From: a virus
DNA length: 64,000 nt
Virus record (IMG/VR): IMGVR_UViG_3300032220_001356
Location: 1-64,000 of that record
Direction: 5' to 3' (one strand)
Shown here one piece after another: positions 1-64,000 of this stretch. A program made the translations under genes and the position numbers. How positions within the stretch are numbered: the first letter of the stretch is position 1; each line of letters opens with the position of its first letter. Under the pieces are notes generated by a model. It saw only the letters and a list, made by a program, of their open reading frames with translations, searched no databases and had not been told where the DNA came from.

Positions 1-6
1 GTTAGA

Positions 7-37
7 AGCCTCCTCTGACGAAAAGTTAGGGGAGGCT
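7..37 (+). terminator. Hairpin, probable terminator of an upstream gene
   Basis: A 13-bp stem (7-19 with 25-37, two G-U pairs) closes a GAAAA loop. No T-tract follows, so it could instead be a processing or transcript-end stabilising hairpin. It sits directly before the first early promoter and separates it from whatever lies upstream. Confidence 0.45.
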
Positions 38-44
38 CTAATTA

Positions 45-87
45 TGTAGTCCTTCTTACAGACTTCCTCTAACCTCTCTGCTATACT
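45..87 (+). promoter_or_regulatory. Early promoter copy 1 (P1)
   Basis: TGTA (45-48), 8 nt, TACA (57-60) followed by GACTT, then TATACT as -10 (82-87) exactly 21 nt after TACA. The same geometry recurs seven more times up to position 8670. The expected transcription start is about 94-95, only just upstream of the first gene. Confidence 0.8.
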
Positions 88-110
88 CTTGAAGTATGGA
101 GAAAGTAAGT

Positions 111-608
111 ATGTTCAGTATCGGTGATATGGTTGAGTACCTTAACGTCAGCGGGCCGGGCTGTGGCTCTATCGGCGTTGTAAGCGGACCTTCTGCATAC
201 GAAGGGTTCCCGCTTATCACGTTCATTAGCGGTCCCGATGCCGGTAAGACCTATGCCGTTAATACTGCTGCTCTAAAGAGCCTTGTTGACAAGGAAGAAG
301 AAAAGCCTGCTATCAAGGAGGAAATTGCTGTGGTTGAGGAAAAGCCTGCTTCTACCAGCAAGAAGAAGTGGTCTAAGGTTGAAGTGGTTGCAATGATTAA
401 GGAAAAGGAGGTAGCCGTCGAACGTGGCATCCTTTGCCTTAACAAGCACCATCAGCGTATCCCCGAAAAGTCCCGTCCCTACGTGTCTTATTGGGCAGAA
501 TACATCGCAAGCGGAAAGCGTCTTTCTGGACGGCATCTGTTTAATGCCCGTCGTACCTGCTATTTCAACGCAAAGGTGCTTGTGGACGCAGCAAACGGAG
601 TGCTGTAA
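111..608 (+). CDS. SH3-like/KOW-like domain protein with basic C-terminal domain
   Basis: Residues 1-60 match the SH3-like array of this window (M-F-S-I-G-D-M-V, then a glycine-rich strand region). A Lys/Glu linker follows, then a C-terminal domain (about 85-165) with W-S-K-x-E-V and repeated Arg/Lys. Function unknown; the N-terminal fold may bind RNA, DNA or protein. I prefer ATG 111 over ATG 96: GGAG at 98-101 is correctly spaced for 111, and paralogs also begin three residues before G-D. ATG 96 would coincide with the P1 transcript start and be leaderless. Codon use is CGT/AAG/CTT-rich, unlike the late genes. Confidence 0.75.
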   Translation: MFSIGDMVEYLNVSGPGCGSIGVVSGPSAYEGFPLITFISGPDAGKTYAVNTAALKSLVDKEEEKPAIKEEIAVVEEKPASTSKKKWSKVEVVAMIKEKEVAVERGILCLNKHHQRIPEKSRPYVSYWAEYIASGKRLSGRHLFNARRTCYFNAKVLVDAANGVL

Positions 609-612
609 ATTC

Positions 613-655
613 TGTAGTCCCGCTTACAGACTTCTTCCGAGAAAGGGTATATACT
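613..655 (+). promoter_or_regulatory. Early promoter copy 2 (P2)
   Basis: TGTA-N8-TACA dyad (613-628), GACTTC, 21-nt gap, TATACT (650-655). It lies exactly 100 bp upstream of P3 in the same gap, so the ATPase gene has tandem promoters. The transcript would begin near 662 with AACATCGTCG, a leader start seen again after P4. Confidence 0.8.
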
Positions 656-712
656 CTTAAAACATCGTCGCTCTGCTGGTTCTACCCCGGCTTAGAAAGG
701 AGGACGAGATTC

Positions 713-755
713 TGTAGCCTACCTTACAGACTTCTTCCGACAGATAGGCTATACT
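713..755 (+). promoter_or_regulatory. Early promoter copy 3 (P3)
   Basis: TGTA (713-716), TACA (725-728), GACTTC, TATACT (750-755). Nearest promoter to the MoxR-like gene, leaving a leader of about 55 nt. Confidence 0.8.
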
Positions 756-817
756 TCATATGTAGCGTGAAACCTACATCGTCAATCAACATCAACGTTC
801 AATCAAGGTAATTACAA

Positions 818-1891
818 ATGGCTATTGATTTCGCTACCTTCCTCTCCATCGTCCCCTTCGTGACCGACGTTCGCAAGCCTGTTCTTATTCGCGGTCGTCA
901 CGGCATCGGTAAGTCCGAGGTCGTTTATTCCTACGCTGCTAAGGCCGGTCTGCCCGTTGTTGAGCGTCGTGCCTCGCAGATGACCGAGGGTGATCTGCTT
1001 GGTCTGCCCGATAATCGCGATTGTGAGATCGCTGGTAAGAAGGCTACTACGTGGAACGCTCCCGATTGGCTTGTGCTTGCTTGTAGCCAGCCTGTCGTCC
1101 TCTTTCTGGACGAGGTGGATCGCGCTACGACTGAGGTTCGACAGGGCATTTTTGAGTTGACCGATAGCCGCAAGATCAACGGCTGGACTCTTCACCCGGA
1201 TACGCTTATCTTCGCTGCCGTCAATGGTGGCGAGCATGGTAGTCAGTATCAGGTTGGCGAAATGGATCCGGCGGAACTTGATCGTTGGACGACGTTTGAC
1301 CTTGCTCCTACCGTAGAGGATTGGCTTGCGTGGGCGAAGGATGCCGTGGACGGCGTTATCTTCGATTTCATCAACGGCAACCGCACGCACCTTGAGCATA
1401 GCGGTGATTACGAGCCTAACAAGGTTTATCCGTCTCGTCGTTCTTGGAAGCGTCTTAACGATTGTCTCGTCAAGGGTCGTCTGCTGGATGGTGGTGCTTC
1501 GCCCGTCATTTTCAACCTCGCTGCTGCTTTCGTTGGCTTTGAGGCTGCGGTTGCGTTCAACGACTTCGTTGCCAACTATCAGCGACAGGTGACGACGGAG
1601 GATATCCTTGATAGCGGCAAGGTTTCTGCTACGAAGGACTTCGCTATCACGGACCACAACGCTCTTGCGGATAAGCTGATTCTTTCCGGTCGTTTCGCGG
1701 ACCTTTCTGTCGATGCTACGAAGAACCTCGCTGAGTATTGGATTACTCTCCCGTCTGAGGTTGCGATGAAGCTCTTCACGGAGATCGGTAAGCAGAACGT
1801 CCAGCTTTCCATTGCCTTTCACAAGACTATCACCAGCAGCGGTACTAAGGTTGGTGACCACCTTGTGAAGCTCCTTACCGGAAAAAACTGA
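818..1891 (+). CDS. MoxR-like AAA+ ATPase
   Basis: 357 aa. Walker A G-R-H-G-I-G-K-S at about residues 26-33, Walker B V-V-L-F-L-D-E-V-D-R-A at about 93-103, then an N-x-G/sensor-1-like region (F-A-A-V-N-G-G). MoxR-type ATPases act with VWA-domain partners as remodelling or chaperone pairs. Here the partner-type gene is at 8727, with the small-protein array in between. Two tandem early promoters precede it and a hairpin follows. The strong codon bias (CGT, AAG, CTT, GTC) suggests high expression or an origin unlike the AT-rich late genes; the same bias produces a long spurious ORF on the opposite strand. The target in the phage cycle is unknown. Confidence 0.85.
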   Translation: MAIDFATFLSIVPFVTDVRKPVLIRGRHGIGKSEVVYSYAAKAGLPVVERRASQMTEGDLLGLPDNRDCEIAGKKATTWNAPDWLVLACSQPVVLFLDEVDRATTEVRQGIFELTDSRKINGWTLHPDTLIFAAVNGGEHGSQYQVGEMDPAELDRWTTFDLAPTVEDWLAWAKDAVDGVIFDFINGNRTHLEHSGDYEPNKVYPSRRSWKRLNDCLVKGRLLDGGASPVIFNLAAAFVGFEAAVAFNDFVANYQRQVTTEDILDSGKVSATKDFAITDHNALADKLILSGRFADLSVDATKNLAEYWITLPSEVAMKLFTEIGKQNVQLSIAFHKTITSSGTKVGDHLVKLLTGKN

Positions 1892-1942
1892 AAGCGTTGT
1901 CCTTTGTGGACAATAATAAATAAGTAAAAAAACTGACTAACT

Positions 1943-1995
1943 AATCTCCCTTTCAACGAGTAGGAAACTACTTACTTGAAAGGGAGATTTTTTTT
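1943..1995 (+). promoter_or_regulatory. Terminator-like hairpin that buries the ribosome site of the GIY-YIG gene
   Basis: A perfect 14-bp stem (1943-1956 with 1976-1989) is followed by eight T's, so it can end transcription of the ATPase gene. Its 3' arm contains AGGGAG (1981-1986), which is also the Shine-Dalgarno of the endonuclease ATG at 1996 (9-nt gap). The loop carries ACTACTTA (1967-1974), the box seen before leaderless late genes. A transcript starting about 7 nt after the box would begin at AGGGAG and lack the hairpin. Confidence 0.65.
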
Positions 1996-2733
1996 ATGGC
2001 TTCTGAAAAAGGCGGTATTTACTTCATCATTTCGCTTATAGATAGCAAAAGATATGTTGGAAGGAGCGTAGATATAAAAAGACGTTTAAGAGAGCATAAA
2101 ACCTCGCTTATTGCCCAAAGACATAGAAATAAACACTTACAAAATGCGTGGAACAAATACGGAGCATCTAACTTTGTTTTTGCTCCATTTCTTTATTGCA
2201 ACGAGGAAGCAGCGATAATTGAGGAACAAAAGCAGTTAGATATTTTGTTTTTAGAGCCAGATAAAACATTTAACATTTCTAAAGATGCTACTATGGCTCC
2301 GTCAAATGTGCAGCATCGAAGAGCCATAAGCGAAGCAGGTAAGAAAAGAGCACCTATAACCGAAGAAACAAGAGCGAAGCTAAGAGCAGCAAGAGCGCGC
2401 AAAGTATTTACGGAGGAAGAAAGAGCTAAAATATCAGCAGCCAGCAAAGGACGTACTCATACGGAAGAAACAAGGAAGAAACTAAGCGAAAAGGCAAAAG
2501 GAAGGAAACTATCAGAAGAACACAAGAAGAAGATAAGCGAAGGTGGAAAAGGCAGGGTTGTATCTGACGAAACGAAGAGAAAGATAGCACAAAAGGCTAC
2601 CGGAAGAAAAGCATCGGAAGAAACAAGAAAAAAGCTTTCCGAGTCTCATAAAGGAAAGCCAATTTCAGAGAACGCGAAAAAACATTGGTTCAAGAAGAAG
2701 AATAAAGACGCTGAAGAAAAGGCAGTTAGTTAA
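1996..2733 (+). CDS. GIY-YIG homing endonuclease with NUMOD3 repeats
   Basis: 245 aa. An N-terminal GIY-YIG nuclease domain (G-G-I-Y-F-I at about 6-11; K-R-Y-V-G-R-S at about 18-24; conserved R-R and N-K-Y-G downstream; E near 75) is followed by at least five NUMOD3-type units of the form S-E-E-T-x-x-K-x-S-x-x-x-x-G-R that bind DNA in homing enzymes. It is AT-rich and AGA/AAA-coded, unlike the ATPase before it, which fits a mobile insertion. It is free-standing; I found no group I intron core around it. Confidence 0.92.
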   Translation: MASEKGGIYFIISLIDSKRYVGRSVDIKRRLREHKTSLIAQRHRNKHLQNAWNKYGASNFVFAPFLYCNEEAAIIEEQKQLDILFLEPDKTFNISKDATMAPSNVQHRRAISEAGKKRAPITEETRAKLRAARARKVFTEEERAKISAASKGRTHTEETRKKLSEKAKGRKLSEEHKKKISEGGKGRVVSDETKRKIAQKATGRKASEETRKKLSESHKGKPISENAKKHWFKKKNKDAEEKAVS

Positions 2734-2886
2734 GCCTATTTTGTTCGCTTCAGTTTGTCCATAAGATATCCCTAACACGAAGTCAAAAGTGTTTGTCAAG
2801 CTAAACATAAAAACTATTACAACTTTTTTCTTCTGCCGTCCTTCTGCCGTTCCATCACCGACTCCAGCAACCTCCGCAGGATGCCC

Positions 2887-3054
2887 GCTAAGGCCACTCA
2901 GAAGCCCGTGGAGGCACGCGGAGGGTAAGGGCACGGGTAAGGCAGGTGTCCGAGGTCGAACGGCTCATAAGCGTTCCTAGAGGGGGTAGAAGCGATGCGA
3001 GGATTCGTTTAACTATTTTATACACTTAGCTACCCCCTTGATCATCGTAGAGGT
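2887..3054 (+). repeat. Diverged tandem repeat, copy A
   Basis: Starts GCTAAGGCCACTCAGAAGC and ends CATCGTAGAGGT. It shares with copy B the GGAGGGTAAGGG core, the CGAGGTC segment and a terminal C5 run followed by CATCGTAGAGGT. A 9-bp inverted repeat (AGGGGGTAG with CTACCCCCT) closes its 3' half. Confidence 0.55.
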
Positions 3055-3191
3055 GTCCGTGCCGCTATGATGTAGTGCTGGTGCCTGTCAAGGACTTAAA
3101 GGAAGAAAATGTAAACCAAACTACACTTTCTATGCCGACGCTAACCCGTCCTTCATCGAAGGGTAGAGCAGGCTATCCCATATACTTCAAC

Positions 3192-3349
3192 GCTAAGGCT
3201 ACTCAGAAGCGTTATGAGCCACGAGGAGGGTAAGGGTAAGGGTCCGATAGGGTTACGAGGTCCGTCGAGCCTATAAACGACGGGGCGAAGGCTGGTCATA
3301 AATGCAGGTTATAACTGGCAAATTATGCCCCCTTTTTCATCGTAGAGGT
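3192..3349 (+). repeat. Diverged tandem repeat, copy B
   Basis: Starts GCTAAGGCTACTCAGAAGC, about 305 bp after the start of copy A, and ends CATCGTAGAGGT. The closing stem here is GGGGC/GCCCC followed by T5, so the two units keep a 3' hairpin with different sequences, which hints at selection for structure. Confidence 0.55.
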
Positions 3350-3428
3350 TCCTCAATAGTTACGACAGCTTATACCATAACCTCTTGAATCACGCATGGT
3401 AGGCCCATCGTAGAAGGAAGTGAAGAAG

Positions 3429-3471
3429 TGTAGTCCAGCTTACAGACTTCTCTACGCTGGTCGTGTATACT
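3429..3471 (+). promoter_or_regulatory. Early promoter copy 4 (P4)
   Basis: TGTA (3429-3432), TACA (3441-3444), GACTTC, TATACT (3466-3471). The leader begins near AACATCGTCG as after P2 and leads to the gene at 3510. Confidence 0.8.
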
Positions 3472-3509
3472 TCTTAAACATCGTCGTTAACCCTTAATAA
3501 AGGTCAAAC

Positions 3510-4184
3510 ATGGCTTATTTTCGTCCTCGTTACTATCAGACCCGTGGCGGTCCTACTACGCTAAATTATGAGCGTTCAACCTCTCGTCCTGTTGATGTTG
3601 CGGAAACGGCTCGTATTGAGGCTGTTATCAATAGTCCGCATTACAGCAGCCTTCCTCAGAATAAGCAGGATTTCATCAAGTCTATTAAGGAGCAAGCAGG
3701 TTCTAAGGGACTTTCTGATGCTCAGTTGAATTATCTTGCTTCTATCGAGAAGTCTCTTGCCCCTGTCGATAATTCTTGGTTTAACGCCACGGATTCTGAA
3801 ATGGTCCGCAAGCGTGAATTCACTAAGAATTATTATGGTGCAACGGGCTATTATTCGACCATCGTGGCGAAAATGGCGGCTGATTCTGCTTTTGTCCCCG
3901 ATAAGGCTCTTTGGGACAAGATGTGGGAAAACAAGTTCATTAATGCACGTTATAAGCGTTTTATTGACGGACATACACTTAACATCGGTGATATCGCTAT
4001 CGGCAAGTTTTCGTATGGCGGGCCTCACAACGGCATTATTCAAGATGTTACCTACAATTACTTTGATGGTCGTTGGCAATATACGTTTCTTACTTTTGAG
4101 GGTCATACCATGACTTTTAAGGACTCCGAGGTCAAGCCTGCCGAAAAGAAGGCTCGCAAGCCTCGTTCTAAGAAGGTGAAGTAA
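3510..4184 (+). CDS. Unknown early protein with C-terminal SH3-like domain
   Basis: 224 aa. The first 150 residues are helical and polar with no family I recognise. Residues of about 153-205 read L-N-I-G-D-I-A-I-G ... H-N-G-I-I-Q-D-V ... W-Q-Y-T-F-L-T-F, the same SH3-like pattern as the small array proteins, so this looks like a larger protein that shares their module. The tail is Lys/Arg-rich. P4 lies 38 bp upstream, and the stop overlaps the next ATG (TAATG). Confidence 0.75.
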   Translation: MAYFRPRYYQTRGGPTTLNYERSTSRPVDVAETARIEAVINSPHYSSLPQNKQDFIKSIKEQAGSKGLSDAQLNYLASIEKSLAPVDNSWFNATDSEMVRKREFTKNYYGATGYYSTIVAKMAADSAFVPDKALWDKMWENKFINARYKRFIDGHTLNIGDIAIGKFSYGGPHNGIIQDVTYNYFDGRWQYTFLTFEGHTMTFKDSEVKPAEKKARKPRSKKVK

Positions 4185-4360
4185 TGCAGTTTAATGTTGG
4201 TGAAATCGTCAAGGTTTATAGCACCTTTGACTTCTCCGAGGTCGCTGCTGTAATTGTGGAGGTTAAAGGCAAGAATTTGCGCGTTAAATACCTTGATAGG
4301 ATGGACGAAGCAGCACTATGGTACATGGACGACGAAGTTATCGAGGAAGAAACTGGATAA
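4184..4360 (+). CDS. SH3-like small protein (array member)
   Basis: 58 aa, starting M-Q-F-N-V-G-E-I-V-K-V with an acidic tail. Translationally coupled to 3510 through TAATG. Its opening and strand pattern (A-A-V-I-V-E-V ... L-R-V-K-Y-L-D) match the array downstream. Function unknown. Confidence 0.7.
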   Translation: MQFNVGEIVKVYSTFDFSEVAAVIVEVKGKNLRVKYLDRMDEAALWYMDDEVIEEETG

Positions 4361-4388
4361 CTCAGCATTTTCAGCCTAAGCAGGAAGT

Positions 4389-4431
4389 CGTAAGGAAGCT
4401 TACAGACTTCTATACGTGTTTGCTCTATACT
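4389..4431 (+). promoter_or_regulatory. Early promoter copy 5 (P5)
   Basis: CGTA (4389-4392, one mismatch to TGTA), TACA (4401-4404), GACTTC, TATACT (4426-4431). It serves the GTG-initiated gene at 4457. Confidence 0.75.
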
Positions 4432-4456
4432 TATTCTTCAACGTGGAGAGTGTTTA

Positions 4457-4816
4457 GTGTTTAACAAGACTTGTATTCATTGTGAAGTTTCCTTCGATGC
4501 TTCCTCCCGTCGAAAGCGGGATATTGGCGGCAAGATTAACGAGTGTCCCGATTGCGTTGAAGAGTTCGGCCTTGAAACTGCTGTTCCCTATGCTGGTGTG
4601 CAGGCTGGCGATGGAAAGGGAGTTGGATGCACGATTGTTGCTTTCAATACCGAAAAGGATAGGGAGCAGTACGTCAAGGCTTGGAGGGCCAATAGCGGTC
4701 AAAACGTAGGTAAGTCCTGTCAGATTGGTCGTGGCACCATTGCAATGACGGGTATGAAGTTCAAGAAGGTTGGTGAGAGTGGTTCTATCGGCACTAATCA
4801 TAAGGGACGGATGTAA
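4457..4816 (+). CDS. Zinc-ribbon-like small protein
   Basis: 119 aa. Two cysteine pairs, C-I-H-C near residue 6 and C-P-D-C near residue 33, suggest a zinc ribbon. The remainder is glycine-rich and basic (about 45-119), with no catalytic motif I know. The GTG start is supported by GGAG at 4445-4448 with an 8-nt gap. It belongs to the group with CGT/AAG codon use. A nucleic-acid-binding role is possible but inferred only from the zinc ribbon. Confidence 0.7.
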   Translation: MFNKTCIHCEVSFDASSRRKRDIGGKINECPDCVEEFGLETAVPYAGVQAGDGKGVGCTIVAFNTEKDREQYVKAWRANSGQNVGKSCQIGRGTIAMTGMKFKKVGESGSIGTNHKGRM

Positions 4817-4819
4817 TGC

Positions 4820-5017
4820 ATGAAAAACACTTTCAAGGTTGGCGATCTTGTGCAAATCCAAGGCTATGGCAACACTATCTTCGTTGTTACCAACACATAC
4901 ACCAATCTTGGTGGGTGGGGGCCAAATTCCTCTCAATTTTGTAATATTCAAGATATGAACTTTATTGTTTATTTGCCAAACAATAGAAAGGTTCGGGAAG
5001 TAAGGAAGGTGTCGTAA
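4820..5017 (+). CDS. SH3-like small protein (array member)
   Basis: 65 aa, M-K-N-T-F-K-V-G-D-L-V-Q-I, then two beta-like segments and a basic tail. Its stop overlaps the next ATG (TAATG). From here codon use shifts to the AT-rich style, so array members differ in composition from the flanking ATPase and VWA genes. Confidence 0.7.
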   Translation: MKNTFKVGDLVQIQGYGNTIFVVTNTYTNLGGWGPNSSQFCNIQDMNFIVYLPNNRKVREVRKVS

Positions 5018-5310
5018 TGACAAAAACCAAATTTGATATTGGAAGTCTCGTTAAAGCTTCAAGTCGTCTTAATATCTGTCCTGCTACCTCTTTTCATGTG
5101 TGGCCTAAGCAAGATAAAATCGAATACTTTCCTACAAGATATCGAAGAATCACTCCACAACAGCGTAATACTTTGCTTCGCAAGGATGTAGGCGTAGTAA
5201 CACGTATTGAAAAGCTTGGAAGCAACGACACTTTTCTATATCAAGTTAGGTTCTTGCAAACAGGACTTGACCTTGTTTTGCATGAAAGGCAATTGAAATG
5301 GGCAAAGTAG
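5017..5310 (+). CDS. SH3-like protein (array member, longer version)
   Basis: 97 aa, M-T-K-T-K-F-D-I-G-S-L-V-K-A; the usual G-D is G-S here. A 40-residue insert with basic residues precedes the second conserved stretch (G-V-V-T-R-I-E ... Y-Q-V-R-F-L). It overlaps the next gene by 13 bp. Confidence 0.65.
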   Translation: MTKTKFDIGSLVKASSRLNICPATSFHVWPKQDKIEYFPTRYRRITPQQRNTLLRKDVGVVTRIEKLGSNDTFLYQVRFLQTGLDLVLHERQLKWAK

Positions 5311-5588
5311 AAATAGGAGATATGGTAGAATTAACCGACTTTAGCAAAGAATATCACATTAAATATGCTTTTTCTGCTTGGAAAAGTATAAACGAGAATA
5401 AGTTAGGTTTCAATGGCAATGTTCCCGAAGATTCCTCAGAATACAAGGAGTGGTTTAGCAAGCTTTGCAATTCCATTGGTTATGTTGTAGATACAAAGCA
5501 GATTAATGTAAAGTGGGCAAAAGTTAGGTTTATGTGTTGCGAGGAGCCTTTTTGGCTTCAAGCAAAACACTTGAAGAAATGCAGGTAG
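5298..5588 (+). CDS. SH3-like protein (array member, longer version)
   Basis: 96 aa, M-G-K-V-E-I-G-D-M-V-E-L, an aromatic-rich insert, then G-Y-V-V-D-T-K ... K-W-A-K-V-R-F and a C-x-x-C-like end. It begins inside the previous gene, so translation is probably coupled. Confidence 0.65.
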   Translation: MGKVEIGDMVELTDFSKEYHIKYAFSAWKSINENKLGFNGNVPEDSSEYKEWFSKLCNSIGYVVDTKQINVKWAKVRFMCCEEPFWLQAKHLKKCR

Positions 5589-5591
5589 AAC

Positions 5592-5714
5592 GTGTCTTAT
5601 CAAGATAATTATTATAATGGCTATGGAGGCAAAATGGTTAATTTCTTTGCTGGTTTTTTCGTCCTTTTCTTTGCTGTTTTTTATAACCTTGGTCTTGCGT
5701 ACAAAACGCGATAA
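5592..5714 (+). CDS. Possible tiny membrane protein
   Basis: 40 aa from GTG 5592, or 26 aa from ATG 5634, which has GGAGG at 5625-5629. The C-terminal half is one hydrophobic segment (F-F-A-G-F-F-V-L-F-F-A-V-F-Y) followed by K-T-R. It occupies a gap that a different frame can also read as a hydrophobic extension of the next gene, so only one can be real. I favour this frame because of its ribosome site. Confidence 0.35.
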   Translation: MSYQDNYYNGYGGKMVNFFAGFFVLFFAVFYNLGLAYKTR

Positions 5715-5724
5715 ACAAGTCAAC

Positions 5725-5928
5725 ATGGACATTGGCATAGGCGATATTGTAAGATGGAAGCACAGCTATCGCGAAAACGAGTGGCTTGGTGGATTAGTCG
5801 TTGGCTTTGATGAACAAAGAATAAGCTACACAATTCAACCTTTCCATAGTGCAAATAGCAGAATAACATTACTTGCTGAAACATACGGCGAATATTGGTT
5901 CAAGATTGATAAGAGTTTTCTAAAATAA
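5725..5928 (+). CDS. SH3-like small protein (array member)
   Basis: 67 aa, M-D-I-G-I-G-D-I-V-R-W, ending E-Y-W-F-K-I-D. An upstream ATG at 5617 would add a 36-residue hydrophobic N-terminus but has no ribosome site, and no other array member has one, so I start at 5725. If 5617 were used, the product would be a membrane-anchored version. Confidence 0.65.
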   Translation: MDIGIGDIVRWKHSYRENEWLGGLVVGFDEQRISYTIQPFHSANSRITLLAETYGEYWFKIDKSFLK

Positions 5929-5946
5929 ACCAAATTGAGATAATTG

Positions 5947-6150
5947 ATGATACAAGTTGGAGATTTAGTCAAATATACAAAATACCTTGGCGACCTAACC
6001 GAATTTGGGATGGTCATAGAGAAAAACAAAACAAAGAAAACATCAGAGCAACCAACGGAATACATATGTGTTATGATGTTTTCAAGAACGTACACAAACG
6101 TCAGTCTTTCAGTCGAGGATGAAGGAAAGACTTGGTTCAAGATAGAATAG
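5947..6150 (+). CDS. SH3-like small protein (array member)
   Basis: 67 aa, M-I-Q-V-G-D-L-V-K-Y, then F-G-M-V-I-E and a C-terminal K-T-W-F-K-I-E much like the ending of the preceding gene, which suggests recent duplication of this pair. Confidence 0.7.
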   Translation: MIQVGDLVKYTKYLGDLTEFGMVIEKNKTKKTSEQPTEYICVMMFSRTYTNVSLSVEDEGKTWFKIE

Positions 6151-6168
6151 CAACTTTATAGGTGATTT

Positions 6169-6369
6169 ATGATTAAGGTTGGAGACATTGTTTGTTTTAT
6201 GAATATGCATTATGGAGTTATTAGCTCCATTGATGACGAGGAATACCTTTACTATGTGGATTGGATTAGCGACCCGACGCACGAAGAAGTGAGCAAAAGG
6301 AAGTTTCTACGGGAAGAATACTACGGCACAACGTGGACAAGGGCAGTCAAAGTTCAAGATTCGCCCTAA
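6169..6369 (+). CDS. SH3-like small protein (array member)
   Basis: 66 aa, M-I-K-V-G-D-I-V-C-F, then Y-G-V-I-S-S-I and Y-Y-V-D-W. AGGTGA lies 6 nt before the ATG. A T8 run follows the stop, perhaps a weak transcription end before P6. Confidence 0.7.
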   Translation: MIKVGDIVCFMNMHYGVISSIDDEEYLYYVDWISDPTHEEVSKRKFLREEYYGTTWTRAVKVQDSP

Positions 6370-6391
6370 TTTTTTTTCCTTCCATCCACTT

Positions 6392-6434
6392 TGTAAGACT
6401 TATTACAGACTTTCTATAGCCTCCATGCTATAAT
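6392..6434 (+). promoter_or_regulatory. Early promoter copy 6 (P6), probably giving a leaderless mRNA
   Basis: TGTA (6392-6395), TACA (6404-6407), GACTT, -10 TATAAT (6429-6434). The next ATG is at 6441, exactly where transcription should begin, and no Shine-Dalgarno precedes it. Confidence 0.75.
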
Positions 6435-6440
6435 GCTTAC

Positions 6441-6632
6441 ATGCTTGAGATAAAGATAGGTACAATCGTTAAACCACATAACACTAACACAAACAAACTT
6501 GGTATTGTTGTGGATGTTCAATATGACGATAGAAAGTGTGTAAAGCAAGTGCTTATCCATTGGTACGATAAAGAAAAGCCCGATGGATACAAAATGTGGG
6601 AATTCTACAACTATTTCGCAAAGGTATCATAA
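6441..6632 (+). CDS. SH3-like small protein (array member)
   Basis: 63 aa, M-L-E-I-K-I-G-T-I-V-K-P, then L-G-I-V-V-D-V and Q-V-L-I-H-W-Y-D. First gene after P6, with its ATG at the predicted transcription start, so translation may be leaderless. Its stop overlaps the next ATG. Confidence 0.7.
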   Translation: MLEIKIGTIVKPHNTNTNKLGIVVDVQYDDRKCVKQVLIHWYDKEKPDGYKMWEFYNYFAKVS

Positions 6633-6808
6633 TGTTCAAGGTTGGCGATATCGTCACCTTTAAGCTATTCAGCAATAACTATGCAGGATATGTGTTGGCA
6701 ATTGATGTTCGCTATAACACAAACGATACATGGTGCAATGTGTTATGGTTTGATAATGGTACATCGAATTGGACACCTCAACATGCTTTGCGAAAGATGG
6801 AGGATTAA
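6632..6808 (+). CDS. SH3-like small protein (array member)
   Basis: 58 aa, M-F-K-V-G-D-I-V-T-F, then A-G-Y-V-L-A-I-D-V and C-N-V-L-W-F-D-N-G, a textbook version of the array consensus. The start is fixed by the TAATG overlap rather than an in-frame ATG at 6596. Confidence 0.75.
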   Translation: MFKVGDIVTFKLFSNNYAGYVLAIDVRYNTNDTWCNVLWFDNGTSNWTPQHALRKMED

Positions 6809-6810
6809 AC

Positions 6811-7005
6811 ATGGACAAGTTTAATGTTGGAGACATTGTTAAACTCAAAAAGGTTAAAAACGCTATCTTTCAATATGACGAGGATACGTATGGTGTTATC
6901 TTGAACACAATTGCAATGCCACTTGAAGTTGAATATGTGGTGAAGTGGTTTGATAATGGTGCTGTTGGTCGTTTTAATGAATACCTTTTGGTGAAGGCAC
7001 AATAG
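6811..7005 (+). CDS. SH3-like small protein (array member)
   Basis: 64 aa, M-D-K-F-N-V-G-D-I-V-K-L, then Y-G-V-I-L-N-T and V-V-K-W-F-D-N-G. GGAGG at 6799-6803 sits 7 nt before the ATG. Confidence 0.75.
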   Translation: MDKFNVGDIVKLKKVKNAIFQYDEDTYGVILNTIAMPLEVEYVVKWFDNGAVGRFNEYLLVKAQ

Positions 7006-7007
7006 AC

Positions 7008-7190
7008 ATGGGCAAGTTTAATGTTGGTGATATTGTCAAGTCAGCAAAGAAATTGCCACCTGTTTATGGTGTGATTATTCATTGTTATTTTGGTTGGTAC
7101 AAAGTGCTTTGGTTTGACGAAGAAATAGAAAAAGAAAACTATAATCATGAATACCCTGCTCATTTCTTAGAAAGGGTATCCGATGTTTAA
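7008..7190 (+). CDS. SH3-like small protein (array member)
   Basis: 60 aa, M-G-K-F-N-V-G-D-I-V-K-S, then Y-G-V-I-I-H and Y-K-V-L-W-F-D-E and a Y-P-A-x-F ending. Closest relative of the next gene (shared E/Q-K-E-N-Y and Y-P-A motifs). Overlaps it by 8 bp. Confidence 0.75.
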   Translation: MGKFNVGDIVKSAKKLPPVYGVIIHCYFGWYKVLWFDEEIEKENYNHEYPAHFLERVSDV

Positions 7191-7377
7191 GGTTGGAGAT
7201 ATCGTCAAACATAAACTCAGCAATGTTCATGGTGTTATTATTAAATGTGACAACATTGTTGGTGAAAACTATAAAGTGCTTTGGTTTGACGAGAATATCC
7301 AAAAGGAAAACTATGACATATCATATCCTGCTTCTTTTATGATTTATTATATAGAAAAGGTGTCCGACGATGTTTAA
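7183..7377 (+). CDS. SH3-like small protein (array member)
   Basis: 64 aa, M-F-K-V-G-D-I-V-K-H, H-G-V-I-I-K, Y-K-V-L-W-F-D-E, K-E-N-Y-D, Y-P-A-S-F. Clear tandem duplicate of 7008. The next gene starts inside its last codons. Confidence 0.75.
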   Translation: MFKVGDIVKHKLSNVHGVIIKCDNIVGENYKVLWFDENIQKENYDISYPASFMIYYIEKVSDDV

Positions 7378-7588
7378 GATTGGAGATATGATAAGGCATG
7401 TAAATGAACACGTTTATGGTTTTATCATTGATACAGGATATGCCCAAACAAACATCAATGGATGGAAACCAAAAGGTGATGATGGTTTGCGTTATAAAGT
7501 CCAATGGTTTGAGAGCGAAGATAAATATTGGTCAAACCACAGATGGGTCACGCATAGGGAAATTGAGAGAGCAGAATATAATGTTTGA
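7370..7588 (+). CDS. SH3-like small protein (array member)
   Basis: 72 aa, M-F-K-I-G-D-M-I-R-H, Y-G-F-I-I-D-T-G, a 15-residue loop insert, then Y-K-V-Q-W-F-E. Overlaps both neighbours by 8 bp. Confidence 0.75.
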   Translation: MFKIGDMIRHVNEHVYGFIIDTGYAQTNINGWKPKGDDGLRYKVQWFESEDKYWSNHRWVTHREIERAEYNV

Positions 7589-7775
7589 GATAGGAGATAT
7601 TGTAAGACAGAAGCAAATGATGGAAAAGGTTTATTATGCTCTTATCATTGATATCAAACACAACCAACATGATATGTCCTTATCTCGCATTACTGCTCAA
7701 TGGATTAATTGGCATGGAGAGATAGTAATACTTACTCAAAGAGAAGCCAAAATATGGTGGGAGAAAGTAAGTTAA
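7581..7775 (+). CDS. SH3-like small protein (array member)
   Basis: 64 aa, M-F-E-I-G-D-I-V-R-Q, A-L-I-I-D-I-K, then N-W-H-G-E ... T-Q-R-E-A-K-I-W-W-E-K-V. The ending is shared with the gene at 8116 (T-Y-R-E-A-Q-L-W-W-D-K-V), so these two form a subfamily. Confidence 0.75.
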   Translation: MFEIGDIVRQKQMMEKVYYALIIDIKHNQHDMSLSRITAQWINWHGEIVILTQREAKIWWEKVS

Positions 7776-7942
7776 TGTTTAATGTAGGAGATATTGTAAA
7801 GTATAGGTATGAGAGGTATTATATCAGATATGGATATGTTATTGATGTAAACCAACAAGAGCAAGAGTTTAAGGTGCAATGGTTTGATGGAGAAACATTG
7901 TGGTATCTACCGGGCTCGTTAATGAAAGTGAGATTAAAGTAA
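7775..7942 (+). CDS. SH3-like small protein (array member)
   Basis: 55 aa, M-F-N-V-G-D-I-V-K-Y, Y-G-Y-V-I-D-V, F-K-V-Q-W-F-D-G, L-W-Y-L-P. The start is set by the TAATG overlap with 7581. Same subfamily as 7955. Confidence 0.75.
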   Translation: MFNVGDIVKYRYERYYIRYGYVIDVNQQEQEFKVQWFDGETLWYLPGSLMKVRLK

Positions 7943-7954
7943 AGTGGAGAGATA

Positions 7955-8101
7955 ATGTTTAACATTGGAGATATTGTAATGCATAGGTTTCATCATAGTT
8001 ATGGTTATGTTATTTGCACAACCTATAAAGGAAATAAGATTCAATGGTTCAATGGGAATATGAATTGGCATTTGCCATATGTTCTAAATAAGGTGGATTA
8101 A
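7955..8101 (+). CDS. SH3-like small protein (array member, shortest)
   Basis: 48 aa, M-F-N-I-G-D-I-V-M-H, Y-G-Y-V-I-C, N-K-I-Q-W-F-N-G, N-W-H-L-P. GGAGA at 7945-7949 precedes the ATG at good spacing. At 48 residues it defines the minimal unit of the family. Confidence 0.7.
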   Translation: MFNIGDIVMHRFHHSYGYVICTTYKGNKIQWFNGNMNWHLPYVLNKVD

Positions 8102-8115
8102 AGTGGAGTCTGATG

Positions 8116-8319
8116 ATGTTTAAAGCAGGAGACATTGTAAGGTTAAAGAGCAAGACAGCATCGGGAAAGACTGACCTATATGCTTTTGTTACTTATATAC
8201 AGCATAATCCTCCACAACCTCTTTCTTATGTCAAGATTCAAGGACTTAATTTTAATTGGCATGGAGGTTCAATGCTTACTTATCGTGAGGCTCAATTGTG
8301 GTGGGATAAAGTGGAGTAA
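8116..8319 (+). CDS. SH3-like small protein (array member)
   Basis: 67 aa, M-F-K-A-G-D-I-V-R-L, A-F-V-T-Y-I, N-W-H-G-G, then the R-E-A-x-L-W-W-D-K-V end shared with 7581. ATG 8116 is preferred to 8113 because GGAG (8105-8108) fits it better. Confidence 0.7.
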   Translation: MFKAGDIVRLKSKTASGKTDLYAFVTYIQHNPPQPLSYVKIQGLNFNWHGGSMLTYREAQLWWDKVE

Positions 8320-8489
8320 TGTGGAGTATTGTGGCGAGTGGTTGTTATTGCTTGTATGATATGCAAATGCATAACAACTTCGTTAGCTGTAATGCTTGTT
8401 TTGTTAAGGGGTTTTGTTTTGCGAGTGTTGGGTGGGTGTATTTAGCACCAACTCACAAGTATCATATAATTAGTATCAAGTATCGATAA
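8319..8489 (+). CDS. Possible small Cys/aromatic-rich protein
   Basis: 56 codons from an ATG overlapping the previous stop (TAATG). It has four cysteines and a hydrophobic centre and does not match the array consensus. It may be a decayed array copy or not a gene; only the coupling and the open frame support it. Confidence 0.3.
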   Translation: MWSIVASGCYCLYDMQMHNNFVSCNACFVKGFCFASVGWVYLAPTHKYHIISIKYR

Positions 8490-8538
8490 ATTCCATGTAT
8501 CAACGCAAAAAAATGAAACTTTTTTGTATTGCGAGTTT

Positions 8539-8581
8539 TGTAGTTTCGCTTACAGACTTAAACGAGAACCTATGCTATTCT
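8539..8581 (+). promoter_or_regulatory. Early promoter copy 7 (P7)
   Basis: TGTA (8539-8542), TACA (8551-8554), GACTT, -10 TATTCT (8576-8581). It lies 89 bp upstream of P8. The gap from 8490 to 8726 otherwise holds no gene apart from a possible 13-codon minigene at 8590. Confidence 0.7.
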
Positions 8582-8627
8582 ACTAAAACGATGATGCCTC
8601 CTATGCTTTATAGAGTCCTGTCAGTTC

Positions 8628-8670
8628 TGTAGTCCTCTTTACAGACTTCTCCAGACCCTTATGGTATGAT
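8628..8670 (+). promoter_or_regulatory. Early promoter copy 8 (P8)
   Basis: TGTA (8628-8631), TACA (8640-8643), GACTTC, -10 TATGAT (8665-8670). It drives the VWA/metallopeptidase gene. As with the ATPase gene, this gene has two tandem copies. Confidence 0.78.
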
Positions 8671-8726
8671 GCTCTCGTAGCGTAGAACCTTGATCGATAA
8701 ACCCTCAAGCAAAAGGTAACTATCAA

Positions 8727-9938
8727 ATGGCTTTCGATCTCAACCTTCACGTTTATCGTCTCCTTCAGGCTGAGCCTTTCTATGCGGCTATCTCGCGTCG
8801 TGTGAATAAGGCTCCTTCTTCCGCTATTCCTACGGCGGGTGTTCGCATTGATAAGGAAACCAAGCAGTTTGAGATGCTCTATAATCCGACGTTCTTTGAG
8901 GGTCTTTCCGATCCCGAAAAGACTGCCGTTCTTCGTCATGAGTTTGACCATCTTTGCTTTGACCATGTTACGGGTCGTTTGCCTGCCGAGGGTATGACCA
9001 AGACTTGGAACATTGCAACGGACCTTGCTATCAATTCGCATATCCCGAATATCCCTAAGATTGCTTGTATTCCCGGCGAAGGTCCGTTTGCCCACTTGGA
9101 GAAGGGCAAGGCTGCTGAATTCTACTTCGATGAATTGCGTAAGATGCAGGAGCAGAAGCAGCAAGAGCAGGACAAGAAGAAGGGTGACAAGAGTGGGAAG
9201 GGCGAAGGCCAGCCGTCTGATGGTGATGGTTTGCCCGACACTTTCGATGACCACAGCGGTTGGTCTGAGCAGGATGGTGATGTAGACAATACTACCAATG
9301 AGATTGCAAAGGAGCGTCTTAAGGAAGCAATCAAGCAAGCTGCCGAGGAGTGCTCCAAGTCTAACAATTGGGGTTCTGTGTCTGCCGAGCAGCGCAAGCG
9401 AATCATGGAGTCCCTCCAGACTTCTGTTGATTGGCGGAAGATGCTGCGTTATTTCGTGAAGGTTTCTCAGCGTTGTGACAAGTCCTCTACGGTACGTCGC
9501 ATTAACAAGCGTTTCCCTCGCATCCATGCTGGCAAGAAGGTTAATCGAATTGCCAAGATTGCAATTAGCATTGATCAGTCTGGTTCTGTTTCCGATTCTA
9601 TGCTTGCTTTGTTCTTCTCTGAGCTTAACAACCTTGCTGGCATTGCAACCTTTACCGTAGTTCCTTTCGACACCGAGGTCAAGGACAAGCTTGTGTATGA
9701 GTGGAAGAAGGGCACCAAGAAGGATTGGGAGCGTGTGATGTGTGGTGGTACGGACTTCAATGCTCCTACCAAGTGGGTTAACAAGCATGGTGAATTCGAT
9801 GCTCACATTATCCTTACCGATATGTGTGCTCCTAAGCCTGTTCCTTCCAACGTTCCTCGTATGTGGATGACCGATAAGGAGAACGCTCGCAACCCTTACT
9901 TCAAGACCAATGAGATTATTGTTGCGGTTGGTAAGTGA
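8727..9938 (+). CDS. DUF2201-type metallopeptidase-like/VWA-like protein, MoxR partner
   Basis: 403 aa. H-E-F-D-H at 71-75 (zincin-type) and A-T-D-L-A-I-N near 97-103 form the N-terminal putative metallopeptidase domain. A Lys/Glu/Asp-rich low-complexity linker covers about 137-195. The C-terminal domain starts near 275 with I-A-I-S-I-D-Q-S-G-S-V, the MIDAS metal site of VWA domains, followed by a conserved F-D-T-E and G-G-T-D-F. Proteins of this layout are encoded beside MoxR-type ATPases. Here the ATPase is 6.8 kb upstream with matching codon bias and the same promoter type, so I infer a pair split by the array. Confidence 0.85.
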   Translation: MAFDLNLHVYRLLQAEPFYAAISRRVNKAPSSAIPTAGVRIDKETKQFEMLYNPTFFEGLSDPEKTAVLRHEFDHLCFDHVTGRLPAEGMTKTWNIATDLAINSHIPNIPKIACIPGEGPFAHLEKGKAAEFYFDELRKMQEQKQQEQDKKKGDKSGKGEGQPSDGDGLPDTFDDHSGWSEQDGDVDNTTNEIAKERLKEAIKQAAEECSKSNNWGSVSAEQRKRIMESLQTSVDWRKMLRYFVKVSQRCDKSSTVRRINKRFPRIHAGKKVNRIAKIAISIDQSGSVSDSMLALFFSELNNLAGIATFTVVPFDTEVKDKLVYEWKKGTKKDWERVMCGGTDFNAPTKWVNKHGEFDAHIILTDMCAPKPVPSNVPRMWMTDKENARNPYFKTNEIIVAVGK

Positions 9939-9943
9939 TTAAT

Positions 9944-10252
9944 ATGAATAGCCAAAAGAATTGGGCAGTTGGAGCTAACATGACAAGCGCATACAAGAAG
10001 AAGTTGGTTAGCGATGGTCCTCTAATTCAAGTGGGAGATATTGTAGCTCCTTATAAGTATTACAGAAATGGTCGTCCTGTTCCAGCACACAAGTTCAATT
10101 ACATTGCTGGTTCTGTTGGCGTTGTAATTGATGAACATCAGAACAAGGTTTATGATGAAGCAACATTGGTAGTTATGTGGAACGGAGATAGTAATCATAC
10201 CACAAACTACATCAAGTCTCAAGCTGCTGGTTTTCTCGTAAAGCTTTCTTAA
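9944..10252 (+). CDS. SH3-like protein (array member with N-terminal extension)
   Basis: 102 aa from ATG 9944; a GTG at 9935 overlapping the previous stop is the alternative. About 27 polar residues precede I-Q-V-G-D-I-V-A-P, then G-S-V-G-V-V-I-D-E and L-V-V-M-W-N-G. It follows the VWA gene directly and probably shares its transcript. Confidence 0.7.
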   Translation: MNSQKNWAVGANMTSAYKKKLVSDGPLIQVGDIVAPYKYYRNGRPVPAHKFNYIAGSVGVVIDEHQNKVYDEATLVVMWNGDSNHTTNYIKSQAAGFLVKLS

Positions 10253-10269
10253 TTAACAAAGGAGATAAC

Positions 10270-10452
10270 ATGACTTTCAAGATTGGTGATATGGTTCGTG
10301 AGTCTAAGTATCGTGATATTGGTCGAGTTCTTTCTGTGCCTAGCGATAATCAAGATTACTACATCGTTTCTTTCGATGGTACAAAGATGCGTTATAGTGA
10401 AGAGCAAGTTGTTAGCGGTGCTTTGCGTCGTCTTTATCCTGTTACACCTTGA
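10270..10452 (+). CDS. SH3-like small protein (last of the main array)
   Basis: 60 aa, M-T-F-K-I-G-D-M-V-R-E, I-G-R-V-L-S-V, Y-I-V-S-F-D-G. AAGGAG at 10258-10263 gives a strong ribosome site. Last gene before the composition change. Confidence 0.72.
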   Translation: MTFKIGDMVRESKYRDIGRVLSVPSDNQDYYIVSFDGTKMRYSEEQVVSGALRRLYPVTP

Positions 10453-10500
10453 TATGTGTTAGATACAAACATAATACATATTAAAGTTATTTAGGTAGCA

Positions 10501-10535
10501 AGGGGGGTACTCCCCCCTCCCCCCTCCCTCCCCCC
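10501..10535 (-). repeat. C-tract / G-quadruplex-forming motif
   Basis: The + strand has C runs of 6, 6, 3 and 6 (10512-10517, 10519-10524, 10526-10528, 10530-10535) separated by single T's. The - strand therefore carries four G runs with 1-nt loops, an ideal parallel quadruplex. AGGGGGG (10501-10507) can also pair with the first C run plus T over a 4-nt loop. Confidence 0.7.
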
Positions 10536-10562
10536 ACGGAATGTATGTCCCATATGGCTTGG

Positions 10563-10598
10563 GTGTGTTATATTGCGCTTAGCGCTTAAACGACACAC
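10563..10598. repeat. Nested inverted repeat
   Basis: GTGTGT (10563-10568) pairs with ACACAC (10593-10598) around an inner GCGC-TTA-GCGC hairpin (10575-10585). With the neighbouring C-tract this makes a structured 100-bp stretch in a 250-bp gap with no gene. An origin, terminator or insulating site is possible. Confidence 0.4.
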
Positions 10599-10686
10599 AC
10601 AGAAAATTTCCAAAACTTTTTAAAGGGCTATAAAAAACTCCCAATTCAAAAAAATCCTATAGAAAATTGCAGGACTTTTTAACCAA

Positions 10687-10696
10687 ACTACTTATA
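10687..10696 (+). promoter_or_regulatory. Candidate late box ACTACTTATA
   Basis: It lies just before ATG 10699/10702, which has no Shine-Dalgarno. The spacing places the ATG at the expected transcript start. Confidence 0.45.
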
Positions 10697-10701
10697 TCAT
10701 G

Positions 10702-11142
10702 ATGAAACTAATAATGGAAAGTTGGAGGTCTTATTTAAAAGAAGCAGTTTCTTTTAATGAAGCAACCAATAATTGGTTCTATACAACACTTGATAACTCT
10801 GACGTTCCTCAACACATCCTTGGCGTATTGGAAGAAAGGGCAATTGAGGTTTATTCTTCATGTTCTTATAAAGGGGATTGTGGAGAGAACTCTCATAGAT
10901 GGATAAAAATTTTTGAAGACGCTGGAATTAACGTTCAACAAGTTGTTGGAAACTATGTTTCTCCAAATGACAAATGGTATGATAGCATTGTAAAAGGAGA
11001 GGTTGATGCTCCAATGTCGTCTGACCATGTTTGGTTATTGATTGATAATAATGTTTTGTTTGACCCAACGGCAGGACAATTTCAAACTAACATTTCTATT
11101 GAAGGCTATCTTGCAGAAGATGGAAAACCGTTGTATATTTAA
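10702..11142 (+). CDS. Tagged protein with transglutaminase/papain-like Cys-His-Asp core
   Basis: 146 aa (147 from ATG 10699). The N-terminal tag M-K-L-I-M-E-S-W-R-S-Y-L-K-E followed by A matches the capsid-targeting-like tags in this region. The body has G-D-C-G-E-N-S-H near 53-60, then D-H-V-W-L-L-I near 109-115 and F-D-P-T-A-G-Q-F near 121-128: a Cys...His...Asp order typical of transglutaminase- or papain-like proteases and deamidases. Inferred to be an internal-head protein acting on a host protein. A catalytic role is plausible; the substrate is unknown. Confidence 0.65.
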   Translation: MKLIMESWRSYLKEAVSFNEATNNWFYTTLDNSDVPQHILGVLEERAIEVYSSCSYKGDCGENSHRWIKIFEDAGINVQQVVGNYVSPNDKWYDSIVKGEVDAPMSSDHVWLLIDNNVLFDPTAGQFQTNISIEGYLAEDGKPLYI

Positions 11143-11150
11143 TTAAATAA

Positions 11151-11160
11151 ACTACTTATA
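11151..11160 (+). promoter_or_regulatory. Candidate late box ACTACTTATA
   Basis: Identical to the box at 10687. The ATG at 11166 follows without a Shine-Dalgarno. Confidence 0.45.
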
Positions 11161-11165
11161 ACATA

Positions 11166-12257
11166 ATGAAACTGATATTAGAAAACTGGAAAAGATACAC
11201 TCATGCAATTCTCAACGAGGATTTGCTTATTGAATCATATGAAGACGCTTATGAAACAATAAAGAAAAGAAGTGCCAAACTATTAAAAGGTTGGGCTTAC
11301 GATAAATCGCCAGATAGATATAATCAAATTGAAAAAAATATTCAAGATGCAATACTTGATAAGTTGGGAAGCAATCCCTCACAAGAAGAAATAAATAAAT
11401 ATACAAATGCTTGGGAGTTGGGCGGAATCGTTATTGCAAACATGATAAACGATAAGATTATTCCAAACGACATTACAGATAAACAAAAAAGTATTGCGTT
11501 ATTGTGGAATTATAAGCAACTTGTAAAAAATTCAATCGTAGATTTAGATTCTTTCTTAAACATGATTGTTGAGTACCTTGCGGCACATGGTTATGACATT
11601 TTCTTAAATTTCTCTGGTAGGCATCTTGATATTCCAGAGCTAAGAGCAAATTTCAATTTGAGCTTTGCTTATGCTTACTTGGCAGATGATCCACAATCTT
11701 CTGAGTCTGATATAAGAAGAGCAAAATTGATTGAAAACTTTTTTCATTGGAATAGATTTGTTGAGGAAGGAAAAAAGGATTTAAATTCCGTTTCTAGTTA
11801 CAATGAACTTATTGAACTTGTAAAAGAAGCAAAACCTTTATTTCAAGCTTGGCAAGAAAGACAAGAACAAGCAGATGCAGATAAGGGCAAAGAAGTTTTA
11901 TTGGATGATAAGAACTGGCAAATAATCGTTATTCATAATAAGGGTGCTGCTTGTCAATTGGGCAAAGGAACCGATTGGTGTACCGCTGCTCCCGGTCTTG
12001 ATTATTTCAAGCAATATTATAAACCCGATGACCCATTGTTTTATATTCTTGATAAAAGCGATGGAGAACGTTATCAATTCCACTTTGGAACTCAACAATT
12101 CATGGACAAAGATGATTATAATCTTTATCCTTCTCGTTATCATGTTGGGGATGAAATAATGTCTGTTCTTGCAAAAGTTGTTCCTGCAAAATATGATATT
12201 GCAAGAAGTTACCTAAACAACGTCTTTTATAATGGGCATATCCGAAGGTTCATGTGA
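11166..12257 (+). CDS. Tagged protein of unknown function with W-C-T-A motif
   Basis: 363 aa. The tag M-K-L-I-L-E-N-W-K-R-Y-T-H-A-I-L-N-E ends in an L-x-E site. The helical middle (30-240) is charged. The C-terminal third carries C-Q-L-G-K-G-T-D-W-C-T-A, then L-F-Y-I-L-D-K, Y-Q-F-H-F-G and Q-F-M-D-K-D-D, a motif set I associate with phage proteins of unknown function. Invariant-looking Cys, Trp and His suggest an enzyme or metal site. It ends in a TGATG overlap with the next tagged gene, so the two are coupled. Confidence 0.6.
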   Translation: MKLILENWKRYTHAILNEDLLIESYEDAYETIKKRSAKLLKGWAYDKSPDRYNQIEKNIQDAILDKLGSNPSQEEINKYTNAWELGGIVIANMINDKIIPNDITDKQKSIALLWNYKQLVKNSIVDLDSFLNMIVEYLAAHGYDIFLNFSGRHLDIPELRANFNLSFAYAYLADDPQSSESDIRRAKLIENFFHWNRFVEEGKKDLNSVSSYNELIELVKEAKPLFQAWQERQEQADADKGKEVLLDDKNWQIIVIHNKGAACQLGKGTDWCTAAPGLDYFKQYYKPDDPLFYILDKSDGERYQFHFGTQQFMDKDDYNLYPSRYHVGDEIMSVLAKVVPAKYDIARSYLNNVFYNGHIRRFM

Positions 12258-12886
12258 TGAAAATTTTATTGGAAAATTGGCGAGGCTTTCTTAATGAAAG
12301 TCTTTTATTGAAACCGGGACCAGATGGTTGGGAAAAATATTCGCAATTGGTTGGCAAGGCTTATTTGGCTGCTCCCAAGTTTGAGGCAAGAGCCGTTCCT
12401 CACTTTCAAGCAATGATACCATTTATTGAAAAAATGTTCAAGCGCATTTCATCAAAAGTTGATATTCAGTTTGTCGATTATCATGCATATGAAAATGCTC
12501 AACAATTAAAGAACGATGTTAAGCAAAATGGCATTATGAAGATTGCAACCATTGATGCTCAACATGATGTATTTGATGAATTGACAAATGCAAAGTTTCG
12601 TGCAATCCATGATTATATGTCTCATATTCAAGCAATTGGTTCAAGAGGAACAGAATTCTCATTGATTGGAGAACTTCAATCTTATAATGTTCACTTGAAA
12701 ACTCTTCCTCCAAAAGCAGTCCCTGCCCTATTCACAGAGATAGTTGGACAAGTATCTGCTTATTATGTAGGTGGTGGAAAATTTGCAGAACAAAAAATTT
12801 GCTTATTGGATGGTTTTGATTATTACAATATTGGAAAGGTCGAAGGCTACGATATTGTGAATAAAACATTGGTTGAAAAGGTTTAA
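12257..12886 (+). CDS. Tagged protein of unknown function
   Basis: 209 aa from ATG 12257 (GTG 12254 is an alternative). Tag M-K-I-L-L-E-N-W-R-G-F-L-N-E followed by S. The body includes A-I-H-D-Y-M-S-H and a C-terminal F-T-E-I-V-G-Q-V-S-A-Y-Y ... F-A-E-Q-K-I ... Y-D-I stretch that looks conserved-phage-like but has no function I can name. Located between two other tagged genes and followed by a terminator. Confidence 0.6.
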   Translation: MKILLENWRGFLNESLLLKPGPDGWEKYSQLVGKAYLAAPKFEARAVPHFQAMIPFIEKMFKRISSKVDIQFVDYHAYENAQQLKNDVKQNGIMKIATIDAQHDVFDELTNAKFRAIHDYMSHIQAIGSRGTEFSLIGELQSYNVHLKTLPPKAVPALFTEIVGQVSAYYVGGGKFAEQKICLLDGFDYYNIGKVEGYDIVNKTLVEKV

Positions 12887-12905
12887 TATTATTTTATTTG
12901 CTCAA

Positions 12906-12937
12906 AAAAAACCCCGGAAGAAATTCTGGGGTTTTTT
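12906..12937 (+). terminator. Rho-independent terminator
   Basis: AAACCCC and GGGGTTT arms with inner GAA/TTC pairing, then T6. It ends the run of genes from 10702. Confidence 0.8.
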
Positions 12938-12947
12938 ACTATTTATA
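12938..12947 (+). promoter_or_regulatory. Candidate late box ACTATTTATA
   Basis: It directly follows the terminator and is 2 nt before ATG 12950, which lacks a Shine-Dalgarno. Confidence 0.5.
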
Positions 12948-12949
12948 AT

Positions 12950-13834
12950 ATGAAACTTTTATTAGAAAACTTCCGCAATTACATTAATGAACAAGCAATG
13001 TTTGGCGGAGAAGGTATGTCCGAAGGTGGATATTCTGAAGAAGAAACAAAATTCTTTAAGGACTTACCACAGATAGGCGAACAAATCTCAAGTGCTTTTG
13101 ATAAGTTTCTTAAAGAACTTAATGAACAATATAAACAACCTGTTGGGATTGTTGAAATACAAAAAAATATTCTAAAGTTTGTTCGCTATGTTGGCGAATC
13201 AACTGGCAATAAAACAAAATATATTGGTCATGGAAAGTTTCGTTGCGTATTTGATATTGGCGATGAATACATAATCAAGTTTGATATTACTCCAAATAAT
13301 GCAGCAGCAGAACAAAATAAAACTGATGCAGAACTTGGAAGATTATCTCATAAGTATTATAATTTGTTTCCTTTATCGGCAATCTCTGAAAAAGATTATC
13401 GTTGGGTTGCTCTTGAAAAAGCTCAACCATTTGAGTCTTTTGATATTAAAACTTATAATGAATTTTTTCCAAATCCCCTTCTTGATGAAATAAAAAGCCC
13501 AGTTGTTAAAAACAAATTAATTCAAATATCTTTTGTATATAACTCTGGAAACAAATTGAGAGCTTTGGAAATATATAAAGACTTATGGACAAAACTTCCA
13601 ATTGTTGAAGTGCAAAAACTTAAAAAGATCCCTTTCAAAAAAATGTGTAATGCTTTTGGACAAAATAAGTTGTACGACAATGTAATGAGTGCTATAATGA
13701 GATTGGGTATTCGACCAGAAGAAATAAGATTGGCTAACACAGGAACTGGTGCAGATGGAAGATTTGTTATTCTTGATTCTTCTATTGAAAGTCAAATTGT
13801 TTCTGGTTTTGCAAAATCAAAAATTCAACCATAG
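12950..13834 (+). CDS. Tagged kinase-like protein
   Basis: 294 aa. Tag M-K-L-L-L-E-N-F-R-N-Y-I-N-E followed by Q. From about 91: Y-I-G-H-G-K-F-R-C-V-F-D (glycine-rich loop), I-I-K-F-D (lysine near 110), D-A-E-L (αC-type Glu near 128), and a hinge-like V-A-L-E-K-A-Q. Near the end, R-P-E-E-I-R-L-A-N-T-G then D-G-R-F-V-I-L-D resembles a degenerate catalytic/metal-binding segment. This fits a protein-kinase-like fold that may or may not be active. T4 also injects a modifying enzyme (Alt), so a head-packaged host-takeover enzyme is a reasonable inference. Confidence 0.6.
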   Translation: MKLLLENFRNYINEQAMFGGEGMSEGGYSEEETKFFKDLPQIGEQISSAFDKFLKELNEQYKQPVGIVEIQKNILKFVRYVGESTGNKTKYIGHGKFRCVFDIGDEYIIKFDITPNNAAAEQNKTDAELGRLSHKYYNLFPLSAISEKDYRWVALEKAQPFESFDIKTYNEFFPNPLLDEIKSPVVKNKLIQISFVYNSGNKLRALEIYKDLWTKLPIVEVQKLKKIPFKKMCNAFGQNKLYDNVMSAIMRLGIRPEEIRLANTGTGADGRFVILDSSIESQIVSGFAKSKIQP

Positions 13835-13842
13835 AGGCATAA

Positions 13843-14325
13843 ATGGGAGTTGAAGTAGGTAATTATTGTACAACATCTTTTATCTTGAAGGATGCAGAAT
13901 CTGTTAAGTATATTAAAAAACTTTGTGACCTTCTTACAGATGAAACCAACCTTTCTTGTGGTTATTTGTCTGATGACGCTTATTGCCAGTTTGATGCCTA
14001 TAGTAAGGAAGAAAATTCTTTCATTATTAAGGCTGGCGGTTTTATGGACTCTGGCGTTGATATTCGTTATTCTGCTTTACACGATAGACAGGGAACAGAG
14101 GAAGATGAAGTAGATGAAGATTATGAAGAAGAGCATGACCCAATTAATCTATGGGAAGAAGTACAAAAGCATCTAAAAGAAGGTGCTTGGTTCTTTGTCG
14201 ATGAATACTCTTATGGTCGTTCCTATGCAACAACTTCTGTTTCGTTTTATCATCAAAACGGAAAAACAGAATATGAATCAAGTTTTAATATCAAAAAACA
14301 TATTTTGAAGAAAATGGGTATTTAA
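13843..14325 (+). CDS. Unknown acidic protein
   Basis: 160 aa, with an Asp/Glu-rich stretch near 88-103. No tag, membrane segment or motif I know. It begins 8 nt after the kinase-like gene and is probably cotranscribed. Confidence 0.6.
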   Translation: MGVEVGNYCTTSFILKDAESVKYIKKLCDLLTDETNLSCGYLSDDAYCQFDAYSKEENSFIIKAGGFMDSGVDIRYSALHDRQGTEEDEVDEDYEEEHDPINLWEEVQKHLKEGAWFFVDEYSYGRSYATTSVSFYHQNGKTEYESSFNIKKHILKKMGI

Positions 14326-14352
14326 TACTATTTATTGAAAAGGAATCCAACC

Positions 14353-14607
14353 ATGAAACTCACCGAATCCAAATTACGTTCTCTTGTCCGTGAAGAATTA
14401 AGCAATGTTCTTGAAATGTATAGACAACCAAAAGAAGAACCTGTTGTTACTCCTAAAGCTGCTGCTGCCGGTACTGCTATGGCTGGTTTAGCTGCTGCAC
14501 CATTTGCAATTGCACAATACTTACAAACAAATCCAGAAATGATGAAAAAAGTTATAGCTATGCTTAACGCTACTGGCGATTTTATGCAAAATTTAGAACA
14601 AGAGTAA
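14353..14607 (+). CDS. Small tagged protein with Ala-rich hydrophobic middle
   Basis: 84 aa. It starts M-K-L-T-E-S-K-L-R-S-L-V-R-E-E-L, the second tag type, nearly identical to the gene at 16007. Residues 40-60 are Ala/Gly-rich and could span a membrane. ATG 14353 has AGGA at 14341-14344; the TTG at 14335 has no such support. A CTATTTATT box lies at 14329. Confidence 0.65.
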   Translation: MKLTESKLRSLVREELSNVLEMYRQPKEEPVVTPKAAAAGTAMAGLAAAPFAIAQYLQTNPEMMKKVIAMLNATGDFMQNLEQE

Positions 14608-14616
14608 AATTTGTAA

Positions 14617-14949
14617 ATGCGTATTATCATAAAGGAACAAGCATTTGAGCAAAAAGTTTATGAATTCAAGTTTTCTGTAAAAATTTCAAGACAAGAAGAA
14701 GAATTCATAAACTTTACAAAGATTAAAGACACTCTTCGTGGTATCGAAAATGTTACAATTGTTCGTACTGAAGCTTCTCCAGAATCAACTAGCAAATACG
14801 ATATTAAATACTTAATTGTCAAAGCAGAATTTCAACGTGGTGAAGATATTGAATTCTTCTTGAATAACACTCTTATTCCTCAAATTAAAGAGATCCCAGA
14901 GTTCTATTATGACAAGTTGGTATCTGTTAAAAAAGTAGCAGAAAGATAA
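14617..14949 (+). CDS. Unknown small protein
   Basis: 110 aa, starting M-R-I-I-I-K-E followed by Q, a possible very short L/I-x-E tag. The rest alternates beta and helical segments with no motif I recognise. Confidence 0.55.
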   Translation: MRIIIKEQAFEQKVYEFKFSVKISRQEEEFINFTKIKDTLRGIENVTIVRTEASPESTSKYDIKYLIVKAEFQRGEDIEFFLNNTLIPQIKEIPEFYYDKLVSVKKVAER

Positions 14950-14970
14950 AAACAAAGTTATAATAGTTTA

Positions 14971-15378
14971 ATGAATAGACTATCTTGGGACCAAGTATGG
15001 TCCAACTTTGCTTTAACAATTTCTCAACGTTCAACCGATCCTAAATTTAGGGTTGGTTGTGTTATTGTTCCTTTTGATAATACTGGCGTATTGTCTCTCG
15101 GTTACAATGGTGACCAGAAAGGTGGAACAAACGAAAGAGAATCAAATGATTCTGGTGGCTCTGGGTTTATCCACGCAGAGATAAATGCCTTAATTAAAAT
15201 GGATTTTAATAATCCAAAACAAAAGAAAATGTATGTTACTCACTCTCCTTGCAAAATGTGTGCAAAAGCGATCATCAATGCAGACATAAAGGAAGTTAAT
15301 TATTCCGAAGTATATCTTAATGACACAACCGGAATTGATTTATTGATAAAGCATGGTATTAAGGTAAATAAAATATAA
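14971..15378 (+). CDS. dCMP/cytidine deaminase-family protein
   Basis: 135 aa. The zinc-deaminase signature is complete: H-A-E at 68-70 and P-C-K-M-C with cysteines at 94 and 97. R-S-T-D-P-K-F-R-V-G-C-V-I-V at 20-33 is typical of deoxycytidylate deaminases, which make dUMP for thymidylate synthesis. It is close to the usual length and lies among unrelated small genes, so its nucleotide role is inferred from the family only. Confidence 0.9.
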   Translation: MNRLSWDQVWSNFALTISQRSTDPKFRVGCVIVPFDNTGVLSLGYNGDQKGGTNERESNDSGGSGFIHAEINALIKMDFNNPKQKKMYVTHSPCKMCAKAIINADIKEVNYSEVYLNDTTGIDLLIKHGIKVNKI

Positions 15379-15404
15379 TTACTATAAGCAACGAGGTTTT
15401 TGCT

Positions 15405-15686
15405 ATGACAACCAAAACACATGAAGTCTATACACAACTTACTGCAAAAGCATTAACTGAAACACAAAAGAAAATCAAAGTTCTTTATGATTACGAATTG
15501 ATTTCTGGTTCTGGAATTAAATTTTATGTCAATATTGAAACAAGACAAGTTGTACCAATCGTAGCTGGTAAGGTAATCACAAGAATTACAGAATTCCCAG
15601 ATGAAAAAGGTTGTCATATTGTATATGCACAAAACCAAAAAATACTTGTTCCAGAAAGTGATATTATTGGTATTGGTCTGAACTGA
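15405..15686 (+). CDS. Unknown small protein
   Basis: 93 aa, beta-rich with a Lys/Thr-rich first 25 residues. GAGG precedes the ATG, and the stop overlaps the next ATG (TGATG), so it is coupled to an SH3-like protein. No known motif. Confidence 0.55.
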   Translation: MTTKTHEVYTQLTAKALTETQKKIKVLYDYELISGSGIKFYVNIETRQVVPIVAGKVITRITEFPDEKGCHIVYAQNQKILVPESDIIGIGLN

Positions 15687-15952
15687 TGGAACATATATTC
15701 GGACAATATACGTTAAAAAAAATAAAAATAGGAGATATTGTTTCTTGGTCGGAATTGGCAGACGATTCCAAAGGTATAGTAAAACCAGAAATGAAAAAAA
15801 GTTTTGGTTTTGTATCAAAAATAGAAATAGTAAATCGTGGAAGTAGAAAAGTTGGAATTGTAAAAGTTATTCCTATGGGTTCTACAATTGAAAAAGAAGT
15901 TCTTGCTGTATGTATTTCGTTAGTAAGTAACCAACAAATTCACGATATTTAA
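15686..15952 (+). CDS. SH3-like protein outside the main array
   Basis: 88 aa. After 12 residues it reads K-I-K-I-G-D-I-V-S-W, F-G-F-V-S-K-I, I-V-K-V-I-P, the same layout as the genes at 4.2-10.4 kb but 5 kb away, across the composition boundary. Confidence 0.6.
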   Translation: MEHIFGQYTLKKIKIGDIVSWSELADDSKGIVKPEMKKSFGFVSKIEIVNRGSRKVGIVKVIPMGSTIEKEVLAVCISLVSNQQIHDI

Positions 15953-15980
15953 TTTTTTTTGCCAGTTTCTAAACATATTT

Positions 15981-15989
15981 CTATTTATA
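15981..15989 (+). promoter_or_regulatory. Candidate late box CTATTTATA
   Basis: It lies 17 nt before ATG 16007, with AAGGAG between, so here the box would give an mRNA with a normal leader. Confidence 0.45.
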
Positions 15990-16006
15990 TAACAAGGAGT
16001 TTAACA

Positions 16007-16357
16007 ATGAAACTTACAGAATCTGCTCTTCGCAAAATAATTAAAGAAGAATTAAATAAAGTATTAAATGAAGGAAAGGGTCATCCACTTGATGATATTA
16101 CAAAAAAAATGGTTGCTATTCACGATAAGGCATACCATGCTGGTGGTACTCCCTCTGCAATGTTTCAGATGTTATTAGATATAGAAGAACTTAAATCTGA
16201 GATTAAAAATCTCTTCGATACGGGCCAAGTAAGCGATGAAGATTTTGAAAAATATGTTAAAAATAAGAAAAATTTTGAACCAACAAAATTCCGTAGTGCA
16301 GAACAAAATAAAGAAATGACAGATTTTGAAGATTATTTAAATAAGAATAATTTTTAA
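16007..16357 (+). CDS. Small tagged protein, helical
   Basis: 116 aa. Tag M-K-L-T-E-S-A-L-R-K-I-I-K-E-E-L then V-L-N-E followed by G, an L-x-E site at residue 22. The rest is charged and helical. ATG 16007 has AAGGAG; the longer ORF from 15959 does not. A candidate internal-head or scaffold protein. Confidence 0.65.
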   Translation: MKLTESALRKIIKEELNKVLNEGKGHPLDDITKKMVAIHDKAYHAGGTPSAMFQMLLDIEELKSEIKNLFDTGQVSDEDFEKYVKNKKNFEPTKFRSAEQNKEMTDFEDYLNKNNF

Positions 16358-16410
16358 TTAAAAAAAATCATTGCGTGGTTCTAAACAATAAAACTTAAAT
16401 TTAAAAGATC

Positions 16411-16445
16411 AAATGCCTTTTAGATAATCTCTAAAAGGCATTTTT
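16411..16445 (+). terminator. Rho-independent terminator
   Basis: A 14-bp perfect stem AAATGCCTTTTAGA/TCTAAAAGGCATTT with a 4-6 nt loop and trailing T's. It closes the 12.9-16.4 kb run. Confidence 0.85.
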
Positions 16446-16458
16446 ATTTATATATACA

Positions 16459-16466
16459 ACTATTTA
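16459..16466 (+). promoter_or_regulatory. Candidate late box ACTATTTA
   Basis: It lies 4 nt before ATG 16471 with no Shine-Dalgarno, directly after a terminator. Confidence 0.5.
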
Positions 16467-16470
16467 GTAT

Positions 16471-17418
16471 ATGCTATTAAAAGAACAATACCAAGTATTG
16501 GTCAAATCTTTATTACCATATGCTCAAAAGCAACTTGGGTTTAATAAACCACCTGTTATTAATTTTCTGGATGATACAGAAAATTCATCAAACCCATTAG
16601 GTAAAACCGGATTTTATAAACCAGACGATAAATCTATCTCTGTTTTTATAACCAATCGCCACCCAAAAGACATATTACGTTCTGTTGCTCATGAATTAGT
16701 TCATTATCAACAGGATTGTGATGGTCGTTTAACTCAACATCTTGAAAAAGAGTTATACGACAAAAGGTATGCACAAAATAATCCAGATTTAAGAAAATTT
16801 GAAGAAGAAGCATATCTTAAAGGAAATATGATTTTTAGAGATTGGGAAGATAATTATAAAAACCAACCATTAACTATAAGGATTAACAACAAAATGAACG
16901 AATCTAAATTAAGAGCATACATCAAAAAAGCTTTAGCTGAAGTTCTCGCTGAAGCAAAGACAGAAAAAGAAGAAGAACAAAGACCAGAACCAAAGGTACG
17001 TGATAGTGCTAAAAAGTCTGAATTAAGCAAATACAAGATCGCAGAGGACACCGACACAGATAGTGTACCATTTAACGAGTGGAAGAATCAAGAGTTGTTT
17101 GGTCTTTTGTCAAACAAGTTTTTTGGACGTAATCTTACCGAAGCTGCAAAACCAGATTTTCTTGACTTAGATAAAGATGGTAACAAAAAAGAATCAATGA
17201 AACAAGCAGCAAAACAAGCCAAAGAAGAAAATGGCGAAGAAGACGAAGAAGAACAAGAGCTTGACGAAGCAAAACTTACTAAGCCAGAAACAAAAGAAAA
17301 AGAAAAAATTGTTAAAGGTATGAAAAAATCAAAAAAAGAATTTGATAAAAGATATCCCGGTAGAGGCGAAGAAGTTATGTATGCTACCGCAACCAAAATG
17401 GCACAAGAGAAAAAATAA
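16471..17418 (+). CDS. Zincin-like protein fused to capsid-tag-like and C-terminal structural segments
   Basis: 315 aa. M-L-L-K-E opens it. H-E-L-V-H at 74-78 with E-E-E-A-Y near 111-115 gives a zinc-metallopeptidase core. At 142 comes M-N-E-S-K-L-R-A-Y-I-K-K, the second tag type, ending V-L-A-E followed by A. Further L-x-E followed by A sites are N-L-T-E (221-224) and E-L-D-E (263-266). D-L-D-K-D-G-N near 232-238 is EF-hand-like, and the end reads K-E-F-D-K-R-Y-P-G-R then V-M-Y-A-T-A-T-K-M-A, which I recall from phage structural proteins. It looks like a polyprotein cut by a prohead protease. Confidence 0.6.
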   Translation: MLLKEQYQVLVKSLLPYAQKQLGFNKPPVINFLDDTENSSNPLGKTGFYKPDDKSISVFITNRHPKDILRSVAHELVHYQQDCDGRLTQHLEKELYDKRYAQNNPDLRKFEEEAYLKGNMIFRDWEDNYKNQPLTIRINNKMNESKLRAYIKKALAEVLAEAKTEKEEEQRPEPKVRDSAKKSELSKYKIAEDTDTDSVPFNEWKNQELFGLLSNKFFGRNLTEAAKPDFLDLDKDGNKKESMKQAAKQAKEENGEEDEEEQELDEAKLTKPETKEKEKIVKGMKKSKKEFDKRYPGRGEEVMYATATKMAQEKK

Positions 17419-17618
17419 TGAAATATAGTAAATTTTTAACACTTAAAGAACTTTGGGAAAACAAAAAACAACAATCTATCGAACTTCCTAAACAAGAACC
17501 AAAAGTCGAAACTGAAGAACCAGTAATTGAAACTATAACTCCTGTTGTTGAAGAAGTAAAGGATGAACCAGTTGTTGTTGTTCCAAAACCAAGCAAGAAG
17601 AAAACAACAAATGCCTAA
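17418..17618 (+). CDS. Small acidic Pro/Val/Glu-rich protein
   Basis: 66 aa, M-K-Y-S-K-F-L-T-L-K-E-L-W-E-N-K, perhaps a variant tag, then low-complexity Glu/Val/Pro repeats and a Lys-rich end. It overlaps the next ATG. Scaffold- or core-like composition, but no family assigned. Confidence 0.55.
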   Translation: MKYSKFLTLKELWENKKQQSIELPKQEPKVETEEPVIETITPVVEEVKDEPVVVVPKPSKKKTTNA

Positions 17619-17901
17619 AAATACTTTTTTAAACAACATAACTTGGAATTTTTTTAAACTTGAAGAAAATGTTTCTCCAAGTGTTATGTCTTATCTTCAA
17701 TCGTTAACTGAAACTTTAAATTCATTACGTCCAAGTTCTACTTCTGACAAAAGAAGAATAGAGATTGCAAAAAGTCACTTGAAAGAAGTTAGACGACACG
17801 TTAATAAGTTAGAAGAACAAGTTTTTACATTAGAAGAAAAAGTAAAATTATTAGAAGAAACAAAAGAAAAAGAATCTGATATAATAGAAGAAAAGGAATA
17901 A
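17611..17901 (+). CDS. Coiled-coil protein
   Basis: 96 aa. The C-terminal half is a long charged coiled coil (heptads of L/V with E/K). The start at 17611 is inferred from the overlap with the previous stop; a longer in-frame ORF from 17563 would run through the previous gene. Possible head-core or assembly factor. Confidence 0.55.
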   Translation: MPKNTFLNNITWNFFKLEENVSPSVMSYLQSLTETLNSLRPSSTSDKRRIEIAKSHLKEVRRHVNKLEEQVFTLEEKVKLLEETKEKESDIIEEKE

Positions 17902-17907
17902 TAATTT

Positions 17908-20900
17908 ATGTTGTTATTAGAGGGTGGTAATGTTTTTAAGTCTAAAGATGGAAAACCACTAACACAAAGAATCAATCAAGCCGATGTTACTCCAACCATA
18001 AGATGGTTAGAAAACATTTTAGGTATTGATTTATTAGACAACACCCTTGGAACAACTGGTAAAAATCCTACATCTGGTGATTTAGATATTGCTGTTAATC
18101 AAGAAGAAAATTCAAAAGAAGAAGTTTATAATGAATTAGTTTTATGGGTTTCTAAAAATATTCCAGATGCAAACATAAGAGAATACGTTGCTAAAACTGG
18201 TATAGAAGTACATTTTAGAACACCTATCAATGGAAATCCAGCAAATGGATATGTACAAACAGATTTGATGTTTGGAGATCCAGAATTTATGAAATGGGCT
18301 GCACAAGGCGAACCACCCGGAGAGTTTAAGGGACAACATAGACAAACTCTTCTTGCTTCTATTGCCAAATTTAGAGGCTATAAATGGTCTGGTTTTAATG
18401 GTTTAACTAATCGTCAAACAAATAAAAAAACAACAAATCCACAAGAAATAACTGATATTCTTCTTGGAACAGGACACAATCCAAGTGATTTAACTTCAAT
18501 TAATAAGATTTTAGATATTATTAAAAATGATCCAAACTACAACGAAATGGTTGCAGATGCTGTTGAAGCATTTCCAAAATATGGTGTTCAATTTCCTTTG
18601 TTAAACACAAAAAATAGAAAAGAAGTTCCAGTTGTATCATTACAAGAAGCAAACGTAAGTGATGGTCCAAGAATTCAACACGCAGAAGATTTGGTATTTT
18701 GGGAAGGTAGCAAGGGTGCTATCCGTGCTCTTGATGCACTTGCAAGTTTAGCAACAGAACAAGGACAGAAAGCAACATCATTGAAATGGGATGGTTCTCC
18801 CGCAGTAATATTTGGTCGTGATGAAAACGGACAATTTATATTTACAGATAAGAGTGGTTTTACTGCAAAAGGGTATGACGGAAAAGCAAAGACACCAGAA
18901 GAACTTGAAAACATTTTTGTTAATGTAAGAAAATTAAATAAAGGCAAAGAAGTAACACCAGATTACACAAATTTTGTTGGTAATCTAAAAAATGCATTTT
19001 TAGTTTTTGAGGCAGCAACTCCAAAAGATGTTCGTGGATACTTTTTTGGCGATTTACTTTATACTGAAACACCAAAGGTTGTTGATGGAAAGTTTATATT
19101 TAAGCCAAACATTGTTGAATACAAGATTGATGCAAGTAGCGATATTGGAAAAAGAATTGCACAAAGCAAGGTTGGTGTAGTAGTACATGGACAAGTAGAT
19201 TTTGAGGGCAACAAATTAAGTGTTAAAGATTACAATATTTTCCAAGGAACAGATTTATTAGTTGTTCCTCCTGTTCTTCCAAAAGAACCAGTAAAGATTG
19301 ATACAAAACAAATAAATTCAGCAAAAAGTAAAATTAGTTCTAATGCTTCTATGATTGATGATTTATTGAATAAAGAAACATTACGTTCATTAAAAATTTC
19401 TAATTTAGCAGAATTATTCTATACATACACAAACTCAAAAGTCGATACTGGACTTGATAATTTAGGACAAGACTTTATTGCTTGGTTGGATAATTCAAAA
19501 GCAACTGAAAATGCTAAACAAAGTATAAAAAACTATATTCAACAAAACAAACAAGGTTTTGATGCTCTATGGGATTGTGTCAAAACCATTATGAGTGTCA
19601 AAAACAATATTATTAGACAATTAGATTCACAAGATGCACCTGTCAAATCTTCTATTGGAACAATGGAAGGTGGCGAAGGATATGTAATTGCAAGTCCTGC
19701 TGGTTATATCAAATTGGTTGATAGAGAAGGTTTTACAAAAGCAAACAGAGCAGTTCAGAGAGAATCTTTAATTAGAGAACAAATGATGGAACAAAATACA
19801 ATTGCTTTATTCCCCGGCTCATTTAAGCCACCACACAAAGGCCATATGGCAGTTGTTTCTTATTTGGCGTCTATATACGACGAAGTAATAGTTTTGGTTT
19901 CTCAGCCCGTTGCAGCGCAATCAATTAGAAGTGATATAACAGGTCAACAAGCAGCAGATATTTTTAATATGTATATAGGCGATGCTAATTATGAAAATGC
20001 TGTTGCAATAAAATCAAATGTACCATCTCCAATAGGAGCAGTATACGATATTATTGAAAAGAAACAATTTGCTCCAAATACTAAAGTAGTTGTTGCTACA
20101 TCAACTAAAGATGCTGATAGATATCCACAAGCTAGTTTGGACAAAGCAGCAAACAAAAACCCATCTAAACCAATTGTTGCTAGCGTTACTATTCCTGCAA
20201 TTACAAGTGATACTGGTAAGCCATTTTCTGCAACTGATTTTAGAAATACTATTAATTCAGTTAGAAATGGTGAAGCAGACATTTCAGCATTATTTGAGTT
20301 TATGCCAGAGTTTGTCACAGACCAACAAAAACAAAAAATTGCAAATATTTTAGTTGGTACTTCCAAACAAATTGAATTAAATGAATTGCTTAACATAATT
20401 AATGAAATGGCTACAATGGCTGCTGGAGCAGTAGAAGGTGCTGCTGGCGGAATTGGACAACCCGTTAAAAGAAAAAAGAAAAAAGGAATTACACAAATGA
20501 ACGAAGAAGAAGCACAACTTAGACAAGTTATTAGAAACGCTATTCGTTTGCACAAAACTAATAAACTTCAAGAATTCAAGAAGTCCAAACTTGAAGAACA
20601 GCAATTAAGATATATTGTTAGAAAGCTTATTATGGAAGCTGGTGAAGACCAACCAATCCACGATAATACTGGTATTAACGTTCTTGAAGATTTGTTAAAG
20701 AAAATAATTCCTGTTATTCAAACTGATTATAAAATTATGACAACCTCTGAAACACAAAGACTTTCTTTCAGAGCACATATTCTTAACGCAATTCAAAATT
20801 CATTGAAACCAGAGTTGTACAGAAAGGAAGAAACTCCTCCCGGTGCTCCACAACTTCAAGAACAAAACAAGATAAAAATTGATCTTGAAGATAATGAATT

Positions 20901-21267
20901 AGATAAATCAAAATTTATTGATGTTTTTAATACGAAAGCAAAAGAGCAAGAAGAAGCAGATAAGTTTAATACACCAGAATCTAGATTATCAACCGGTTTA
21001 GAAAAAGAAAAACTTGATTCTACTGGAAGAAACATGGCTCTTCAAACTTTCAAGAAAATTGACAATTCAGTTATGGATGCGTATACTATTCTTGATGATT
21101 CAAAAGACAAAGACTTATTTTATGATTATTTGATTACAAATTTGAAATTATATTTTGATAAGTTTGAAGAAGAAATGATGGATATGCCAGAGACAGAACC
21201 ATCAACACCGGAATATGACGCAGAAAAACAAAAGAAAGAAGAAGAAGACGTACCAGTAGAGGTTTAA
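17908..21267 (+). CDS. Giant three-domain nucleotidyl-transfer protein
   Basis: 1119 aa. M-L-L-L-E-G-G-N-V-F opens a nucleotidyltransferase-fold domain with S-G-D-L-D at 56-60. At 244-248 S-L-Q-E followed by A marks a domain border. Residues 260-450 look like an ATP/RNA-ligase-type domain: S-L-K-W-D-G-S-P at 291-298 (motif I-like lysine), F-L-V-F-E near 364-368, V-E-Y-K-I-D at 403-408. A HIGH-type adenylyl/cytidylyltransferase begins at 631: F-P-G-S-F-K-P-P-H-K-G-H (635-646). The C-terminal 255 residues start M-N-E-E-E-A-Q-L-R-Q-V-I-R and contain K-L-I-M-E followed by A. The fusion may act in RNA or NAD repair; function not established. Confidence 0.7.
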   Translation: MLLLEGGNVFKSKDGKPLTQRINQADVTPTIRWLENILGIDLLDNTLGTTGKNPTSGDLDIAVNQEENSKEEVYNELVLWVSKNIPDANIREYVAKTGIEVHFRTPINGNPANGYVQTDLMFGDPEFMKWAAQGEPPGEFKGQHRQTLLASIAKFRGYKWSGFNGLTNRQTNKKTTNPQEITDILLGTGHNPSDLTSINKILDIIKNDPNYNEMVADAVEAFPKYGVQFPLLNTKNRKEVPVVSLQEANVSDGPRIQHAEDLVFWEGSKGAIRALDALASLATEQGQKATSLKWDGSPAVIFGRDENGQFIFTDKSGFTAKGYDGKAKTPEELENIFVNVRKLNKGKEVTPDYTNFVGNLKNAFLVFEAATPKDVRGYFFGDLLYTETPKVVDGKFIFKPNIVEYKIDASSDIGKRIAQSKVGVVVHGQVDFEGNKLSVKDYNIFQGTDLLVVPPVLPKEPVKIDTKQINSAKSKISSNASMIDDLLNKETLRSLKISNLAELFYTYTNSKVDTGLDNLGQDFIAWLDNSKATENAKQSIKNYIQQNKQGFDALWDCVKTIMSVKNNIIRQLDSQDAPVKSSIGTMEGGEGYVIASPAGYIKLVDREGFTKANRAVQRESLIREQMMEQNTIALFPGSFKPPHKGHMAVVSYLASIYDEVIVLVSQPVAAQSIRSDITGQQAADIFNMYIGDANYENAVAIKSNVPSPIGAVYDIIEKKQFAPNTKVVVATSTKDADRYPQASLDKAANKNPSKPIVASVTIPAITSDTGKPFSATDFRNTINSVRNGEADISALFEFMPEFVTDQQKQKIANILVGTSKQIELNELLNIINEMATMAAGAVEGAAGGIGQPVKRKKKKGITQMNEEEAQLRQVIRNAIRLHKTNKLQEFKKSKLEEQQLRYIVRKLIMEAGEDQPIHDNTGINVLEDLLKKIIPVIQTDYKIMTTSETQRLSFRAHILNAIQNSLKPELYRKEETPPGAPQLQEQNKIKIDLEDNELDKSKFIDVFNTKAKEQEEADKFNTPESRLSTGLEKEKLDSTGRNMALQTFKKIDNSVMDAYTILDDSKDKDLFYDYLITNLKLYFDKFEEEMMDMPETEPSTPEYDAEKQKKEEEDVPVEV
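20497..21267 (+). CDS. Possible nested product from an internal in-frame start
   Basis: Within the giant gene, ATG 20497 has a strong AAGGA 9 nt upstream and begins M-N-E-E-E-A-Q-L-R-Q-V-I-R-N, a second-type tag. The product would be a 256-aa acidic, helical protein. Similar to ATG 16894 in the zincin-like gene. Either an alternative start or the relic of a gene fusion. Confidence 0.4.
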   Translation: MNEEEAQLRQVIRNAIRLHKTNKLQEFKKSKLEEQQLRYIVRKLIMEAGEDQPIHDNTGINVLEDLLKKIIPVIQTDYKIMTTSETQRLSFRAHILNAIQNSLKPELYRKEETPPGAPQLQEQNKIKIDLEDNELDKSKFIDVFNTKAKEQEEADKFNTPESRLSTGLEKEKLDSTGRNMALQTFKKIDNSVMDAYTILDDSKDKDLFYDYLITNLKLYFDKFEEEMMDMPETEPSTPEYDAEKQKKEEEDVPVEV

Positions 21268-21645
21268 TTGATTCGTAATAGATTTTCTGAATATTCGTTT
21301 TCTAAATATTTAAGAAGTACAAATAAATCCTCTGACGAATTTGAGTTCATGTTGAATCAATTAACGTTGGAGGAAATTATTGCTCTTAAATTAGAAATCA
21401 GTTCAAGAGCAGTAAACGGAAAATTATATGGTTTTAATTTATGGAGACAAATACCAAAAATAGCAAAAGAAGGATTATTGCTTTTTGCTGTTTCTGCAAC
21501 AACCAATATTGTAGAAGCACAAACTTTGCTAGGTGTAACAGATATTGTGCAATTTAGACATATTCTTTATAGATACAAAGATGTATTAAAGTATTATAAT
21601 GTTACTGATTTAAAAGGTAGAAAGTACTTAAAAAATATTCTTTAA
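21268..21645 (+). CDS. Unknown conserved-looking phage protein
   Basis: 125 aa from a TTG that directly follows the previous stop; the next ATG is at 21349. It reads L-T-L-E-E-I-I-A-L-K-L-E-I near 33-45, then N-G-K-L-Y-G-F and a basic C-terminus. I have no function. Its reuse of the preceding transcript suggests a head-related role. Confidence 0.55.
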   Translation: MIRNRFSEYSFSKYLRSTNKSSDEFEFMLNQLTLEEIIALKLEISSRAVNGKLYGFNLWRQIPKIAKEGLLLFAVSATTNIVEAQTLLGVTDIVQFRHILYRYKDVLKYYNVTDLKGRKYLKNIL

Positions 21646-21669
21646 TATATATATTTTAGGAGCTTAAAT

Positions 21670-22239
21670 ATGACAAAACCAATATTGCTACAAAAATTAG
21701 AATCTAAAGGTTACAAGGTATTTGATGGAAAATGGGATTTAAACATAATTGGTGTTCGTAAAAAAGAAGGTACACCAAATAAGTTTGATGATCGTATTTA
21801 TGTAATTTGTAAAAATGATAACAATGAGTGGCAAGAGTGGTCATGGTCTGCTACAACAGATCCCGGTACATATTGGCTTAAAGAATTAATGAACAAGCTT
21901 GGAACAGCAATCTTAAAAGAAGGACAATGGAGAGGGTGCTGGAAACTAGGTCTTCACAAAGGCGAAAAGCCAGCATTAGTTCAGATAAAGCCAGTTACCG
22001 TATATCGTGATAACGACAAAGATGCACAACACGATTTTAATCTGGGAGAAAGTACCGGATTATATGGTATAAATATTCACAGAGCAGGTAAGAATTCTAC
22101 AAATGTAGATAAGTGGTCTGCTGGTTGCCAAGTTTTTGCAAATGATGCAGATTTTGAAGAATTTTTGTCATTATGTAGAAAACAAGTATCTGCTGGTATT
22201 GGCGACGTATTTTCTTACACACTTTTGAAGGAAGAATAA
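21670..22239 (+). CDS. L,D-transpeptidase-like / peptidoglycan-active protein
   Basis: 189 aa. The C-terminal half has Y-G-I-N-I-H-R-A-G (His 137) and K-W-S-A-G-C-Q-V (Cys 153), the His...Ser-x-Gly-Cys order of YkuD-type L,D-transpeptidase active sites. It is paired with a lysozyme-like gene 4 nt downstream, so I infer cell-wall attack at lysis or entry. AGGAG lies 5' of the ATG. Confidence 0.7.
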   Translation: MTKPILLQKLESKGYKVFDGKWDLNIIGVRKKEGTPNKFDDRIYVICKNDNNEWQEWSWSATTDPGTYWLKELMNKLGTAILKEGQWRGCWKLGLHKGEKPALVQIKPVTVYRDNDKDAQHDFNLGESTGLYGINIHRAGKNSTNVDKWSAGCQVFANDADFEEFLSLCRKQVSAGIGDVFSYTLLKEE

Positions 22240-22243
22240 GTTA

Positions 22244-22951
22244 ATGTCTATTTCAGAACAACAAAGATATGTTATTGATTGCGTTGTCTCTATTTTTGAA
22301 ACTGGCAGAATACCAACTGCTGCTTCTTATGGAACTTGCTCCGTATTAAATGATGGTGCTGGTATTTCTTATGGAAAACATCAATGCACAGACAAAGCAG
22401 GTTCTTTGGATTTGGTTTGCAAACGATATATTGAGCTTGGTGGACAACAAGCAGAGCCATTAAAACAATATATGAATTATCTTGCTACAAACGCAAGTAC
22501 AAAATTCAATTCCGATACAGGTAAATATCCTGCTTGGCTTAATTCATTAATTAGCTTATTGAAGTCTGCTGGTTCAGATAAATTGATGCAACAAGCACAA
22601 GATGAAATATTCAATAAAAATTACTGGAATCCAGCAGTAGAACATTGCAAAAATATCGGTCTTACTACTGCTCTTGGACATTTGGTAATTTATGATACCT
22701 GTATTCACTCTGGACCCGGTAGAGTTTCTTCATTAAGAGCAAAGTTTCCAGAAAAATCACCAGCAAATGGTGGAGATGAAAAAGCTTGGGTTATTGCTTT
22801 CTTAAATACAAGAAGAGCTTGGCTTGCTTCCAGCTCAAATTCATTGGTACAAAAAACTACTTATAGAATTGATGCAATGCTTGAAATAGCAAAAGCAAAT
22901 AATTGGGACTTAAATACTCCAATGATTGTCAGAAAGGTAAAAATTGGATAA
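22244..22951 (+). CDS. Chitosanase/GH46-like lysozyme (endolysin candidate)
   Basis: 235 aa. I-F-E-T-G at 17-21 and D-G-A-G-I-S-Y-G-K-H-Q at 37-47 match the catalytic Glu and Asp regions of chitosanase-fold muramidases. The rest is helical, as expected. No signal peptide, so release would need a holin not identified here. It forms a two-gene wall-degrading unit with 21670. Confidence 0.7.
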   Translation: MSISEQQRYVIDCVVSIFETGRIPTAASYGTCSVLNDGAGISYGKHQCTDKAGSLDLVCKRYIELGGQQAEPLKQYMNYLATNASTKFNSDTGKYPAWLNSLISLLKSAGSDKLMQQAQDEIFNKNYWNPAVEHCKNIGLTTALGHLVIYDTCIHSGPGRVSSLRAKFPEKSPANGGDEKAWVIAFLNTRRAWLASSSNSLVQKTTYRIDAMLEIAKANNWDLNTPMIVRKVKIG

Positions 22952-23631
22952 TGAAAATTAGAATTTTATTAAATGAAGAACACAAGACTTATGGATATGG
23001 AAAAAATTATATTCCAAATGAAAGATTGGAAGAATTATTTAGATTTTTTCATTTAAGCTCAACACAACTTCATCAAAATTCTAAAACTTTTACTTTTAAT
23101 CCAAGAGTGCCAAAAAGTCCATACGAAGATGAAGAATTTCGTGTAATTGAAGATGATTTTACACCAAGAATATCATTAGCTACAAAAATTATGGATGCTG
23201 CTGATGCATTGGGTGCAAAAGAAAGCGATAAATATTATGTTTACGCTTGTGATATTGAATCTAGATTAGATGACGATATTGATGCAATACCATTGAATTT
23301 ACAATTCAAACAATGTCAACAAGATAACAAAGTAGATCCAGATTATGGAGAAGAATATAAATTTTCTAAATTTGTTAAAAAGTATAGAAACGAACTTGGT
23401 GTTCTAAATCCAGAAGATACTTATTTTTCTCCTAGGATGCTTCCAAATAAACTCAAAAAGAAATGGACCGCATGTGTACCAGACGCAGGTAGAACAAACG
23501 AATATTGGTCCATTAAAGATACAAAGATGTATTATATTGGAAGATATCAAGCTAATAATTCTTTTGTTCAATTGTCGTGGCAAGGAAAACAAATTATCAA
23601 TGCAATTGAAAAACAAGAATCATCTTCTTGA
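22951..23631 (+). CDS. Unknown protein with possible short tag
   Basis: 226 aa, M-K-I-R-I-L-L-N-E followed by E-H, compatible with an L-x-E tag. The body is acidic (D-D-D-I-D, D-E-E-F) and has no motif known to me. TAATG overlap with the lysozyme gene. Its last codons overlap a σ70-type promoter for the next gene. Confidence 0.55.
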   Translation: MKIRILLNEEHKTYGYGKNYIPNERLEELFRFFHLSSTQLHQNSKTFTFNPRVPKSPYEDEEFRVIEDDFTPRISLATKIMDAADALGAKESDKYYVYACDIESRLDDDIDAIPLNLQFKQCQQDNKVDPDYGEEYKFSKFVKKYRNELGVLNPEDTYFSPRMLPNKLKKKWTACVPDAGRTNEYWSIKDTKMYYIGRYQANNSFVQLSWQGKQIINAIEKQESSS

Positions 23632-23656
23632 CATTAAAGCGATATGTTGATATGAT
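23628..23656 (+). promoter_or_regulatory. σ70-type promoter
   Basis: TTGACA (23628-23633), 17-bp spacer, TATGAT (23651-23656). The TTG here is the -35 box, not a start codon. It drives two tiny genes at 23679 and 23821. Confidence 0.75.
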
Positions 23657-23678
23657 TTGTATGTTCGCGGGAGAACAT

Positions 23679-23831
23679 ATGAGTGCTAAAGGATTTGATA
23701 AAACAAAATTCAAAGAAAAAGTAGCAAATCAAGTTCAAGAAGAACAAATCGAAGATTTAGTTCATCTTCAAGAAAAAAAGAAAAGACTAAATCGAACAGA
23801 ACTTTTTAAGAGAGTAGAAAATGAGTCGTAA
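23679..23831 (+). CDS. Small charged protein
   Basis: 50 aa, Lys/Glu-rich and helical. GGGAG at 23669-23673 fixes the ATG at 23679, about 16 nt after the predicted transcript start. No recognised family. Overlaps the next ATG. Confidence 0.55.
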   Translation: MSAKGFDKTKFKEKVANQVQEEQIEDLVHLQEKKKRLNRTELFKRVENES

Positions 23832-23913
23832 AGCCGCACATAGTCACGGAAGACGTAGACGCAAGCTTGGTTCTAAAAAACGTCGTGCTCGTCGTATGCG
23901 TAGCAAGAAATAA
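23821..23913 (+). CDS. Tiny Arg/Lys-rich protein
   Basis: 30 aa, more than half Arg or Lys (R-R-R-R-K-L and K-K-R-R-A-R-R). Coupled to the previous gene by overlap and ended by a strong hairpin. The charge suggests RNA or DNA binding, as in protamine-like or small ribosomal-type peptides. It is too short to place in a family. Confidence 0.55.
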   Translation: MSRKAAHSHGRRRRKLGSKKRRARRMRSKK

Positions 23914-23918
23914 ATAAA

Positions 23919-23949
23919 ATTATCCCTCTATTTATTATAGAGGGATAAT
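23919..23949 (+). promoter_or_regulatory. Hairpin over the ribosome site of the next gene, with a late-type box in the loop
   Basis: A 12-bp perfect stem (23919-23930 with 23938-23949). AGGGA in the 3' arm (23941-23945) is the ribosome site of TTG 23953. CTATTTATT spans 23928-23936 across the loop; a start 7 nt later would begin at AGGGA. It may also terminate transcription. Confidence 0.6.
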
Positions 23950-23952
23950 AAT

Positions 23953-24165
23953 TTGATATACGTAATTGAAATTTTATCTGTTTCTGGCAAAGAAGTTATA
24001 AATGCATATAGAAAAGATTGTTTAGGTGTTGAATATAATGCTCTTTACAATTTTAATTCTACAGAAGAGGCTGTAAGAGCTATTAGAGATAAATGGAAAT
24101 TTCAAGGTATAATCAAAGTTCTAAAAGATGGTAATATAATAGGAGTTGTTGATGGTAGCGTATGA
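23953..24165 (+). CDS. Unknown small protein
   Basis: 70 aa from TTG with AGGGA 7 nt upstream, inside the hairpin arm. Beta-alpha pattern with G-I-I-K-V-L-K-D-G-N-I-I-G-V-V-D. The next gene starts within its end. Confidence 0.55.
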   Translation: MIYVIEILSVSGKEVINAYRKDCLGVEYNALYNFNSTEEAVRAIRDKWKFQGIIKVLKDGNIIGVVDGSV

Positions 24166-24565
24166 TATCGTAGCTATATCTGGTGGCATGGACCCTGTTC
24201 ATAAAGGTCATGTTAGGATGATTCAAGAAGCAGCACAATTTGGCGAAGTTATAATTATTCTAAATTCTGACGAATGGCTTATGCGTAAAAAAGGTTTTAT
24301 TTTTATGTCATGGGAAGAAAGAGCAGAAATTCTTGAATCAATTAGGGGTGTAAAAAAAGTTGTTCGTGTTGATGATACAGATGGTTCTGTATGCGAAGCA
24401 CTTCGTAGAGAAAAGCCAACATATTTTGCAAATGGTGGTGATAGAACCGATAAGAATACTCCAGAAATGGATGTTTGTTCTGAATTAGGAATTACAATGT
24501 TGTGGGGCGTTGGTGGAGGTAAAATCCAATCTTCGTCTGAATTAGTCGCAAATATTCGTAAATAA
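24152..24565 (+). CDS. RfaE/TagD-like cytidylyl- or adenylyltransferase
   Basis: 137 aa. S-G-G-M-D-P-V-H-K-G-H at 10-20 is the HxGH nucleotide-binding motif, followed by N-S-D-E-W, W-E-E-R-A-E-I-L and N-G-G-D-R, typical of the heptose/glycerol-phosphate nucleotidyltransferase family. AGGAG (24141-24144) fixes ATG 24152, not TTG 24146. It stands apart from the sugar cluster at 30-46 kb, so its substrate is unclear. Confidence 0.8.
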   Translation: MVAYDIVAISGGMDPVHKGHVRMIQEAAQFGEVIIILNSDEWLMRKKGFIFMSWEERAEILESIRGVKKVVRVDDTDGSVCEALRREKPTYFANGGDRTDKNTPEMDVCSELGITMLWGVGGGKIQSSSELVANIRK

Positions 24566-24568
24566 ATA

Positions 24569-24604
24569 ACAAATTAATTTGTAAATTACCAATTTTACAT
24601 TGGT
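24569..24604. promoter_or_regulatory. Operator-like dyads before the lipoprotein genes
   Basis: A perfect 14-bp palindrome ACAAATTAATTTGT (24569-24582), then ACCAAT/ATTGGT around a 5-nt loop (24588-24604), in the 128-bp gap upstream of a strong promoter. Possible repressor sites. Confidence 0.4.
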
Positions 24605-24639
24605 TTATGTGTTTTACACAAATAAAGTTTTTATATGTA

Positions 24640-24668
24640 TTGACTATTTATACAGCCATGAATATAAT
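24640..24668 (+). promoter_or_regulatory. σ70-type promoter for the lipoprotein pair
   Basis: TTGACT (24640-24645), 17-bp spacer, TATAAT (24663-24668). CTATTTATA lies in the spacer. Nearest start is ATG 24695 with GGAGA upstream. Confidence 0.78.
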
Positions 24669-24694
24669 TATATGGCTTTTACATGGAGAAAAAT

Positions 24695-24787
24695 ATGCTT
24701 AATTTAGTTTTTATGTTTCTTCTTGCTTGCTCTGGCAGCCAAGACGATAGTGCAGCTACCTCTGATAGCGCATCAGTAGCAGAATAA
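24695..24787 (+). CDS. Tiny lipoprotein
   Basis: 30 aa. Lipobox L-L-A-C at 9-12 after a hydrophobic start. The mature part would be only 19 residues beginning C-S-G-S, rich in Ser/Ala/Asp. Adjacent to a second lipoprotein. Tiny phage lipoproteins are known as superinfection-exclusion or spanin subunits; which applies here is unknown. Confidence 0.65.
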   Translation: MLNLVFMFLLACSGSQDDSAATSDSASVAE

Positions 24788-24806
24788 TTTAGGAGTTTAA
24801 TATAAA

Positions 24807-25019
24807 ATGGTTTTCTTTATTTTGTCTTTTTTTGCTTGTTCTGGCGGTGAAGAACAAGAAGTTGTTGAAACGCCAACAGAGCAAACAACAGAAGTACAAG
24901 AAGTTGAAACAGAAACTCAAACTTCTTCTACCACCGAAGCACCAGCTACGGAAACCACCGAAGCTTCCGTAACCACAGCTACCGAAACACAAACCACTAC
25001 TACCACAACTCAACAATAG
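24807..25019 (+). CDS. Thr/Glu-rich lipoprotein
   Basis: 70 aa. M-V-F-F-I-L-S-F-F-A-C with lipobox cysteine at 11, then C-S-G-G-E-E and a low-complexity Thr/Glu/Gln tail lacking hydrophobic residues, as expected for a flexible surface or periplasmic tether. AGGAG 12-15 nt upstream. Probably cotranscribed with 24695. Confidence 0.65.
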   Translation: MVFFILSFFACSGGEEQEVVETPTEQTTEVQEVETETQTSSTTEAPATETTEASVTTATETQTTTTTTQQ

Positions 25020-25029
25020 TAGTTATATT

Positions 25030-25090
25030 AAAAGTGTTGCCACCCGCGAACCCCAAGGGTGCTGTCTGGTGTGAGTCAGACCAACTTTTT
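25030..25090 (+). ncRNA. Three-way-junction RNA (leader or terminator)
   Basis: Outer stem AAAAG(TG)TTG with CAACTTTT (25030-25039 / 25082-25089), stem 2 CACCC/GGGTG (25041-25045 / 25057-25061, 11-nt loop), stem 3 GTCTG/CAGAC (25064-25068 / 25077-25081). It lies between the lipoprotein stop and the ribosome site of a methyltransferase. GC-richer than its surroundings. It matches no riboswitch class I can name; a complex terminator is the simple alternative. Confidence 0.45.
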
Positions 25091-25104
25091 AATATGAGGA
25101 TAAT

Positions 25105-25644
25105 TTGAGGACCGAAACCCGTCGTCAGCGTTATAACAACAAGATTAATACTGCACAAAAGTATCCAATTTCAATCGCAACTATTAATTTTATGTGTGAT
25201 GAAAATCTTGCTTATGTTGTTAGAACAGCAGGATGTTTTGGTCTAACAGATGTTCATGTAATTGGCTCTATTCCAGAATACAGAGAAATGCGAAAGTATT
25301 CTGGCACATTGAACAATTATGTACAAATGCATCAATATAAGAATCCACATGAGTTTCTTGTTGCGATGAAGAACAAGGGAATCAAGCTTGTTTCACTTGA
25401 ACTTTGTGATGGTGCATCAAATATTGAAGATTATAATTTTGATTTCAATGAACACATTTGTATTATAACAGGACACGAAACCACGGGAGTACCAGCAGAA
25501 ATTCTTGCGAATTCTGATAAGGTTTATATTCCTATGGATGGTATTGGCTATTCGTTGAACACAAGTCAAGCCGCGAATATTGCTGCCTATGAAGCAGTTA
25601 AGCAATATAAGCGTATGTCTTTTGGTATTCGTCAAGCTATTTAA
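25105..25644 (+). CDS. SpoU/TrmH-family RNA 2'-O-methyltransferase
   Basis: 179 aa. The three SPOUT motifs are visible: E-N-L-A-Y-V-V-R-T-A-G-C-F-G near 33-46, I-T-G-H-E-T-T-G-V near 117-125 and I-P-M-D-G-I-G-Y-S-L-N-T-S-Q-A-A near 136-151. TTG start with AGGA 5-8 nt upstream. Probably modifies host or phage tRNA/rRNA. Confidence 0.85.
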   Translation: MRTETRRQRYNNKINTAQKYPISIATINFMCDENLAYVVRTAGCFGLTDVHVIGSIPEYREMRKYSGTLNNYVQMHQYKNPHEFLVAMKNKGIKLVSLELCDGASNIEDYNFDFNEHICIITGHETTGVPAEILANSDKVYIPMDGIGYSLNTSQAANIAAYEAVKQYKRMSFGIRQAI

Positions 25645-25649
25645 GCAAC

Positions 25650-25889
25650 ATGACGCTTGACGTTTACAAAGGGACAAAATGTGTTTTAACTAATTTAGGA
25701 CATTATAATTTTTATTATATGTCAAATTATATTACTGAATTTAATAGAGATTGCATTGTTAGAACAAAACCTTTTGTTGATTCTCAAAATAAAAACTTTT
25801 TAGCTGTTGAAACAGAAATGAAAAATATAGGTTTGTATGAAAACGAATCAACAAACAATGAATCAATAATAGTTTGGATCGAGAAGTAA
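25650..25889 (+). CDS. Unknown small protein
   Basis: 79 aa following the methyltransferase by 5 nt. Beta-rich, Y-K-G-T-K-C-V-L near the N-terminus. No family. A terminator follows immediately. Confidence 0.5.
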   Translation: MTLDVYKGTKCVLTNLGHYNFYYMSNYITEFNRDCIVRTKPFVDSQNKNFLAVETEMKNIGLYENESTNNESIIVWIEK

Positions 25890-25891
25890 AT

Positions 25892-25915
25892 AAAACCCCC
25901 GAAAGGGGGTTTTTT
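25892..25915 (+). terminator. Rho-independent terminator
   Basis: AAAACCCCC, GAAA tetraloop, GGGGGTTTT and more T's. Confidence 0.9.
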
Positions 25916-25917
25916 AT

Positions 25918-25955
25918 TTGACATATCAAAAAAGATGTTATATTGCTATTTATAG
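25918..25955 (+). promoter_or_regulatory. Possible promoter region of phoH
   Basis: TTGACA (25918-25923) with TATATT 15 nt on, plus a CTATTTATAG box (25946-25955) 16 nt before the ATG. Either could be used: the first by host sigma, the second late. Confidence 0.45.
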
Positions 25956-25971
25956 TATCAACGGATTTTAA

Positions 25972-27288
25972 ATGGCAAAAAAGACATACGTTTTGGATAC
26001 GAGTGCTTTATTAACCGATAGTGATTGTATAAATAATGGATTTGCAAACAACGATATATTAATTCCATTAAAAGTATTAGAAGAATTAGATAAACATAAG
26101 AAGAGACAAGATTTAGTTGGCGCTAATTCAAGAAAAGTTATTAGAACTCTTGATTCGTTGCGTGCTAAAGGCTCTTTGTATGAGGGCGTGAGATTAGGAA
26201 AAGGCAAGGGAATATTGGTTGTAAAAAGTTACAATCACTCAATGAATTTTCCACCAGACTTAGATTTATCTGTTCCAGACCATCAAATACTTGCTGTTGC
26301 TTTGAGCGAAAAAGAAGCAGGAGCAAAAGTAATTGTTGTTTCTAACGATATCAACATGAGAGTTATCTGTGATTCTATTGGTATGGAATCAGAAGATATG
26401 AATCCAGAAAAAGTAGTTGAAAGCTCTTCAAGTCTTTATACTGGTTTTGTTGATGTTATTGTTGATGATGAATTTATTGATAGATTTTATGAAAATGAAA
26501 ATCTTGTTCTTCCAGAGCAAAAAGAAAAATTATTTGCCAATCAATATCTAATGCTTACCTCTTCGTTAAATAACAAGAAGACAGCATTGGCAAAGTTTGT
26601 TGCTCCAAATCTTCCATTAGCAAGATTAGTACCATTTGGAAAGAAAGGTATCAATGGAATCAAACCAAGAAATAAAGAACAATCTTTTGCTCTTGATTTA
26701 CTGATGAATCCAGAAGTTCCATTAGTTTCTATTGTTGGTAAGGCTGGTTGTGGAAAGACGATGCTTGCAATAGCAGCGGGTCTGGAGCAAACGATTGGAT
26801 TAGACAACAAATACTCACGTTTAATTGTTTCGCGTCCTGTACAGCCAATGGGTAAGGATATTGGCTTCCTTCCCGGCACATTAGAAGAGAAAATGTCTCC
26901 TTGGCTTCGTCCAATTCAAGACAACTTACAATTCTTGATGGGTAACGACAAAATAACTCTTGATATGTATATGCAAAAAGGAGTTATTGAGATTGAAGCT
27001 ATCACATATATCCGTGGTCGTTCAATTTCTAATGCGTACATCATAATCGATGAAGCACAAAATCTTTCAATGCACGAAATTAAGACCATTATTACCAGAG
27101 TTGGTGAAAATTCAAAAGTTGTTTTAACTGGTGACATTGAACAAATTGATAATGTCTATGTTGACGAAACCACAAACGGACTTACATATGTAGCTGAAAA
27201 GTTTAAACCATATGATTTGGCAGGACACGTAACGTTAATGAACGGCGAACGCTCAAAAGTTGCCACACTTGCTTCTCGTATTCTCTAG
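25972..27288 (+). CDS. phoH: PIN-PhoH ATPase (PhoH2-like)
   Basis: 438 aa. PIN nuclease domain first: V-L-D-T-S-A-L at 7-13, P-D-H-Q-I-L near 102-107 and S-N-D-I-N-M-R near 124-130 supply the acidic residues. The PhoH ATPase domain follows: Walker A I-V-G-K-A-G-C-G-K-T at 253-262, Walker B A-Y-I-I-I-D-E-A-Q near 352-360. PIN-PhoH proteins are RNA helicase/nucleases; phoH genes are common in marine phages. Flanked by a terminator upstream. Confidence 0.93.
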   Translation: MAKKTYVLDTSALLTDSDCINNGFANNDILIPLKVLEELDKHKKRQDLVGANSRKVIRTLDSLRAKGSLYEGVRLGKGKGILVVKSYNHSMNFPPDLDLSVPDHQILAVALSEKEAGAKVIVVSNDINMRVICDSIGMESEDMNPEKVVESSSSLYTGFVDVIVDDEFIDRFYENENLVLPEQKEKLFANQYLMLTSSLNNKKTALAKFVAPNLPLARLVPFGKKGINGIKPRNKEQSFALDLLMNPEVPLVSIVGKAGCGKTMLAIAAGLEQTIGLDNKYSRLIVSRPVQPMGKDIGFLPGTLEEKMSPWLRPIQDNLQFLMGNDKITLDMYMQKGVIEIEAITYIRGRSISNAYIIIDEAQNLSMHEIKTIITRVGENSKVVLTGDIEQIDNVYVDETTNGLTYVAEKFKPYDLAGHVTLMNGERSKVATLASRIL

Positions 27289-27370
27289 AGTAAAAAATAA
27301 GTTAATTTTATTTAAAGATGGGCATTATTTTTTTGATGAAAAAATTAATAATTTGTTAAAGATACTATAA

Positions 27371-28054
27371 ATGAAAACAATAATTGAATCAATGAAAGAC
27401 AAAAATGATAAAATAATTAAAAAGCTAAAAGACAGAAGACTTTTTAACAGAATCTATGTTTGGGAAAAAGATCCTGTTTCTCCAGAAGTAGACATAGATT
27501 TGGGATTACAAAAAATAATCAAGCTTTTACCTAAAAATTATTTTAACAATATTGATAGTATTTTTATTGGTCAATTCCCAGAATTAAACAAAAGAAATTT
27601 AAATGCACTTTATCAAGATAATGCAATTTATATTTCTAATAATATTTTTAGTACACAAGAACTTATGAAAAATTTAGTTCATGAATTAGCACATGCTGTT
27701 CATGATGAATATTGTGATGCAATAGATGAAAACGATGCAGTCATAGATGAATTTTTCATTAAAAGAAGACAATTGAAAAAAATATTACACTTAAATGGCT
27801 ACAAGACAGAACAACAAAATTTTGAAAACGTTGAATATGACCCAAATTTTGATACTTATTTGTATCAAGAAATTGGTTATCCTATTATGCATACGCTAAC
27901 AACAAATTTGTTTGTCTCTCCATATGCCGCAACATCATATAAAGAATATTTTGCTAATGGTTTTGAGCATTATTATTTAAACGATTTTACATCCGTTAAA
28001 CAAATAAGTCCAAAACTTTACAAATTAATAAATGTTTTAGAAAGTTTAGAATAA
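27371..28054 (+). CDS. Zincin metallopeptidase with possible capsid tag
   Basis: 227 aa. M-K-T-I-I-E followed by S resembles the short tag of T4 Alt. H-E-L-A-H at 104-108 and S-Y-K-E-Y-F-A-N-G-F-E near 190-200 form a zinc site of the anthrax-lethal-factor-like type. No signal peptide, so it would act in the head or the host cytoplasm. A second HExxH protein is at 16471. Confidence 0.68.
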   Translation: MKTIIESMKDKNDKIIKKLKDRRLFNRIYVWEKDPVSPEVDIDLGLQKIIKLLPKNYFNNIDSIFIGQFPELNKRNLNALYQDNAIYISNNIFSTQELMKNLVHELAHAVHDEYCDAIDENDAVIDEFFIKRRQLKKILHLNGYKTEQQNFENVEYDPNFDTYLYQEIGYPIMHTLTTNLFVSPYAATSYKEYFANGFEHYYLNDFTSVKQISPKLYKLINVLESLE

Positions 28055-28063
28055 GGAAATAAA

Positions 28064-28324
28064 ATGGAAAAAAGCGAATCTTTAATGCAAGAAGTAAAAG
28101 CCGAAAACCCAATGAAAGAGTGGTTAGTTAATTATGTCGGCAATAAACTAAAACCAGAAGATGGAAGAGTTTCAGTAGAAATGATAATTACTGCAATGGC
28201 AGACGAATTTCCAGATTTTGTGCTTGCTTTAGCAGAAGAAAACTTTATTCGTGGCTATCAGCAGGCATTGTATGACGTAGATTACAATCCACCACAAGAA
28301 AAACAAGAAAACGTTGAATCTTAA
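28064..28324 (+). CDS. Unknown small acidic protein
   Basis: 86 aa, E-N-F-I-R-G-Y-Q-Q-A-L-Y-D near the end. AAGGAAAT precedes the ATG. No motif I can assign. Its last codons contain the -35 of the next promoter. Confidence 0.55.
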   Translation: MEKSESLMQEVKAENPMKEWLVNYVGNKLKPEDGRVSVEMIITAMADEFPDFVLALAEENFIRGYQQALYDVDYNPPQEKQENVES

Positions 28325-28360
28325 ACACCTGTATGTTATAATTTAAAAACATACAGGTGT
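28314..28360 (+). promoter_or_regulatory. Promoter overlapped by a 13-bp dyad that covers the ribosome site
   Basis: TTGAAT (28314-28319), 17 bp, TATAAT (28337-28342). The dyad ACACCTGTATGTT/AACATACAGGTGT (28325-28337, 28348-28360) has the -10 in its loop and AGGTG of the next gene in its 3' arm. A transcript from this promoter starts near 28349 and cannot form the hairpin; read-through RNA can. Confidence 0.65.
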
Positions 28361-28364
28361 TGTT

Positions 28365-29129
28365 TTGCCACACATTTCCTTTTCGGAATTAAAAACTTGG
28401 TCTGAGTGTCCTTATAAACGTAAACTTGTTTATGAAGATAAAATAAAAGTATTTACTGCAAATGAATACACAATTTTTGGAACATCTGTTCACGAAACTT
28501 GTGAAAAGTCTCTACTTAAGGAAATAAGGGAGGAAGATTGTGGCAATTATTTTGAAACCAACTTTAAAAATGCGGTGGAAGAGGCAAAAGTACAAGCTTC
28601 ATTTGACGAAAACCTTGTCGCAGATATGGTTTTGCAAGGTAAAGCAATCTTCAACGATCTTTTTCCAGCAATTGTGGAATATCTGGGTGAATACGAAGTC
28701 GTTTCATCAGAAGAAGACCTATTAGAGCTTATTAAAGAAGATTACAACTTTAAGGGTTTTATCGATTTGGTACTCAAAACACCAGATGGTAAGTATCATA
28801 TTGTCGATTTTAAGACTTGTTCATGGGGTTGGGATATGAAAAAGAAATCCGACCCTATGGTTACATACCAATTGACATATTACAAGGAATTCTTTGCTAA
28901 AAAGCATAATATTCCACTTGATAACATTGAAACTCATTTTTGTCTTTTGAAGCGAACTACAAAAAAGAGTAGAGTTGAGTTTTTCCGTGTTTCAAGTGGA
29001 AAAAAGAAGATGGAAAATGCAAATAATCTATTGACAAAAGCAATTTCTAGTATTATTAGTAAAAAACATATTAAAAATCGTCTTTCTTGTAATGGATGCG
29101 AGTTTTATAAAACAGAATTTTGTAAGTAA
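28365..29129 (+). CDS. Cas4/RecB-like PD-(D/E)XK nuclease
   Basis: 254 aa. G-T-S-V-H-E-T at about 46-52 (motif with His), G-F-I-D-L-V near 133-138, V-D-F-K-T near 146-150 and Y-Q-L-T-Y-Y near 166-171 define the nuclease core. Cys 15 (S-E-C-P-Y-K) plus three C-terminal cysteines (C-N-G-C and the final C) probably bind an Fe-S cluster as in Cas4/AddB. TTG start with AGGTG 5 nt upstream. Likely acts in recombination or DNA processing. Confidence 0.85.
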   Translation: MPHISFSELKTWSECPYKRKLVYEDKIKVFTANEYTIFGTSVHETCEKSLLKEIREEDCGNYFETNFKNAVEEAKVQASFDENLVADMVLQGKAIFNDLFPAIVEYLGEYEVVSSEEDLLELIKEDYNFKGFIDLVLKTPDGKYHIVDFKTCSWGWDMKKKSDPMVTYQLTYYKEFFAKKHNIPLDNIETHFCLLKRTTKKSRVEFFRVSSGKKKMENANNLLTKAISSIISKKHIKNRLSCNGCEFYKTEFCK

Positions 29130-29134
29130 TAGTA

Positions 29135-29178
29135 GTTTGAGTTCCAACACTACTATTTACTAGTGTAGGAACTCAAAC
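29135..29178 (+). promoter_or_regulatory. Long hairpin with late-type box in loop, before the HNH gene
   Basis: GTTTGAGTTCC-A-ACACTA pairs with TAGTGT-A-GGAACTCAAAC (17 bp plus an A-A mismatch). The loop holds ACTATTTAC (29152-29160). No T-tract follows. AGGA (29167-29170) lies in the 3' arm, although 16 nt from ATG 29187. Confidence 0.55.
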
Positions 29179-29186
29179 GTAAACGA

Positions 29187-29807
29187 ATGAATAAAGTTTG
29201 TATTATATGTAACAAGGAGTATGAAGCCAAGAATTGGGCTTCAAAAACTTGTTCTAATGAATGTAGGTTACAGCATAATAATAATAGAAAAAAGAAAACT
29301 ATTCAAAATCATTTAGAAACATTTAATTGTAAGTTTTGTAATAAAGAAGTTATTCGTTATAGAATAAGAAATGGTTTTTGTTCCCGTTCTTGTGCATCAA
29401 AAATGTATATACAAAATGGTACATATAAAAATTGGATAAAATTTATACCAAAAAAAAGAACAGAAGAACAAAAAATAAATCACAAACTAAGAAAAAATGT
29501 TTCTAAAATAATTAGATTTTATTTATTTAAGCAATTGATTCCAAAAAGTTCTTCTACATGGAAAAAGTTACCATACACACCAGAAGAACTTAGAAAACAT
29601 CTTGAAAAACAATTTGATGAAAATATGAATTGGGAAAATTATGGAATTTATTGGCATATTGACCATATTTATCCACAATCAAAATTGTTGTTTCAAAGTT
29701 TTGATGATGAAAATTTTATAAAATGTTGGTCATTAGATAATTTAAGGCCATTAGAAAAGATTGAAAATATAAAAAAAAGTAACAGGATAATAGATGAAAA
29801 AAATTAA
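29187..29807 (+). CDS. HNH homing endonuclease with zinc fingers
   Basis: 206 aa. C-x-x-C pairs near 5, 23, 50 and 67 suggest N-terminal zinc ribbons. W-H-I-D-H-I-Y-P near 154-161 and W-S-L-D-N-L-R-P near 180-187 are the HNH core. Free-standing, very AT-rich, placed between the nuclease and the first glycosyltransferase, overlapping the latter by 14 bp. Confidence 0.9.
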   Translation: MNKVCIICNKEYEAKNWASKTCSNECRLQHNNNRKKKTIQNHLETFNCKFCNKEVIRYRIRNGFCSRSCASKMYIQNGTYKNWIKFIPKKRTEEQKINHKLRKNVSKIIRFYLFKQLIPKSSSTWKKLPYTPEELRKHLEKQFDENMNWENYGIYWHIDHIYPQSKLLFQSFDDENFIKCWSLDNLRPLEKIENIKKSNRIIDEKN

Positions 29808-31041
29808 AATTCTTACTCTGAGCGACCACCCTTTCTCTCCTTCTGGCGTTGCTCATATGTCCAAAAATATTATTGAAGGTATGTTGGCTACCGGAAAGTA
29901 TCAATTTATATCTTTTGGTGGTGCTATCAAACATCAAGACTATCGACCACAAAAAACCGAACAATGGAAAGATGATTGGGTTATTTTTCCAGTTGATGGA
30001 TATGGTTCGCAAGAGATGATTCGTTCTGTTCTGAGAACAGAACGTCCAGATATTATATGGTTTATGACTGACCCTCGTTTTTGGGGATGGTTATGGCAAA
30101 TGGAAAACGAAATTAGACCAAATGTACCTATGGTGTACTACCATGTTTGGGATAATTATCCATATCCAACATTTAATAGAAAGTTTTATCTTTCAAATGA
30201 CCATATTGCAACCATTTCAAAACTTTCAGATGATATTGTTGCAAATGTAGCACCAGAAGTTGAAAGAACTTATGTTCCACACGCTGTTGACACAAATATC
30301 TTCAAAAGACTTTCGGAACAAGAAATAGAAAAGTTTAAAAAAGAAACTCTCAATATTCAAGACGATAGATTTATTTTCTTCTGGAACAATAGAAACGCAA
30401 GACGCAAACAATCTGGTTCTGTTATGTGGTGGTTTGCTGAATTTTTGAAGAAAACAAATAAAAAAGCAACTCTTATTATGCATACCGAAGTTAAAGATCA
30501 AAACGGACAAGATTTGGTTGCTATTATGAACGAATTAGGGCTTACAAATAGAGAAATTCTTTTTTCTCAACAAAAGATGCCACCACAAAATCTAGCTTAC
30601 TTTTATAATTTAGCAGATGCAACAATTAACATCTCAGACGCAGAAGGCTTTGGACTTGCAACTCTTGAATCTCTTGCTTGTGAAACACCAATCATTGTTA
30701 CAAAAACTGGTGGACTACAAGACCAAATTAGAAATGAAAAAGGAATTTTTGGAATTGAAATAGAACCATCATCAAGAGCAGTAATTGGTTCACAAGATGT
30801 ACCATTTATTTATGAAGACAGAATCAGCCAAGAACAATTTGTTAGTGCTTTAGATACTTTTACAAATATTCCTAAAGAACAAAGAAAAACAATTGGACAA
30901 CTTGGTAGAGAACACGTTATGAGTAATTTTAACTTCGCTGATTTTATTAAGCGTTGGGATAATATATTTACTGACATTTATACCAATAAGGGCTCTTGGC
31001 CCAACAAATCATACAAAGCTTGGGAATTGAAGGAAATCTAA
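29794..31041 (+). CDS. Glycosyltransferase, GT4 type (GT-B fold)
   Basis: 415 aa. S-P-S-G-V-A-H-M near 17-24 (donor/acceptor loop) and S-D-A-E-G-F-G-L-A-T-L-E-S-L-A near 280-294 (E-x7-E-type nucleotide-sugar motif). First of seven sugar-transfer genes on one strand with overlapping ends. Acceptor unknown. Confidence 0.87.
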   Translation: MKKIKILTLSDHPFSPSGVAHMSKNIIEGMLATGKYQFISFGGAIKHQDYRPQKTEQWKDDWVIFPVDGYGSQEMIRSVLRTERPDIIWFMTDPRFWGWLWQMENEIRPNVPMVYYHVWDNYPYPTFNRKFYLSNDHIATISKLSDDIVANVAPEVERTYVPHAVDTNIFKRLSEQEIEKFKKETLNIQDDRFIFFWNNRNARRKQSGSVMWWFAEFLKKTNKKATLIMHTEVKDQNGQDLVAIMNELGLTNREILFSQQKMPPQNLAYFYNLADATINISDAEGFGLATLESLACETPIIVTKTGGLQDQIRNEKGIFGIEIEPSSRAVIGSQDVPFIYEDRISQEQFVSALDTFTNIPKEQRKTIGQLGREHVMSNFNFADFIKRWDNIFTDIYTNKGSWPNKSYKAWELKEI

Positions 31042-33005
31042 TGAAAAAGAAAATATTAGTAACAGGTCCAGCACTTACTGCCTCTGGATATGGCGAACAA
31101 TCTAGATTTGCATTGAGAGCACTACGTTCAAGAGAAGATTTATTCGATATTTATCTTGCTGCTACTCCTTGGGGACAATGTGGCTGGATTCATGAAGATA
31201 ACGAAGAAAGAGCATGGTTAGATAGTTTAATTATTAAAAATGCTCAGTACAATCAAGCTTCTAATGGACAACCACAATATGATATGTCGTTGCAAATTTC
31301 AATTCCCAACGAATGGAAAAAGCTAGCACCAATTAATATTGGATATACAGCAGGTATTGAAACTAATAAGATTTCTCCTCATTGGATTCAACCATCCAAT
31401 CAAATGGATAAAATTATTGTTGTATCTAACTTTGCAAAGAAAGGATTTGAAAACGGAGTCTATACTGCCACAGATCAAAGAACAGGTCAACAAATCCAAA
31501 ACTTTAGATGCAATGCACCAATAGAGGTAGTTAATTACCCTGTTCGTCGCTTTGAATCAAGTGAGTTAGAACTAAATCTAACAACAGATTTTAATTTCCT
31601 TGTCGTCGCTCAAGGAGGACCAAGAAAGAATCTAGCAAATACACTCAAATGGTTTGTGGAAGAATTTAAAAACGATGAAAACGTTGGTTTAATTTGCAAG
31701 ACTCATACTGCTGGTTCTTCTCAAATTGATCGAGAAATGACAACGAATGCAATCAAGAATATCCTTGCAGAGCACACAGATAAGAAATGCAAAGTATACG
31801 TCCTCCACGGCGATATGAGCGAAGCAGAAATGGCAGGGCTCTATACCCATCCAAAAGTAAAAGCGTTGCTCTCGTTGTCTCACGGAGAGGGTTTTGGGCT
31901 TCCAATATTTGAGGCAGCATACTACGGACTTCCAGTTATCACGACTGAGTGGTCTGGTCCTATGGACTTTATGTATTGTCCAAATAAAGAAGGTAAAGTT
32001 AAACCACACTTTGCAAGAGTTGATTTTACGCTTGGACCAATCCAACAAGAAGCAGTTTGGCAAGGTGTATTAGAAAAAGATACAATGTGGGCTTTCCCAA
32101 ATCATCTTTCTGCCAAAGAAGCAATGAGAGAAGTTTATAAGAATCACGATAGATTCCGTGGTCAAGCAAAACGTCTTGCTGCTCATGTTGAAAAACAATT
32201 TTCAAATGACAAAATGAACGAATTATTTGTTCAACAAGTATATGGTAAAAAAGTAGAAAAATTTGATATCAATAGTCTACCAAAAATTTCATTAATTTCT
32301 TCTGTTTATAATTCAGATGAATATATCGAACAGTTTATGGAAGATATTACAAGACAATCAATCTTTAAAGATAAATGTGAGTGGATTATTATCAATGCAA
32401 ATTCTCCCGGCAATGAAGAAGAAGTTATTATGCGTTATGTTAACAAATATCCAAACATAATATACAAGCGTCTTGATTCGGACCCCGGTATTTATGCTAC
32501 TTGGAATATGGCAATTAAAATGTCTACAGGAGAGTTTATAACAAACGCAAATACTGACGATAGAAAATCACCAAACTCTTTGCTAGAACATGCAAAAACG
32601 CTTTTCCTAAATAAAGAAATCGACTTGGCATATTCCGATAGTTATATCACTCACGAAGCCAACAAAAGATGGGAAGATATAGATAAAAATAACTGTCAAC
32701 GCTATAACTTTGAACAATTTTCACCCAAAGCAATGTTGAGAGGAAATTTGCCACATAACAATCCAATGTGGAGAAGAAGTTTGCACGAAAAATTTGGTTT
32801 TTTCAATGAAAACTATCGTTCTGCATCAGATTGGGAATTTTGGCTAACTTGTGCTGCTGGTGGCTCCAAATTTATAAAGTGTGATATTCCATTAGGTATT
32901 TATTACTTCAATCCAAAAGGAATTTCAACAAATTTTGAAAACTTTTCTTGGAAACAAAAAGAAGAAGAGGAAATTTATACAAAATTTAGTAAGTTGATTA
33001 AATAA
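31041..33005 (+). CDS. Two-domain glycosyltransferase (GT4 + GT2)
   Basis: 654 aa from ATG 31041 (TAATG overlap). Residues 1-405: GT4 domain with G-Y-G-E-Q-S-R near 17-23 and S-H-G-E-G-F-G-L-P-I-F-E-A near 278-290. From about 414: GT2 (GT-A) domain, I-S-S-V-Y-N-S-D-E-Y, then I-Y-A-T-W-N-M-A-I and T-N-A-N-T-D-D, the metal-binding acidic triplet. Such fusions add two sugars in sequence. Confidence 0.87.
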   Translation: MKKKILVTGPALTASGYGEQSRFALRALRSREDLFDIYLAATPWGQCGWIHEDNEERAWLDSLIIKNAQYNQASNGQPQYDMSLQISIPNEWKKLAPINIGYTAGIETNKISPHWIQPSNQMDKIIVVSNFAKKGFENGVYTATDQRTGQQIQNFRCNAPIEVVNYPVRRFESSELELNLTTDFNFLVVAQGGPRKNLANTLKWFVEEFKNDENVGLICKTHTAGSSQIDREMTTNAIKNILAEHTDKKCKVYVLHGDMSEAEMAGLYTHPKVKALLSLSHGEGFGLPIFEAAYYGLPVITTEWSGPMDFMYCPNKEGKVKPHFARVDFTLGPIQQEAVWQGVLEKDTMWAFPNHLSAKEAMREVYKNHDRFRGQAKRLAAHVEKQFSNDKMNELFVQQVYGKKVEKFDINSLPKISLISSVYNSDEYIEQFMEDITRQSIFKDKCEWIIINANSPGNEEEVIMRYVNKYPNIIYKRLDSDPGIYATWNMAIKMSTGEFITNANTDDRKSPNSLLEHAKTLFLNKEIDLAYSDSYITHEANKRWEDIDKNNCQRYNFEQFSPKAMLRGNLPHNNPMWRRSLHEKFGFFNENYRSASDWEFWLTCAAGGSKFIKCDIPLGIYYFNPKGISTNFENFSWKQKEEEEIYTKFSKLIK

Positions 33006-33853
33006 TGAAAGTTATTTCGTATTCTTTATTTGAACCAAAACAACTACCTTTACATAGAGAGTGGGACAAGTGGAAAACAGAAAATCAAAGATATTGGTTT
33101 AATATACCAACAGTTATTTTATTAAATAAAATTATATATCCAGATTATGTTTCAAAATTTTATTTGTCTCCAAATGTTTTTGAAAATCCTTTAAGTGAAA
33201 TTTTTAATATTTTTGAAGTTGAATATGAAGTAATCCAAAGAGAGTACAATTTTACCGAACCTGCTATCTGGAGAATGATGCCTCTTTGGGAAAGAGGCGT
33301 TGAAATATTCCATTCTAGAGATATTGATTCGTTAACCTCAGAAAATGAATATAGATATATAAAATCATTTGAAAATTCTGAATGTTGCGTTGGTACAATA
33401 AGAAGTCACGAAAATCATTATAATTTACCTTGTCGTATGCTTGCTGGTCTTTCTAGTTTTAAGCCAAACAAAATTCCTTTTTCTATAAAAGGTATTAATT
33501 TTGATATGTATTATTCTATGAAAGACAGCAATTATGGTTCCGACCAAAACTTGTTAATTAAAACATTTACGTTCAACGAGGAATTTACAAAATCTAATTT
33601 TTTAGATTGTAAAATAGATAGACAATTTAATAAGCAAGATTTTAATTGCTTAGAGGCAAACTTAAACAGCATAGAAATTAATAAAAAAATTGATACTATT
33701 TTCAAAAAAATAAAACAAACTACCAACACTACTTGGCTTGGAGAACCCTGCGATTCTAGAGGAGAATTGTTAAATTATTTGCTTAATGAAAGAAATGATA
33801 TTAGATTAAAAATTGCAAATAATAAAAATTTGTCACTATTTTACAAGGTTTAA
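33005..33853 (+). CDS. Glycosyltransferase-like protein
   Basis: 282 aa. R-D-I-D near 105-108 after W-R-M-M-P-L-W-E-R-G could be the DxD metal motif of a GT-A enzyme. Otherwise weakly conserved to my eye. Position between confirmed transferases supports a sugar-transfer or sugar-modification role. Confidence 0.6.
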   Translation: MKVISYSLFEPKQLPLHREWDKWKTENQRYWFNIPTVILLNKIIYPDYVSKFYLSPNVFENPLSEIFNIFEVEYEVIQREYNFTEPAIWRMMPLWERGVEIFHSRDIDSLTSENEYRYIKSFENSECCVGTIRSHENHYNLPCRMLAGLSSFKPNKIPFSIKGINFDMYYSMKDSNYGSDQNLLIKTFTFNEEFTKSNFLDCKIDRQFNKQDFNCLEANLNSIEINKKIDTIFKKIKQTTNTTWLGEPCDSRGELLNYLLNERNDIRLKIANNKNLSLFYKV

Positions 33854-33855
33854 CA

Positions 33856-34641
33856 ATGAGAATTTTTGTCGGCAAACAAACACCAGAACACAAGAGAGAC
33901 ACATCCAGAGAATTAATGGATATCTGGAAAGAAATGGGATTGTGTGAAATTATCGAAGGTGAAGTCGAGGATTATTTTATTTGGGCCAATGAGCCAAATG
34001 GAACTTTACTATACGAATATGACCGATGGGATGTATTTCCTTTATTGCCACCTATATGGAAAAAAGGTTTATTTGCAGGTATGCAACATCCAAATGGAAT
34101 GCCTTGGATATATTGGGGAAGAAGACCAAAAATGTTGCATTCTAAAATAGAAAGCGGTTTAAAGTCATACGACACCAGACAAATTGAATCCATTTTTCTT
34201 GGAAAAGTAGAAAACGGCATTCAATTAAACAATAGAACCACCCATGATTGGTCTAAATCAATAGAATTGTTTAGTATGCCAATTAAGATGGGAGATAGTT
34301 TTAATTGGCCTTTTACACAAGAAGAATATTTAAACAAAGTCGCTGACTCTAAGTTTGGTCTTTGTCTTGCTGGATATGGTCCAAAATGCAATAGAGAAAT
34401 AGAGTATTTAGGTCTTGGTGTTGTTCCAATTATTACTGAAAATGTATGTGTAAAATACCACGACCCACTTATTGAAGGTATGCATTACTTCAAAGTTTCA
34501 AACTCAGACCAAATAGATAAAACAATCAAAGAATGTTCGAAAGATAGATGGGAATATATGTCTTATAATTGTAAAAAATGGTACAATAAAAACTGTTCCC
34601 CTCTTGGGTCTTTTGAAACAACATACAATATATTAAAATAA
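33856..34641 (+). CDS. Exostosin-like glycosyltransferase
   Basis: 261 aa. K-F-G-L-C-L-A-G-Y-G-P-K-C-N-R-E-I-E-Y near 171-189 followed by G-V-V-P-I-I resembles the nucleotide-sugar site of GT47/exostosin-type enzymes. Ends in TAATG overlap with the fucosyltransferase gene. Confidence 0.65.
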   Translation: MRIFVGKQTPEHKRDTSRELMDIWKEMGLCEIIEGEVEDYFIWANEPNGTLLYEYDRWDVFPLLPPIWKKGLFAGMQHPNGMPWIYWGRRPKMLHSKIESGLKSYDTRQIESIFLGKVENGIQLNNRTTHDWSKSIELFSMPIKMGDSFNWPFTQEEYLNKVADSKFGLCLAGYGPKCNREIEYLGLGVVPIITENVCVKYHDPLIEGMHYFKVSNSDQIDKTIKECSKDRWEYMSYNCKKWYNKNCSPLGSFETTYNILK

Positions 34642-35567
34642 TGAAAAATTTAAAAGTTAATTTTGTTGATTTTTGGGATAATTTTGATAAAGTTGATAAC
34701 TATTTTTTTCATTTGTTATCAAACAACTATAATGTAGAAATTTCCGAAAATCCAGATGTTTTGTTCTTTTCAGTCGATTATGCAAAAAGAAAAGAAAGAG
34801 ACAAATATGTTAATCATAATTGTAAAAAAGTCTTTTTTACTGGAGAGAACATAAGACCCAACTTTTTTGTTCCCGGTTCTGTAGAATATCCCAGATATAG
34901 CATAGGTAAATGCGATTTTTCTTTTTCTTTTGATAATATGAATTTTTATAAAAACTATAGATTACCATTATGGATTTTGTACATAAATTGGTTTAATGTT
35001 CCGCACAACGATAACAGGGACCAATCTTATTTAATACCATTAGATAATATATTAAATAAACAATTTTTTAATCCAAATAAGTTTTGTAATTTTGTTTTTT
35101 CTAATAATCAAGGTAAAAGATTAGACATTCTTAATCATCTTAAAAAATACAAAAACATTGATTGTGCTGGAAGATTAGAAAATAATGTAAACTTTTCTAT
35201 TCTTGGTAGAGGTGACCAAAAATATAAAATTGATTTTATAAAAAACTATAAGTTTACAATTGCAGCAGAAAACTCTAAAACCGATGGTTACACAACTGAA
35301 AAAATAATTCATCCTTTATCGGTTGGTAGTATACCAATTTACTGGGGTTCATCAACAGTAAATAATGATTTTAATAAACAATGCTTTATTAACGTTGATA
35401 GTTTTTCAAACCTTGATGAATTGGTAGAGTATGTTATATATGTTGATAATTCAAAACAAGAATATGAAAAAATAATCAATGCTCCAATTTTTCCAAATAA
35501 TAAAATACCAGAACAATTCATGCCCGATTCAATATTAAAATACTTTGAGGATTACATACTATGCTAA
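34641..35567 (+). CDS. GT10 alpha-fucosyltransferase
   Basis: 308 aa. The C-terminal GT10 core is clear: Y-K-F-T-I-A-A-E-N-S near 209-218, D-G-Y-T-T-E-K-I near 221-228 and P-I-Y-W-G near 238-242, which binds GDP-fucose. GDP-fucose synthesis genes are at 43366 and 44283, so donor and transferase are encoded together. Confidence 0.85.
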   Translation: MKNLKVNFVDFWDNFDKVDNYFFHLLSNNYNVEISENPDVLFFSVDYAKRKERDKYVNHNCKKVFFTGENIRPNFFVPGSVEYPRYSIGKCDFSFSFDNMNFYKNYRLPLWILYINWFNVPHNDNRDQSYLIPLDNILNKQFFNPNKFCNFVFSNNQGKRLDILNHLKKYKNIDCAGRLENNVNFSILGRGDQKYKIDFIKNYKFTIAAENSKTDGYTTEKIIHPLSVGSIPIYWGSSTVNNDFNKQCFINVDSFSNLDELVEYVIYVDNSKQEYEKIINAPIFPNNKIPEQFMPDSILKYFEDYILC

Positions 35568-36241
35568 ATGTAGAAAAAGTTTATATTGCTCATTACACAA
35601 AACTTATTGAAAGAAAACAAAGATTAGATGGTATCTTAAGAGAAAATGGAATAAAAGCAGAATATGTTTTTGATTTTGATAAAGACGTATTGACTGATGA
35701 CATAATAAAAGAATATTATGTTTGTGATGAACAAAGTTATAATAATACTATTTCAAAAATTTATAAAAATGGCTCATTTAGAAAACTTAACTTGGCAGAA
35801 ATTTCACTAACTATTAAGCATTGTTATATAATGAAAAAAATAAGTAATGAATGTAAGGATTATGCTTTGGTCTTAGAAGATGATGTAGTTTTTGAAGATA
35901 GTTTTGTTGATAAATTCAACGATTATCTTTCTAAAACTCCAAACGATTGGGATGTTATTTTTTTGGGCAATTGCTGTGGTCTAAGAATTCCAAAAGAACA
36001 GATTGTCGAAGGAAAAGTTGCTTATGTAAAACAACATCCAGCGTCTAAATGTACTGACTCATTTTTAATTAAGAAGGAATTGGCAGAAAAGTTATCAAAA
36101 ACAATGAAGCCATTTAATACTATTTGCGATTGGGAATATTCGTATCAATTTTATTTACACAACGCAAAAGTTTATTGGTGGGAGCCTACATTGGTTACAC
36201 AAGGTTCTGAAAATGGTCTTTATAAATCGGTATTGCGATGA
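35561..36241 (+). CDS. GT25 family glycosyltransferase (LPS type)
   Basis: 226 aa. N-terminal V-E-K-V-Y-I-A-H and E-R-K-Q-R, then A-E-I-S-L-T-I-K-H near 78-86 and A-L-V-L-E-D-D-V near 102-109, the E-D-D metal site of GT25 (LgtB/LpsA-like) enzymes. Overlaps neighbours by a few bases on both sides. Confidence 0.85.
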   Translation: MLNVEKVYIAHYTKLIERKQRLDGILRENGIKAEYVFDFDKDVLTDDIIKEYYVCDEQSYNNTISKIYKNGSFRKLNLAEISLTIKHCYIMKKISNECKDYALVLEDDVVFEDSFVDKFNDYLSKTPNDWDVIFLGNCCGLRIPKEQIVEGKVAYVKQHPASKCTDSFLIKKELAEKLSKTMKPFNTICDWEYSYQFYLHNAKVYWWEPTLVTQGSENGLYKSVLR

Positions 36242-37359
36242 AAAAAATAAAAATTGCCTTTATTAAATTCGGCGGTTTATCTGCTGGTGGAACTGAAAAA
36301 TACCTACAAACACTTGCTGCTAATTTACCAAAACAACAATTTGAGGTTGACTATTATTATACTGACGGCGTACCATTAGTTGGTAATAATTGGAAGCACC
36401 CAAATACTGACAAAGATAGAGTTGAATATATGCTCTCTAATAACATAAATATTATTCATGTTAATTGTGAAGCAAGGGATGATAGATTTGGCCCACCATA
36501 TGTTTGGATAAATTCAAATTTTTTTGAATTATTTAACTCAAAAAAATACGACATAATCCAAACAGGTCGTTCTGGGTATCAAGAATATCCTTTTTGTTCC
36601 ATGAATAATGAAATATTCGTTGATAGTATACATGGCTATGGAGCACAGGGTATTGAAAAAAGAGATAACATTATTAAGACTGTTTTGCTTTCAAACACGC
36701 AAATAAAAAATTGGATTAGTAATGGTGGTGAAGAAAATAAAATTGTTTGTATTCCCCCTTTAATAGAGTTTCCAAAAAAACCTTTTATTTCACTAAGAAA
36801 GCAACTTAATATTAATGAAGATGTGTTTATTTATGGAATGCATCAAGGCAATAGAGAAGATATTTTCTCTGACATTCCACTTCAAGCATACAAACAAATA
36901 GAAAATGAAAAAACTTTGTTTTTAATGTTAGGTGGAGCACAAAAATATAGAAATCAAGCGCAACAATTGAATATAAAAAATATAAAATTTTTAGATTTCA
37001 ATGGTGATTCAAAATACATTAATGATTTTGTTTATACACTAGATGTTTTTTCACACGGTAGGTTTGATGGTGAAGTATGCTCTGCGGCAATTATTGAAGC
37101 GTTATATCATGGCAAGCCAATTATTAGCCACCCAGCAATTAATAATGGTCATTTTGAGCAAATTGATGGTTGTGGTTTTATAGCACATTCTATTGATGAA
37201 TATTCTAAAAAAATGCAACTTCTTTTTGACAACAAACAGATATATGATATATTGACAATGAACTGTTTATTAAAATATAATAATGTTTATAGTTTTGAAA
37301 AAAGTATAGACAAATACATCTCTTTATACAAGGAAATTGTTTATGAAAGAAACATATAG
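36238..37359 (+). CDS. Glycosyltransferase, GT4 type
   Basis: 373 aa. Opens F-G-G-L-S-A-G-G-T-E-K-Y; the nucleotide-sugar motif reads F-S-H-G-R-F-D-G-E-V-C-S-A-A-I-I-E-A near 270-287. AAAAAAT-rich start overlapping the previous stop. Last transferase before the heptose genes. Confidence 0.82.
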   Translation: MKKIKIAFIKFGGLSAGGTEKYLQTLAANLPKQQFEVDYYYTDGVPLVGNNWKHPNTDKDRVEYMLSNNINIIHVNCEARDDRFGPPYVWINSNFFELFNSKKYDIIQTGRSGYQEYPFCSMNNEIFVDSIHGYGAQGIEKRDNIIKTVLLSNTQIKNWISNGGEENKIVCIPPLIEFPKKPFISLRKQLNINEDVFIYGMHQGNREDIFSDIPLQAYKQIENEKTLFLMLGGAQKYRNQAQQLNIKNIKFLDFNGDSKYINDFVYTLDVFSHGRFDGEVCSAAIIEALYHGKPIISHPAINNGHFEQIDGCGFIAHSIDEYSKKMQLLFDNKQIYDILTMNCLLKYNNVYSFEKSIDKYISLYKEIVYERNI

Positions 37360-37924
37360 TCAATATATCTCAAATTATTTGGAAGAAGTTGTTCTAATTG
37401 CTAACAAAATTTCAAAAGATAATCTTTTGGGTTTTGTAAATGAAATAAAAAATCTTAAAAATTCACAAGGAAGATTGTTTATTTTTGGTGTTGGTGGTAG
37501 TGCTGCCAATGCTTCACACGCTGTTAATGATTTTAGAAAAATTTTAAATATTGAAACTTATTCTCCATTAGATAATGTTTCTGAATTAACAGCAAGAATA
37601 AACGACGAAAGTTGGGATGTAAGTCTGGTAAATTGGCTAAAAGTATCAAAACTCAATAAATCAGATGCAATTTTAATTTTTTCTGTTGGTGGTGGCTCTG
37701 ATACTACATCTAAAAACTTAGTTAAAGTTATGGAATATGCAAAACTTAATAATTGCAAAATTCTTTCCGTTGTTAGTAGAGATGGTGGATATGCCAAACA
37801 ATTATCTGATGTATGTGTTATGATACCTGTGTTTGCTGACAACAGAATCACGCCACACGCTGAAGAATGGCAAGCAGTAGTGTGGCATATGATAGTTAGT
37901 TGCATTTCTAATGTTGAAGGATAA
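37343..37924 (+). CDS. SIS-domain sedoheptulose-7-phosphate isomerase-like (GmhA-like)
   Basis: 193 aa from ATG 37343 (AGGAA 7 nt upstream). G-V-G-G-S-A-A-N-A-S-H near 49-59 and S-V-G-G-G-S near 113-118 bind sugar phosphate; P-H-A-E-E-W-Q near 172-178 supplies metal or catalytic residues. GmhA converts sedoheptulose 7-phosphate to heptose 7-phosphate, the first step of NDP-heptose synthesis; a kinase and a nucleotidyltransferase follow. Confidence 0.8.
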   Translation: MKETYSQYISNYLEEVVLIANKISKDNLLGFVNEIKNLKNSQGRLFIFGVGGSAANASHAVNDFRKILNIETYSPLDNVSELTARINDESWDVSLVNWLKVSKLNKSDAILIFSVGGGSDTTSKNLVKVMEYAKLNNCKILSVVSRDGGYAKQLSDVCVMIPVFADNRITPHAEEWQAVVWHMIVSCISNVEG

Positions 37925-37928
37925 TAAA

Positions 37929-38630
37929 ATGAAAATCAAGATTTACTCAGATGGTGCCAATATCAACGAAATGATTGAGGCATATAACAACAAAACAGTT
38001 CAAGGATTTACAACTAACCCAACTCTCATGAGTAAGGCTGGTATTAAGGATTATAAAGGGTTTGCTATAGATGTTTTAAATAATATTAAAGATATGCCAA
38101 TTTCATTTGAAGTATTTTCTGATACTTTTGATGAAATGTATAAACAAGCAAAAATTTTAAATTCTCTTGGCGATAATGTATACGTTAAAATTCCAATTAT
38201 GAACACAAAAGGGAAGCCTTCATATAAACTCATAAATAAACTAGATTCTGAAAAAGTAAAATTAAATATTACTGCTGTTTTCACAACGAATCAAGTTTCT
38301 CGTATTCTAAAAAACGTCGATGGAACTACTGCTCATATTATATCCATTTTTGCAGGTAGAATAGCAGATACAGGTATCGACCCAACTCCCATTATGAAAA
38401 AGAGTCTAAAGAAAATAAAATCACATAGTCAATTATTACAACTTTTATGGGCTAGTCCAAGAGAGGTGCTAAATATTTATCAAGCCGATAAAATTGGATG
38501 CGATATTATTACAGTAACTCCTTCTACATTAGACAAACTTTCGTTATCTAATAAAGACTTGAATGAATTTTCTAGAGAAACAGTTGAAATGTTTTACAAT
38601 GACGCTTTAAAGTCGGGATTTTCTCTATGA
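37929..38630 (+). CDS. Transaldolase (TalC/FSA-type)
   Basis: 233 aa. F-T-T-N-P-T-L at 27-33 and Y-V-K-I-P at 85-89 with the Schiff-base lysine at 87; I-S-I-F-A-G-R-I near 141-148. Small transaldolases occur in cyanophages, where they are linked to the pentose phosphate pathway. Here the gene lies between the isomerase and the heptose kinase, so making sedoheptulose 7-phosphate for heptose synthesis is an attractive inference. Confidence 0.87.
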   Translation: MKIKIYSDGANINEMIEAYNNKTVQGFTTNPTLMSKAGIKDYKGFAIDVLNNIKDMPISFEVFSDTFDEMYKQAKILNSLGDNVYVKIPIMNTKGKPSYKLINKLDSEKVKLNITAVFTTNQVSRILKNVDGTTAHIISIFAGRIADTGIDPTPIMKKSLKKIKSHSQLLQLLWASPREVLNIYQADKIGCDIITVTPSTLDKLSLSNKDLNEFSRETVEMFYNDALKSGFSL

Positions 38631-39604
38631 TTATTGCTAAAGCACCACTTAGAATAACTCTTGCCGGAGGAGGTACTGATTTACCAGATTTTTATACAAA
38701 GTTTGGCGGCTCCGTTACAAGTATGGCAATTGACAAACATATTTTTGTTAGTTTTAAGAGAAATATATTAGATAATTTGGTTAGGCTTCGTTATTTAAAA
38801 ACTGAAGAAGTAGAAACTATTAACAAACTAAGCAATGAAAGAGCGAGAGAATCATTGAAACATTTTAAAATTTTTGACCAATGTGAAATTACTAGTATTG
38901 GAGATTTACCTGCAAGCACAGGCTTGGGTTCATCTGGTAGTTATATTGTTTCATTAATTACTGCTATTCAACAATATAAAAAACTAAATATGTCCAAACA
39001 TGACATTGCTGAATTGGCTTGTAAAATTGAAATGGAAGAATTAAATGAACCAGTTGGTAAACAAGACCAGTTTATTGCTTCTTATGGTGGTATAAAAACA
39101 TTTAATATCGATACCAACGGTAATGTAGAAGTTGAAAATTTTGATTTTAGTTCTGATGATTTAAAACATTTCATACAAAATAATAGAATTTACTATACTG
39201 GAATTCAAAGAAGTGCTTCTGAAGTTTTAAAATCTCAAAAAACAAATCAAACAAACTTTGAAGATAAAATGAAAAAAATAAGTGATTTAAGTTTAAAGTT
39301 TGTTACTGCATTAAAACAAAAAAATTATGATTATTATGGTCAATTGTTAAATGAACATTGGATGCAAAAAAAAGCACTTTCTCCTTGTATGACAACCAAT
39401 AATGTTGAACAAATTTATTATGATTTGATGAATAATAATAAAATATTTGGTGGCAAAATTATTGGTGCAGGCGGTGGAGGATTTTTGTTGGTATATTGTA
39501 ATAAAGACCATTCATATGTAGATAATTATATGCAATCAAAGGGTATGCTTAGATTGGACTATAATGTTGATTTTGATGGTGCAAATATTGTTTATGAGTC
39601 ATAA
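38627..39604 (+). CDS. GHMP kinase, heptose-7-phosphate kinase-like (HddA-like)
   Basis: 325 aa. A-P-L-R-I-T-L-A-G-G-G-T-D at 5-17, S-T-G-L-G-S-S-G-S near 96-104 (ATP loop) and G-A-G-G-G-G near 284-289 define a GHMP kinase of the HddA type (D-glycero-alpha-D-manno-heptose 7-phosphate kinase; related enzymes act on fucose). Four-base overlap with the transaldolase. Confidence 0.83.
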   Translation: MIIAKAPLRITLAGGGTDLPDFYTKFGGSVTSMAIDKHIFVSFKRNILDNLVRLRYLKTEEVETINKLSNERARESLKHFKIFDQCEITSIGDLPASTGLGSSGSYIVSLITAIQQYKKLNMSKHDIAELACKIEMEELNEPVGKQDQFIASYGGIKTFNIDTNGNVEVENFDFSSDDLKHFIQNNRIYYTGIQRSASEVLKSQKTNQTNFEDKMKKISDLSLKFVTALKQKNYDYYGQLLNEHWMQKKALSPCMTTNNVEQIYYDLMNNNKIFGGKIIGAGGGGFLLVYCNKDHSYVDNYMQSKGMLRLDYNVDFDGANIVYES

Positions 39605-39605
39605 C

Positions 39606-40307
39606 ATGGTTTATTGCTTCGATATAGATAACACCATTTGTATTACCAATGGAAATGATTATAAAAATGCTGTTCCAATCAAAAAGGCAGTAGACGAAAT
39701 CAACAAGTTATATCAAGATAATAATATAATCAAACTCTTTACAGCCAGAGGTACAACATCTAAAATTGATTGGACAGAGTTTACTATAAATCAACTTTCA
39801 CAATGGGGTTTAAAATATCATGAACTAATCATGAATATTAAGCCTAGTTTTGATTTGTTAATTGATGATAGAGCAATTAATGCAAATGATTGGCTAAAAA
39901 CAATTGATAAAAAAGTAGGTTTTTTGGCTGGTTCCTTTGACTTAATACATCCGGGCTATATTTTAATGTTTCAAGATGCCAAAAAGTATTGTAATCATCT
40001 AATAGTCGGATTACAGACTGACCCAACTATGGATAGACCAACTAAAAATAAACCAGTTCAAACAATAGAAGAGAGAAAAATCATTCTTTCTTCAATTAAA
40101 TATATTGATGAAATTATTATATATGAAACTGAAAAAGATTTATATAATTTGTTGAAAAATAACAAAATTGATATTAGAATATTAGGTAGCGATTATGAAG
40201 ATAAGATATACAATGGTTATGATTTAAATATACCTGTTTATTTTCATAAAAGAAATCACGATTGGTCTACAACTAATTTAAAAAATAAAATAAGGAATTC
40301 ATTATGA
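39606..40307 (+). CDS. HAD phosphatase-like + nucleotidyltransferase fusion
   Basis: 233 aa from ATG 39606. F-D-I-D-N-T at 5-10 (HAD nucleophile) and L-I-D-D-R near 85-89 in the first half. From 105: F-L-A-G-S-F-D-L-I-H-P-G-Y, an HxGH-type nucleotidyltransferase whose last His is Tyr. Together these could give the phosphatase and NDP-activation steps after the kinase. The His-to-Tyr change leaves activity uncertain. Confidence 0.78.
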   Translation: MVYCFDIDNTICITNGNDYKNAVPIKKAVDEINKLYQDNNIIKLFTARGTTSKIDWTEFTINQLSQWGLKYHELIMNIKPSFDLLIDDRAINANDWLKTIDKKVGFLAGSFDLIHPGYILMFQDAKKYCNHLIVGLQTDPTMDRPTKNKPVQTIEERKIILSSIKYIDEIIIYETEKDLYNLLKNNKIDIRILGSDYEDKIYNGYDLNIPVYFHKRNHDWSTTNLKNKIRNSL

Positions 40308-41209
40308 AAAAAGCAATTGTTACAGGCGGTAATGGTTTTATTGGTAGTAACTTAGTTGATAATTTGGTAGATTTAGGAATCGAAACTATTGTTATCGATA
40401 ATAATTCTGCTGAATGTAACGAAAGATTCTATTTCAATGAAAAAGCAAAAAATTACAAATATGACATTTGTGATTATGATAAAATTCTTCCCTTATTTAA
40501 GGGCGTTGATGTTGTATTTCATTTAGCAGCAGAATCCAGAATTCAACCATCAATTCTTAATCCAACATATGCAACAAAAGTAAATGTTTTAGGAACTTGT
40601 AATATTTTACAAGCCGCAAGAGAAAATAACGTAGACAGAGTTATTTATTCTTCAACGTCTGCTGGTTATGGCTTGAAAAATTCGCCCCCTCTCAGAGAAG
40701 ATATGCCAAAAGATTGTCTAAATCCATATTCTGTTACCAAGTGTGCTGGCGAAGAACTTTGTGTTATGTACAATAACTTGTTTGGTCTTAAAACTATCTC
40801 ACTCAGATATTTTAACGTATATGGTAATAGAGAACCAGTTAAGGGGCAATATGCGCCAGTAGTTGGTTTGTTTTTGAGACAATTTAGAAACAACGAAGCA
40901 ATGACCGTTGTTGGTGATGGACTACAAAGAAGAGATTTTACAAATGTGCAAGATGTAGTTCAAGCAAATATTCTTGCCGGTACTACTACAAATTTACAAG
41001 CATTTGGAGAAGTTTATAATGTAGGTACTGGTATTAACCATTCTGTACTGGAATTGGCACAATTTATTGGTGGTAAATACGAATTTATTGATTCACGAAT
41101 TGGTGAAGCACGAAACACATTAGCAGATAATAGTAAAATTAAAAATTATCTAAATTGGCAACCAAAAGTTGATTTTCTTGATTATCTTAAAAAGGAACTT
41201 AATAAATGA
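40304..41209 (+). CDS. NAD-dependent sugar epimerase/dehydratase (extended SDR)
   Basis: 301 aa. V-T-G-G-N-G-F-I-G-S-N near 6-16 binds NAD; S-S-T-S-A-G-Y-G near 113-120 and Y-S-V-T-K near 138-142 form the catalytic Ser/Tyr/Lys. Could be a UDP-hexose 4-epimerase or an NDP-heptose epimerase; the location after the heptose genes favours the latter only weakly. Confidence 0.85.
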   Translation: MKKAIVTGGNGFIGSNLVDNLVDLGIETIVIDNNSAECNERFYFNEKAKNYKYDICDYDKILPLFKGVDVVFHLAAESRIQPSILNPTYATKVNVLGTCNILQAARENNVDRVIYSSTSAGYGLKNSPPLREDMPKDCLNPYSVTKCAGEELCVMYNNLFGLKTISLRYFNVYGNREPVKGQYAPVVGLFLRQFRNNEAMTVVGDGLQRRDFTNVQDVVQANILAGTTTNLQAFGEVYNVGTGINHSVLELAQFIGGKYEFIDSRIGEARNTLADNSKIKNYLNWQPKVDFLDYLKKELNK

Positions 41210-41970
41210 TTTCAGATGATAATATAGTTTTTAATGAAAATTATAAATGTAATTTTTGTACTGATGGTCGTGCATATCAAACGGTTGAAAATTATGCAAG
41301 ATATAGTTTTCCATATTTTTCAAATAAAAAAGATGATGAAGTAAAAACTATTTTAGTTATTGGAGCGTATGAAGGGCAAGAAATAACTTATTATTTGCAT
41401 AAATACAAAAATGCAACAATTTACGCTTTTGAACCAATTGAGAGCGTGTTCAATAGATTAGTTAATACTTTTGGAAGCATTGAGAGAGTTAAACTTTACA
41501 ATTTTGCAGTTGCAGATTTTACAGGAGAAAGTAATTTTTATATTTTATCTAGTAATTTAAATAATACTGCCGATGGTAGCAGTAGTTTGCTGGAATTCCA
41601 CGCAGATAAATTGGGGCACAACTATAAAATTGGCAATATTGTAAAAGTAAAAACAATTAAATTAGATGATATTGAAGAGTTGAGCAACAAAGACATAGAT
41701 TATATGCAAGTTGATGTTCAAGGTGCCGAACTTTTAGTGCTAAAAGGTTCAACTAAAATTTTAAAAAATGTAAAAACATTAATGTTAGAAGTTAAAACCG
41801 AAGAATACACCGAAGCATGGGACGCACCAGACTTTCAAATGTACAAAGGTATGTGTTATCTACAAGATTTAATTGACTTTCTTAAATATTTTAATATTAA
41901 ACCATATTTAGTTGGCGTAGATAACGAAAGTAAAAACGGACAAGGAAATTCATTTTGGATTAGGAGTTAA
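41206..41970 (+). CDS. FkbM-family methyltransferase
   Basis: 254 aa. V-I-G-A-Y-E-G-Q near 49-56 (SAM motif), Y-A-F-E-P-I near 71-76, D-D-I near 157-159, D-Y-M-Q-V-D-V-Q-G-A-E near 166-176, all standard for FkbM methyltransferases, which often methylate sugars. Confidence 0.85.
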   Translation: MISDDNIVFNENYKCNFCTDGRAYQTVENYARYSFPYFSNKKDDEVKTILVIGAYEGQEITYYLHKYKNATIYAFEPIESVFNRLVNTFGSIERVKLYNFAVADFTGESNFYILSSNLNNTADGSSSLLEFHADKLGHNYKIGNIVKVKTIKLDDIEELSNKDIDYMQVDVQGAELLVLKGSTKILKNVKTLMLEVKTEEYTEAWDAPDFQMYKGMCYLQDLIDFLKYFNIKPYLVGVDNESKNGQGNSFWIRS

Positions 41971-41971
41971 A

Positions 41972-42658
41972 ATGAACGTAGAAGAAATGATAGACAAAAT
42001 TTTGTTTGATACAAAAAATAAAGCAAAAAGAATTGCTAAATGGGATTATCATCGTGAATATCTTACTGCTTGTTGTAGTGAAGTAACTATTGACGGTTTG
42101 TGGATGGAGTTTGGTGTATATAGAGGTAGAACAATTTCAACTATTGCCGAACAAACAACTAGCGATGTTTATGGGTTTGATTGTTTTGAGGGATTGCCAG
42201 AATTTTGGGATAATGAAAATCCAAAAGGTGTATATAGCGTTGGAGGAGAAATCCCATTAGGCGCTATCGATGGGCCAGCAGATATAAATCCCGGCATGTA
42301 CGAACCAGTACCAACAAGAGTTATGAAGCCTTGGGCTAAAAATATTAAACTTGTAAAAGGTCTTTTTGAAGATAGTTTACCAATATTTTTACAACAGCAT
42401 ACCGAACAAGCAGCATTTATCAATATTGATAGTGACTTGTATAGTTCTGCTAAAACTGTTCTTACACATTTAAAAGATAGAATTAAGCATGGCACTATTA
42501 TAACGTTTGACGAACTTGTAGATTATCCTACTTTCAGAGAGCATGAAATAAAAGCATTTGCAGAATTTTTGATTGATACTGGATTTTCTTATGAAGCATT
42601 ATACCATCAATCGTTGGCTAATTATAGTCAAGCTTGTTTTAGAATAATTAAGGAGTAA
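41972..42658 (+). CDS. TylF/MycF-like sugar O-methyltransferase
   Basis: 228 aa. M-E-F-G-V-Y-R-G-R-T near 46-55, D-C-F-E-G-L-P-E near 71-78 and I-N-I-D-S-D-L-Y near 149-156 are typical of macrocin-type O-methyltransferases. Probably decorates the glycan built by this cluster. Confidence 0.83.
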   Translation: MNVEEMIDKILFDTKNKAKRIAKWDYHREYLTACCSEVTIDGLWMEFGVYRGRTISTIAEQTTSDVYGFDCFEGLPEFWDNENPKGVYSVGGEIPLGAIDGPADINPGMYEPVPTRVMKPWAKNIKLVKGLFEDSLPIFLQQHTEQAAFINIDSDLYSSAKTVLTHLKDRIKHGTIITFDELVDYPTFREHEIKAFAEFLIDTGFSYEALYHQSLANYSQACFRIIKE

Positions 42659-42661
42659 TTT

Positions 42662-43309
42662 ATGTTTGAAAGACAACAAGGTTCAAAAACAAAAACCAAA
42701 AACCAAGAAACACATATTTTAGTTTACGATAGACATTTGGGTGGTTGTTCACTTACTGGCGATGGTGCTACATATTATCCAAGAATGTGGACATATATGG
42801 TTAATAAATTTAGCTTTAAATCTGCTATTGATATTGGATGTGGTGCAGGACATTCTACAGAATATTTTCAACATTTAGGATTAGAAATACATGGTGTAGA
42901 AGGCTGTAAGGAAGCAGCAGAAAATTGTCTAATTGATAAAAAATTTATTAAAATACATGATTACGAAAATGATGGTGCTTATGTACCGCATAAAGATTAT
43001 GATTTAGGGTGGTCATGTGAATTTGTTGAACACGTTGAAAAAAATTGTATGCAAAACTTTTTTGAAACATTTAAAAAATGTAAATATTTAGCTATTACTT
43101 ATGCTTATCCCGGTCAAGGTGGGCACCATCACGTTAATGAACAGCCAGAACAATTTTGGTTAAATGAAATATCAAAAATTGGATTTACATATGATGCCGA
43201 AACAACCGCAGAATTAAGAGAAATAGCTAGACAAGATTGCGAAGTTCACTCTCCTTTTTACACTTCACATTTTATTAATAGAGGCTTGTTTTTTAAAAGA
43301 AATTATTAG
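42662..43309 (+). CDS. Class I SAM-dependent methyltransferase
   Basis: 215 aa. A-I-D-I-G-C-G-A-G-H near 58-67 (motif I), H-G-V-E-G near 78-82, and E-F-V-E-H-V-E near 120-126. A G-H-H-H segment follows. Third methyltransferase in a row. Confidence 0.8.
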   Translation: MFERQQGSKTKTKNQETHILVYDRHLGGCSLTGDGATYYPRMWTYMVNKFSFKSAIDIGCGAGHSTEYFQHLGLEIHGVEGCKEAAENCLIDKKFIKIHDYENDGAYVPHKDYDLGWSCEFVEHVEKNCMQNFFETFKKCKYLAITYAYPGQGGHHHVNEQPEQFWLNEISKIGFTYDAETTAELREIARQDCEVHSPFYTSHFINRGLFFKRNY

Positions 43310-43323
43310 AAATTTTTTTCATA

Positions 43324-43340
43324 ATAATATATGATATTAT
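43324..43340. promoter_or_regulatory. AT dyad before the GDP-fucose genes
   Basis: ATAATAT-ATG-ATATTAT in the only sizeable gap (56 bp) of the later sugar cluster. A regulator site is possible, but AT-rich dyads arise easily by chance. Confidence 0.25.
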
Positions 43341-43365
43341 AAAAAAAATAACAAAGAGAAAATAA

Positions 43366-44286
43366 ATGATTTTAGTTACTGGTGGCTCTGGAATGGTTGG
43401 AAAAGCTTTAATGCAATCTATTCCAGATGCTTTTTATATATCTTCTGACAATTGTAATTTAACAAGCGAAAACGACACCAAATATATGTTTAAGCACTTA
43501 AAGCCAACGAAGGTAATCCATCTTGCTGCAAAAGTCGGTGGTGTAAAAGCAAACATGGAACAACTTGGTGAATTTTATACAGATAACATAAGAATTAATA
43601 CAAACGTTTTACACTATTCTATGGTTTATAAAGTTGAAAAAGTTCTTTCCCTATTAAGTACCTGTATATACCCAGATAATGTCACATATCCTCTTACAGA
43701 AGAACAAATACATAATGGGCCACCACACGAATCTAATTTTGCTTATGCATATGCAAAAAGAATGATTGATATTCAATCAAGAGCATATAGAAAGCAATAT
43801 GGCTGCAATTTTATTACTGCTGTGCCAAACAATTTATTTGGAGAGGATGATAATTTTGATTTAAATAACTCTCATGTTATTCCTGCAATTATTAGAAAAA
43901 TGTATGAAGCAAAACAAAAAAATGAAGATGTTGTTTTGTGGGGGGATGGAACTCCGTTGCGTGAATTTACATATTCAAAAGATTTGGCACAAACATTGAT
44001 GTTTCTTCTTGATAACTATGATGGTGAAAATCCAATTAATGTTGGAAACACTAACAATTACTCAATTAAGCAAATTGCAGAATTAATAGCATTAAAATTA
44101 AAATATAAAGGAAATATTATTTGGGACACTTCCAAGCCAAGTGGGCAGTTTAAAAAACCTTCTGATAATTCAAAATTAATTGAACTTGGATTTGATAAAA
44201 ATGGTTATACTAATATAGATATTGCCTTGACAAATACTTGTAATTGGTTTACATTAAATTATCCAAATATTAGAGGAATTAAATGA
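43366..44286 (+). CDS. fcl: GDP-L-fucose synthase
   Basis: 306 aa. G-G-S-G-M-V-G at 6-12; S-T-C-I-Y-P near 103-108; Y-A-Y-A-K-R near 127-132 with catalytic Tyr/Lys; W-G-D-G-T-P-L-R-E-F near 191-200. Converts GDP-4-keto-6-deoxymannose to GDP-fucose using NADPH. Followed by its partner gmd with overlap. Confidence 0.92.
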   Translation: MILVTGGSGMVGKALMQSIPDAFYISSDNCNLTSENDTKYMFKHLKPTKVIHLAAKVGGVKANMEQLGEFYTDNIRINTNVLHYSMVYKVEKVLSLLSTCIYPDNVTYPLTEEQIHNGPPHESNFAYAYAKRMIDIQSRAYRKQYGCNFITAVPNNLFGEDDNFDLNNSHVIPAIIRKMYEAKQKNEDVVLWGDGTPLREFTYSKDLAQTLMFLLDNYDGENPINVGNTNNYSIKQIAELIALKLKYKGNIIWDTSKPSGQFKKPSDNSKLIELGFDKNGYTNIDIALTNTCNWFTLNYPNIRGIK

Positions 44287-45263
44287 AAACTGCGCTAATA
44301 ACAGGCGTAACGGGACAAGATGGTTCCTATTTAGCAGAATTATTATTATCTAAAAACTACAAAGTTATTGGTCTTAAAAGAAGAACATCTTTGTTGTGTA
44401 CAGATAGAATTGATAAATTTTACAATCATCCAAATTTTGTACTTGAATATTTTGAATTAGATGACCCATCTTGCATGTATAGAATTTTAAGCAAATATAA
44501 ACCCGATGAAGTTTATAATCTTGCTGCTCAATCGCACGTTAGAGTATCGTTTGATATTCCACAAAGTACGATTAATACAATTGTGATGGGCACTTTAAAT
44601 CTTGTTGAAGCAGTACGAAATGTATGTCCACATGCAAAATTTTATCAAGCATCTTCATCTGAAATGTTTGGAGACAATCCAAATTTTCCCTATACTGAAG
44701 AAAGTAAGTTAACGCCAGCATCACCATATGCAAATGCAAAAGTATTTGCTCATAATTTAATGCGTAATTATAGAATGTCTTACAATATGTTCGCTTGTTC
44801 TGGTATTTTATTTAATCACGAATCTCCAAGGAGAGGCGAAACATTTGTAACAAGAAAAATTACTTTAGCAGCAGCAAAAATTAAATTTGGGCTACAAGAT
44901 AAATTGTATTTAGGAAACTTAGATGCTGTAAGAGATTGGGGATTTGCTGGCGATTATGTCGAAGCAATGTGGCTTATGTTACAACAAGAAAAAGCCGACG
45001 ACTACGTAATCGCAACTGGCAAAGCATATTCGGTTAGAGAGTTTTTAAACTTAGTTTTTGAGCACGCCGAATTGACAGTACAAAAATATGTCGAAACTGA
45101 TACAAGGTTGTTTAGACCACATGAAGTTCCATTTCTTTTGGGTGATTCTACAAAAGCACAAAATTTACTAAACTGGAAACCAAAAACAGATTTAAAAACA
45201 TTAGCTACCATGATGTATGAAGAAGACTTTAATAATATAAAAAAACAAATGGATAAAAAATGA
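44283..45263 (+). CDS. gmd: GDP-mannose 4,6-dehydratase
   Basis: 326 aa. I-T-G-V-T-G-Q-D-G-S-Y-L at 6-17, A-A-Q-S-H-V near 84-89, S-S-S-E-M-F-G near 125-131, Y-A-N-A-K near 150-154. Makes the substrate for Fcl from host GDP-mannose; no GDP-mannose gene is in the window. The product would feed the GT10 enzyme at 34641. Confidence 0.94.
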   Translation: MKTALITGVTGQDGSYLAELLLSKNYKVIGLKRRTSLLCTDRIDKFYNHPNFVLEYFELDDPSCMYRILSKYKPDEVYNLAAQSHVRVSFDIPQSTINTIVMGTLNLVEAVRNVCPHAKFYQASSSEMFGDNPNFPYTEESKLTPASPYANAKVFAHNLMRNYRMSYNMFACSGILFNHESPRRGETFVTRKITLAAAKIKFGLQDKLYLGNLDAVRDWGFAGDYVEAMWLMLQQEKADDYVIATGKAYSVREFLNLVFEHAELTVQKYVETDTRLFRPHEVPFLLGDSTKAQNLLNWKPKTDLKTLATMMYEEDFNNIKKQMDKK

Positions 45264-46093
45264 AAAAAATTGGTATAGTTGGTAATGGTTTTGTGGGTAA
45301 TGCAATATATCAAAATTTAAAAAATTCTTGTAATGTTAAAGTATACGATATTGATAAAAATAGATGCTTTAATCAATTAGATGAAATTTATAAATGTGAA
45401 ATCATATTTGTATGCTTACCAACGCCTATGATTAGTAGCGAAGGTGGAAAATGTAATTTAAGTATAATAAACAATTTCTTTCAAAATGTACCTAAATTTT
45501 GTAAATCTTTATTTGTTATAAAATCAACCGTACCTATTGGCACTACTAAACAAATAAAAGAAACAAGAAAAGATTTGATTATTTGCCATAATCCAGAGTT
45601 TTTAACCGCAATAAATGCAGTAGAAGATTTTAAAAATTCAGATAGGAATATAATAGGCGGTGACGAAAACGAAGTTAAACCACTTTATGATTTGTTTATT
45701 GATATGTTTCCAAATTCAAAAATTTTAGTCGTTAGTTCAAATGAATCAGAAACTATAAAATATTTTTCTAACACATTTTTAGCAACAAAAGTTGCATTTT
45801 TTAACATTATGCACGATATTAGTGTAAAATATGATATGAATTATCTTTCTCTAGTTGAAGGTGTTTGTAGCGATAATAGGATAGGGCACTCACATTCAAG
45901 AGTCCCCGGACCAGATGGAGATAAGGGTTTTGGTGGTTCTTGTTTTCCAAAAGATATAAACTCATTAATATATATTTTGAAAGAAAATAATGTTAATTAT
46001 CAAATATTTAATGATATTTGGAATTATAATAAAAGTATAAGAAAAAATTGGGATTGGTCAAACAATCCTTCTGCCGTTAATAATAAGGAGTAA
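45260..46093 (+). CDS. UDP-glucose/GDP-mannose dehydrogenase, short form
   Basis: 277 aa. N-terminal NAD fold (G-N-G-F-V-G-N-A at 8-15), K-S-T-V-P-I-G-T-T near 88-96, N-P-E-F-L near 111-115, and the catalytic cysteine in G-F-G-G-S-C-F-P-K-D (Cys 228). It lacks most of the C-terminal nucleotide-sugar domain of the 390-450-residue cellular enzymes. It may bind its substrate differently or be reduced in function. Last gene of the sugar cluster. Confidence 0.82.
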   Translation: MKKIGIVGNGFVGNAIYQNLKNSCNVKVYDIDKNRCFNQLDEIYKCEIIFVCLPTPMISSEGGKCNLSIINNFFQNVPKFCKSLFVIKSTVPIGTTKQIKETRKDLIICHNPEFLTAINAVEDFKNSDRNIIGGDENEVKPLYDLFIDMFPNSKILVVSSNESETIKYFSNTFLATKVAFFNIMHDISVKYDMNYLSLVEGVCSDNRIGHSHSRVPGPDGDKGFGGSCFPKDINSLIYILKENNVNYQIFNDIWNYNKSIRKNWDWSNNPSAVNNKE

Positions 46094-46095
46094 AA

Positions 46096-46272
46096 ATGCA
46101 ACTTTCAAATCAAGCAGTAGGTGCCCTCATGTTGGCACTTCAAAAGTCACTTATGGAACAAGCAGATATCGTTCCAATGTTAAAAGATTTTGTGTTCATA
46201 ACATCAGAAGATGGTCTTGTCGTTACCAACCCACCAGTTGTACAATTTGAACAACCATCAGTAGATGAATAA
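46096..46272 (+). CDS. Small conserved-looking phage protein
   Basis: 58 aa, M-Q-L-S-N-Q-A-V-G-A-L-M-L-A-L-Q-K-S then G-L-V-V-T-N-P-P. It resembles short proteins I recall from T4-like cyanophages; function unknown. AAGGAG upstream; TAATG overlap with the next gene. Confidence 0.65.
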   Translation: MQLSNQAVGALMLALQKSLMEQADIVPMLKDFVFITSEDGLVVTNPPVVQFEQPSVDE

Positions 46273-46532
46273 TGCCAAGATATTCTTACATTTGTCAGCA
46301 ATGTGAGAATCAAGTAGAAGCCTTTCATCCAAGCGATGAAAGGCTTTCTTTTTGTGACAAATGCGAAACCGATTCTCTTAAAAAAGTTCTCTCAATCCCA
46401 ACAATTATTAAAAATAATAGTGTTAATCCCTCGACAAATCGCAAAACAGGGGATATAGTAAAAGAGAAAATAGAAGAATTTAGACAAAATCTAAAAGAAC
46501 AAAAACAGGAATTGTTGGATAAGAAGATATGA
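46272..46532 (+). CDS. FmdB-like zinc-ribbon protein
   Basis: 86 aa. M-P-R-Y-S-Y-I-C-x-x-C and a second C-x-x-C near 33-36 form the FmdB-type zinc ribbon, followed by a helical Gln/Lys-rich tail. Such proteins are common in T4-like phages and may be regulatory. Confidence 0.75.
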   Translation: MPRYSYICQQCENQVEAFHPSDERLSFCDKCETDSLKKVLSIPTIIKNNSVNPSTNRKTGDIVKEKIEEFRQNLKEQKQELLDKKI

Positions 46533-46852
46533 CATTAGTAGCAATATTTTTTATAACGTTATTTGTAACATCCAATGCAATTTTAGTTTGGTATATTAAG
46601 AGATTATTAAACATCATTAACGATACTACTGAAGGTATAGAAGATATGAAGTTAGCTATTGCTAATTTCTCAGAACACTTGCAAAGCATTTATAAGCAAG
46701 AAACTTATTATGGTGAACCAACAATAGAAAGATTGATTGCTCACTCAAAGATGCTAGTTAAAGAAATGGACCAGTTCGTTAAGGTATTTTTAGTCTCTGA
46801 TCCAAAAGTAGAACAAATGGAAACAGAGAATAATGAAGAAGAAACAAAATAA
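46529..46852 (+). CDS. Membrane-anchored helical protein
   Basis: 107 aa. One transmembrane helix at about 2-24 (A-I-F-F-I-T-L-F-V-T), then an amphipathic helix and an acidic tail of Glu/Asn. Overlaps the sigma gene by 20 bp. Function unknown. Confidence 0.6.
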   Translation: MTLVAIFFITLFVTSNAILVWYIKRLLNIINDTTEGIEDMKLAIANFSEHLQSIYKQETYYGEPTIERLIAHSKMLVKEMDQFVKVFLVSDPKVEQMETENNEEETK

Positions 46853-47516
46853 TAGTAACTATTTTACTAAAGAACACGAACAAGCAATGATTGATTATGT
46901 CAACAATAGTGACAAAAAGATCAGAACACAATTATACATAGATTTTATCGAACCAGCATTTAACGAAATGGTTGATAAAATTGTCTTCACATACAAGTTT
47001 ACTACTCTACCTAATATTGATAATTTAAGACAAGAGTGCAAAATTTGGTTAATTACAATATTAGATAAGTATGATCCAACTTCTGGATCTAAAGCATTTT
47101 CTTATTTTTCCGTTATCACAAAAAATTGGTTTATTCACAAAGTTAAAAAGACCACAGAGCAAACCAAGAGAGAAGTTGATTTTGAAGAAATAATAAAGTC
47201 TTGCAATCACGACTCATTAGTTGTTGAAAATCCCTATCTTTCAAACAGAGAAAATGAAGAATTTTGGCTTCATTTGTGGGACGAGATAGAAAGATGGGAT
47301 GAACTAGAACTTAAACCAAACGAAAAGAAAGTAATTGAAGCAATAAAAATACTTCTTAAAGAACCAGATATTATTGAAATATTTAATAAAAAAGCAATCT
47401 ATTTATATTTAAGAGAAATAACTGGTTTAAATACCAAACAAATAGTCAACAATCTTAATCGTATCAGAATAAGATATAAAGACTTTAAAAACGATTGGGA
47501 TAAAGGTGTCTATTAA
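46833..47516 (+). CDS. 55: T4 gp55-type late sigma factor
   Basis: 227 aa. M-V-D-K-I-V-F-T-Y-K-F near 51-61, R-Q-E-C near 73-76, L-D-K-Y-D-P near 86-91 and K-A-F-S-Y-F-S-V-I-T-K-N-W near 97-109 follow the region-2 pattern of gp55-family sigma factors. It should direct host RNA polymerase to late promoters, so the CTATTTA boxes of this window are candidate targets. Located at the head of the tail module. Confidence 0.83.
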   Translation: MKKKQNNSNYFTKEHEQAMIDYVNNSDKKIRTQLYIDFIEPAFNEMVDKIVFTYKFTTLPNIDNLRQECKIWLITILDKYDPTSGSKAFSYFSVITKNWFIHKVKKTTEQTKREVDFEEIIKSCNHDSLVVENPYLSNRENEEFWLHLWDEIERWDELELKPNEKKVIEAIKILLKEPDIIEIFNKKAIYLYLREITGLNTKQIVNNLNRIRIRYKDFKNDWDKGVY

Positions 47517-47518
47517 TA

Positions 47519-48928
47519 ATGCCGCAAGATAAAACTATTATTAAAGTTCCTTCTATTGCTTACACACAAGTTGTTCCAAATATCGCAAACAATGTAAGCG
47601 AACTTTTGTACAACGAAGGAATCTATATTAATAGACAATCTTTGTCTGCTTTATATCCCAAGTCTGTTGTAAGAATATATAAAAATGTAAATAATCCAAA
47701 AAAGATTTATCTTTTATCAAAAGACACTTCATTAATGGATGCAATTTCAAATGCCACAAAGTCTGGAACTAGATCCACAGAAAATGAAATCATAGCCAAT
47801 CCTTCATATCAGCAATATGTTTCTACTGATGAAGAACAATTGGTAAAATATTCTAAGTTTACTCAACCATCAAATATTACAACATTAGATTTTACTAATT
47901 CTTCACTAAATGGAAAGCAAGTAAACTTTTATGTGTTGTCCGCAGAATCTTACGTTTCGCTATATCAAACGTTGTCTGGAGAAGTTGTAAGACAAGTTCT
48001 TGAAGATTCTGGAGAGTATAGAACATTAAATGGTCTTTTAAGAAATTCAGATGTTCCATTGAATCAATTGGTGAACTATGATGAAACAACATACAGCTAT
48101 TTGCTTAAATCAAAATCGATTGTAACTGATTTTAGTGAAAACAGCAGTAGCGCACAAAGTAAGCTTGCATCTGTATTTAATGCATCATTGTATGCATACT
48201 GGCAAGAGTCTGGTTCATTTAGCAAACTTAAGCCATTAACAGAATATGAAATTTCACTTTACAAAACTAAAAATATCACTTCTGCAAGGGCAATTGATTT
48301 TTCTCAATATGTAGATAAAAAGTATGATAGCATATGGACACAGAAAGTAGATAATGAAATAGCCTATGCAGGACCAAATTCCGTAAATGATTCGTATGTA
48401 ATATCTGCATACGATACGTATGCTGAGTCTTGGTTCACATTTAGATATAATCCAACGTTTGTGACTTTCCCAGATTCTAACTCAATTGAATACTTGTATG
48501 GTAAAAATTTGTTTTTCTTAAAACAAGATTCTATTATTGGAGAAAGCTCTAATAATAGACAACTATTCAAGATGTTTGGCGATGAAAGCACAATTAGTTT
48601 TGATAGATATTATCGTTCCGGTGATACAACTGAAGTGTATGGTGCATTTAGACAGAACACATATGAAATTTTTGATTCTTCCTATATACTAGACTTAACT
48701 TCTTCCTCTACTACAGACATTTACAAATACGCAAATAGCATAAGAAATACACAAATTTCTAATTTAAGAAACAGCGATTTATCTACAATATATGTTTTGA
48801 AAAATACGTATGATTATACCCAATTTGGGTTTGTTCCAGACAATCCAGAACAAGTTGTTTACGAAATAGAACTTGATGAAGAATTGGAAATACAAAATGG
48901 TGCTTTTGCTGTTGTAGAAATATTATAA
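47519..48928 (+). CDS. Putative virion/tail structural protein
   Basis: 469 aa, Ser/Tyr/Asn-rich, beta-like throughout, no enzyme motif. It is the first large gene after gp55 and precedes baseplate genes. A tail or fibre role is inferred from composition and position only. Confidence 0.55.
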   Translation: MPQDKTIIKVPSIAYTQVVPNIANNVSELLYNEGIYINRQSLSALYPKSVVRIYKNVNNPKKIYLLSKDTSLMDAISNATKSGTRSTENEIIANPSYQQYVSTDEEQLVKYSKFTQPSNITTLDFTNSSLNGKQVNFYVLSAESYVSLYQTLSGEVVRQVLEDSGEYRTLNGLLRNSDVPLNQLVNYDETTYSYLLKSKSIVTDFSENSSSAQSKLASVFNASLYAYWQESGSFSKLKPLTEYEISLYKTKNITSARAIDFSQYVDKKYDSIWTQKVDNEIAYAGPNSVNDSYVISAYDTYAESWFTFRYNPTFVTFPDSNSIEYLYGKNLFFLKQDSIIGESSNNRQLFKMFGDESTISFDRYYRSGDTTEVYGAFRQNTYEIFDSSYILDLTSSSTTDIYKYANSIRNTQISNLRNSDLSTIYVLKNTYDYTQFGFVPDNPEQVVYEIELDEELEIQNGAFAVVEIL

Positions 48929-48932
48929 ATAT

Positions 48933-48940
48933 CTATTTAC
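48933..48940 (+). promoter_or_regulatory. Candidate late box CTATTTAC
   Basis: It lies 4 nt before ATG 48945 with no Shine-Dalgarno. A canonical T4-style TATAAATA is also present at 48924-48931. Confidence 0.5.
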
Positions 48941-48944
48941 TTAT

Positions 48945-49238
48945 ATGAACAAGACAGAAAAATATATTTCAAAAGCAATTTCAAATATTGAAAAAGACAG
49001 AGAAGTTACAACAGAATTGTTGAACGATGTTATGTCTTATATTGGCTCTGATCGTTCAAAACATGCAGAAGTTGGACACGTAACTGCCAAATATATTGAA
49101 TCTTTGCAACGCTCAAACGAACAACTAGTAAAGTTAGTTACTATTATGGCAAAAAAAGAAGATTCAATATATGGTGATTTAAGCGATGACGATAAAACAA
49201 GCATTTATGATAAGTTGAATAACAAAGAGGAATACTAA
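48945..49238 (+). CDS. Small helical protein
   Basis: 97 aa, charged and helical. A possible leaderless start. Stop overlaps the hub gene (TAATG). Possible chaperone or baseplate accessory factor. Confidence 0.55.
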   Translation: MNKTEKYISKAISNIEKDREVTTELLNDVMSYIGSDRSKHAEVGHVTAKYIESLQRSNEQLVKLVTIMAKKEDSIYGDLSDDDKTSIYDKLNNKEEY

Positions 49239-50560
49239 TGGCTAATATTCCTCTTACGCTTAATTATGTTGTGGATCAGACCGCACCAGAATTAGAAGAT
49301 CCGTTATTAAGAACGGAAACTAGAAAACAATTATCTAAAGCTGCAATTAGAGTTAATAATCAAAGAAACTTTTTAGATAAAAAAACATATAATGCAGTTG
49401 TAGTGCAAGTCTTCGACGCAGGCTTACCAGCAGAACAAGGCACTACATTAAGAAACATATTTGAAAAAGTGGCCGCTTTTTTCCCACCAAATGGAAATAT
49501 ATCAGACAATCCTATTCAATGTAGAGCAATTGTACCAGACTTACATGATTCCGTAGTACCAATTCCAGATATAATTGACCTTCCCAGTATATCAGTTTCT
49601 GGTCCATATCAAAAGTTTTTGAATTTAGTTCCTATTTTTTATGCTCCTGCCAATTCTTTTAATATTGTCGATTTAAACGTTGGTAGTATAATTGAAGTTG
49701 AGTTTAATGATAACAATTATAATGAAGGAAGAATAATAAAAGTTTTAAAATCGGCAGTTGTTAATCCCCCAACTCCTATTCCTTCTACACCTCCATCTCC
49801 TGTACCGGGTTCTGGTGGTTCGACCGGCGGCGGACCATCTTTACCCGGAACCCCAGCGCCATATAGCGGTACTCCACAAGCAACCAACTGCAATGAAGCT
49901 ATACAAGAATTGTTTGATTTAATCGCTTCTCATGAATCTGGCGGTAGTTATGATGCGATGAATAGAGGTGCTTGTAAAGATTGTTCTGGTACTGGCGGTG
50001 CTCCTAGATGGTTAGTTAAAGGTGGTTCAAATAATGCAGGATCGGGACCGGGAAATCAAACAGGGCCACTTTCTACAAGAACAATACAAAATATAAGATA
50101 TTGGCAAAGTCTTCCTCTCCCTTCTGAAACAATATTACATGCAACTACGCATAGACTTTTTGCTGCCGGTAAATATCAAATCATTATAGGTACAATGGGC
50201 CAATTTTTAAAATATTTGAAAGTTCCAGAAGACAGCCAACAAATATTTGATCCTACTTTTCAAGAGCAATTTAAAGATTTTATTTTAAAATCTGCTAGAC
50301 CATCCGTTGGCAATTATGTGTTTAGTAGAAATAACGATTTAATAAAAGCAGCTTTAGAATTAGCTAAAGAGTTTGCTTCGATTGGCGTTCCAACAAACAC
50401 ACAAAGAAAAGCAAAAATTAATGGAAAATCTGTTATAATAAATCTTACAAAAGGCGATTCTTACTACAAAGGAGTAGGAAATAATAAAGCAGCTACGTCA
50501 CCAGACGAAATAATGGCACTTTTACAAAACGCCAGAAATCGATGCGCCCCTAATCCATAA
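49238..50560 (+). CDS. Baseplate hub protein with lysozyme domain (gp5-like)
   Basis: 440 aa. The N-terminal 170 residues are OB/SH3-like beta; a Pro/Gly/Ser linker (about 172-215) follows. The C-terminal domain has A-S-H-E-S-G-G-S-Y near 229-237 with the catalytic Glu, and F-A-A-G-K-Y-Q-I-I near 305-313, as in lysozyme-fold muramidases. It would cut peptidoglycan during tail penetration. Confidence 0.75.
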   Translation: MANIPLTLNYVVDQTAPELEDPLLRTETRKQLSKAAIRVNNQRNFLDKKTYNAVVVQVFDAGLPAEQGTTLRNIFEKVAAFFPPNGNISDNPIQCRAIVPDLHDSVVPIPDIIDLPSISVSGPYQKFLNLVPIFYAPANSFNIVDLNVGSIIEVEFNDNNYNEGRIIKVLKSAVVNPPTPIPSTPPSPVPGSGGSTGGGPSLPGTPAPYSGTPQATNCNEAIQELFDLIASHESGGSYDAMNRGACKDCSGTGGAPRWLVKGGSNNAGSGPGNQTGPLSTRTIQNIRYWQSLPLPSETILHATTHRLFAAGKYQIIIGTMGQFLKYLKVPEDSQQIFDPTFQEQFKDFILKSARPSVGNYVFSRNNDLIKAALELAKEFASIGVPTNTQRKAKINGKSVIINLTKGDSYYKGVGNNKAATSPDEIMALLQNARNRCAPNP

Positions 50561-50576
50561 CCTTAATAATTAAATC

Positions 50577-51512
50577 ATGAGTACAAACGACAGCAACAAT
50601 CCATTTAAGCCAAGTATCATAAAAAGCAAACTATATGGTCAATTAGAACCAAATATAAAAGCTTCTGATTCTGGTGTTGGAAATAAACCACAGCAAGAAT
50701 CAAAGTTTATTTACTCTCGCGCAGGTAATGAATCTGTATTGGGTGGTGGAGATAGAAACGCTTATATAGTTTTTGGTTCCGATAGACCAGATAGTACAAT
50801 AAGTGGTTATGGTGGCGAAGGTGGGACACAATGCAACACGATAGATATTGTTGTTGGTAGAGGTTCGGCAGTAGCGCCAGCACTAGACCCAGCAGATAAT
50901 ATACCTCCATTATATATCTCAAATAACTTTGTTTTAGATGCAGCAAGAGTGTATATAAGTCAAAAAACAGACGTAGATACAAATTTTGGTTTGGTTGATG
51001 GTAAAGTTGGAAATTCAAAAGCTAAATCTGCAATCGCACTAAAAGCAGATGGTTTAAGATTTATTGCAAGAGATGGTATCAAGTTTGTTACAAAAACAGA
51101 CCTTAAAAATTCAGCAGGAAAAGATGTTGATAATCATTATGGAATTGATTTAATCGCAAACAACGACGATTCGAACTTGCAACAAATGGTTCTTGGAAAT
51201 AGTCTCGCTTCTTGTTTAGAAGAATTGATTACAGAAATCGATAAGCTTCAAAATAGAGTTGGTGAATTTATTGATCAACAACAAATATTTAATGACAAAA
51301 TTGCAAATCACACACATTATAGTCTAGGACTTGTCGAAGAAACTACAATAAGCCCTCAATTAGCTGTTCAAAATGGCCTGTTAAAAGTAAAGAAGTTTTT
51401 AAGTTTTGATGTTGGATACTATCTTCAAAAAACAAACTTTATTTATTTAATCAACAAATATTTGCAAAACGGCAAATCTTCCATTTTAAGCAAATACAAC
51501 AGAGTTAACTAA
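50577..51512 (+). CDS. Baseplate/spike-associated structural protein
   Basis: 311 aa. Gly/Ser-rich N-terminal half. L-G-N-S-L-A-S-C-L-E-E-L near 206-217 and a late N-H-T-H-Y-S near 246-251 recall phage spike or hub components next to gp5. Function inferred from neighbourhood. Confidence 0.6.
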   Translation: MSTNDSNNPFKPSIIKSKLYGQLEPNIKASDSGVGNKPQQESKFIYSRAGNESVLGGGDRNAYIVFGSDRPDSTISGYGGEGGTQCNTIDIVVGRGSAVAPALDPADNIPPLYISNNFVLDAARVYISQKTDVDTNFGLVDGKVGNSKAKSAIALKADGLRFIARDGIKFVTKTDLKNSAGKDVDNHYGIDLIANNDDSNLQQMVLGNSLASCLEELITEIDKLQNRVGEFIDQQQIFNDKIANHTHYSLGLVEETTISPQLAVQNGLLKVKKFLSFDVGYYLQKTNFIYLINKYLQNGKSSILSKYNRVN

Positions 51513-51519
51513 TTAAAAT

Positions 51520-53580
51520 ATGGCTTCCCATTATGTTTCATCGTCTATATCGCCAACAATTGCGTTATATGGCAATAAATCAACAACTTCTAGAATTATT
51601 GAAACATTAACATCTAGTGCGGAAATTGTTGTTTTAAAAGAAAACGAAGGGCAAAATTGCGAATTTCATTTTGTTTCAAGTTCAACAAATCAAGGATATA
51701 TATTAAAAGAATTCATCTATAGATTACCAGACACACCAGAGTCTGCTCCGTTTGTTTGTTATGTTGGAACCGAAAACACTTCTTATGTACCCCCAGAGTG
51801 GTACCTGTTGGCAGAAGATCGACCATATATTGATCAAGCTACATTAGAATATTGCACTTGTGTTACCTACAACTCTTTAAGTTTAAGAGGAATAAGTGAA
51901 CAAGAAATAATTAAGCAGGGTATAAAACAATTATGTAAATTTTATAACAAAGCTTATAGTGACGATGCAATTGAAACTTATATGAGCTATTATCTTTTTG
52001 CTAGAATTGCTGACACTTATATTCCTTTTAGGAAGTTTATGAGAGTCAAGTATCTTGTTTCAATTCCTAGAAAATACTTTGATGCTTTACCAGATGCTCT
52101 TGAAAATCAATTAATTGCTCCATTGCAAAGAGACTTAACAAAAGCAAACTTTATTTTAAAAATTAACTTAAAAGAGAAAACAAATTTATTTAAAAATTTA
52201 ATTAATTTGCTTAGTTTATATCAAACAGATATATTTTTTAGCAATTCTACACTTGTGTTTAACCAAGAAACAATCATTGGTGAAGATGAATTATTACAAA
52301 ACTCAATTGTAAAAAAAGTTGATTTTAAACAAAAAAGACAAAATGTAATTAATTTTGAACAAAGATTGGACGAATTGTTAAGCTTAAATGGTTTTCCAAT
52401 AAGTTTGGATAACAATGATCTGGCAAATATAGAGATTCACTTATTGTTAAACGAAGATTGTAATATTCTTTATGATGTTGCTGTTTCTAGAAACGGAAGT
52501 TGTTTAAAACTAAGAAAGGGTATAGAATTCTTTTTAAAAACAGAACCTGTTTCCGATCCAACAACAATCAATTTTGTTAGAAATATTTATGCAATAAATT
52601 CAATACAAAAATGCAAAGTTCCTTGGTATGAATTTACAGAAATTTATTTCTATCCTTCTATATCAGTTCTACAACCAGTTGAAGATTCAAACTTGACTTC
52701 AAAAGAAGTGTTTGACAATCTTTATTCTTTTTTCCAATCTCAAAGAGAATTGGCAAAAAACAGACCAATTTTAACACTTGAAGAAACAATAGAGTTGACC
52801 AAAACTATTAATGAATTTAGGAATCCAAAAAACTTTTTAAACACAACAATTCCATTTTATACATTGATAGATCAAGGAAGCACAACATCCCCCAGAGATT
52901 TAGAAAAAACTCTAGAAGATTTAGATAAATCAATTGACGAATCACCACTTGCAAAAGAAGACATTTATTTAGTAAATATGGTTGGGCCAATAGTAAGTGA
53001 TATAAACGGCTATTATTATGTTAGCAAAATTGGAAACATTTGGAGACTAGGTAAACAATATCTTGGAAATACAGAGATAATTAAATTAGATACTGAAAAT
53101 ACAAGAGTTGAAATTATTGTTGAAGGTTATCCAAAAGAAATACATACTCTTTTTAAAGTTAACAAAGCAGATTATGCTAAAAGTCAAATAGATAAAGGAA
53201 TATTGTTTAAAGTTTATGAATTTTTGAATAAAATTGGATTCTGTAAACTAACAAATGTCGGTCTTGGATGTTTAATGTCGTTAGCTAGAACAATTTTGTC
53301 TCCAATTGAAATAAAGACAATTTTAGAAATTACAGAACTTACAAATTTTGATTATGAAAAAATGATAAATGATATTATTCCATATTTACCAAAAGAACAA
53401 CAACAACTTGTATATGAACAGCTTTTAATTGAAATTGGTTGCTTAAACGAAGATGCACTAAGATATATACTTAAAATGAATTTAACATTAGACGAATATC
53501 GTTCTTTGGAGTTGCAATCAGCAAGTTACGATCAAATAGTTAAAGAAGTAGCAAAAAAAATGTCAATGAGTGTAAATTAA
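51520..53580 (+). CDS. Large structural protein, baseplate region
   Basis: 686 aa, no signal or enzyme motif. An N-terminal beta region mentions aromatic-rich loops; the rest is mixed with helical C-terminal 150 residues. It sits between hub and wedge genes, so it is probably a baseplate component not recognisable by eye. Confidence 0.6.
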   Translation: MASHYVSSSISPTIALYGNKSTTSRIIETLTSSAEIVVLKENEGQNCEFHFVSSSTNQGYILKEFIYRLPDTPESAPFVCYVGTENTSYVPPEWYLLAEDRPYIDQATLEYCTCVTYNSLSLRGISEQEIIKQGIKQLCKFYNKAYSDDAIETYMSYYLFARIADTYIPFRKFMRVKYLVSIPRKYFDALPDALENQLIAPLQRDLTKANFILKINLKEKTNLFKNLINLLSLYQTDIFFSNSTLVFNQETIIGEDELLQNSIVKKVDFKQKRQNVINFEQRLDELLSLNGFPISLDNNDLANIEIHLLLNEDCNILYDVAVSRNGSCLKLRKGIEFFLKTEPVSDPTTINFVRNIYAINSIQKCKVPWYEFTEIYFYPSISVLQPVEDSNLTSKEVFDNLYSFFQSQRELAKNRPILTLEETIELTKTINEFRNPKNFLNTTIPFYTLIDQGSTTSPRDLEKTLEDLDKSIDESPLAKEDIYLVNMVGPIVSDINGYYYVSKIGNIWRLGKQYLGNTEIIKLDTENTRVEIIVEGYPKEIHTLFKVNKADYAKSQIDKGILFKVYEFLNKIGFCKLTNVGLGCLMSLARTILSPIEIKTILEITELTNFDYEKMINDIIPYLPKEQQQLVYEQLLIEIGCLNEDALRYILKMNLTLDEYRSLELQSASYDQIVKEVAKKMSMSVN

Positions 53581-53581
53581 A

Positions 53582-55450
53582 ATGGCAGAAACAAACGAAT
53601 ATTGCTTTGATTTAGAACAATTTTCTAACAACGCATTAGCAATTAAGATAAAAAACGATCTAATTGATAAATTACTTGCTTGTTCATCAAAACAAGAAGT
53701 TGAAGACACATTAAATAAAGTAATTAGCGAAAATTATGACAATTTAGATATTGAAAAAGTAAGACAAGGTAATGCCGTTGTTAATGCTGCGCTTGATAAT
53801 TTTGTTGCTTGCTCGTTAGAAGAAACTGCAAATGGTTTGTCAAATATACAAATTGAAATTGGACAATTATTAAAAAATGCTGTTGATTTAGTTTGTAATC
53901 CTCCTAATTTTGAAATTCCTGCACCATATCCAATATTCGATATTAGCTCTGACTTTTTAAAAAGATTGCTTAATTCATTATTAAAATTAATTATTAAATT
54001 TATAATTTCAATTCTTAAAAAATTATTACAGATAATAGCTGAATTTTGTTCTAGTGGTTTGAGTTTACAAAACCTATATGGTGGACAAGATATAGTCTCG
54101 GCAATACAAGGTTCATTTACGGAAGTAGCACAAAATGCAATAGAAGATGCACAACAAATTACAGAAAAATTTGTTAATGGTGCATTTTTGTTGTTTGGAA
54201 TTGATCAATATGGTGTTCCATCTACAGAATTGATGATGGGCGAAAGTTGTGAAGAAAAAGTACCATTTGATAATTCTAATGTAAAATCTGGTATGGATTT
54301 TCTTGACGATTTATCTTCAATCTTAACACCACTTGAAATTTGTGATTTATTTGAAGGTTCTCCAAGCGAACAAACGCTACAAATCATTGAAGAGCTTATA
54401 AAATTTGAATACTCAAATAACATGGGTCTTGCGTTAAATACCAGAACAAGAATAAAAGATTTATTTGTTCTTTTGGGCTCAAAAGTAGATCCAGTTTTTT
54501 GTTCCACTATTAGAGATAGTGCCGAAGAACTTTATACAAGACCAGACCTATGCTTTACCGAAGATGGTTCTTCTGTTAGAAGAAGGTTTTTGGGTGATAA
54601 AGGTTTACCAGACGAAGAAATAGAAGAAGCAATTAGAAGAGAAAGAGAAAGAACAAGAGAAAGTCTTGAAAGATTGACGGAACTTGCTGCAACACTAAGA
54701 AATAATCCAGACAGAATATTTGGACAAAATCAAGAAGTATTTTGTAGAAACGGACAACAAGGAATAGTAACAGCAGATGATATGCCACATTTGGCTGACA
54801 ATCTTTCTTCTACTCTTGATTATACGTATAATATTTTTTATAACACATACGTAAAAGAAGTAGATACTTTTGCCTCTACTTTACTCACACAAGATAAAAA
54901 ACTAAACGAAGAAGAACCTGTAATTCCAAAGTTTACAACTCTTTCATTTGTGGATAGCGAGGGAAATACTCAAACTATTAATAATGGATTAAACCCAACA
55001 TTTTTACAAAAGACTTCATTTGGTTCTTTCACAATATGTGACGAAAATGCTAACACCGATATTGTGTCATTAGATAGACAATATCCAAAAGCTGTTGATG
55101 ATGATGGTAATATAGATACACAAAAGATTATATCTGTAACTTCTAAAAAAGAAGCAAGAGAACTTTTAGGTTCAAATAATGTTTATATCTTAAATTATAT
55201 AAATACTGAAAAAATAGCTTCTGATCTTTATGACAACAAGTATGGCTTTTATTCTTCAAGTTCTTTTTATATTGGCGGTACAAGAGTAAAAAGAATTAAA
55301 GACTTTATTTCTTATGATATAAGTAATATGTCTGTAACTATCAACATACCAAACAAGTTCGTTCCATTTGGACAGGAACAAACAATTCCAGATTTCGACT
55401 CAATACCTTCGCTTGACAATATAGTAGTTAACATTACAGGAGCGGTATAA
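53582..55450 (+). CDS. Large structural protein, baseplate region
   Basis: 622 aa. A hydrophobic helical stretch near 120-160 (L-L-N-S-L-L-K-L-I-I-K-F-I-I) is unusual for a virion protein and could insert in a membrane or pack in a core. Arg/Glu coiled coil near 345-375. One base after the preceding stop. Confidence 0.6.
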   Translation: MAETNEYCFDLEQFSNNALAIKIKNDLIDKLLACSSKQEVEDTLNKVISENYDNLDIEKVRQGNAVVNAALDNFVACSLEETANGLSNIQIEIGQLLKNAVDLVCNPPNFEIPAPYPIFDISSDFLKRLLNSLLKLIIKFIISILKKLLQIIAEFCSSGLSLQNLYGGQDIVSAIQGSFTEVAQNAIEDAQQITEKFVNGAFLLFGIDQYGVPSTELMMGESCEEKVPFDNSNVKSGMDFLDDLSSILTPLEICDLFEGSPSEQTLQIIEELIKFEYSNNMGLALNTRTRIKDLFVLLGSKVDPVFCSTIRDSAEELYTRPDLCFTEDGSSVRRRFLGDKGLPDEEIEEAIRRERERTRESLERLTELAATLRNNPDRIFGQNQEVFCRNGQQGIVTADDMPHLADNLSSTLDYTYNIFYNTYVKEVDTFASTLLTQDKKLNEEEPVIPKFTTLSFVDSEGNTQTINNGLNPTFLQKTSFGSFTICDENANTDIVSLDRQYPKAVDDDGNIDTQKIISVTSKKEARELLGSNNVYILNYINTEKIASDLYDNKYGFYSSSSFYIGGTRVKRIKDFISYDISNMSVTINIPNKFVPFGQEQTIPDFDSIPSLDNIVVNITGAV

Positions 55451-55451
55451 A

Positions 55452-57377
55452 ATGCCAAGCCCCATAGAAATACAAAATTTTAGTTATTATGTACAAAATA
55501 ATAGTTTATTTGATGAAATAATACTAGAAAATACATACGAAATTTCTTCTTCATTACCAGAACCTTATCCAAACGTTACTGAAGATCCGTTCTCTGTATT
55601 TGCTAACGATTTTATTAAAAGACAATTAATAAATGACTTTTCCTCTCGTTTATTTACCGAAGTTGAATATAATACTATCTCTTCTCAATTAACTGACAAT
55701 AAAATAAAAGACCTATATTTATCCACATATTCACAACTAATAGATATTTTTAGTTATTCTGGAAATAAAAGTGCATTTTTTAGAGAAACATTACTTACTG
55801 GAAGTAGTACGGGATTAGGTGAATTTACTGGATTAGATTTTTATAAAAATGCAAATTATGTTGAAATTTTAGATTTACAACAAATCAAATCATCAACAAT
55901 AGCGGAAGTTATATCCAATCCTTGTTTCCTTATAAATGCAAGCCAAGATGAAGTTATTGAACCATTAAAACTTGTAATGTTAAAAGTGAATTTTAAAATT
56001 TTATGTAGATTATTAATAATGTATGTAAAATTACAAAATTTATTTATTTCATCTGTTTTTGACAATAACGAATTTTATAAATCTGAAAACTACAAAGATA
56101 GTACATTTGTTGATTATTGTTACAACATCTTTGTTCAAAGAATTAACACAAAAATACCAACATACAAAAATAGTATTTATGTGTTTTTAAACGAAGAGTT
56201 AAAGAAAAAGCTTTCTGATGGTGAAGAATTTTATGATCCAATAAGCAATCAAAAGATAGAATTTGACATACCATTAACGGATGAAAATTTAGATTCAAAT
56301 GTAGACAAGTATGTCAAATATTTGTTTTTACAAGAATTTTTATTTATAAGTGATAAATTTAATCAATTCTTTACTCAAGAAGGATTCGATAATGGATATA
56401 GTTTTTCAGTTGCACCATTAACAAGCTTCGGTACAAAGCTTTATTCAGCAAAAGAATATTTGCTTGATTCTATTCCAGTAACTGGATTGGATGGTCGTGC
56501 GGCTCCAGTAGGTTCTGGTATTTCGTTAGATGAATATAACAATATTGTTAACTCTATAGATTCAGATTTGCCAAATTCGTCCAGATTGTATTTGGAAATG
56601 TTATCGCAAGAAACTTCTACTGGCTATGATTTGACATTAAAATTGAATATTATTGTCTTAACAGATTTTTACAAAGTTTCTCTACAATTATCTAGCGTTT
56701 CTGCTTCTTATAATCGTGCTCCATTAACAAACGAGCAATTATTGAGATTTATGACAAACAGATTACCAGAATTAAAGACAGCAATGCTGGATGAAAGTAA
56801 TTTCACTTTATTTTCAAACTATGTTTTTCCATTAAACAAAATTTTAAATATTGCAAGTATTGCACACATAAATATGTTATTAAAAACTTATGAAAATGCC
56901 AACTCTGCCGTTGATGGTTCAACAAATTCTGTTACAAGCATACATGATATTATATTAGGTAATCAAGAAAAACTTGATTGTGAAAGACCTACTAACTTAT
57001 TTGAAGACGTATCACTTGGAATAAACTTACAAATAGCAAAAGCTTTAATTACTGCACCCGTTCAAGTATTGAAAGGTTTGGAAGAAACATACGATCCAAA
57101 TATTGCTATTGCTACAAAGATTAGAAAAGTTGCAGAATCTTTGGGTGCTCCAAAGTTGCCAATTGTTCCATATTCTCTTGGTCTATTACCAGTATTTACA
57201 ATTCCACCACCAGTTGGTGTTGGACCACCACTTATTCCACCTTGGGGTTACATATATTGGGGTGTGGATGCGGCAGAAGTAATAACTCAATATGCCAAAA
57301 ATGGATTTAAAACAAATACTAAATTTGATTTTGGCTTCAAGGGTACTTCTGAAGATCCAACAAAATCTAATTGTTGA
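55452..57377 (+). CDS. Large structural protein, baseplate region
   Basis: 641 aa, Asn/Tyr/Ser-rich, with a Pro/Gly-rich hydrophobic end (V-G-V-G-P-P-L-I-P-P-W-G). Third member of the unassigned trio between hub and gp25, and similar in size to 51520 and 53582. Confidence 0.6.
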   Translation: MPSPIEIQNFSYYVQNNSLFDEIILENTYEISSSLPEPYPNVTEDPFSVFANDFIKRQLINDFSSRLFTEVEYNTISSQLTDNKIKDLYLSTYSQLIDIFSYSGNKSAFFRETLLTGSSTGLGEFTGLDFYKNANYVEILDLQQIKSSTIAEVISNPCFLINASQDEVIEPLKLVMLKVNFKILCRLLIMYVKLQNLFISSVFDNNEFYKSENYKDSTFVDYCYNIFVQRINTKIPTYKNSIYVFLNEELKKKLSDGEEFYDPISNQKIEFDIPLTDENLDSNVDKYVKYLFLQEFLFISDKFNQFFTQEGFDNGYSFSVAPLTSFGTKLYSAKEYLLDSIPVTGLDGRAAPVGSGISLDEYNNIVNSIDSDLPNSSRLYLEMLSQETSTGYDLTLKLNIIVLTDFYKVSLQLSSVSASYNRAPLTNEQLLRFMTNRLPELKTAMLDESNFTLFSNYVFPLNKILNIASIAHINMLLKTYENANSAVDGSTNSVTSIHDIILGNQEKLDCERPTNLFEDVSLGINLQIAKALITAPVQVLKGLEETYDPNIAIATKIRKVAESLGAPKLPIVPYSLGLLPVFTIPPPVGVGPPLIPPWGYIYWGVDAAEVITQYAKNGFKTNTKFDFGFKGTSEDPTKSNC

Positions 57378-57378
57378 T

Positions 57379-57388
57379 CTATTTATAA
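57379..57388 (+). promoter_or_regulatory. Candidate late box CTATTTATAA
   Basis: It lies 2 nt before ATG 57391, with no Shine-Dalgarno upstream. Confidence 0.5.
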
Positions 57389-57390
57389 CA

Positions 57391-57786
57391 ATGGCTGGTT
57401 ATTCTCCTAAATATCCATTGATGTTAGATCCAAATGATGGATATGCATTGCTACAAACTCTTCAAGATGTAGCTGTACAAAATGTTAGGATGGTTTTGTA
57501 TACCGAACCCGGTGAAAGAGTGTGGGATATTAACTTTGGGGTTGGTATAAAAAAATATTTATTTGAACCAAACCTTTCTTTTACAAGAGATCAGATAAGA
57601 TCAAGAATAGTAAATCAATTAAGAACATATTTACCTTATGTGAACATAATAAATTTAGAAATTTATGCTGTTAATGAAAATAACGAAATATCAAATGATG
57701 GAGATACGAACTTTTTAAAGATCATTTTACGCTTTAGTGTAACTGGCGTTGGTGAAATAACATTGCAAGAAACTATTAGTAGATAA
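57391..57786 (+). CDS. 25: gp25-like baseplate wedge protein
   Basis: 131 aa. The gp25/lysozyme-like baseplate family pattern is present: V-A-V-Q-N-V-R-M-V-L-Y-T-E-P-G-E-R near 27-43, then N-F-G-V-G-I-K-K-Y-L-F-E near 48-59 and R-I-V-N-Q-L near 71-76. I start at 57391; a longer ORF from 57292 lies inside the previous gene. Sheath-initiating wedge component next to gp6. Confidence 0.88.
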   Translation: MAGYSPKYPLMLDPNDGYALLQTLQDVAVQNVRMVLYTEPGERVWDINFGVGIKKYLFEPNLSFTRDQIRSRIVNQLRTYLPYVNIINLEIYAVNENNEISNDGDTNFLKIILRFSVTGVGEITLQETISR

Positions 57787-57797
57787 GGGATTAATAA

Positions 57798-59594
57798 ATG
57801 ACCAACAAAAGAATACCAATTATAAAATATACATCAAGAGATTTTAATTCTATTAAAAGTGACCTTGTTGAGTATGCTAAAAGATATTATCCAAATACCT
57901 ATAGCGACTTTAACGAGGCATCATTTGGCTCCTTAACCCTTGATTCTGTTAGTTATATTGGTGACGTTTTATCATTTTATCTTGATTATCAGTTTAATGA
58001 AAGTTTTTTAAATACTGCGACAGAATTTGACAATGTTTTAAAAATTGCAAATCAACTTGGTTATAAATATACCACACGAAGCACAGCATTTGGAGAAGTA
58101 ACTTTTTATATATCAGTTCCAGCAAGTACAGACGGACTTTCGCCAGATCCAGCTTATATACCAATACTCAAAAAAGATTCAACAATTTCTTCAACTGGTG
58201 GTCAATATTTTACATTAATGCAAGATATAAATTTTGCTGACACAAGCAATGAAGTGGTTGTCGCAAACGTAAATACCACCACAGGTGTTCCAACAAAATA
58301 TGCCATTAAAGCTTCTGGTCTAGCGCAATCTGGATTTTTTACACAAGTACAAATAGATGTTGGAGAATTTGAAAGATTTAGAAAAGTAGACCTAAACGAT
58401 CCAGATGTTTTGGAGATTGTTTCAGTAGTAGATTCTGATGGAAATCAATATTATGAAGTAGACCATTTATCTCAAGACGTAATATTCAGAGAAATTCCAA
58501 ACTTTAATTTCCAAAGTGACGGAGTACCTTCTATATTAAAACCATTTCCGGTTCCAAGAAGATTTGTTGTCAATAAATCTAGAATTACAACAATCTTACA
58601 ATTTGGCTATGGTTCAGAAAATGAACTAAACACAAGCTCCGTTGTAGACCCAGCACAAGTAGTAATTCAAATGCACGCTAAAGACTACTTTACCGAAAGC
58701 GCATTTGACCCAACAAACTTAATAAAATCCGACAAATTTGGTGTTGCCCCAGCAAGTACAACTTTGACGATTACTTATAGAAAAGCAAATGCAGCATTTT
58801 CCAACGTTGCAGCTAATACAATAAATAAAATTGTAACACCAAACTTTGTATTTCCATTTCTTACTGAAACTTTGGGAGACATAAGACAACAAGTTATTGC
58901 AAGTGTTGAAGTTACAAATAATGTTCCATTTATTGGCGAAGTAAGATTAGATCAAACTGAAGAATTAAGAGTTAACACTCTTGATTATTATGCAGCACAA
59001 AAAAGAGCAGTTTCTGCAATTGATTATCAAACATTAGCTTATTCTATGCCTTCAAATTATGGTAAAATTAAAAGATGTACGTTGTCGCAAGACAATGATT
59101 CTTTTAAGAGAAATATTAATTTTTATGTTGTTTCTGAAAACAATAATAATAATTTAATTCTTGCCAATAGAGTATTAAAAGAAAACTTAAAAACTTGGCT
59201 TGTTCAACACAAAATGATCAATGATACAATTGACATTTTAGATGCAGTAATTGTAAACGTTGCAATTGATTTTGATGTAATTTCAAACGTAAACTACGAC
59301 AAAGTAGAAACATTAAATGTTGCATTGACAAGTCTGCAAACAGCATTTATAGACAAAATGGATATTGGCGAATCATTTTCAATTGCAAAAATCTATAATA
59401 TCTTAAATAAGTTGCCACAAGTTCTAGACACAACAAGTGTAAGAGTGACACCAAAAATTGGTGGTGTTTATTCTAATTCTTATTTAAATTTAGATAAACT
59501 ATTGACATATGACGGAAAGTATATTAAAGCACCAAAGAACGTCATATATGAAGTGAAATTTCCATTTCTTGATATCAAAGGAGTCGTTTCCTAA
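57798..59594 (+). CDS. 6: gp6-like baseplate wedge protein (J family)
   Basis: 598 aa. Y-T-S-R-D-F-N-S-I-K at 10-19 and L-D-S-V-S-Y-I-G-D-V-L-S-F-Y-L-D near 50-65 are hallmark N-terminal motifs of T4 gp6-type wedge proteins; V-S-A-I-D-Y-Q-T-L-A near 405-414 is the J-like core. Gene order 25-6 matches other T4-like phages. Confidence 0.9.
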   Translation: MTNKRIPIIKYTSRDFNSIKSDLVEYAKRYYPNTYSDFNEASFGSLTLDSVSYIGDVLSFYLDYQFNESFLNTATEFDNVLKIANQLGYKYTTRSTAFGEVTFYISVPASTDGLSPDPAYIPILKKDSTISSTGGQYFTLMQDINFADTSNEVVVANVNTTTGVPTKYAIKASGLAQSGFFTQVQIDVGEFERFRKVDLNDPDVLEIVSVVDSDGNQYYEVDHLSQDVIFREIPNFNFQSDGVPSILKPFPVPRRFVVNKSRITTILQFGYGSENELNTSSVVDPAQVVIQMHAKDYFTESAFDPTNLIKSDKFGVAPASTTLTITYRKANAAFSNVAANTINKIVTPNFVFPFLTETLGDIRQQVIASVEVTNNVPFIGEVRLDQTEELRVNTLDYYAAQKRAVSAIDYQTLAYSMPSNYGKIKRCTLSQDNDSFKRNINFYVVSENNNNNLILANRVLKENLKTWLVQHKMINDTIDILDAVIVNVAIDFDVISNVNYDKVETLNVALTSLQTAFIDKMDIGESFSIAKIYNILNKLPQVLDTTSVRVTPKIGGVYSNSYLNLDKLLTYDGKYIKAPKNVIYEVKFPFLDIKGVVS

Positions 59595-61030
59595 TGGCAA
59601 TAAAAAGATATTTTGCTAATGCCGATACAACAATTACAAACGCATTTAAGGCCAATCTTGTATCAAGAGGTGTAAGTGGCAACATGGGTTTGTCCGACAT
59701 ACTTGAAGTTTTTAGTATTTATGGGCAATCAAACCCATCTTCTTCAGAACTATCCAGAGTTCTCGTACAATTTCCAACAAGTGATATTTCCTTAGATAGA
59801 GCCGCAGGATTAATACCAGCTTCCGGTTCTGTAAGTTGGTATTTAAAATTATATAATGCTAAACACTCTTCTACAACACCAAAAGATTTTACATTAGTTG
59901 TCAATCAAGTCTCCTCCTCTTGGGACGAAGGTGAGGGATTGGATATGGAAGAATATTCAGATATTGGAACTGCAAATTGGATAAATGCCGCATCCTCTAG
60001 TTCTGGAACATCTAGTTGGGCTTCACAGGGTGGTGATTATCACACAAGTCCAACAGCTACACAAGCATTTGATACTGGTGTTGAAAACTTGGTAGTAGAT
60101 GTTTCTTCAATGGTTGAACAATGGTTGGCAGGAACAAAGCAAAATTATGGATTTGGAGTTAGATTATCTTCAAGTTTGGAACAACAAGCGAAATCTTTTT
60201 ATACGAAGAAGTTTTTTGCTAGAGGATCGGAGTTCTTCTTTTATCGTCCCGTTTTGGAAGCAAGATGGAATTCTATACGTCGTGACAATAGAGGAACCTT
60301 TTACGCCAGCAGTTCTTTGGCATCAGCAGCAGATAACTTAAATACTATATATCTTTATAATGTCGTTAGAGGCCAATTGAAAAATATCCCCTCTATTGGA
60401 ACTGGACAAATTTATGTAAAGATTTATACTGATTCTTCTGGAAGCGAAAGCATAGCAGCAACTCCAAATAATCCTGTAACTGGTGGTTGGTATTCTACTG
60501 GTATTTACACAGCTTCTTTTGCTTTGAATACAACAGCATCACAAGTGTTTGATAGATGGTTTAATTCAAGTTTAACTACTTGTTTTTATACAGGTTCTAT
60601 CGATATAATAGATTTAGAAGCACAAGATTATAATCCAACAAACAATTATGTTGTTTCTTTATTAAATGGAAAACCAATTTATGACTCTACAGAACAAGCA
60701 AGATTCCGTTTCTTTATTCGTAGAAAAGATTGGAACCCTACTATTTACAATGTAGCAACAAGTGAAATTCAATCGGAGATTATCGAAAGCGCATCATACA
60801 AAATTGTAAGAGTGTCGGATAATTTAGAAGTTATACCATACGACACAGGAAGCATACAATCAACAGGTTTATCATATGATATTTCTGGTAGTTACTTTGA
60901 CCTAGATATGAATATGTTAGAACCAGATTATATGTATCAAATAAAGCTTATGTTTTATGATGCAGCAACGACCCGTTGGAAAGAACAAGTTCAAACATTT
61001 AAATTTAGAGTAGAAAGTAATGAGTCTTAA
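59594..61030 (+). CDS. DNRLRE-domain-like tail or fibre protein
   Basis: 478 aa. R-Y-F-A-N-A-D-T-T-I-T-N near 5-16 with G-L-S-D-I-L-E-V-F near 32-40 looks like the DNRLRE beta-sandwich opening. The remainder is Ser/Thr/Tyr-rich beta structure. Ends overlapping the next ATG by 11 bp. Baseplate-adjacent adhesion or structural role. Confidence 0.65.
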   Translation: MAIKRYFANADTTITNAFKANLVSRGVSGNMGLSDILEVFSIYGQSNPSSSELSRVLVQFPTSDISLDRAAGLIPASGSVSWYLKLYNAKHSSTTPKDFTLVVNQVSSSWDEGEGLDMEEYSDIGTANWINAASSSSGTSSWASQGGDYHTSPTATQAFDTGVENLVVDVSSMVEQWLAGTKQNYGFGVRLSSSLEQQAKSFYTKKFFARGSEFFFYRPVLEARWNSIRRDNRGTFYASSSLASAADNLNTIYLYNVVRGQLKNIPSIGTGQIYVKIYTDSSGSESIAATPNNPVTGGWYSTGIYTASFALNTTASQVFDRWFNSSLTTCFYTGSIDIIDLEAQDYNPTNNYVVSLLNGKPIYDSTEQARFRFFIRRKDWNPTIYNVATSEIQSEIIESASYKIVRVSDNLEVIPYDTGSIQSTGLSYDISGSYFDLDMNMLEPDYMYQIKLMFYDAATTRWKEQVQTFKFRVESNES

Positions 61031-64000
61031 AGATTTATTTAATGTTACGAAAGTATTACCACCTATAAGCAACGAACAAATAGCAGAAGATGTTGAATCT
61101 GTACAACTTTTAGACTCATATACTTATGAAAAGAATAGAATTGAATTTGCTGTTGATTATTCAACAGCATCTAATTTTGCTATTTATGGTTCTGCAAAAC
61201 AATATTACCAAGACGCATTTGCCAGAATATACGAACAATTCCCATACGATGGTTCAAAGAAAGAAAAGATTGATTGGGAAAATTCATCTTCTTTATTAGA
61301 TATTTGGATTTATGAAAACGTTTATCCAAGAACTACTGGTTATGCTACGTTTTCTCCAAATGGTTGGAGTGCTAGAATTGGAAGTCTTGTAAGTGGTTAT
61401 GGTGAACCAACAACCAAAGAATATATTTCAATTAAAGGTGGACCAAACACAAATTCTGGTAATACTTTAATTGAAAAGTTCAAAGACGCAAGCAATCAAT
61501 CTCCAAAATCTAACGTTCTTAATTTAGCCGTCCAAAGAGGAAACAATCTAGAATTTAATTTATCTGGCGGTGTTTCAACTGAATTTTGGCTTAAAAAACA
61601 ATCCTTCATAAACTCCAGCACATCAAAAGAAGTTATTTTTGACTTATGGAATAATGAAACATCATCAAGTGCAACTTATGGTCGTTTAACACTTGAACTA
61701 TCTGGAACTACTACTGGTTCACCATTTTACCTTACAATTTTGTCTGGTACTACCGGATTTTCTTCTCTTAATATTGGAAGTAATATCACAACTGCTTCTG
61801 TGGCTAATAACGCTTGGAATCATTATGCAGTAGTCGCTCAAAACTCTGGTAGCACAATAAATGTTAAGTTTTATGTTAATGGCGAATTAAATCAAACTAT
61901 TGCTAGTGGAATAAACATTGGCGAAGTTACTGGTTCAATGTTGGCTAACATTGGCGCATTAAGAACAGCAGTATCTGGCACAGCAACTGATATTGGTTGG
62001 GGTAAACTATCTGGCTCTATTGATGAATTTAGATATTGGAAAACCGCAAGAACTTCTAAAGATATTGGAAGATATTGGTGGACAAATATTCATGGTGGCG
62101 CAAATACAGACGAAGCAAATACAGACTTGGGTGTATACTACAAGTTTAACGAAGGCATTACATTAACAAGTTCTGTAGATTCCATCGTTTTAGATTATTC
62201 TGGAAGAATTACAAATGGTGCTTGGACAGGATATACAACCAATTCAAGAAATACTGGTTCTGCTATTGACTCGTATGCAGTTGAATTAAGTCCAGAAGAG
62301 CGTGACCCAATCATCTACTCAACTCACCCAGATGTTGTTTCTGCGCTAACTCTCTACACAACACTTGGCGAAGATCATGATTATATAAATCCAAACTCTC
62401 TTTATCGTTCTTTCCCAGATTGGATGGTCAATACCGATACTGGAGAGTTGCTAAAACTTACACAAATTGTGTCAAGTTATTTAGATTCTTTATATTTACA
62501 AATTAAAAACTTTACCAACATTAAAGAACATTATTCTAATGTTCAAATTGATGAAAAACCATTTCCATTTTCTAAAATGTTGGGTGAATCACTCGGACTT
62601 ATAACACCAGATATTTTCATTGATGCTACTTTGTTTGAGCAAGTAATGTCAAGAGATGAAGACAGAACATATGAAGATAAACTTAACGAAGTTAAAAATA
62701 TAATTTATGAAAACATCTACAGCAATCTTCAAGGAATTTACAAGTCTAAAGGTACAGAAAAGTCGTTCCGTAATTTATTAAGATGTTTTGGCATTGATGA
62801 ATCAATCGTCAAAATGAACATTTATGCAAATAATGATTCTAAAATCGTAAGAGACGACTTAACAAACATATCATTAAAGAAAAAGTCACTCAACTTTAAC
62901 GATCCAGACAGATTTGGTTCAACTATATATCAATTCTCTACATCTTCTTATGGTGCATCAAATTCATACATTTTAGGTTCTTCATCATACGATTATTTAC
63001 CACTTACTTTTGAAATTGATACTATATTCCCAAAGAAGATTAAAAAGACACAAAATAACTTTTTCCCAACTACATTTTTAACATCTTCAATATTTGGTGT
63101 ACACTCTGCTGTTTCAACCAGCACAGATTTAACTTGGGCAGCAAATGATTATTTTAATTTCCAAGTATTTGCTGTAAGACCAGAATACGAGTCTGAGCAC
63201 GCAACCTTTTATTTATCTTCTTCAAATCCATCAATTCCCGTTCTTTCATCATCTTATAATCTTTATGTTTACGATAATGAAAAATGGAATTTTGCTGTTA
63301 GATTCTTACCAACTGCACTTGGTAATGCAGATTTGGTTGGCGGAACAACCTCTGGAAGTTATACATTAGAGTTTTATGGCGTTAGCACTATTGGCGATAC
63401 CATAATACGTGAATTTAGTTCTAGTGCGGTTATTCCTTATGCATCTGGCTCAAATATGGCTAGAGCCAATAAGAGAGTTTATGTTGGTGCAGAAAGAACA
63501 AACTTTACTGGCTCTTTGGTAAAAGAAAGCGACATTAAAGTTTTAGATTTAAAAGTTTGGTCTTCTTATCTCGACAATGAAGAGATTAAGTCACACGCAA
63601 GAGATTCAGATAATTATGGTTCTAAACTAGCAGGTAGATCATATTATTTAACCGATGGTAACTTAAACAACTTTTGGATTCCAAAACTAGACACTCTTTT
63701 ACTTCATTGGGACTTTAATTTAGTTACAGGTTCAGATGGTGGTTCTGGAGTTCTCAATGTATCTGACGGCAAATTCATTGTTAACGATCTAACATCCGGC
63801 TCACTAACATACGATAGATATGGAAGTGTTTTCAACAACATCAAAAAGTATGATTATATTGGTCGTGGTGATTATTTCTTGCAAAACGATAACACCATAA
63901 CTGATACTCAATATTTGTTTTCTTCCAGAATAAATGAATTTGAAAATATCCAAAATTCAAATCTTGTCTATGTTTTGACAACTGACGAACAAAATCAAAC
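61020..64000 (+). CDS. Large tail/baseplate protein with LamG-like domain (3' end outside window)
   Basis: At least 993 codons, open to the window edge. Residues of about 180-345 form a LamG/concanavalin-like jelly roll (T-E-F-W-L-K-K, N-H-Y-A-V-V, F-Y-V-N-G-E-L, G-S-I-D-E-F-R-Y-W). Central helical part near 480-600 includes Y-K-S-K-G-T-E-K-S-F-R, and a second jelly-roll-like stretch follows near 790-860 (K-V-W-S-S-Y-L-D-N-E-E-I). Sugar or cell-surface binding is plausible. The start ATG overlaps the previous stop codon region. Confidence 0.7.
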   Translation, partial: MSLKDLFNVTKVLPPISNEQIAEDVESVQLLDSYTYEKNRIEFAVDYSTASNFAIYGSAKQYYQDAFARIYEQFPYDGSKKEKIDWENSSSLLDIWIYENVYPRTTGYATFSPNGWSARIGSLVSGYGEPTTKEYISIKGGPNTNSGNTLIEKFKDASNQSPKSNVLNLAVQRGNNLEFNLSGGVSTEFWLKKQSFINSSTSKEVIFDLWNNETSSSATYGRLTLELSGTTTGSPFYLTILSGTTGFSSLNIGSNITTASVANNAWNHYAVVAQNSGSTINVKFYVNGELNQTIASGINIGEVTGSMLANIGALRTAVSGTATDIGWGKLSGSIDEFRYWKTARTSKDIGRYWWTNIHGGANTDEANTDLGVYYKFNEGITLTSSVDSIVLDYSGRITNGAWTGYTTNSRNTGSAIDSYAVELSPEERDPIIYSTHPDVVSALTLYTTLGEDHDYINPNSLYRSFPDWMVNTDTGELLKLTQIVSSYLDSLYLQIKNFTNIKEHYSNVQIDEKPFPFSKMLGESLGLITPDIFIDATLFEQVMSRDEDRTYEDKLNEVKNIIYENIYSNLQGIYKSKGTEKSFRNLLRCFGIDESIVKMNIYANNDSKIVRDDLTNISLKKKSLNFNDPDRFGSTIYQFSTSSYGASNSYILGSSSYDYLPLTFEIDTIFPKKIKKTQNNFFPTTFLTSSIFGVHSAVSTSTDLTWAANDYFNFQVFAVRPEYESEHATFYLSSSNPSIPVLSSSYNLYVYDNEKWNFAVRFLPTALGNADLVGGTTSGSYTLEFYGVSTIGDTIIREFSSSAVIPYASGSNMARANKRVYVGAERTNFTGSLVKESDIKVLDLKVWSSYLDNEEIKSHARDSDNYGSKLAGRSYYLTDGNLNNFWIPKLDTLLLHWDFNLVTGSDGGSGVLNVSDGKFIVNDLTSGSLTYDRYGSVFNNIKKYDYIGRGDYFLQNDNTITDTQYLFSSRINEFENIQNSNLVYVLTTDEQNQ

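Follow-up and report, generated by a model that had tools for sequence, protein, structure and literature searches.

Small predicted SH3-like barrel genes arrayed around a MoxR ATPase in a metagenomic phage, with whole units gained and lost in its relatives

Near the start of the window, the whole stretch of 64,000 nt analysed here (positions 1 to 64,000 of IMG/VR virus record IMGVR_UViG_3300032220_001356, from a marine phage), about 19 very small genes follow one another on a single strand. This locus raises the question of whether such genes form one protein family, how the array is altered, and what its products may do.

Membership of the array and its core genes

The original prediction described an array of about 19 small paralogous genes between 4184 and 10452, with further copies as domains elsewhere. 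Membership was assessed with a profile built solely from the sequences of other phages and none from the window, referred to as the window-free profile. The E-values listed for the units and for the two genes with a start motif were taken from this profile.

111 to 608 (ORF from 96), +: longer protein whose N-terminus bears the VGD start motif; E 0.046, motif only
818 to 1891, +: MoxR-type AAA+ ATPase (Pfam AAA_5, 2.4e-7), a core gene flanked by the arrays
3510 to 4184, +: conserved core protein, helical N-terminal domain and predicted C-terminal SH3-like barrel (about residues 155-211); AlphaFold2 pLDDT 88
4184 to 4360, +: unit 1, E 0.0031; 1-nt overlap onto the stop of 3510-4184, joint AAGGTGAAGTAATG
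4820 to 5017, +: unit 2, E 4.5e-6
5017 to 5310, +: unit 3, E 0.0015; overlaps unit 2 by 1 nt (AAGGTGTCGTAATG) and has a long insertion following its first strand
5298 to 5588, +: unit 4, E 4.8e-5; overlaps unit 3 by 13 nt and has a long insertion
5725 to 5928, +: unit 5, E 2.6e-4
5947 to 6150, +: unit 6, E 9.3e-9
6169 to 6369, +: unit 7, E 1.3e-6
6441 to 6632, +: unit 8, E 6.2e-7
6632 to 6808, +: unit 9, E 4.5e-13; member modelled with AlphaFold2; joint with unit 8, AAAGGTATCATAATG
6811 to 7005, +: unit 10, E 2.6e-8
7008 to 7190, +: unit 11, E 6.8e-9; paralogue of unit 12
7183 to 7377, +: unit 12, E 2.8e-11; 8 nt (7183-7190) are dual-coding with unit 11; weak YccV-like/HspQ match
7370 to 7588, +: unit 13, E 2.6e-10; shares 8 nt (7370-7377) with unit 12
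7581 to 7775, +: unit 14, E 2.6e-4; shares 8 nt (7581-7588) with unit 13; paralogue of the gene at 8116
7775 to 7942, +: unit 15, E 5.9e-12; overlaps unit 14 by 1 nt (TAATG); paralogue of the gene at 7955
7955 to 8101, +: unit 16, E 5.9e-9
8116 to 8319, +: unit 17, E 1.7e-4
8727 to 9938, +: metallopeptidase-vWA protein with an HEFDH motif, the MoxR partner (Pfam DUF2201_N, 1.2e-16; DUF2201, 5.1e-15)
9944 to 10252, +: unit 18, E 3.4e-6; N-terminal extension
10270 to 10452, +: unit 19, E 5.8e-7
15686 to 15952, +: outlying gene with the start motif; E 0.028, membership uncertain; two homologues only

All 19 of the small genes were real open reading frames on the + strand, and all 19 matched the window-free profile (E 4.5e-13 to 0.0031). 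The matches spanned the domain and reversed decoys gave none, indicating similarity beyond the start motif, as had been claimed. The best false match of this profile in the window was found on the - strand at E 0.013, and against that level the weakest units, 4184 and 5017, followed by 5725 and 7581, are borderline when judged by the profile only. The subfamilies proposed earlier were recovered as the closest paralogues, namely 7008/7183 (57% identity, E 9e-17), 7581/8116 (42%, E 5e-13) and 7775/7955 (46%). A regular expression for the start motif found 22 + strand ORFs in the first 16 kb and none on the - strand. It also matched once inside 49238-50560, an internal and unrelated match.

The additional domain copies were upheld in part. 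The C-terminus of 3510-4184 contains a barrel that is seen in the predicted structure and is not detected by the window-free unit profile, while 111-608 and 15686-15952 share only the start motif with the family by profile tests. Two orthologues only were found for 111-608 (in related loci L007 and L008), and the one from L007 matches the family (7.9e-6). In some longer proteins, zinc-knuckle-like fingers were found together with the start motif.

The domains AAA_5, DUF2201_N and DUF2201 identify the MoxR and vWA genes as a pair with a metallopeptidase. MoxR was found in 19 of 20 records retrieved by the joint alone (see below) and the metallopeptidase-vWA gene in 26 of 27 array-bearing records, and arrays lay on both sides of MoxR in all 26 complete flanks. 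The two genes are adjacent in relatives (median 319 bp); in the window, 6.8 kb that include the array separate them. The 3510-4184 protein gave 62 profile matches among the related loci.

A predicted barrel with variable loops

The AlphaFold2 model of 6632-6808 (pLDDT 92.1, pTM 0.75) has five strands, at residues 7-10, 18-27, 32-39, 45-49 and 53-55, which form the five-strand small beta barrel of the SH3-like superfamily. The model of 3510-4184 places its C-terminal strands at 162-165, 173-183, 188-195, 200-204 and 208-210, with Tudor and PWWP domains as Foldseek neighbours. These two predictions agree with each other and with the single SH3-like fold proposed originally, and the units are, on the predicted fold of the one array unit modelled, one small SH3-like barrel family. 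Foldseek neighbours of the unit model included Tudor, CAP-Gly, KOW and PWWP domains (TM 0.6-0.81), and NusG, Spt5, CarD and the UvrD/PcrA tudor domain were also listed. These neighbours span nearly every SH3-like family at E 0.01-0.08, and at that level the predicted structure favours no one of them.

A constant framework was observed in the units (M-K/F-V-G-D-L/I-V, G-I-V and V-x-W), together with two loops per unit that vary almost without limit (about 4.1 bits, with insertions of up to 26 aa). Net charge is centred on zero with a wide spread. The neutral mean charge does not favour general nucleic-acid binding, and together with the fold similarity it singles out no ligand.

We also compared the family with described domains. 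A single Pfam or PHROG family for all units was rejected, as no one model captures the family. YccV-like/HspQ (PF08755), KOW (PF00467) and DUF2158 (PF09926) are small SH3-like barrels, as are the array units, and the first and last of these have part of the units' start or V-x-W-F stretch; each was matched by at most one of 102 members, and the matches were partial. For PF08755, only 7183-7377 passed the cut-off (23.3 bits vs 22.8), over positions 2-31 of a profile of 101 rather than most of it, and one of the 102 members matched at E<0.01. KOW likewise matched a single member (E 0.002), and the best DUF2158 score was 16.3 bits against a cut-off of 22.3. The E. coli member of the HspQ/YccV family is a regulator of Lon. 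When the family profile was compared with solved structures, the best matches included the KOW domains of NusG and SPT5 and the ribosomal protein uL24, with NusG chains at E 0.002-0.005.

Coding joints and turnover in relatives

Because a search with one unit found nothing, relatives were reached via MoxR and the joint between units. The MoxR search gave 243 relatives in IMG/VR, of which 80 were kept (61-71% identity). The family was present in 80 of 81 related IMG/VR loci at up to 33 copies per locus, and of the 964 family ORFs found across these 81 loci, not one was on the opposite strand. Among cultured phages, protein searches with single units and with the consensus returned no significant match, window DNA 1-17000 returned no match, and the joint DNA returned chance-level matches only. 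The spread of the family over many phages was observed in the related loci and in no cultured phage of the collection searched. The array-bearing lineage is one of large phages known only from metagenomes. Three matches came from a genome collection, all of them short contigs placed in metagenome bins that belong to different bacterial groups; they carry arrays and are probably phage. Within the fetched loci, 1748 unique members formed 1073 clusters with near-linear rarefaction, and the repertoire of units is open.

Of 853 pairs of neighbouring units in the relatives, 329 share an overlap of exactly 14 nt. This joint, TTGGAGGTGATCARTGAAAGTCGGTGA, reads LEVI(S/N)ESR-stop in the frame of one gene and M-K-V-G-D of the next gene in the other. 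A ribosome-binding site, with GGAGGT in its consensus, lies inside the joint, and the 3' end of a unit carries the ribosome-binding site of the following unit. Neither this dual-coding joint nor the MoxR/metallopeptidase-vWA core had been noted in the original prediction. The joint 14-mer occurred at 972 unique forward sites and 3 reverse sites, and 955 of them open a family-like ORF. LEVxxESR as a C-terminal protein motif is better explained as DNA for the ribosome site and start of the next gene; this C-terminus may also have a role in the protein. Frames and ribosome sites are intact in most units. The branch to which the window belongs has different joints, AAGGTnTCnTAATG and GATGTTTAA, the former of which is repeated in that branch (in the window and L008). 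Window joints are short, at 1 or 8 nt, and gaps of 2-18 nt separate several of the units.

We then examined insertions and deletions between near-identical phages. Both breakpoints fell at a member start in 14 of 28 distinct events, against a random expectation of 3.3%, and indel sizes equalled the start-to-start distance exactly. Several further indels broke in shared promoter-like DNA (TTGACA...TATAAT) as the homology. Whole units are therefore gained and lost in the relatives with both breakpoints at joints, sometimes at shared promoter DNA, and the amplification by local duplication suggested originally is seen there as whole-gene duplication and loss. Turnover was observed in relatives only, as the searches gave no near-identical relative of the window. 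Since all units start with similar DNA, any gain or loss of a whole gene that selection retained would leave joint-to-joint breakpoints, whatever its mechanism, and such breakpoints are not proof of microhomology recombination. The shared early promoters that had also been proposed were not apparent in the window, where promoter-like sites were not enriched (45 vs 44.4 +/- 6.6 in shuffles); promoters shared by units were seen in the relatives only, where they were enriched at operon heads and served as breakpoint homology.

Unit orthologues are under clear purifying selection. Their pooled dN/dS was 0.18 over 176 pairs, two of which exceeded 1, and values by loop class were 0.17-0.23 with none higher. 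The diversifying selection anticipated for surface sites was not borne out, and positively selected arms-race genes were rejected as a candidate, as dN/dS above 1 was not reached. Between orthologues there is no sign of an ongoing residue-level arms race.

Possible roles of the units

Candidate roles named in the original prediction were host-protein inhibitors, anti-defence decoys and modular RNA-binders. We consider it rather likely that the region is a reshuffled gene-cassette array of single-domain SH3-barrel binders, with host proteins as the most likely putative targets. The joint itself would be a recombination site through short repeated homology and would also couple the translation of neighbouring units, such that any unit could be lost, duplicated or exchanged with the operon left intact. 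The products would be binding proteins, most likely directed against host proteins, during takeover of the host or to counter its defences. A given target would persist for a while, in keeping with purifying selection, while each phage's set would change quickly. The MoxR ATPase, the metallopeptidase-vWA protein and the barrel-bearing 3510-type protein, constant in mid-array, may be a machine served by the units.

Integron gene-cassette arrays likewise consist of interchangeable units in a row, with a recurring joint and a common promoter; the joint here differs in being coding on both sides. Another comparison is promoter early stem-loop (PeSL) shuffling in T4-type phages, cited in PMC4503421, where short repeats of regulatory DNA between early genes are proposed to mediate the shuffling. 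The likeness is that several indels here break in the shared TTGACA...TATAAT promoter-like DNA. The differences are that most breakpoints here fall in a coding joint, at once the end of one gene and the start of another, and that the units are one protein family.

A possible, if somewhat unlikely, alternative is that the units are exchangeable adaptors that dock on the MoxR/metallopeptidase-vWA machine or the 3510-type protein and bring host or virion proteins for unfolding or cleavage. The linkage of the pair to the arrays described above includes phages found without reference to either gene, the pair is flanked by arrays on both sides, the conserved neighbour 3510-4184 has the same kind of predicted barrel, and one unit resembles HspQ/YccV. 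However, this linkage may come from common ancestry within a single phage lineage, the resemblance to HspQ is confined to 30 residues in one unit, and no close family members were found in the cultured-phage collection. MoxR/metallopeptidase-vWA pairs also occur in other phages, and in group 2.2 jumbo phages a pair with the same domains as here (AAA_5 with DUF2201_N/DUF2201) has been proposed to act in virion assembly (PMC7824862). In the passages of that paper considered here, no mention was found of a small-barrel array around the pair, which in the present phages is embedded in one. Going further, and in our estimation unlikely, the array would be an evolvable phage library in which one 14-nt sequence is stop, start, coupling signal and exchange point, with the units as putative interchangeable specificity subunits that direct MoxR/metallopeptidase-vWA to different host proteins.

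It is quite doubtful that the units are KOW- or Tudor-type nucleic-acid binders acting on host or phage transcription or translation. The structure-profile matches to NusG, SPT5 KOW domains and uL24, the Foldseek entries for NusG, Spt5, CarD and the UvrD/PcrA tudor domain, and the zinc-knuckle-like fingers of the longer proteins are consistent with this role; fold neighbours drawn from nearly every SH3-like family, a net charge centred on zero, and loops whose variability does not fit a single conserved site for RNA or DNA all argue against it.

The open repertoire and frequent whole-unit gain and loss could also describe a mostly neutral or selfish product of recombination, in which units are duplicated through the joints and most of them do little. 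In cyanophage S-PM2, plaques in the laboratory were larger where an 'ORFanage' of small genes had been lost (PMC4503421). We regard this explanation as very improbable given the clear purifying selection on unit orthologues (dN/dS 0.18, vs 0.085 for the MoxR gene) and the frames and ribosome sites kept in most units. Finally, ordinary unrelated small early phage genes with a common start motif only, as the pairwise identity of often 20-30% beyond the first ten residues might suggest, are scarcely credible in view of the family-wide, domain-spanning profile matches without decoys and the high-confidence predicted fold.

Small-gene gain and loss in phages is usually unexplained variation, and here it comes with a readable grammar of fixed framework, free loops and an order-keeping joint. 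The family is large, with over 1,700 distinct members in the fetched loci. Read as a reshuffled array of putative binders, the locus makes testable how phages quickly turn over their host-interaction genes, and also what phage MoxR/peptidase-vWA pairs act on.

One family of small barrel proteins

The window covers bases 1-64000 of an IMG/VR virus record of 90,725 bases, and the genes named there in the original prediction are all real and lie on its plus strand. The genes considered here were:

818-1891: MoxR ATPase
1996-2733: NUMOD3-bearing GIY-YIG homing endonuclease, placed between MoxR and the array
3510-4184, plus strand: core protein conserved beside MoxR (62 matches in related loci)
4184-10452, plus strand: array of 19 small genes (units)
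4457-4816: 119-residue cysteine-bearing protein inside the array, with 12 other matches in relatives and no Pfam match
8727-9938: metallopeptidase-vWA gene

The predicted start motif was common to 22 ORFs in the first 16 kb of the plus strand and to none on the other strand. A family profile was seeded with the window copies and iterated over 81 loci from other phages, a set assembled by way of the MoxR ATPase and the vWA gene; the profile converged on 964 ORFs, with no match on the opposite strand or among reversed decoys. The claim of one family beyond the motif held, as a profile stripped of all window sequences recovered 19 of the 19 small genes (E 4.5e-13 to 0.0031), the weakest few being marginal by this profile alone because the best false match within the window reached E 0.013. 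Both 96-608 and 15686-15952 share no more than the start motif by this profile, and their family membership is uncertain. A single Pfam or PHROG family as the identity of the array was ruled out, since any one model matched at most 1 (Pfam) or 4 (PHROG) of 102 members. It was also noted that a 138-residue ORF in the related locus L021 (6522-6938) has two family domains, an apparent in-frame fusion of units, and that longer proteins in L007 (4172-4921) and L010 (4405-5328) carry both CCHC-like zinc fingers and a VGS start motif.

The units form a single-domain barrel family. Consistent with the proposed SH3-like fold, AlphaFold2 (102 sequences) predicted a five-strand barrel for 6632-6808 (mean pLDDT 92.1). 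Its closest solved folds were CAP-Gly, Tudor, PWWP, KOW (NusG, Spt5), CarD/CdnL and the UvrD/PcrA tudor domain (TM up to 0.81; none with E below 0.01). The 3510-4184 protein, a suggested member, was missed by the profile search; its predicted structure does show the domain, with a helical N-terminal part and five C-terminal strands spaced as in 6632-6808 (pLDDT mostly >90), closest to Tudor and PWWP domains as for the unit.

Dual-coding joints and whole-unit turnover

Of 853 adjacent unit pairs measured in relatives, 406 had an overlap of 1-20 nt; in 329 the overlap was exactly 14 nt. The consensus joint, TTGGAGGTGATCA(R)TGAAAGTCGGTGA, codes twice: the upstream frame reads L-E-V-I-S/N-E-S-R-stop, and the downstream frame ATG/GTG-AAA-GTC-GGT-GA.. 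(M-K-V-G-D). A GGAGGT within the LEV codons fits a ribosome-binding site of the downstream gene; as it and the next start lie inside the LEVxxESR-coding DNA, the conserved C-terminus of these proteins is best explained, at least in large part, as a start signal for the gene that follows. This arrangement suggests translational coupling across joints. The loci held 972 distinct forward 14-mer sites versus 3 reverse, and 955 of the 972 open a family-like ORF. IMG/VR contained at least 120 stretches with a longer joint pattern, whereas 84,980 genomes yielded only 3 contigs with it. The window branch follows this logic with different joints: AAGGTnTCnTAATG (K-V-S-stop plus ATG) occurs in the window and in L008, a locus of that branch; GATGTTTAA (D-V-stop plus M-F-K) lies at 7183 and at 7370, and the similar ATATGTTTGA at 7581.

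Whole units move in the relatives. Comparison of similar phages gave 28 distinct indels of 90-2500 bases with clean breakpoints, 14 of which had both breakpoints at unit starts (3.3% under random placement), and indel sizes were exactly the start-to-start distances, as with 176, 148, 145, 181, 330, 196, 670 and 694 bases. This pattern also fits recombination at the joint, a probable exchange site, while falling short of proving the mechanism because all units start with similar DNA. Several further indels had promoter-like DNA (TTGACA...TATAAT) in common at their breakpoints, over 21-81 bases. Sigma-70-like promoter pairs were enriched ahead of operon heads in relatives (14.5% versus 1.5% random), and no such enrichment was found in the window; the "shared early promoters" originally proposed were observed at operon heads and breakpoints of relatives only.

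Selection, diversity and surroundings

Clustering of the 1,748 unique members at 50% identity gave 1,073 clusters, a count rising almost linearly with loci sampled; the repertoire is open. Framework columns were nearly fixed, and the two main loops were near maximal entropy, with insertions of up to 26 residues. Net charge centred on zero. Orthologues are under purifying selection, with a pooled dN/dS of 0.18 versus 0.085 for MoxR; loops gave 0.17-0.23 and strands 0.16, which does not support the excess above 1 at surface sites that the original prediction put up for testing.

The array is physically linked to the MoxR machine. MoxR was encoded in 19 of 20 records found by joint DNA and the metallopeptidase-vWA protein in 26 of 27 array records, and units flanked MoxR on both sides in all 26 loci with full flanks. 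The vWA gene usually follows MoxR by ~319 bases; units separate the two genes in the window, L007 and L008, where the distance is 4.5-6.8 kb. The pair itself is known in group 2.2 jumbo phages, where it has been proposed to act in virion assembly (PMC7824862).

Across the first 12,000 bases of the window G+C drops from ~0.50 at the left end, reaching 0.30-0.33 past 12 kb; the core genes next to the array are therefore unlike the remainder in composition. Consecutive unrelated window proteins (10699-11142, 11166-12257, 12254-12886, 12950-13834, 14335-14607 and 15959-16357) have a short leader in common at the N-terminus (MKLIMESWRSYLKE, MKLILENWKRYTH, MKILLENWRGFLNE, MKLLLENFRNYINE; MKLTESxLRxxxxEELxxVL), perhaps a cleaved packaging or targeting leader. 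Array-carrying contigs L206, L207 and L208 (PBOB01000020.1; arrays on both strands) were binned into bacterial metagenome genomes and are likely phage contigs.

A probable changing set of binders

Small phage genes are already known to undergo modular exchange. A search of an open-access library found no description of such arrays, and none of the sources searched had a coding joint that, within one hypervariable barrel family, combines the stop, start and ribosome site with an apparent exchange point. Linkage, as the sole basis, makes array products attractive as adaptors of the MoxR machine. We infer that the products bind proteins, with host proteins as the probable targets; most likely, the array supplies the phage with a quickly changing set of binders against its host.
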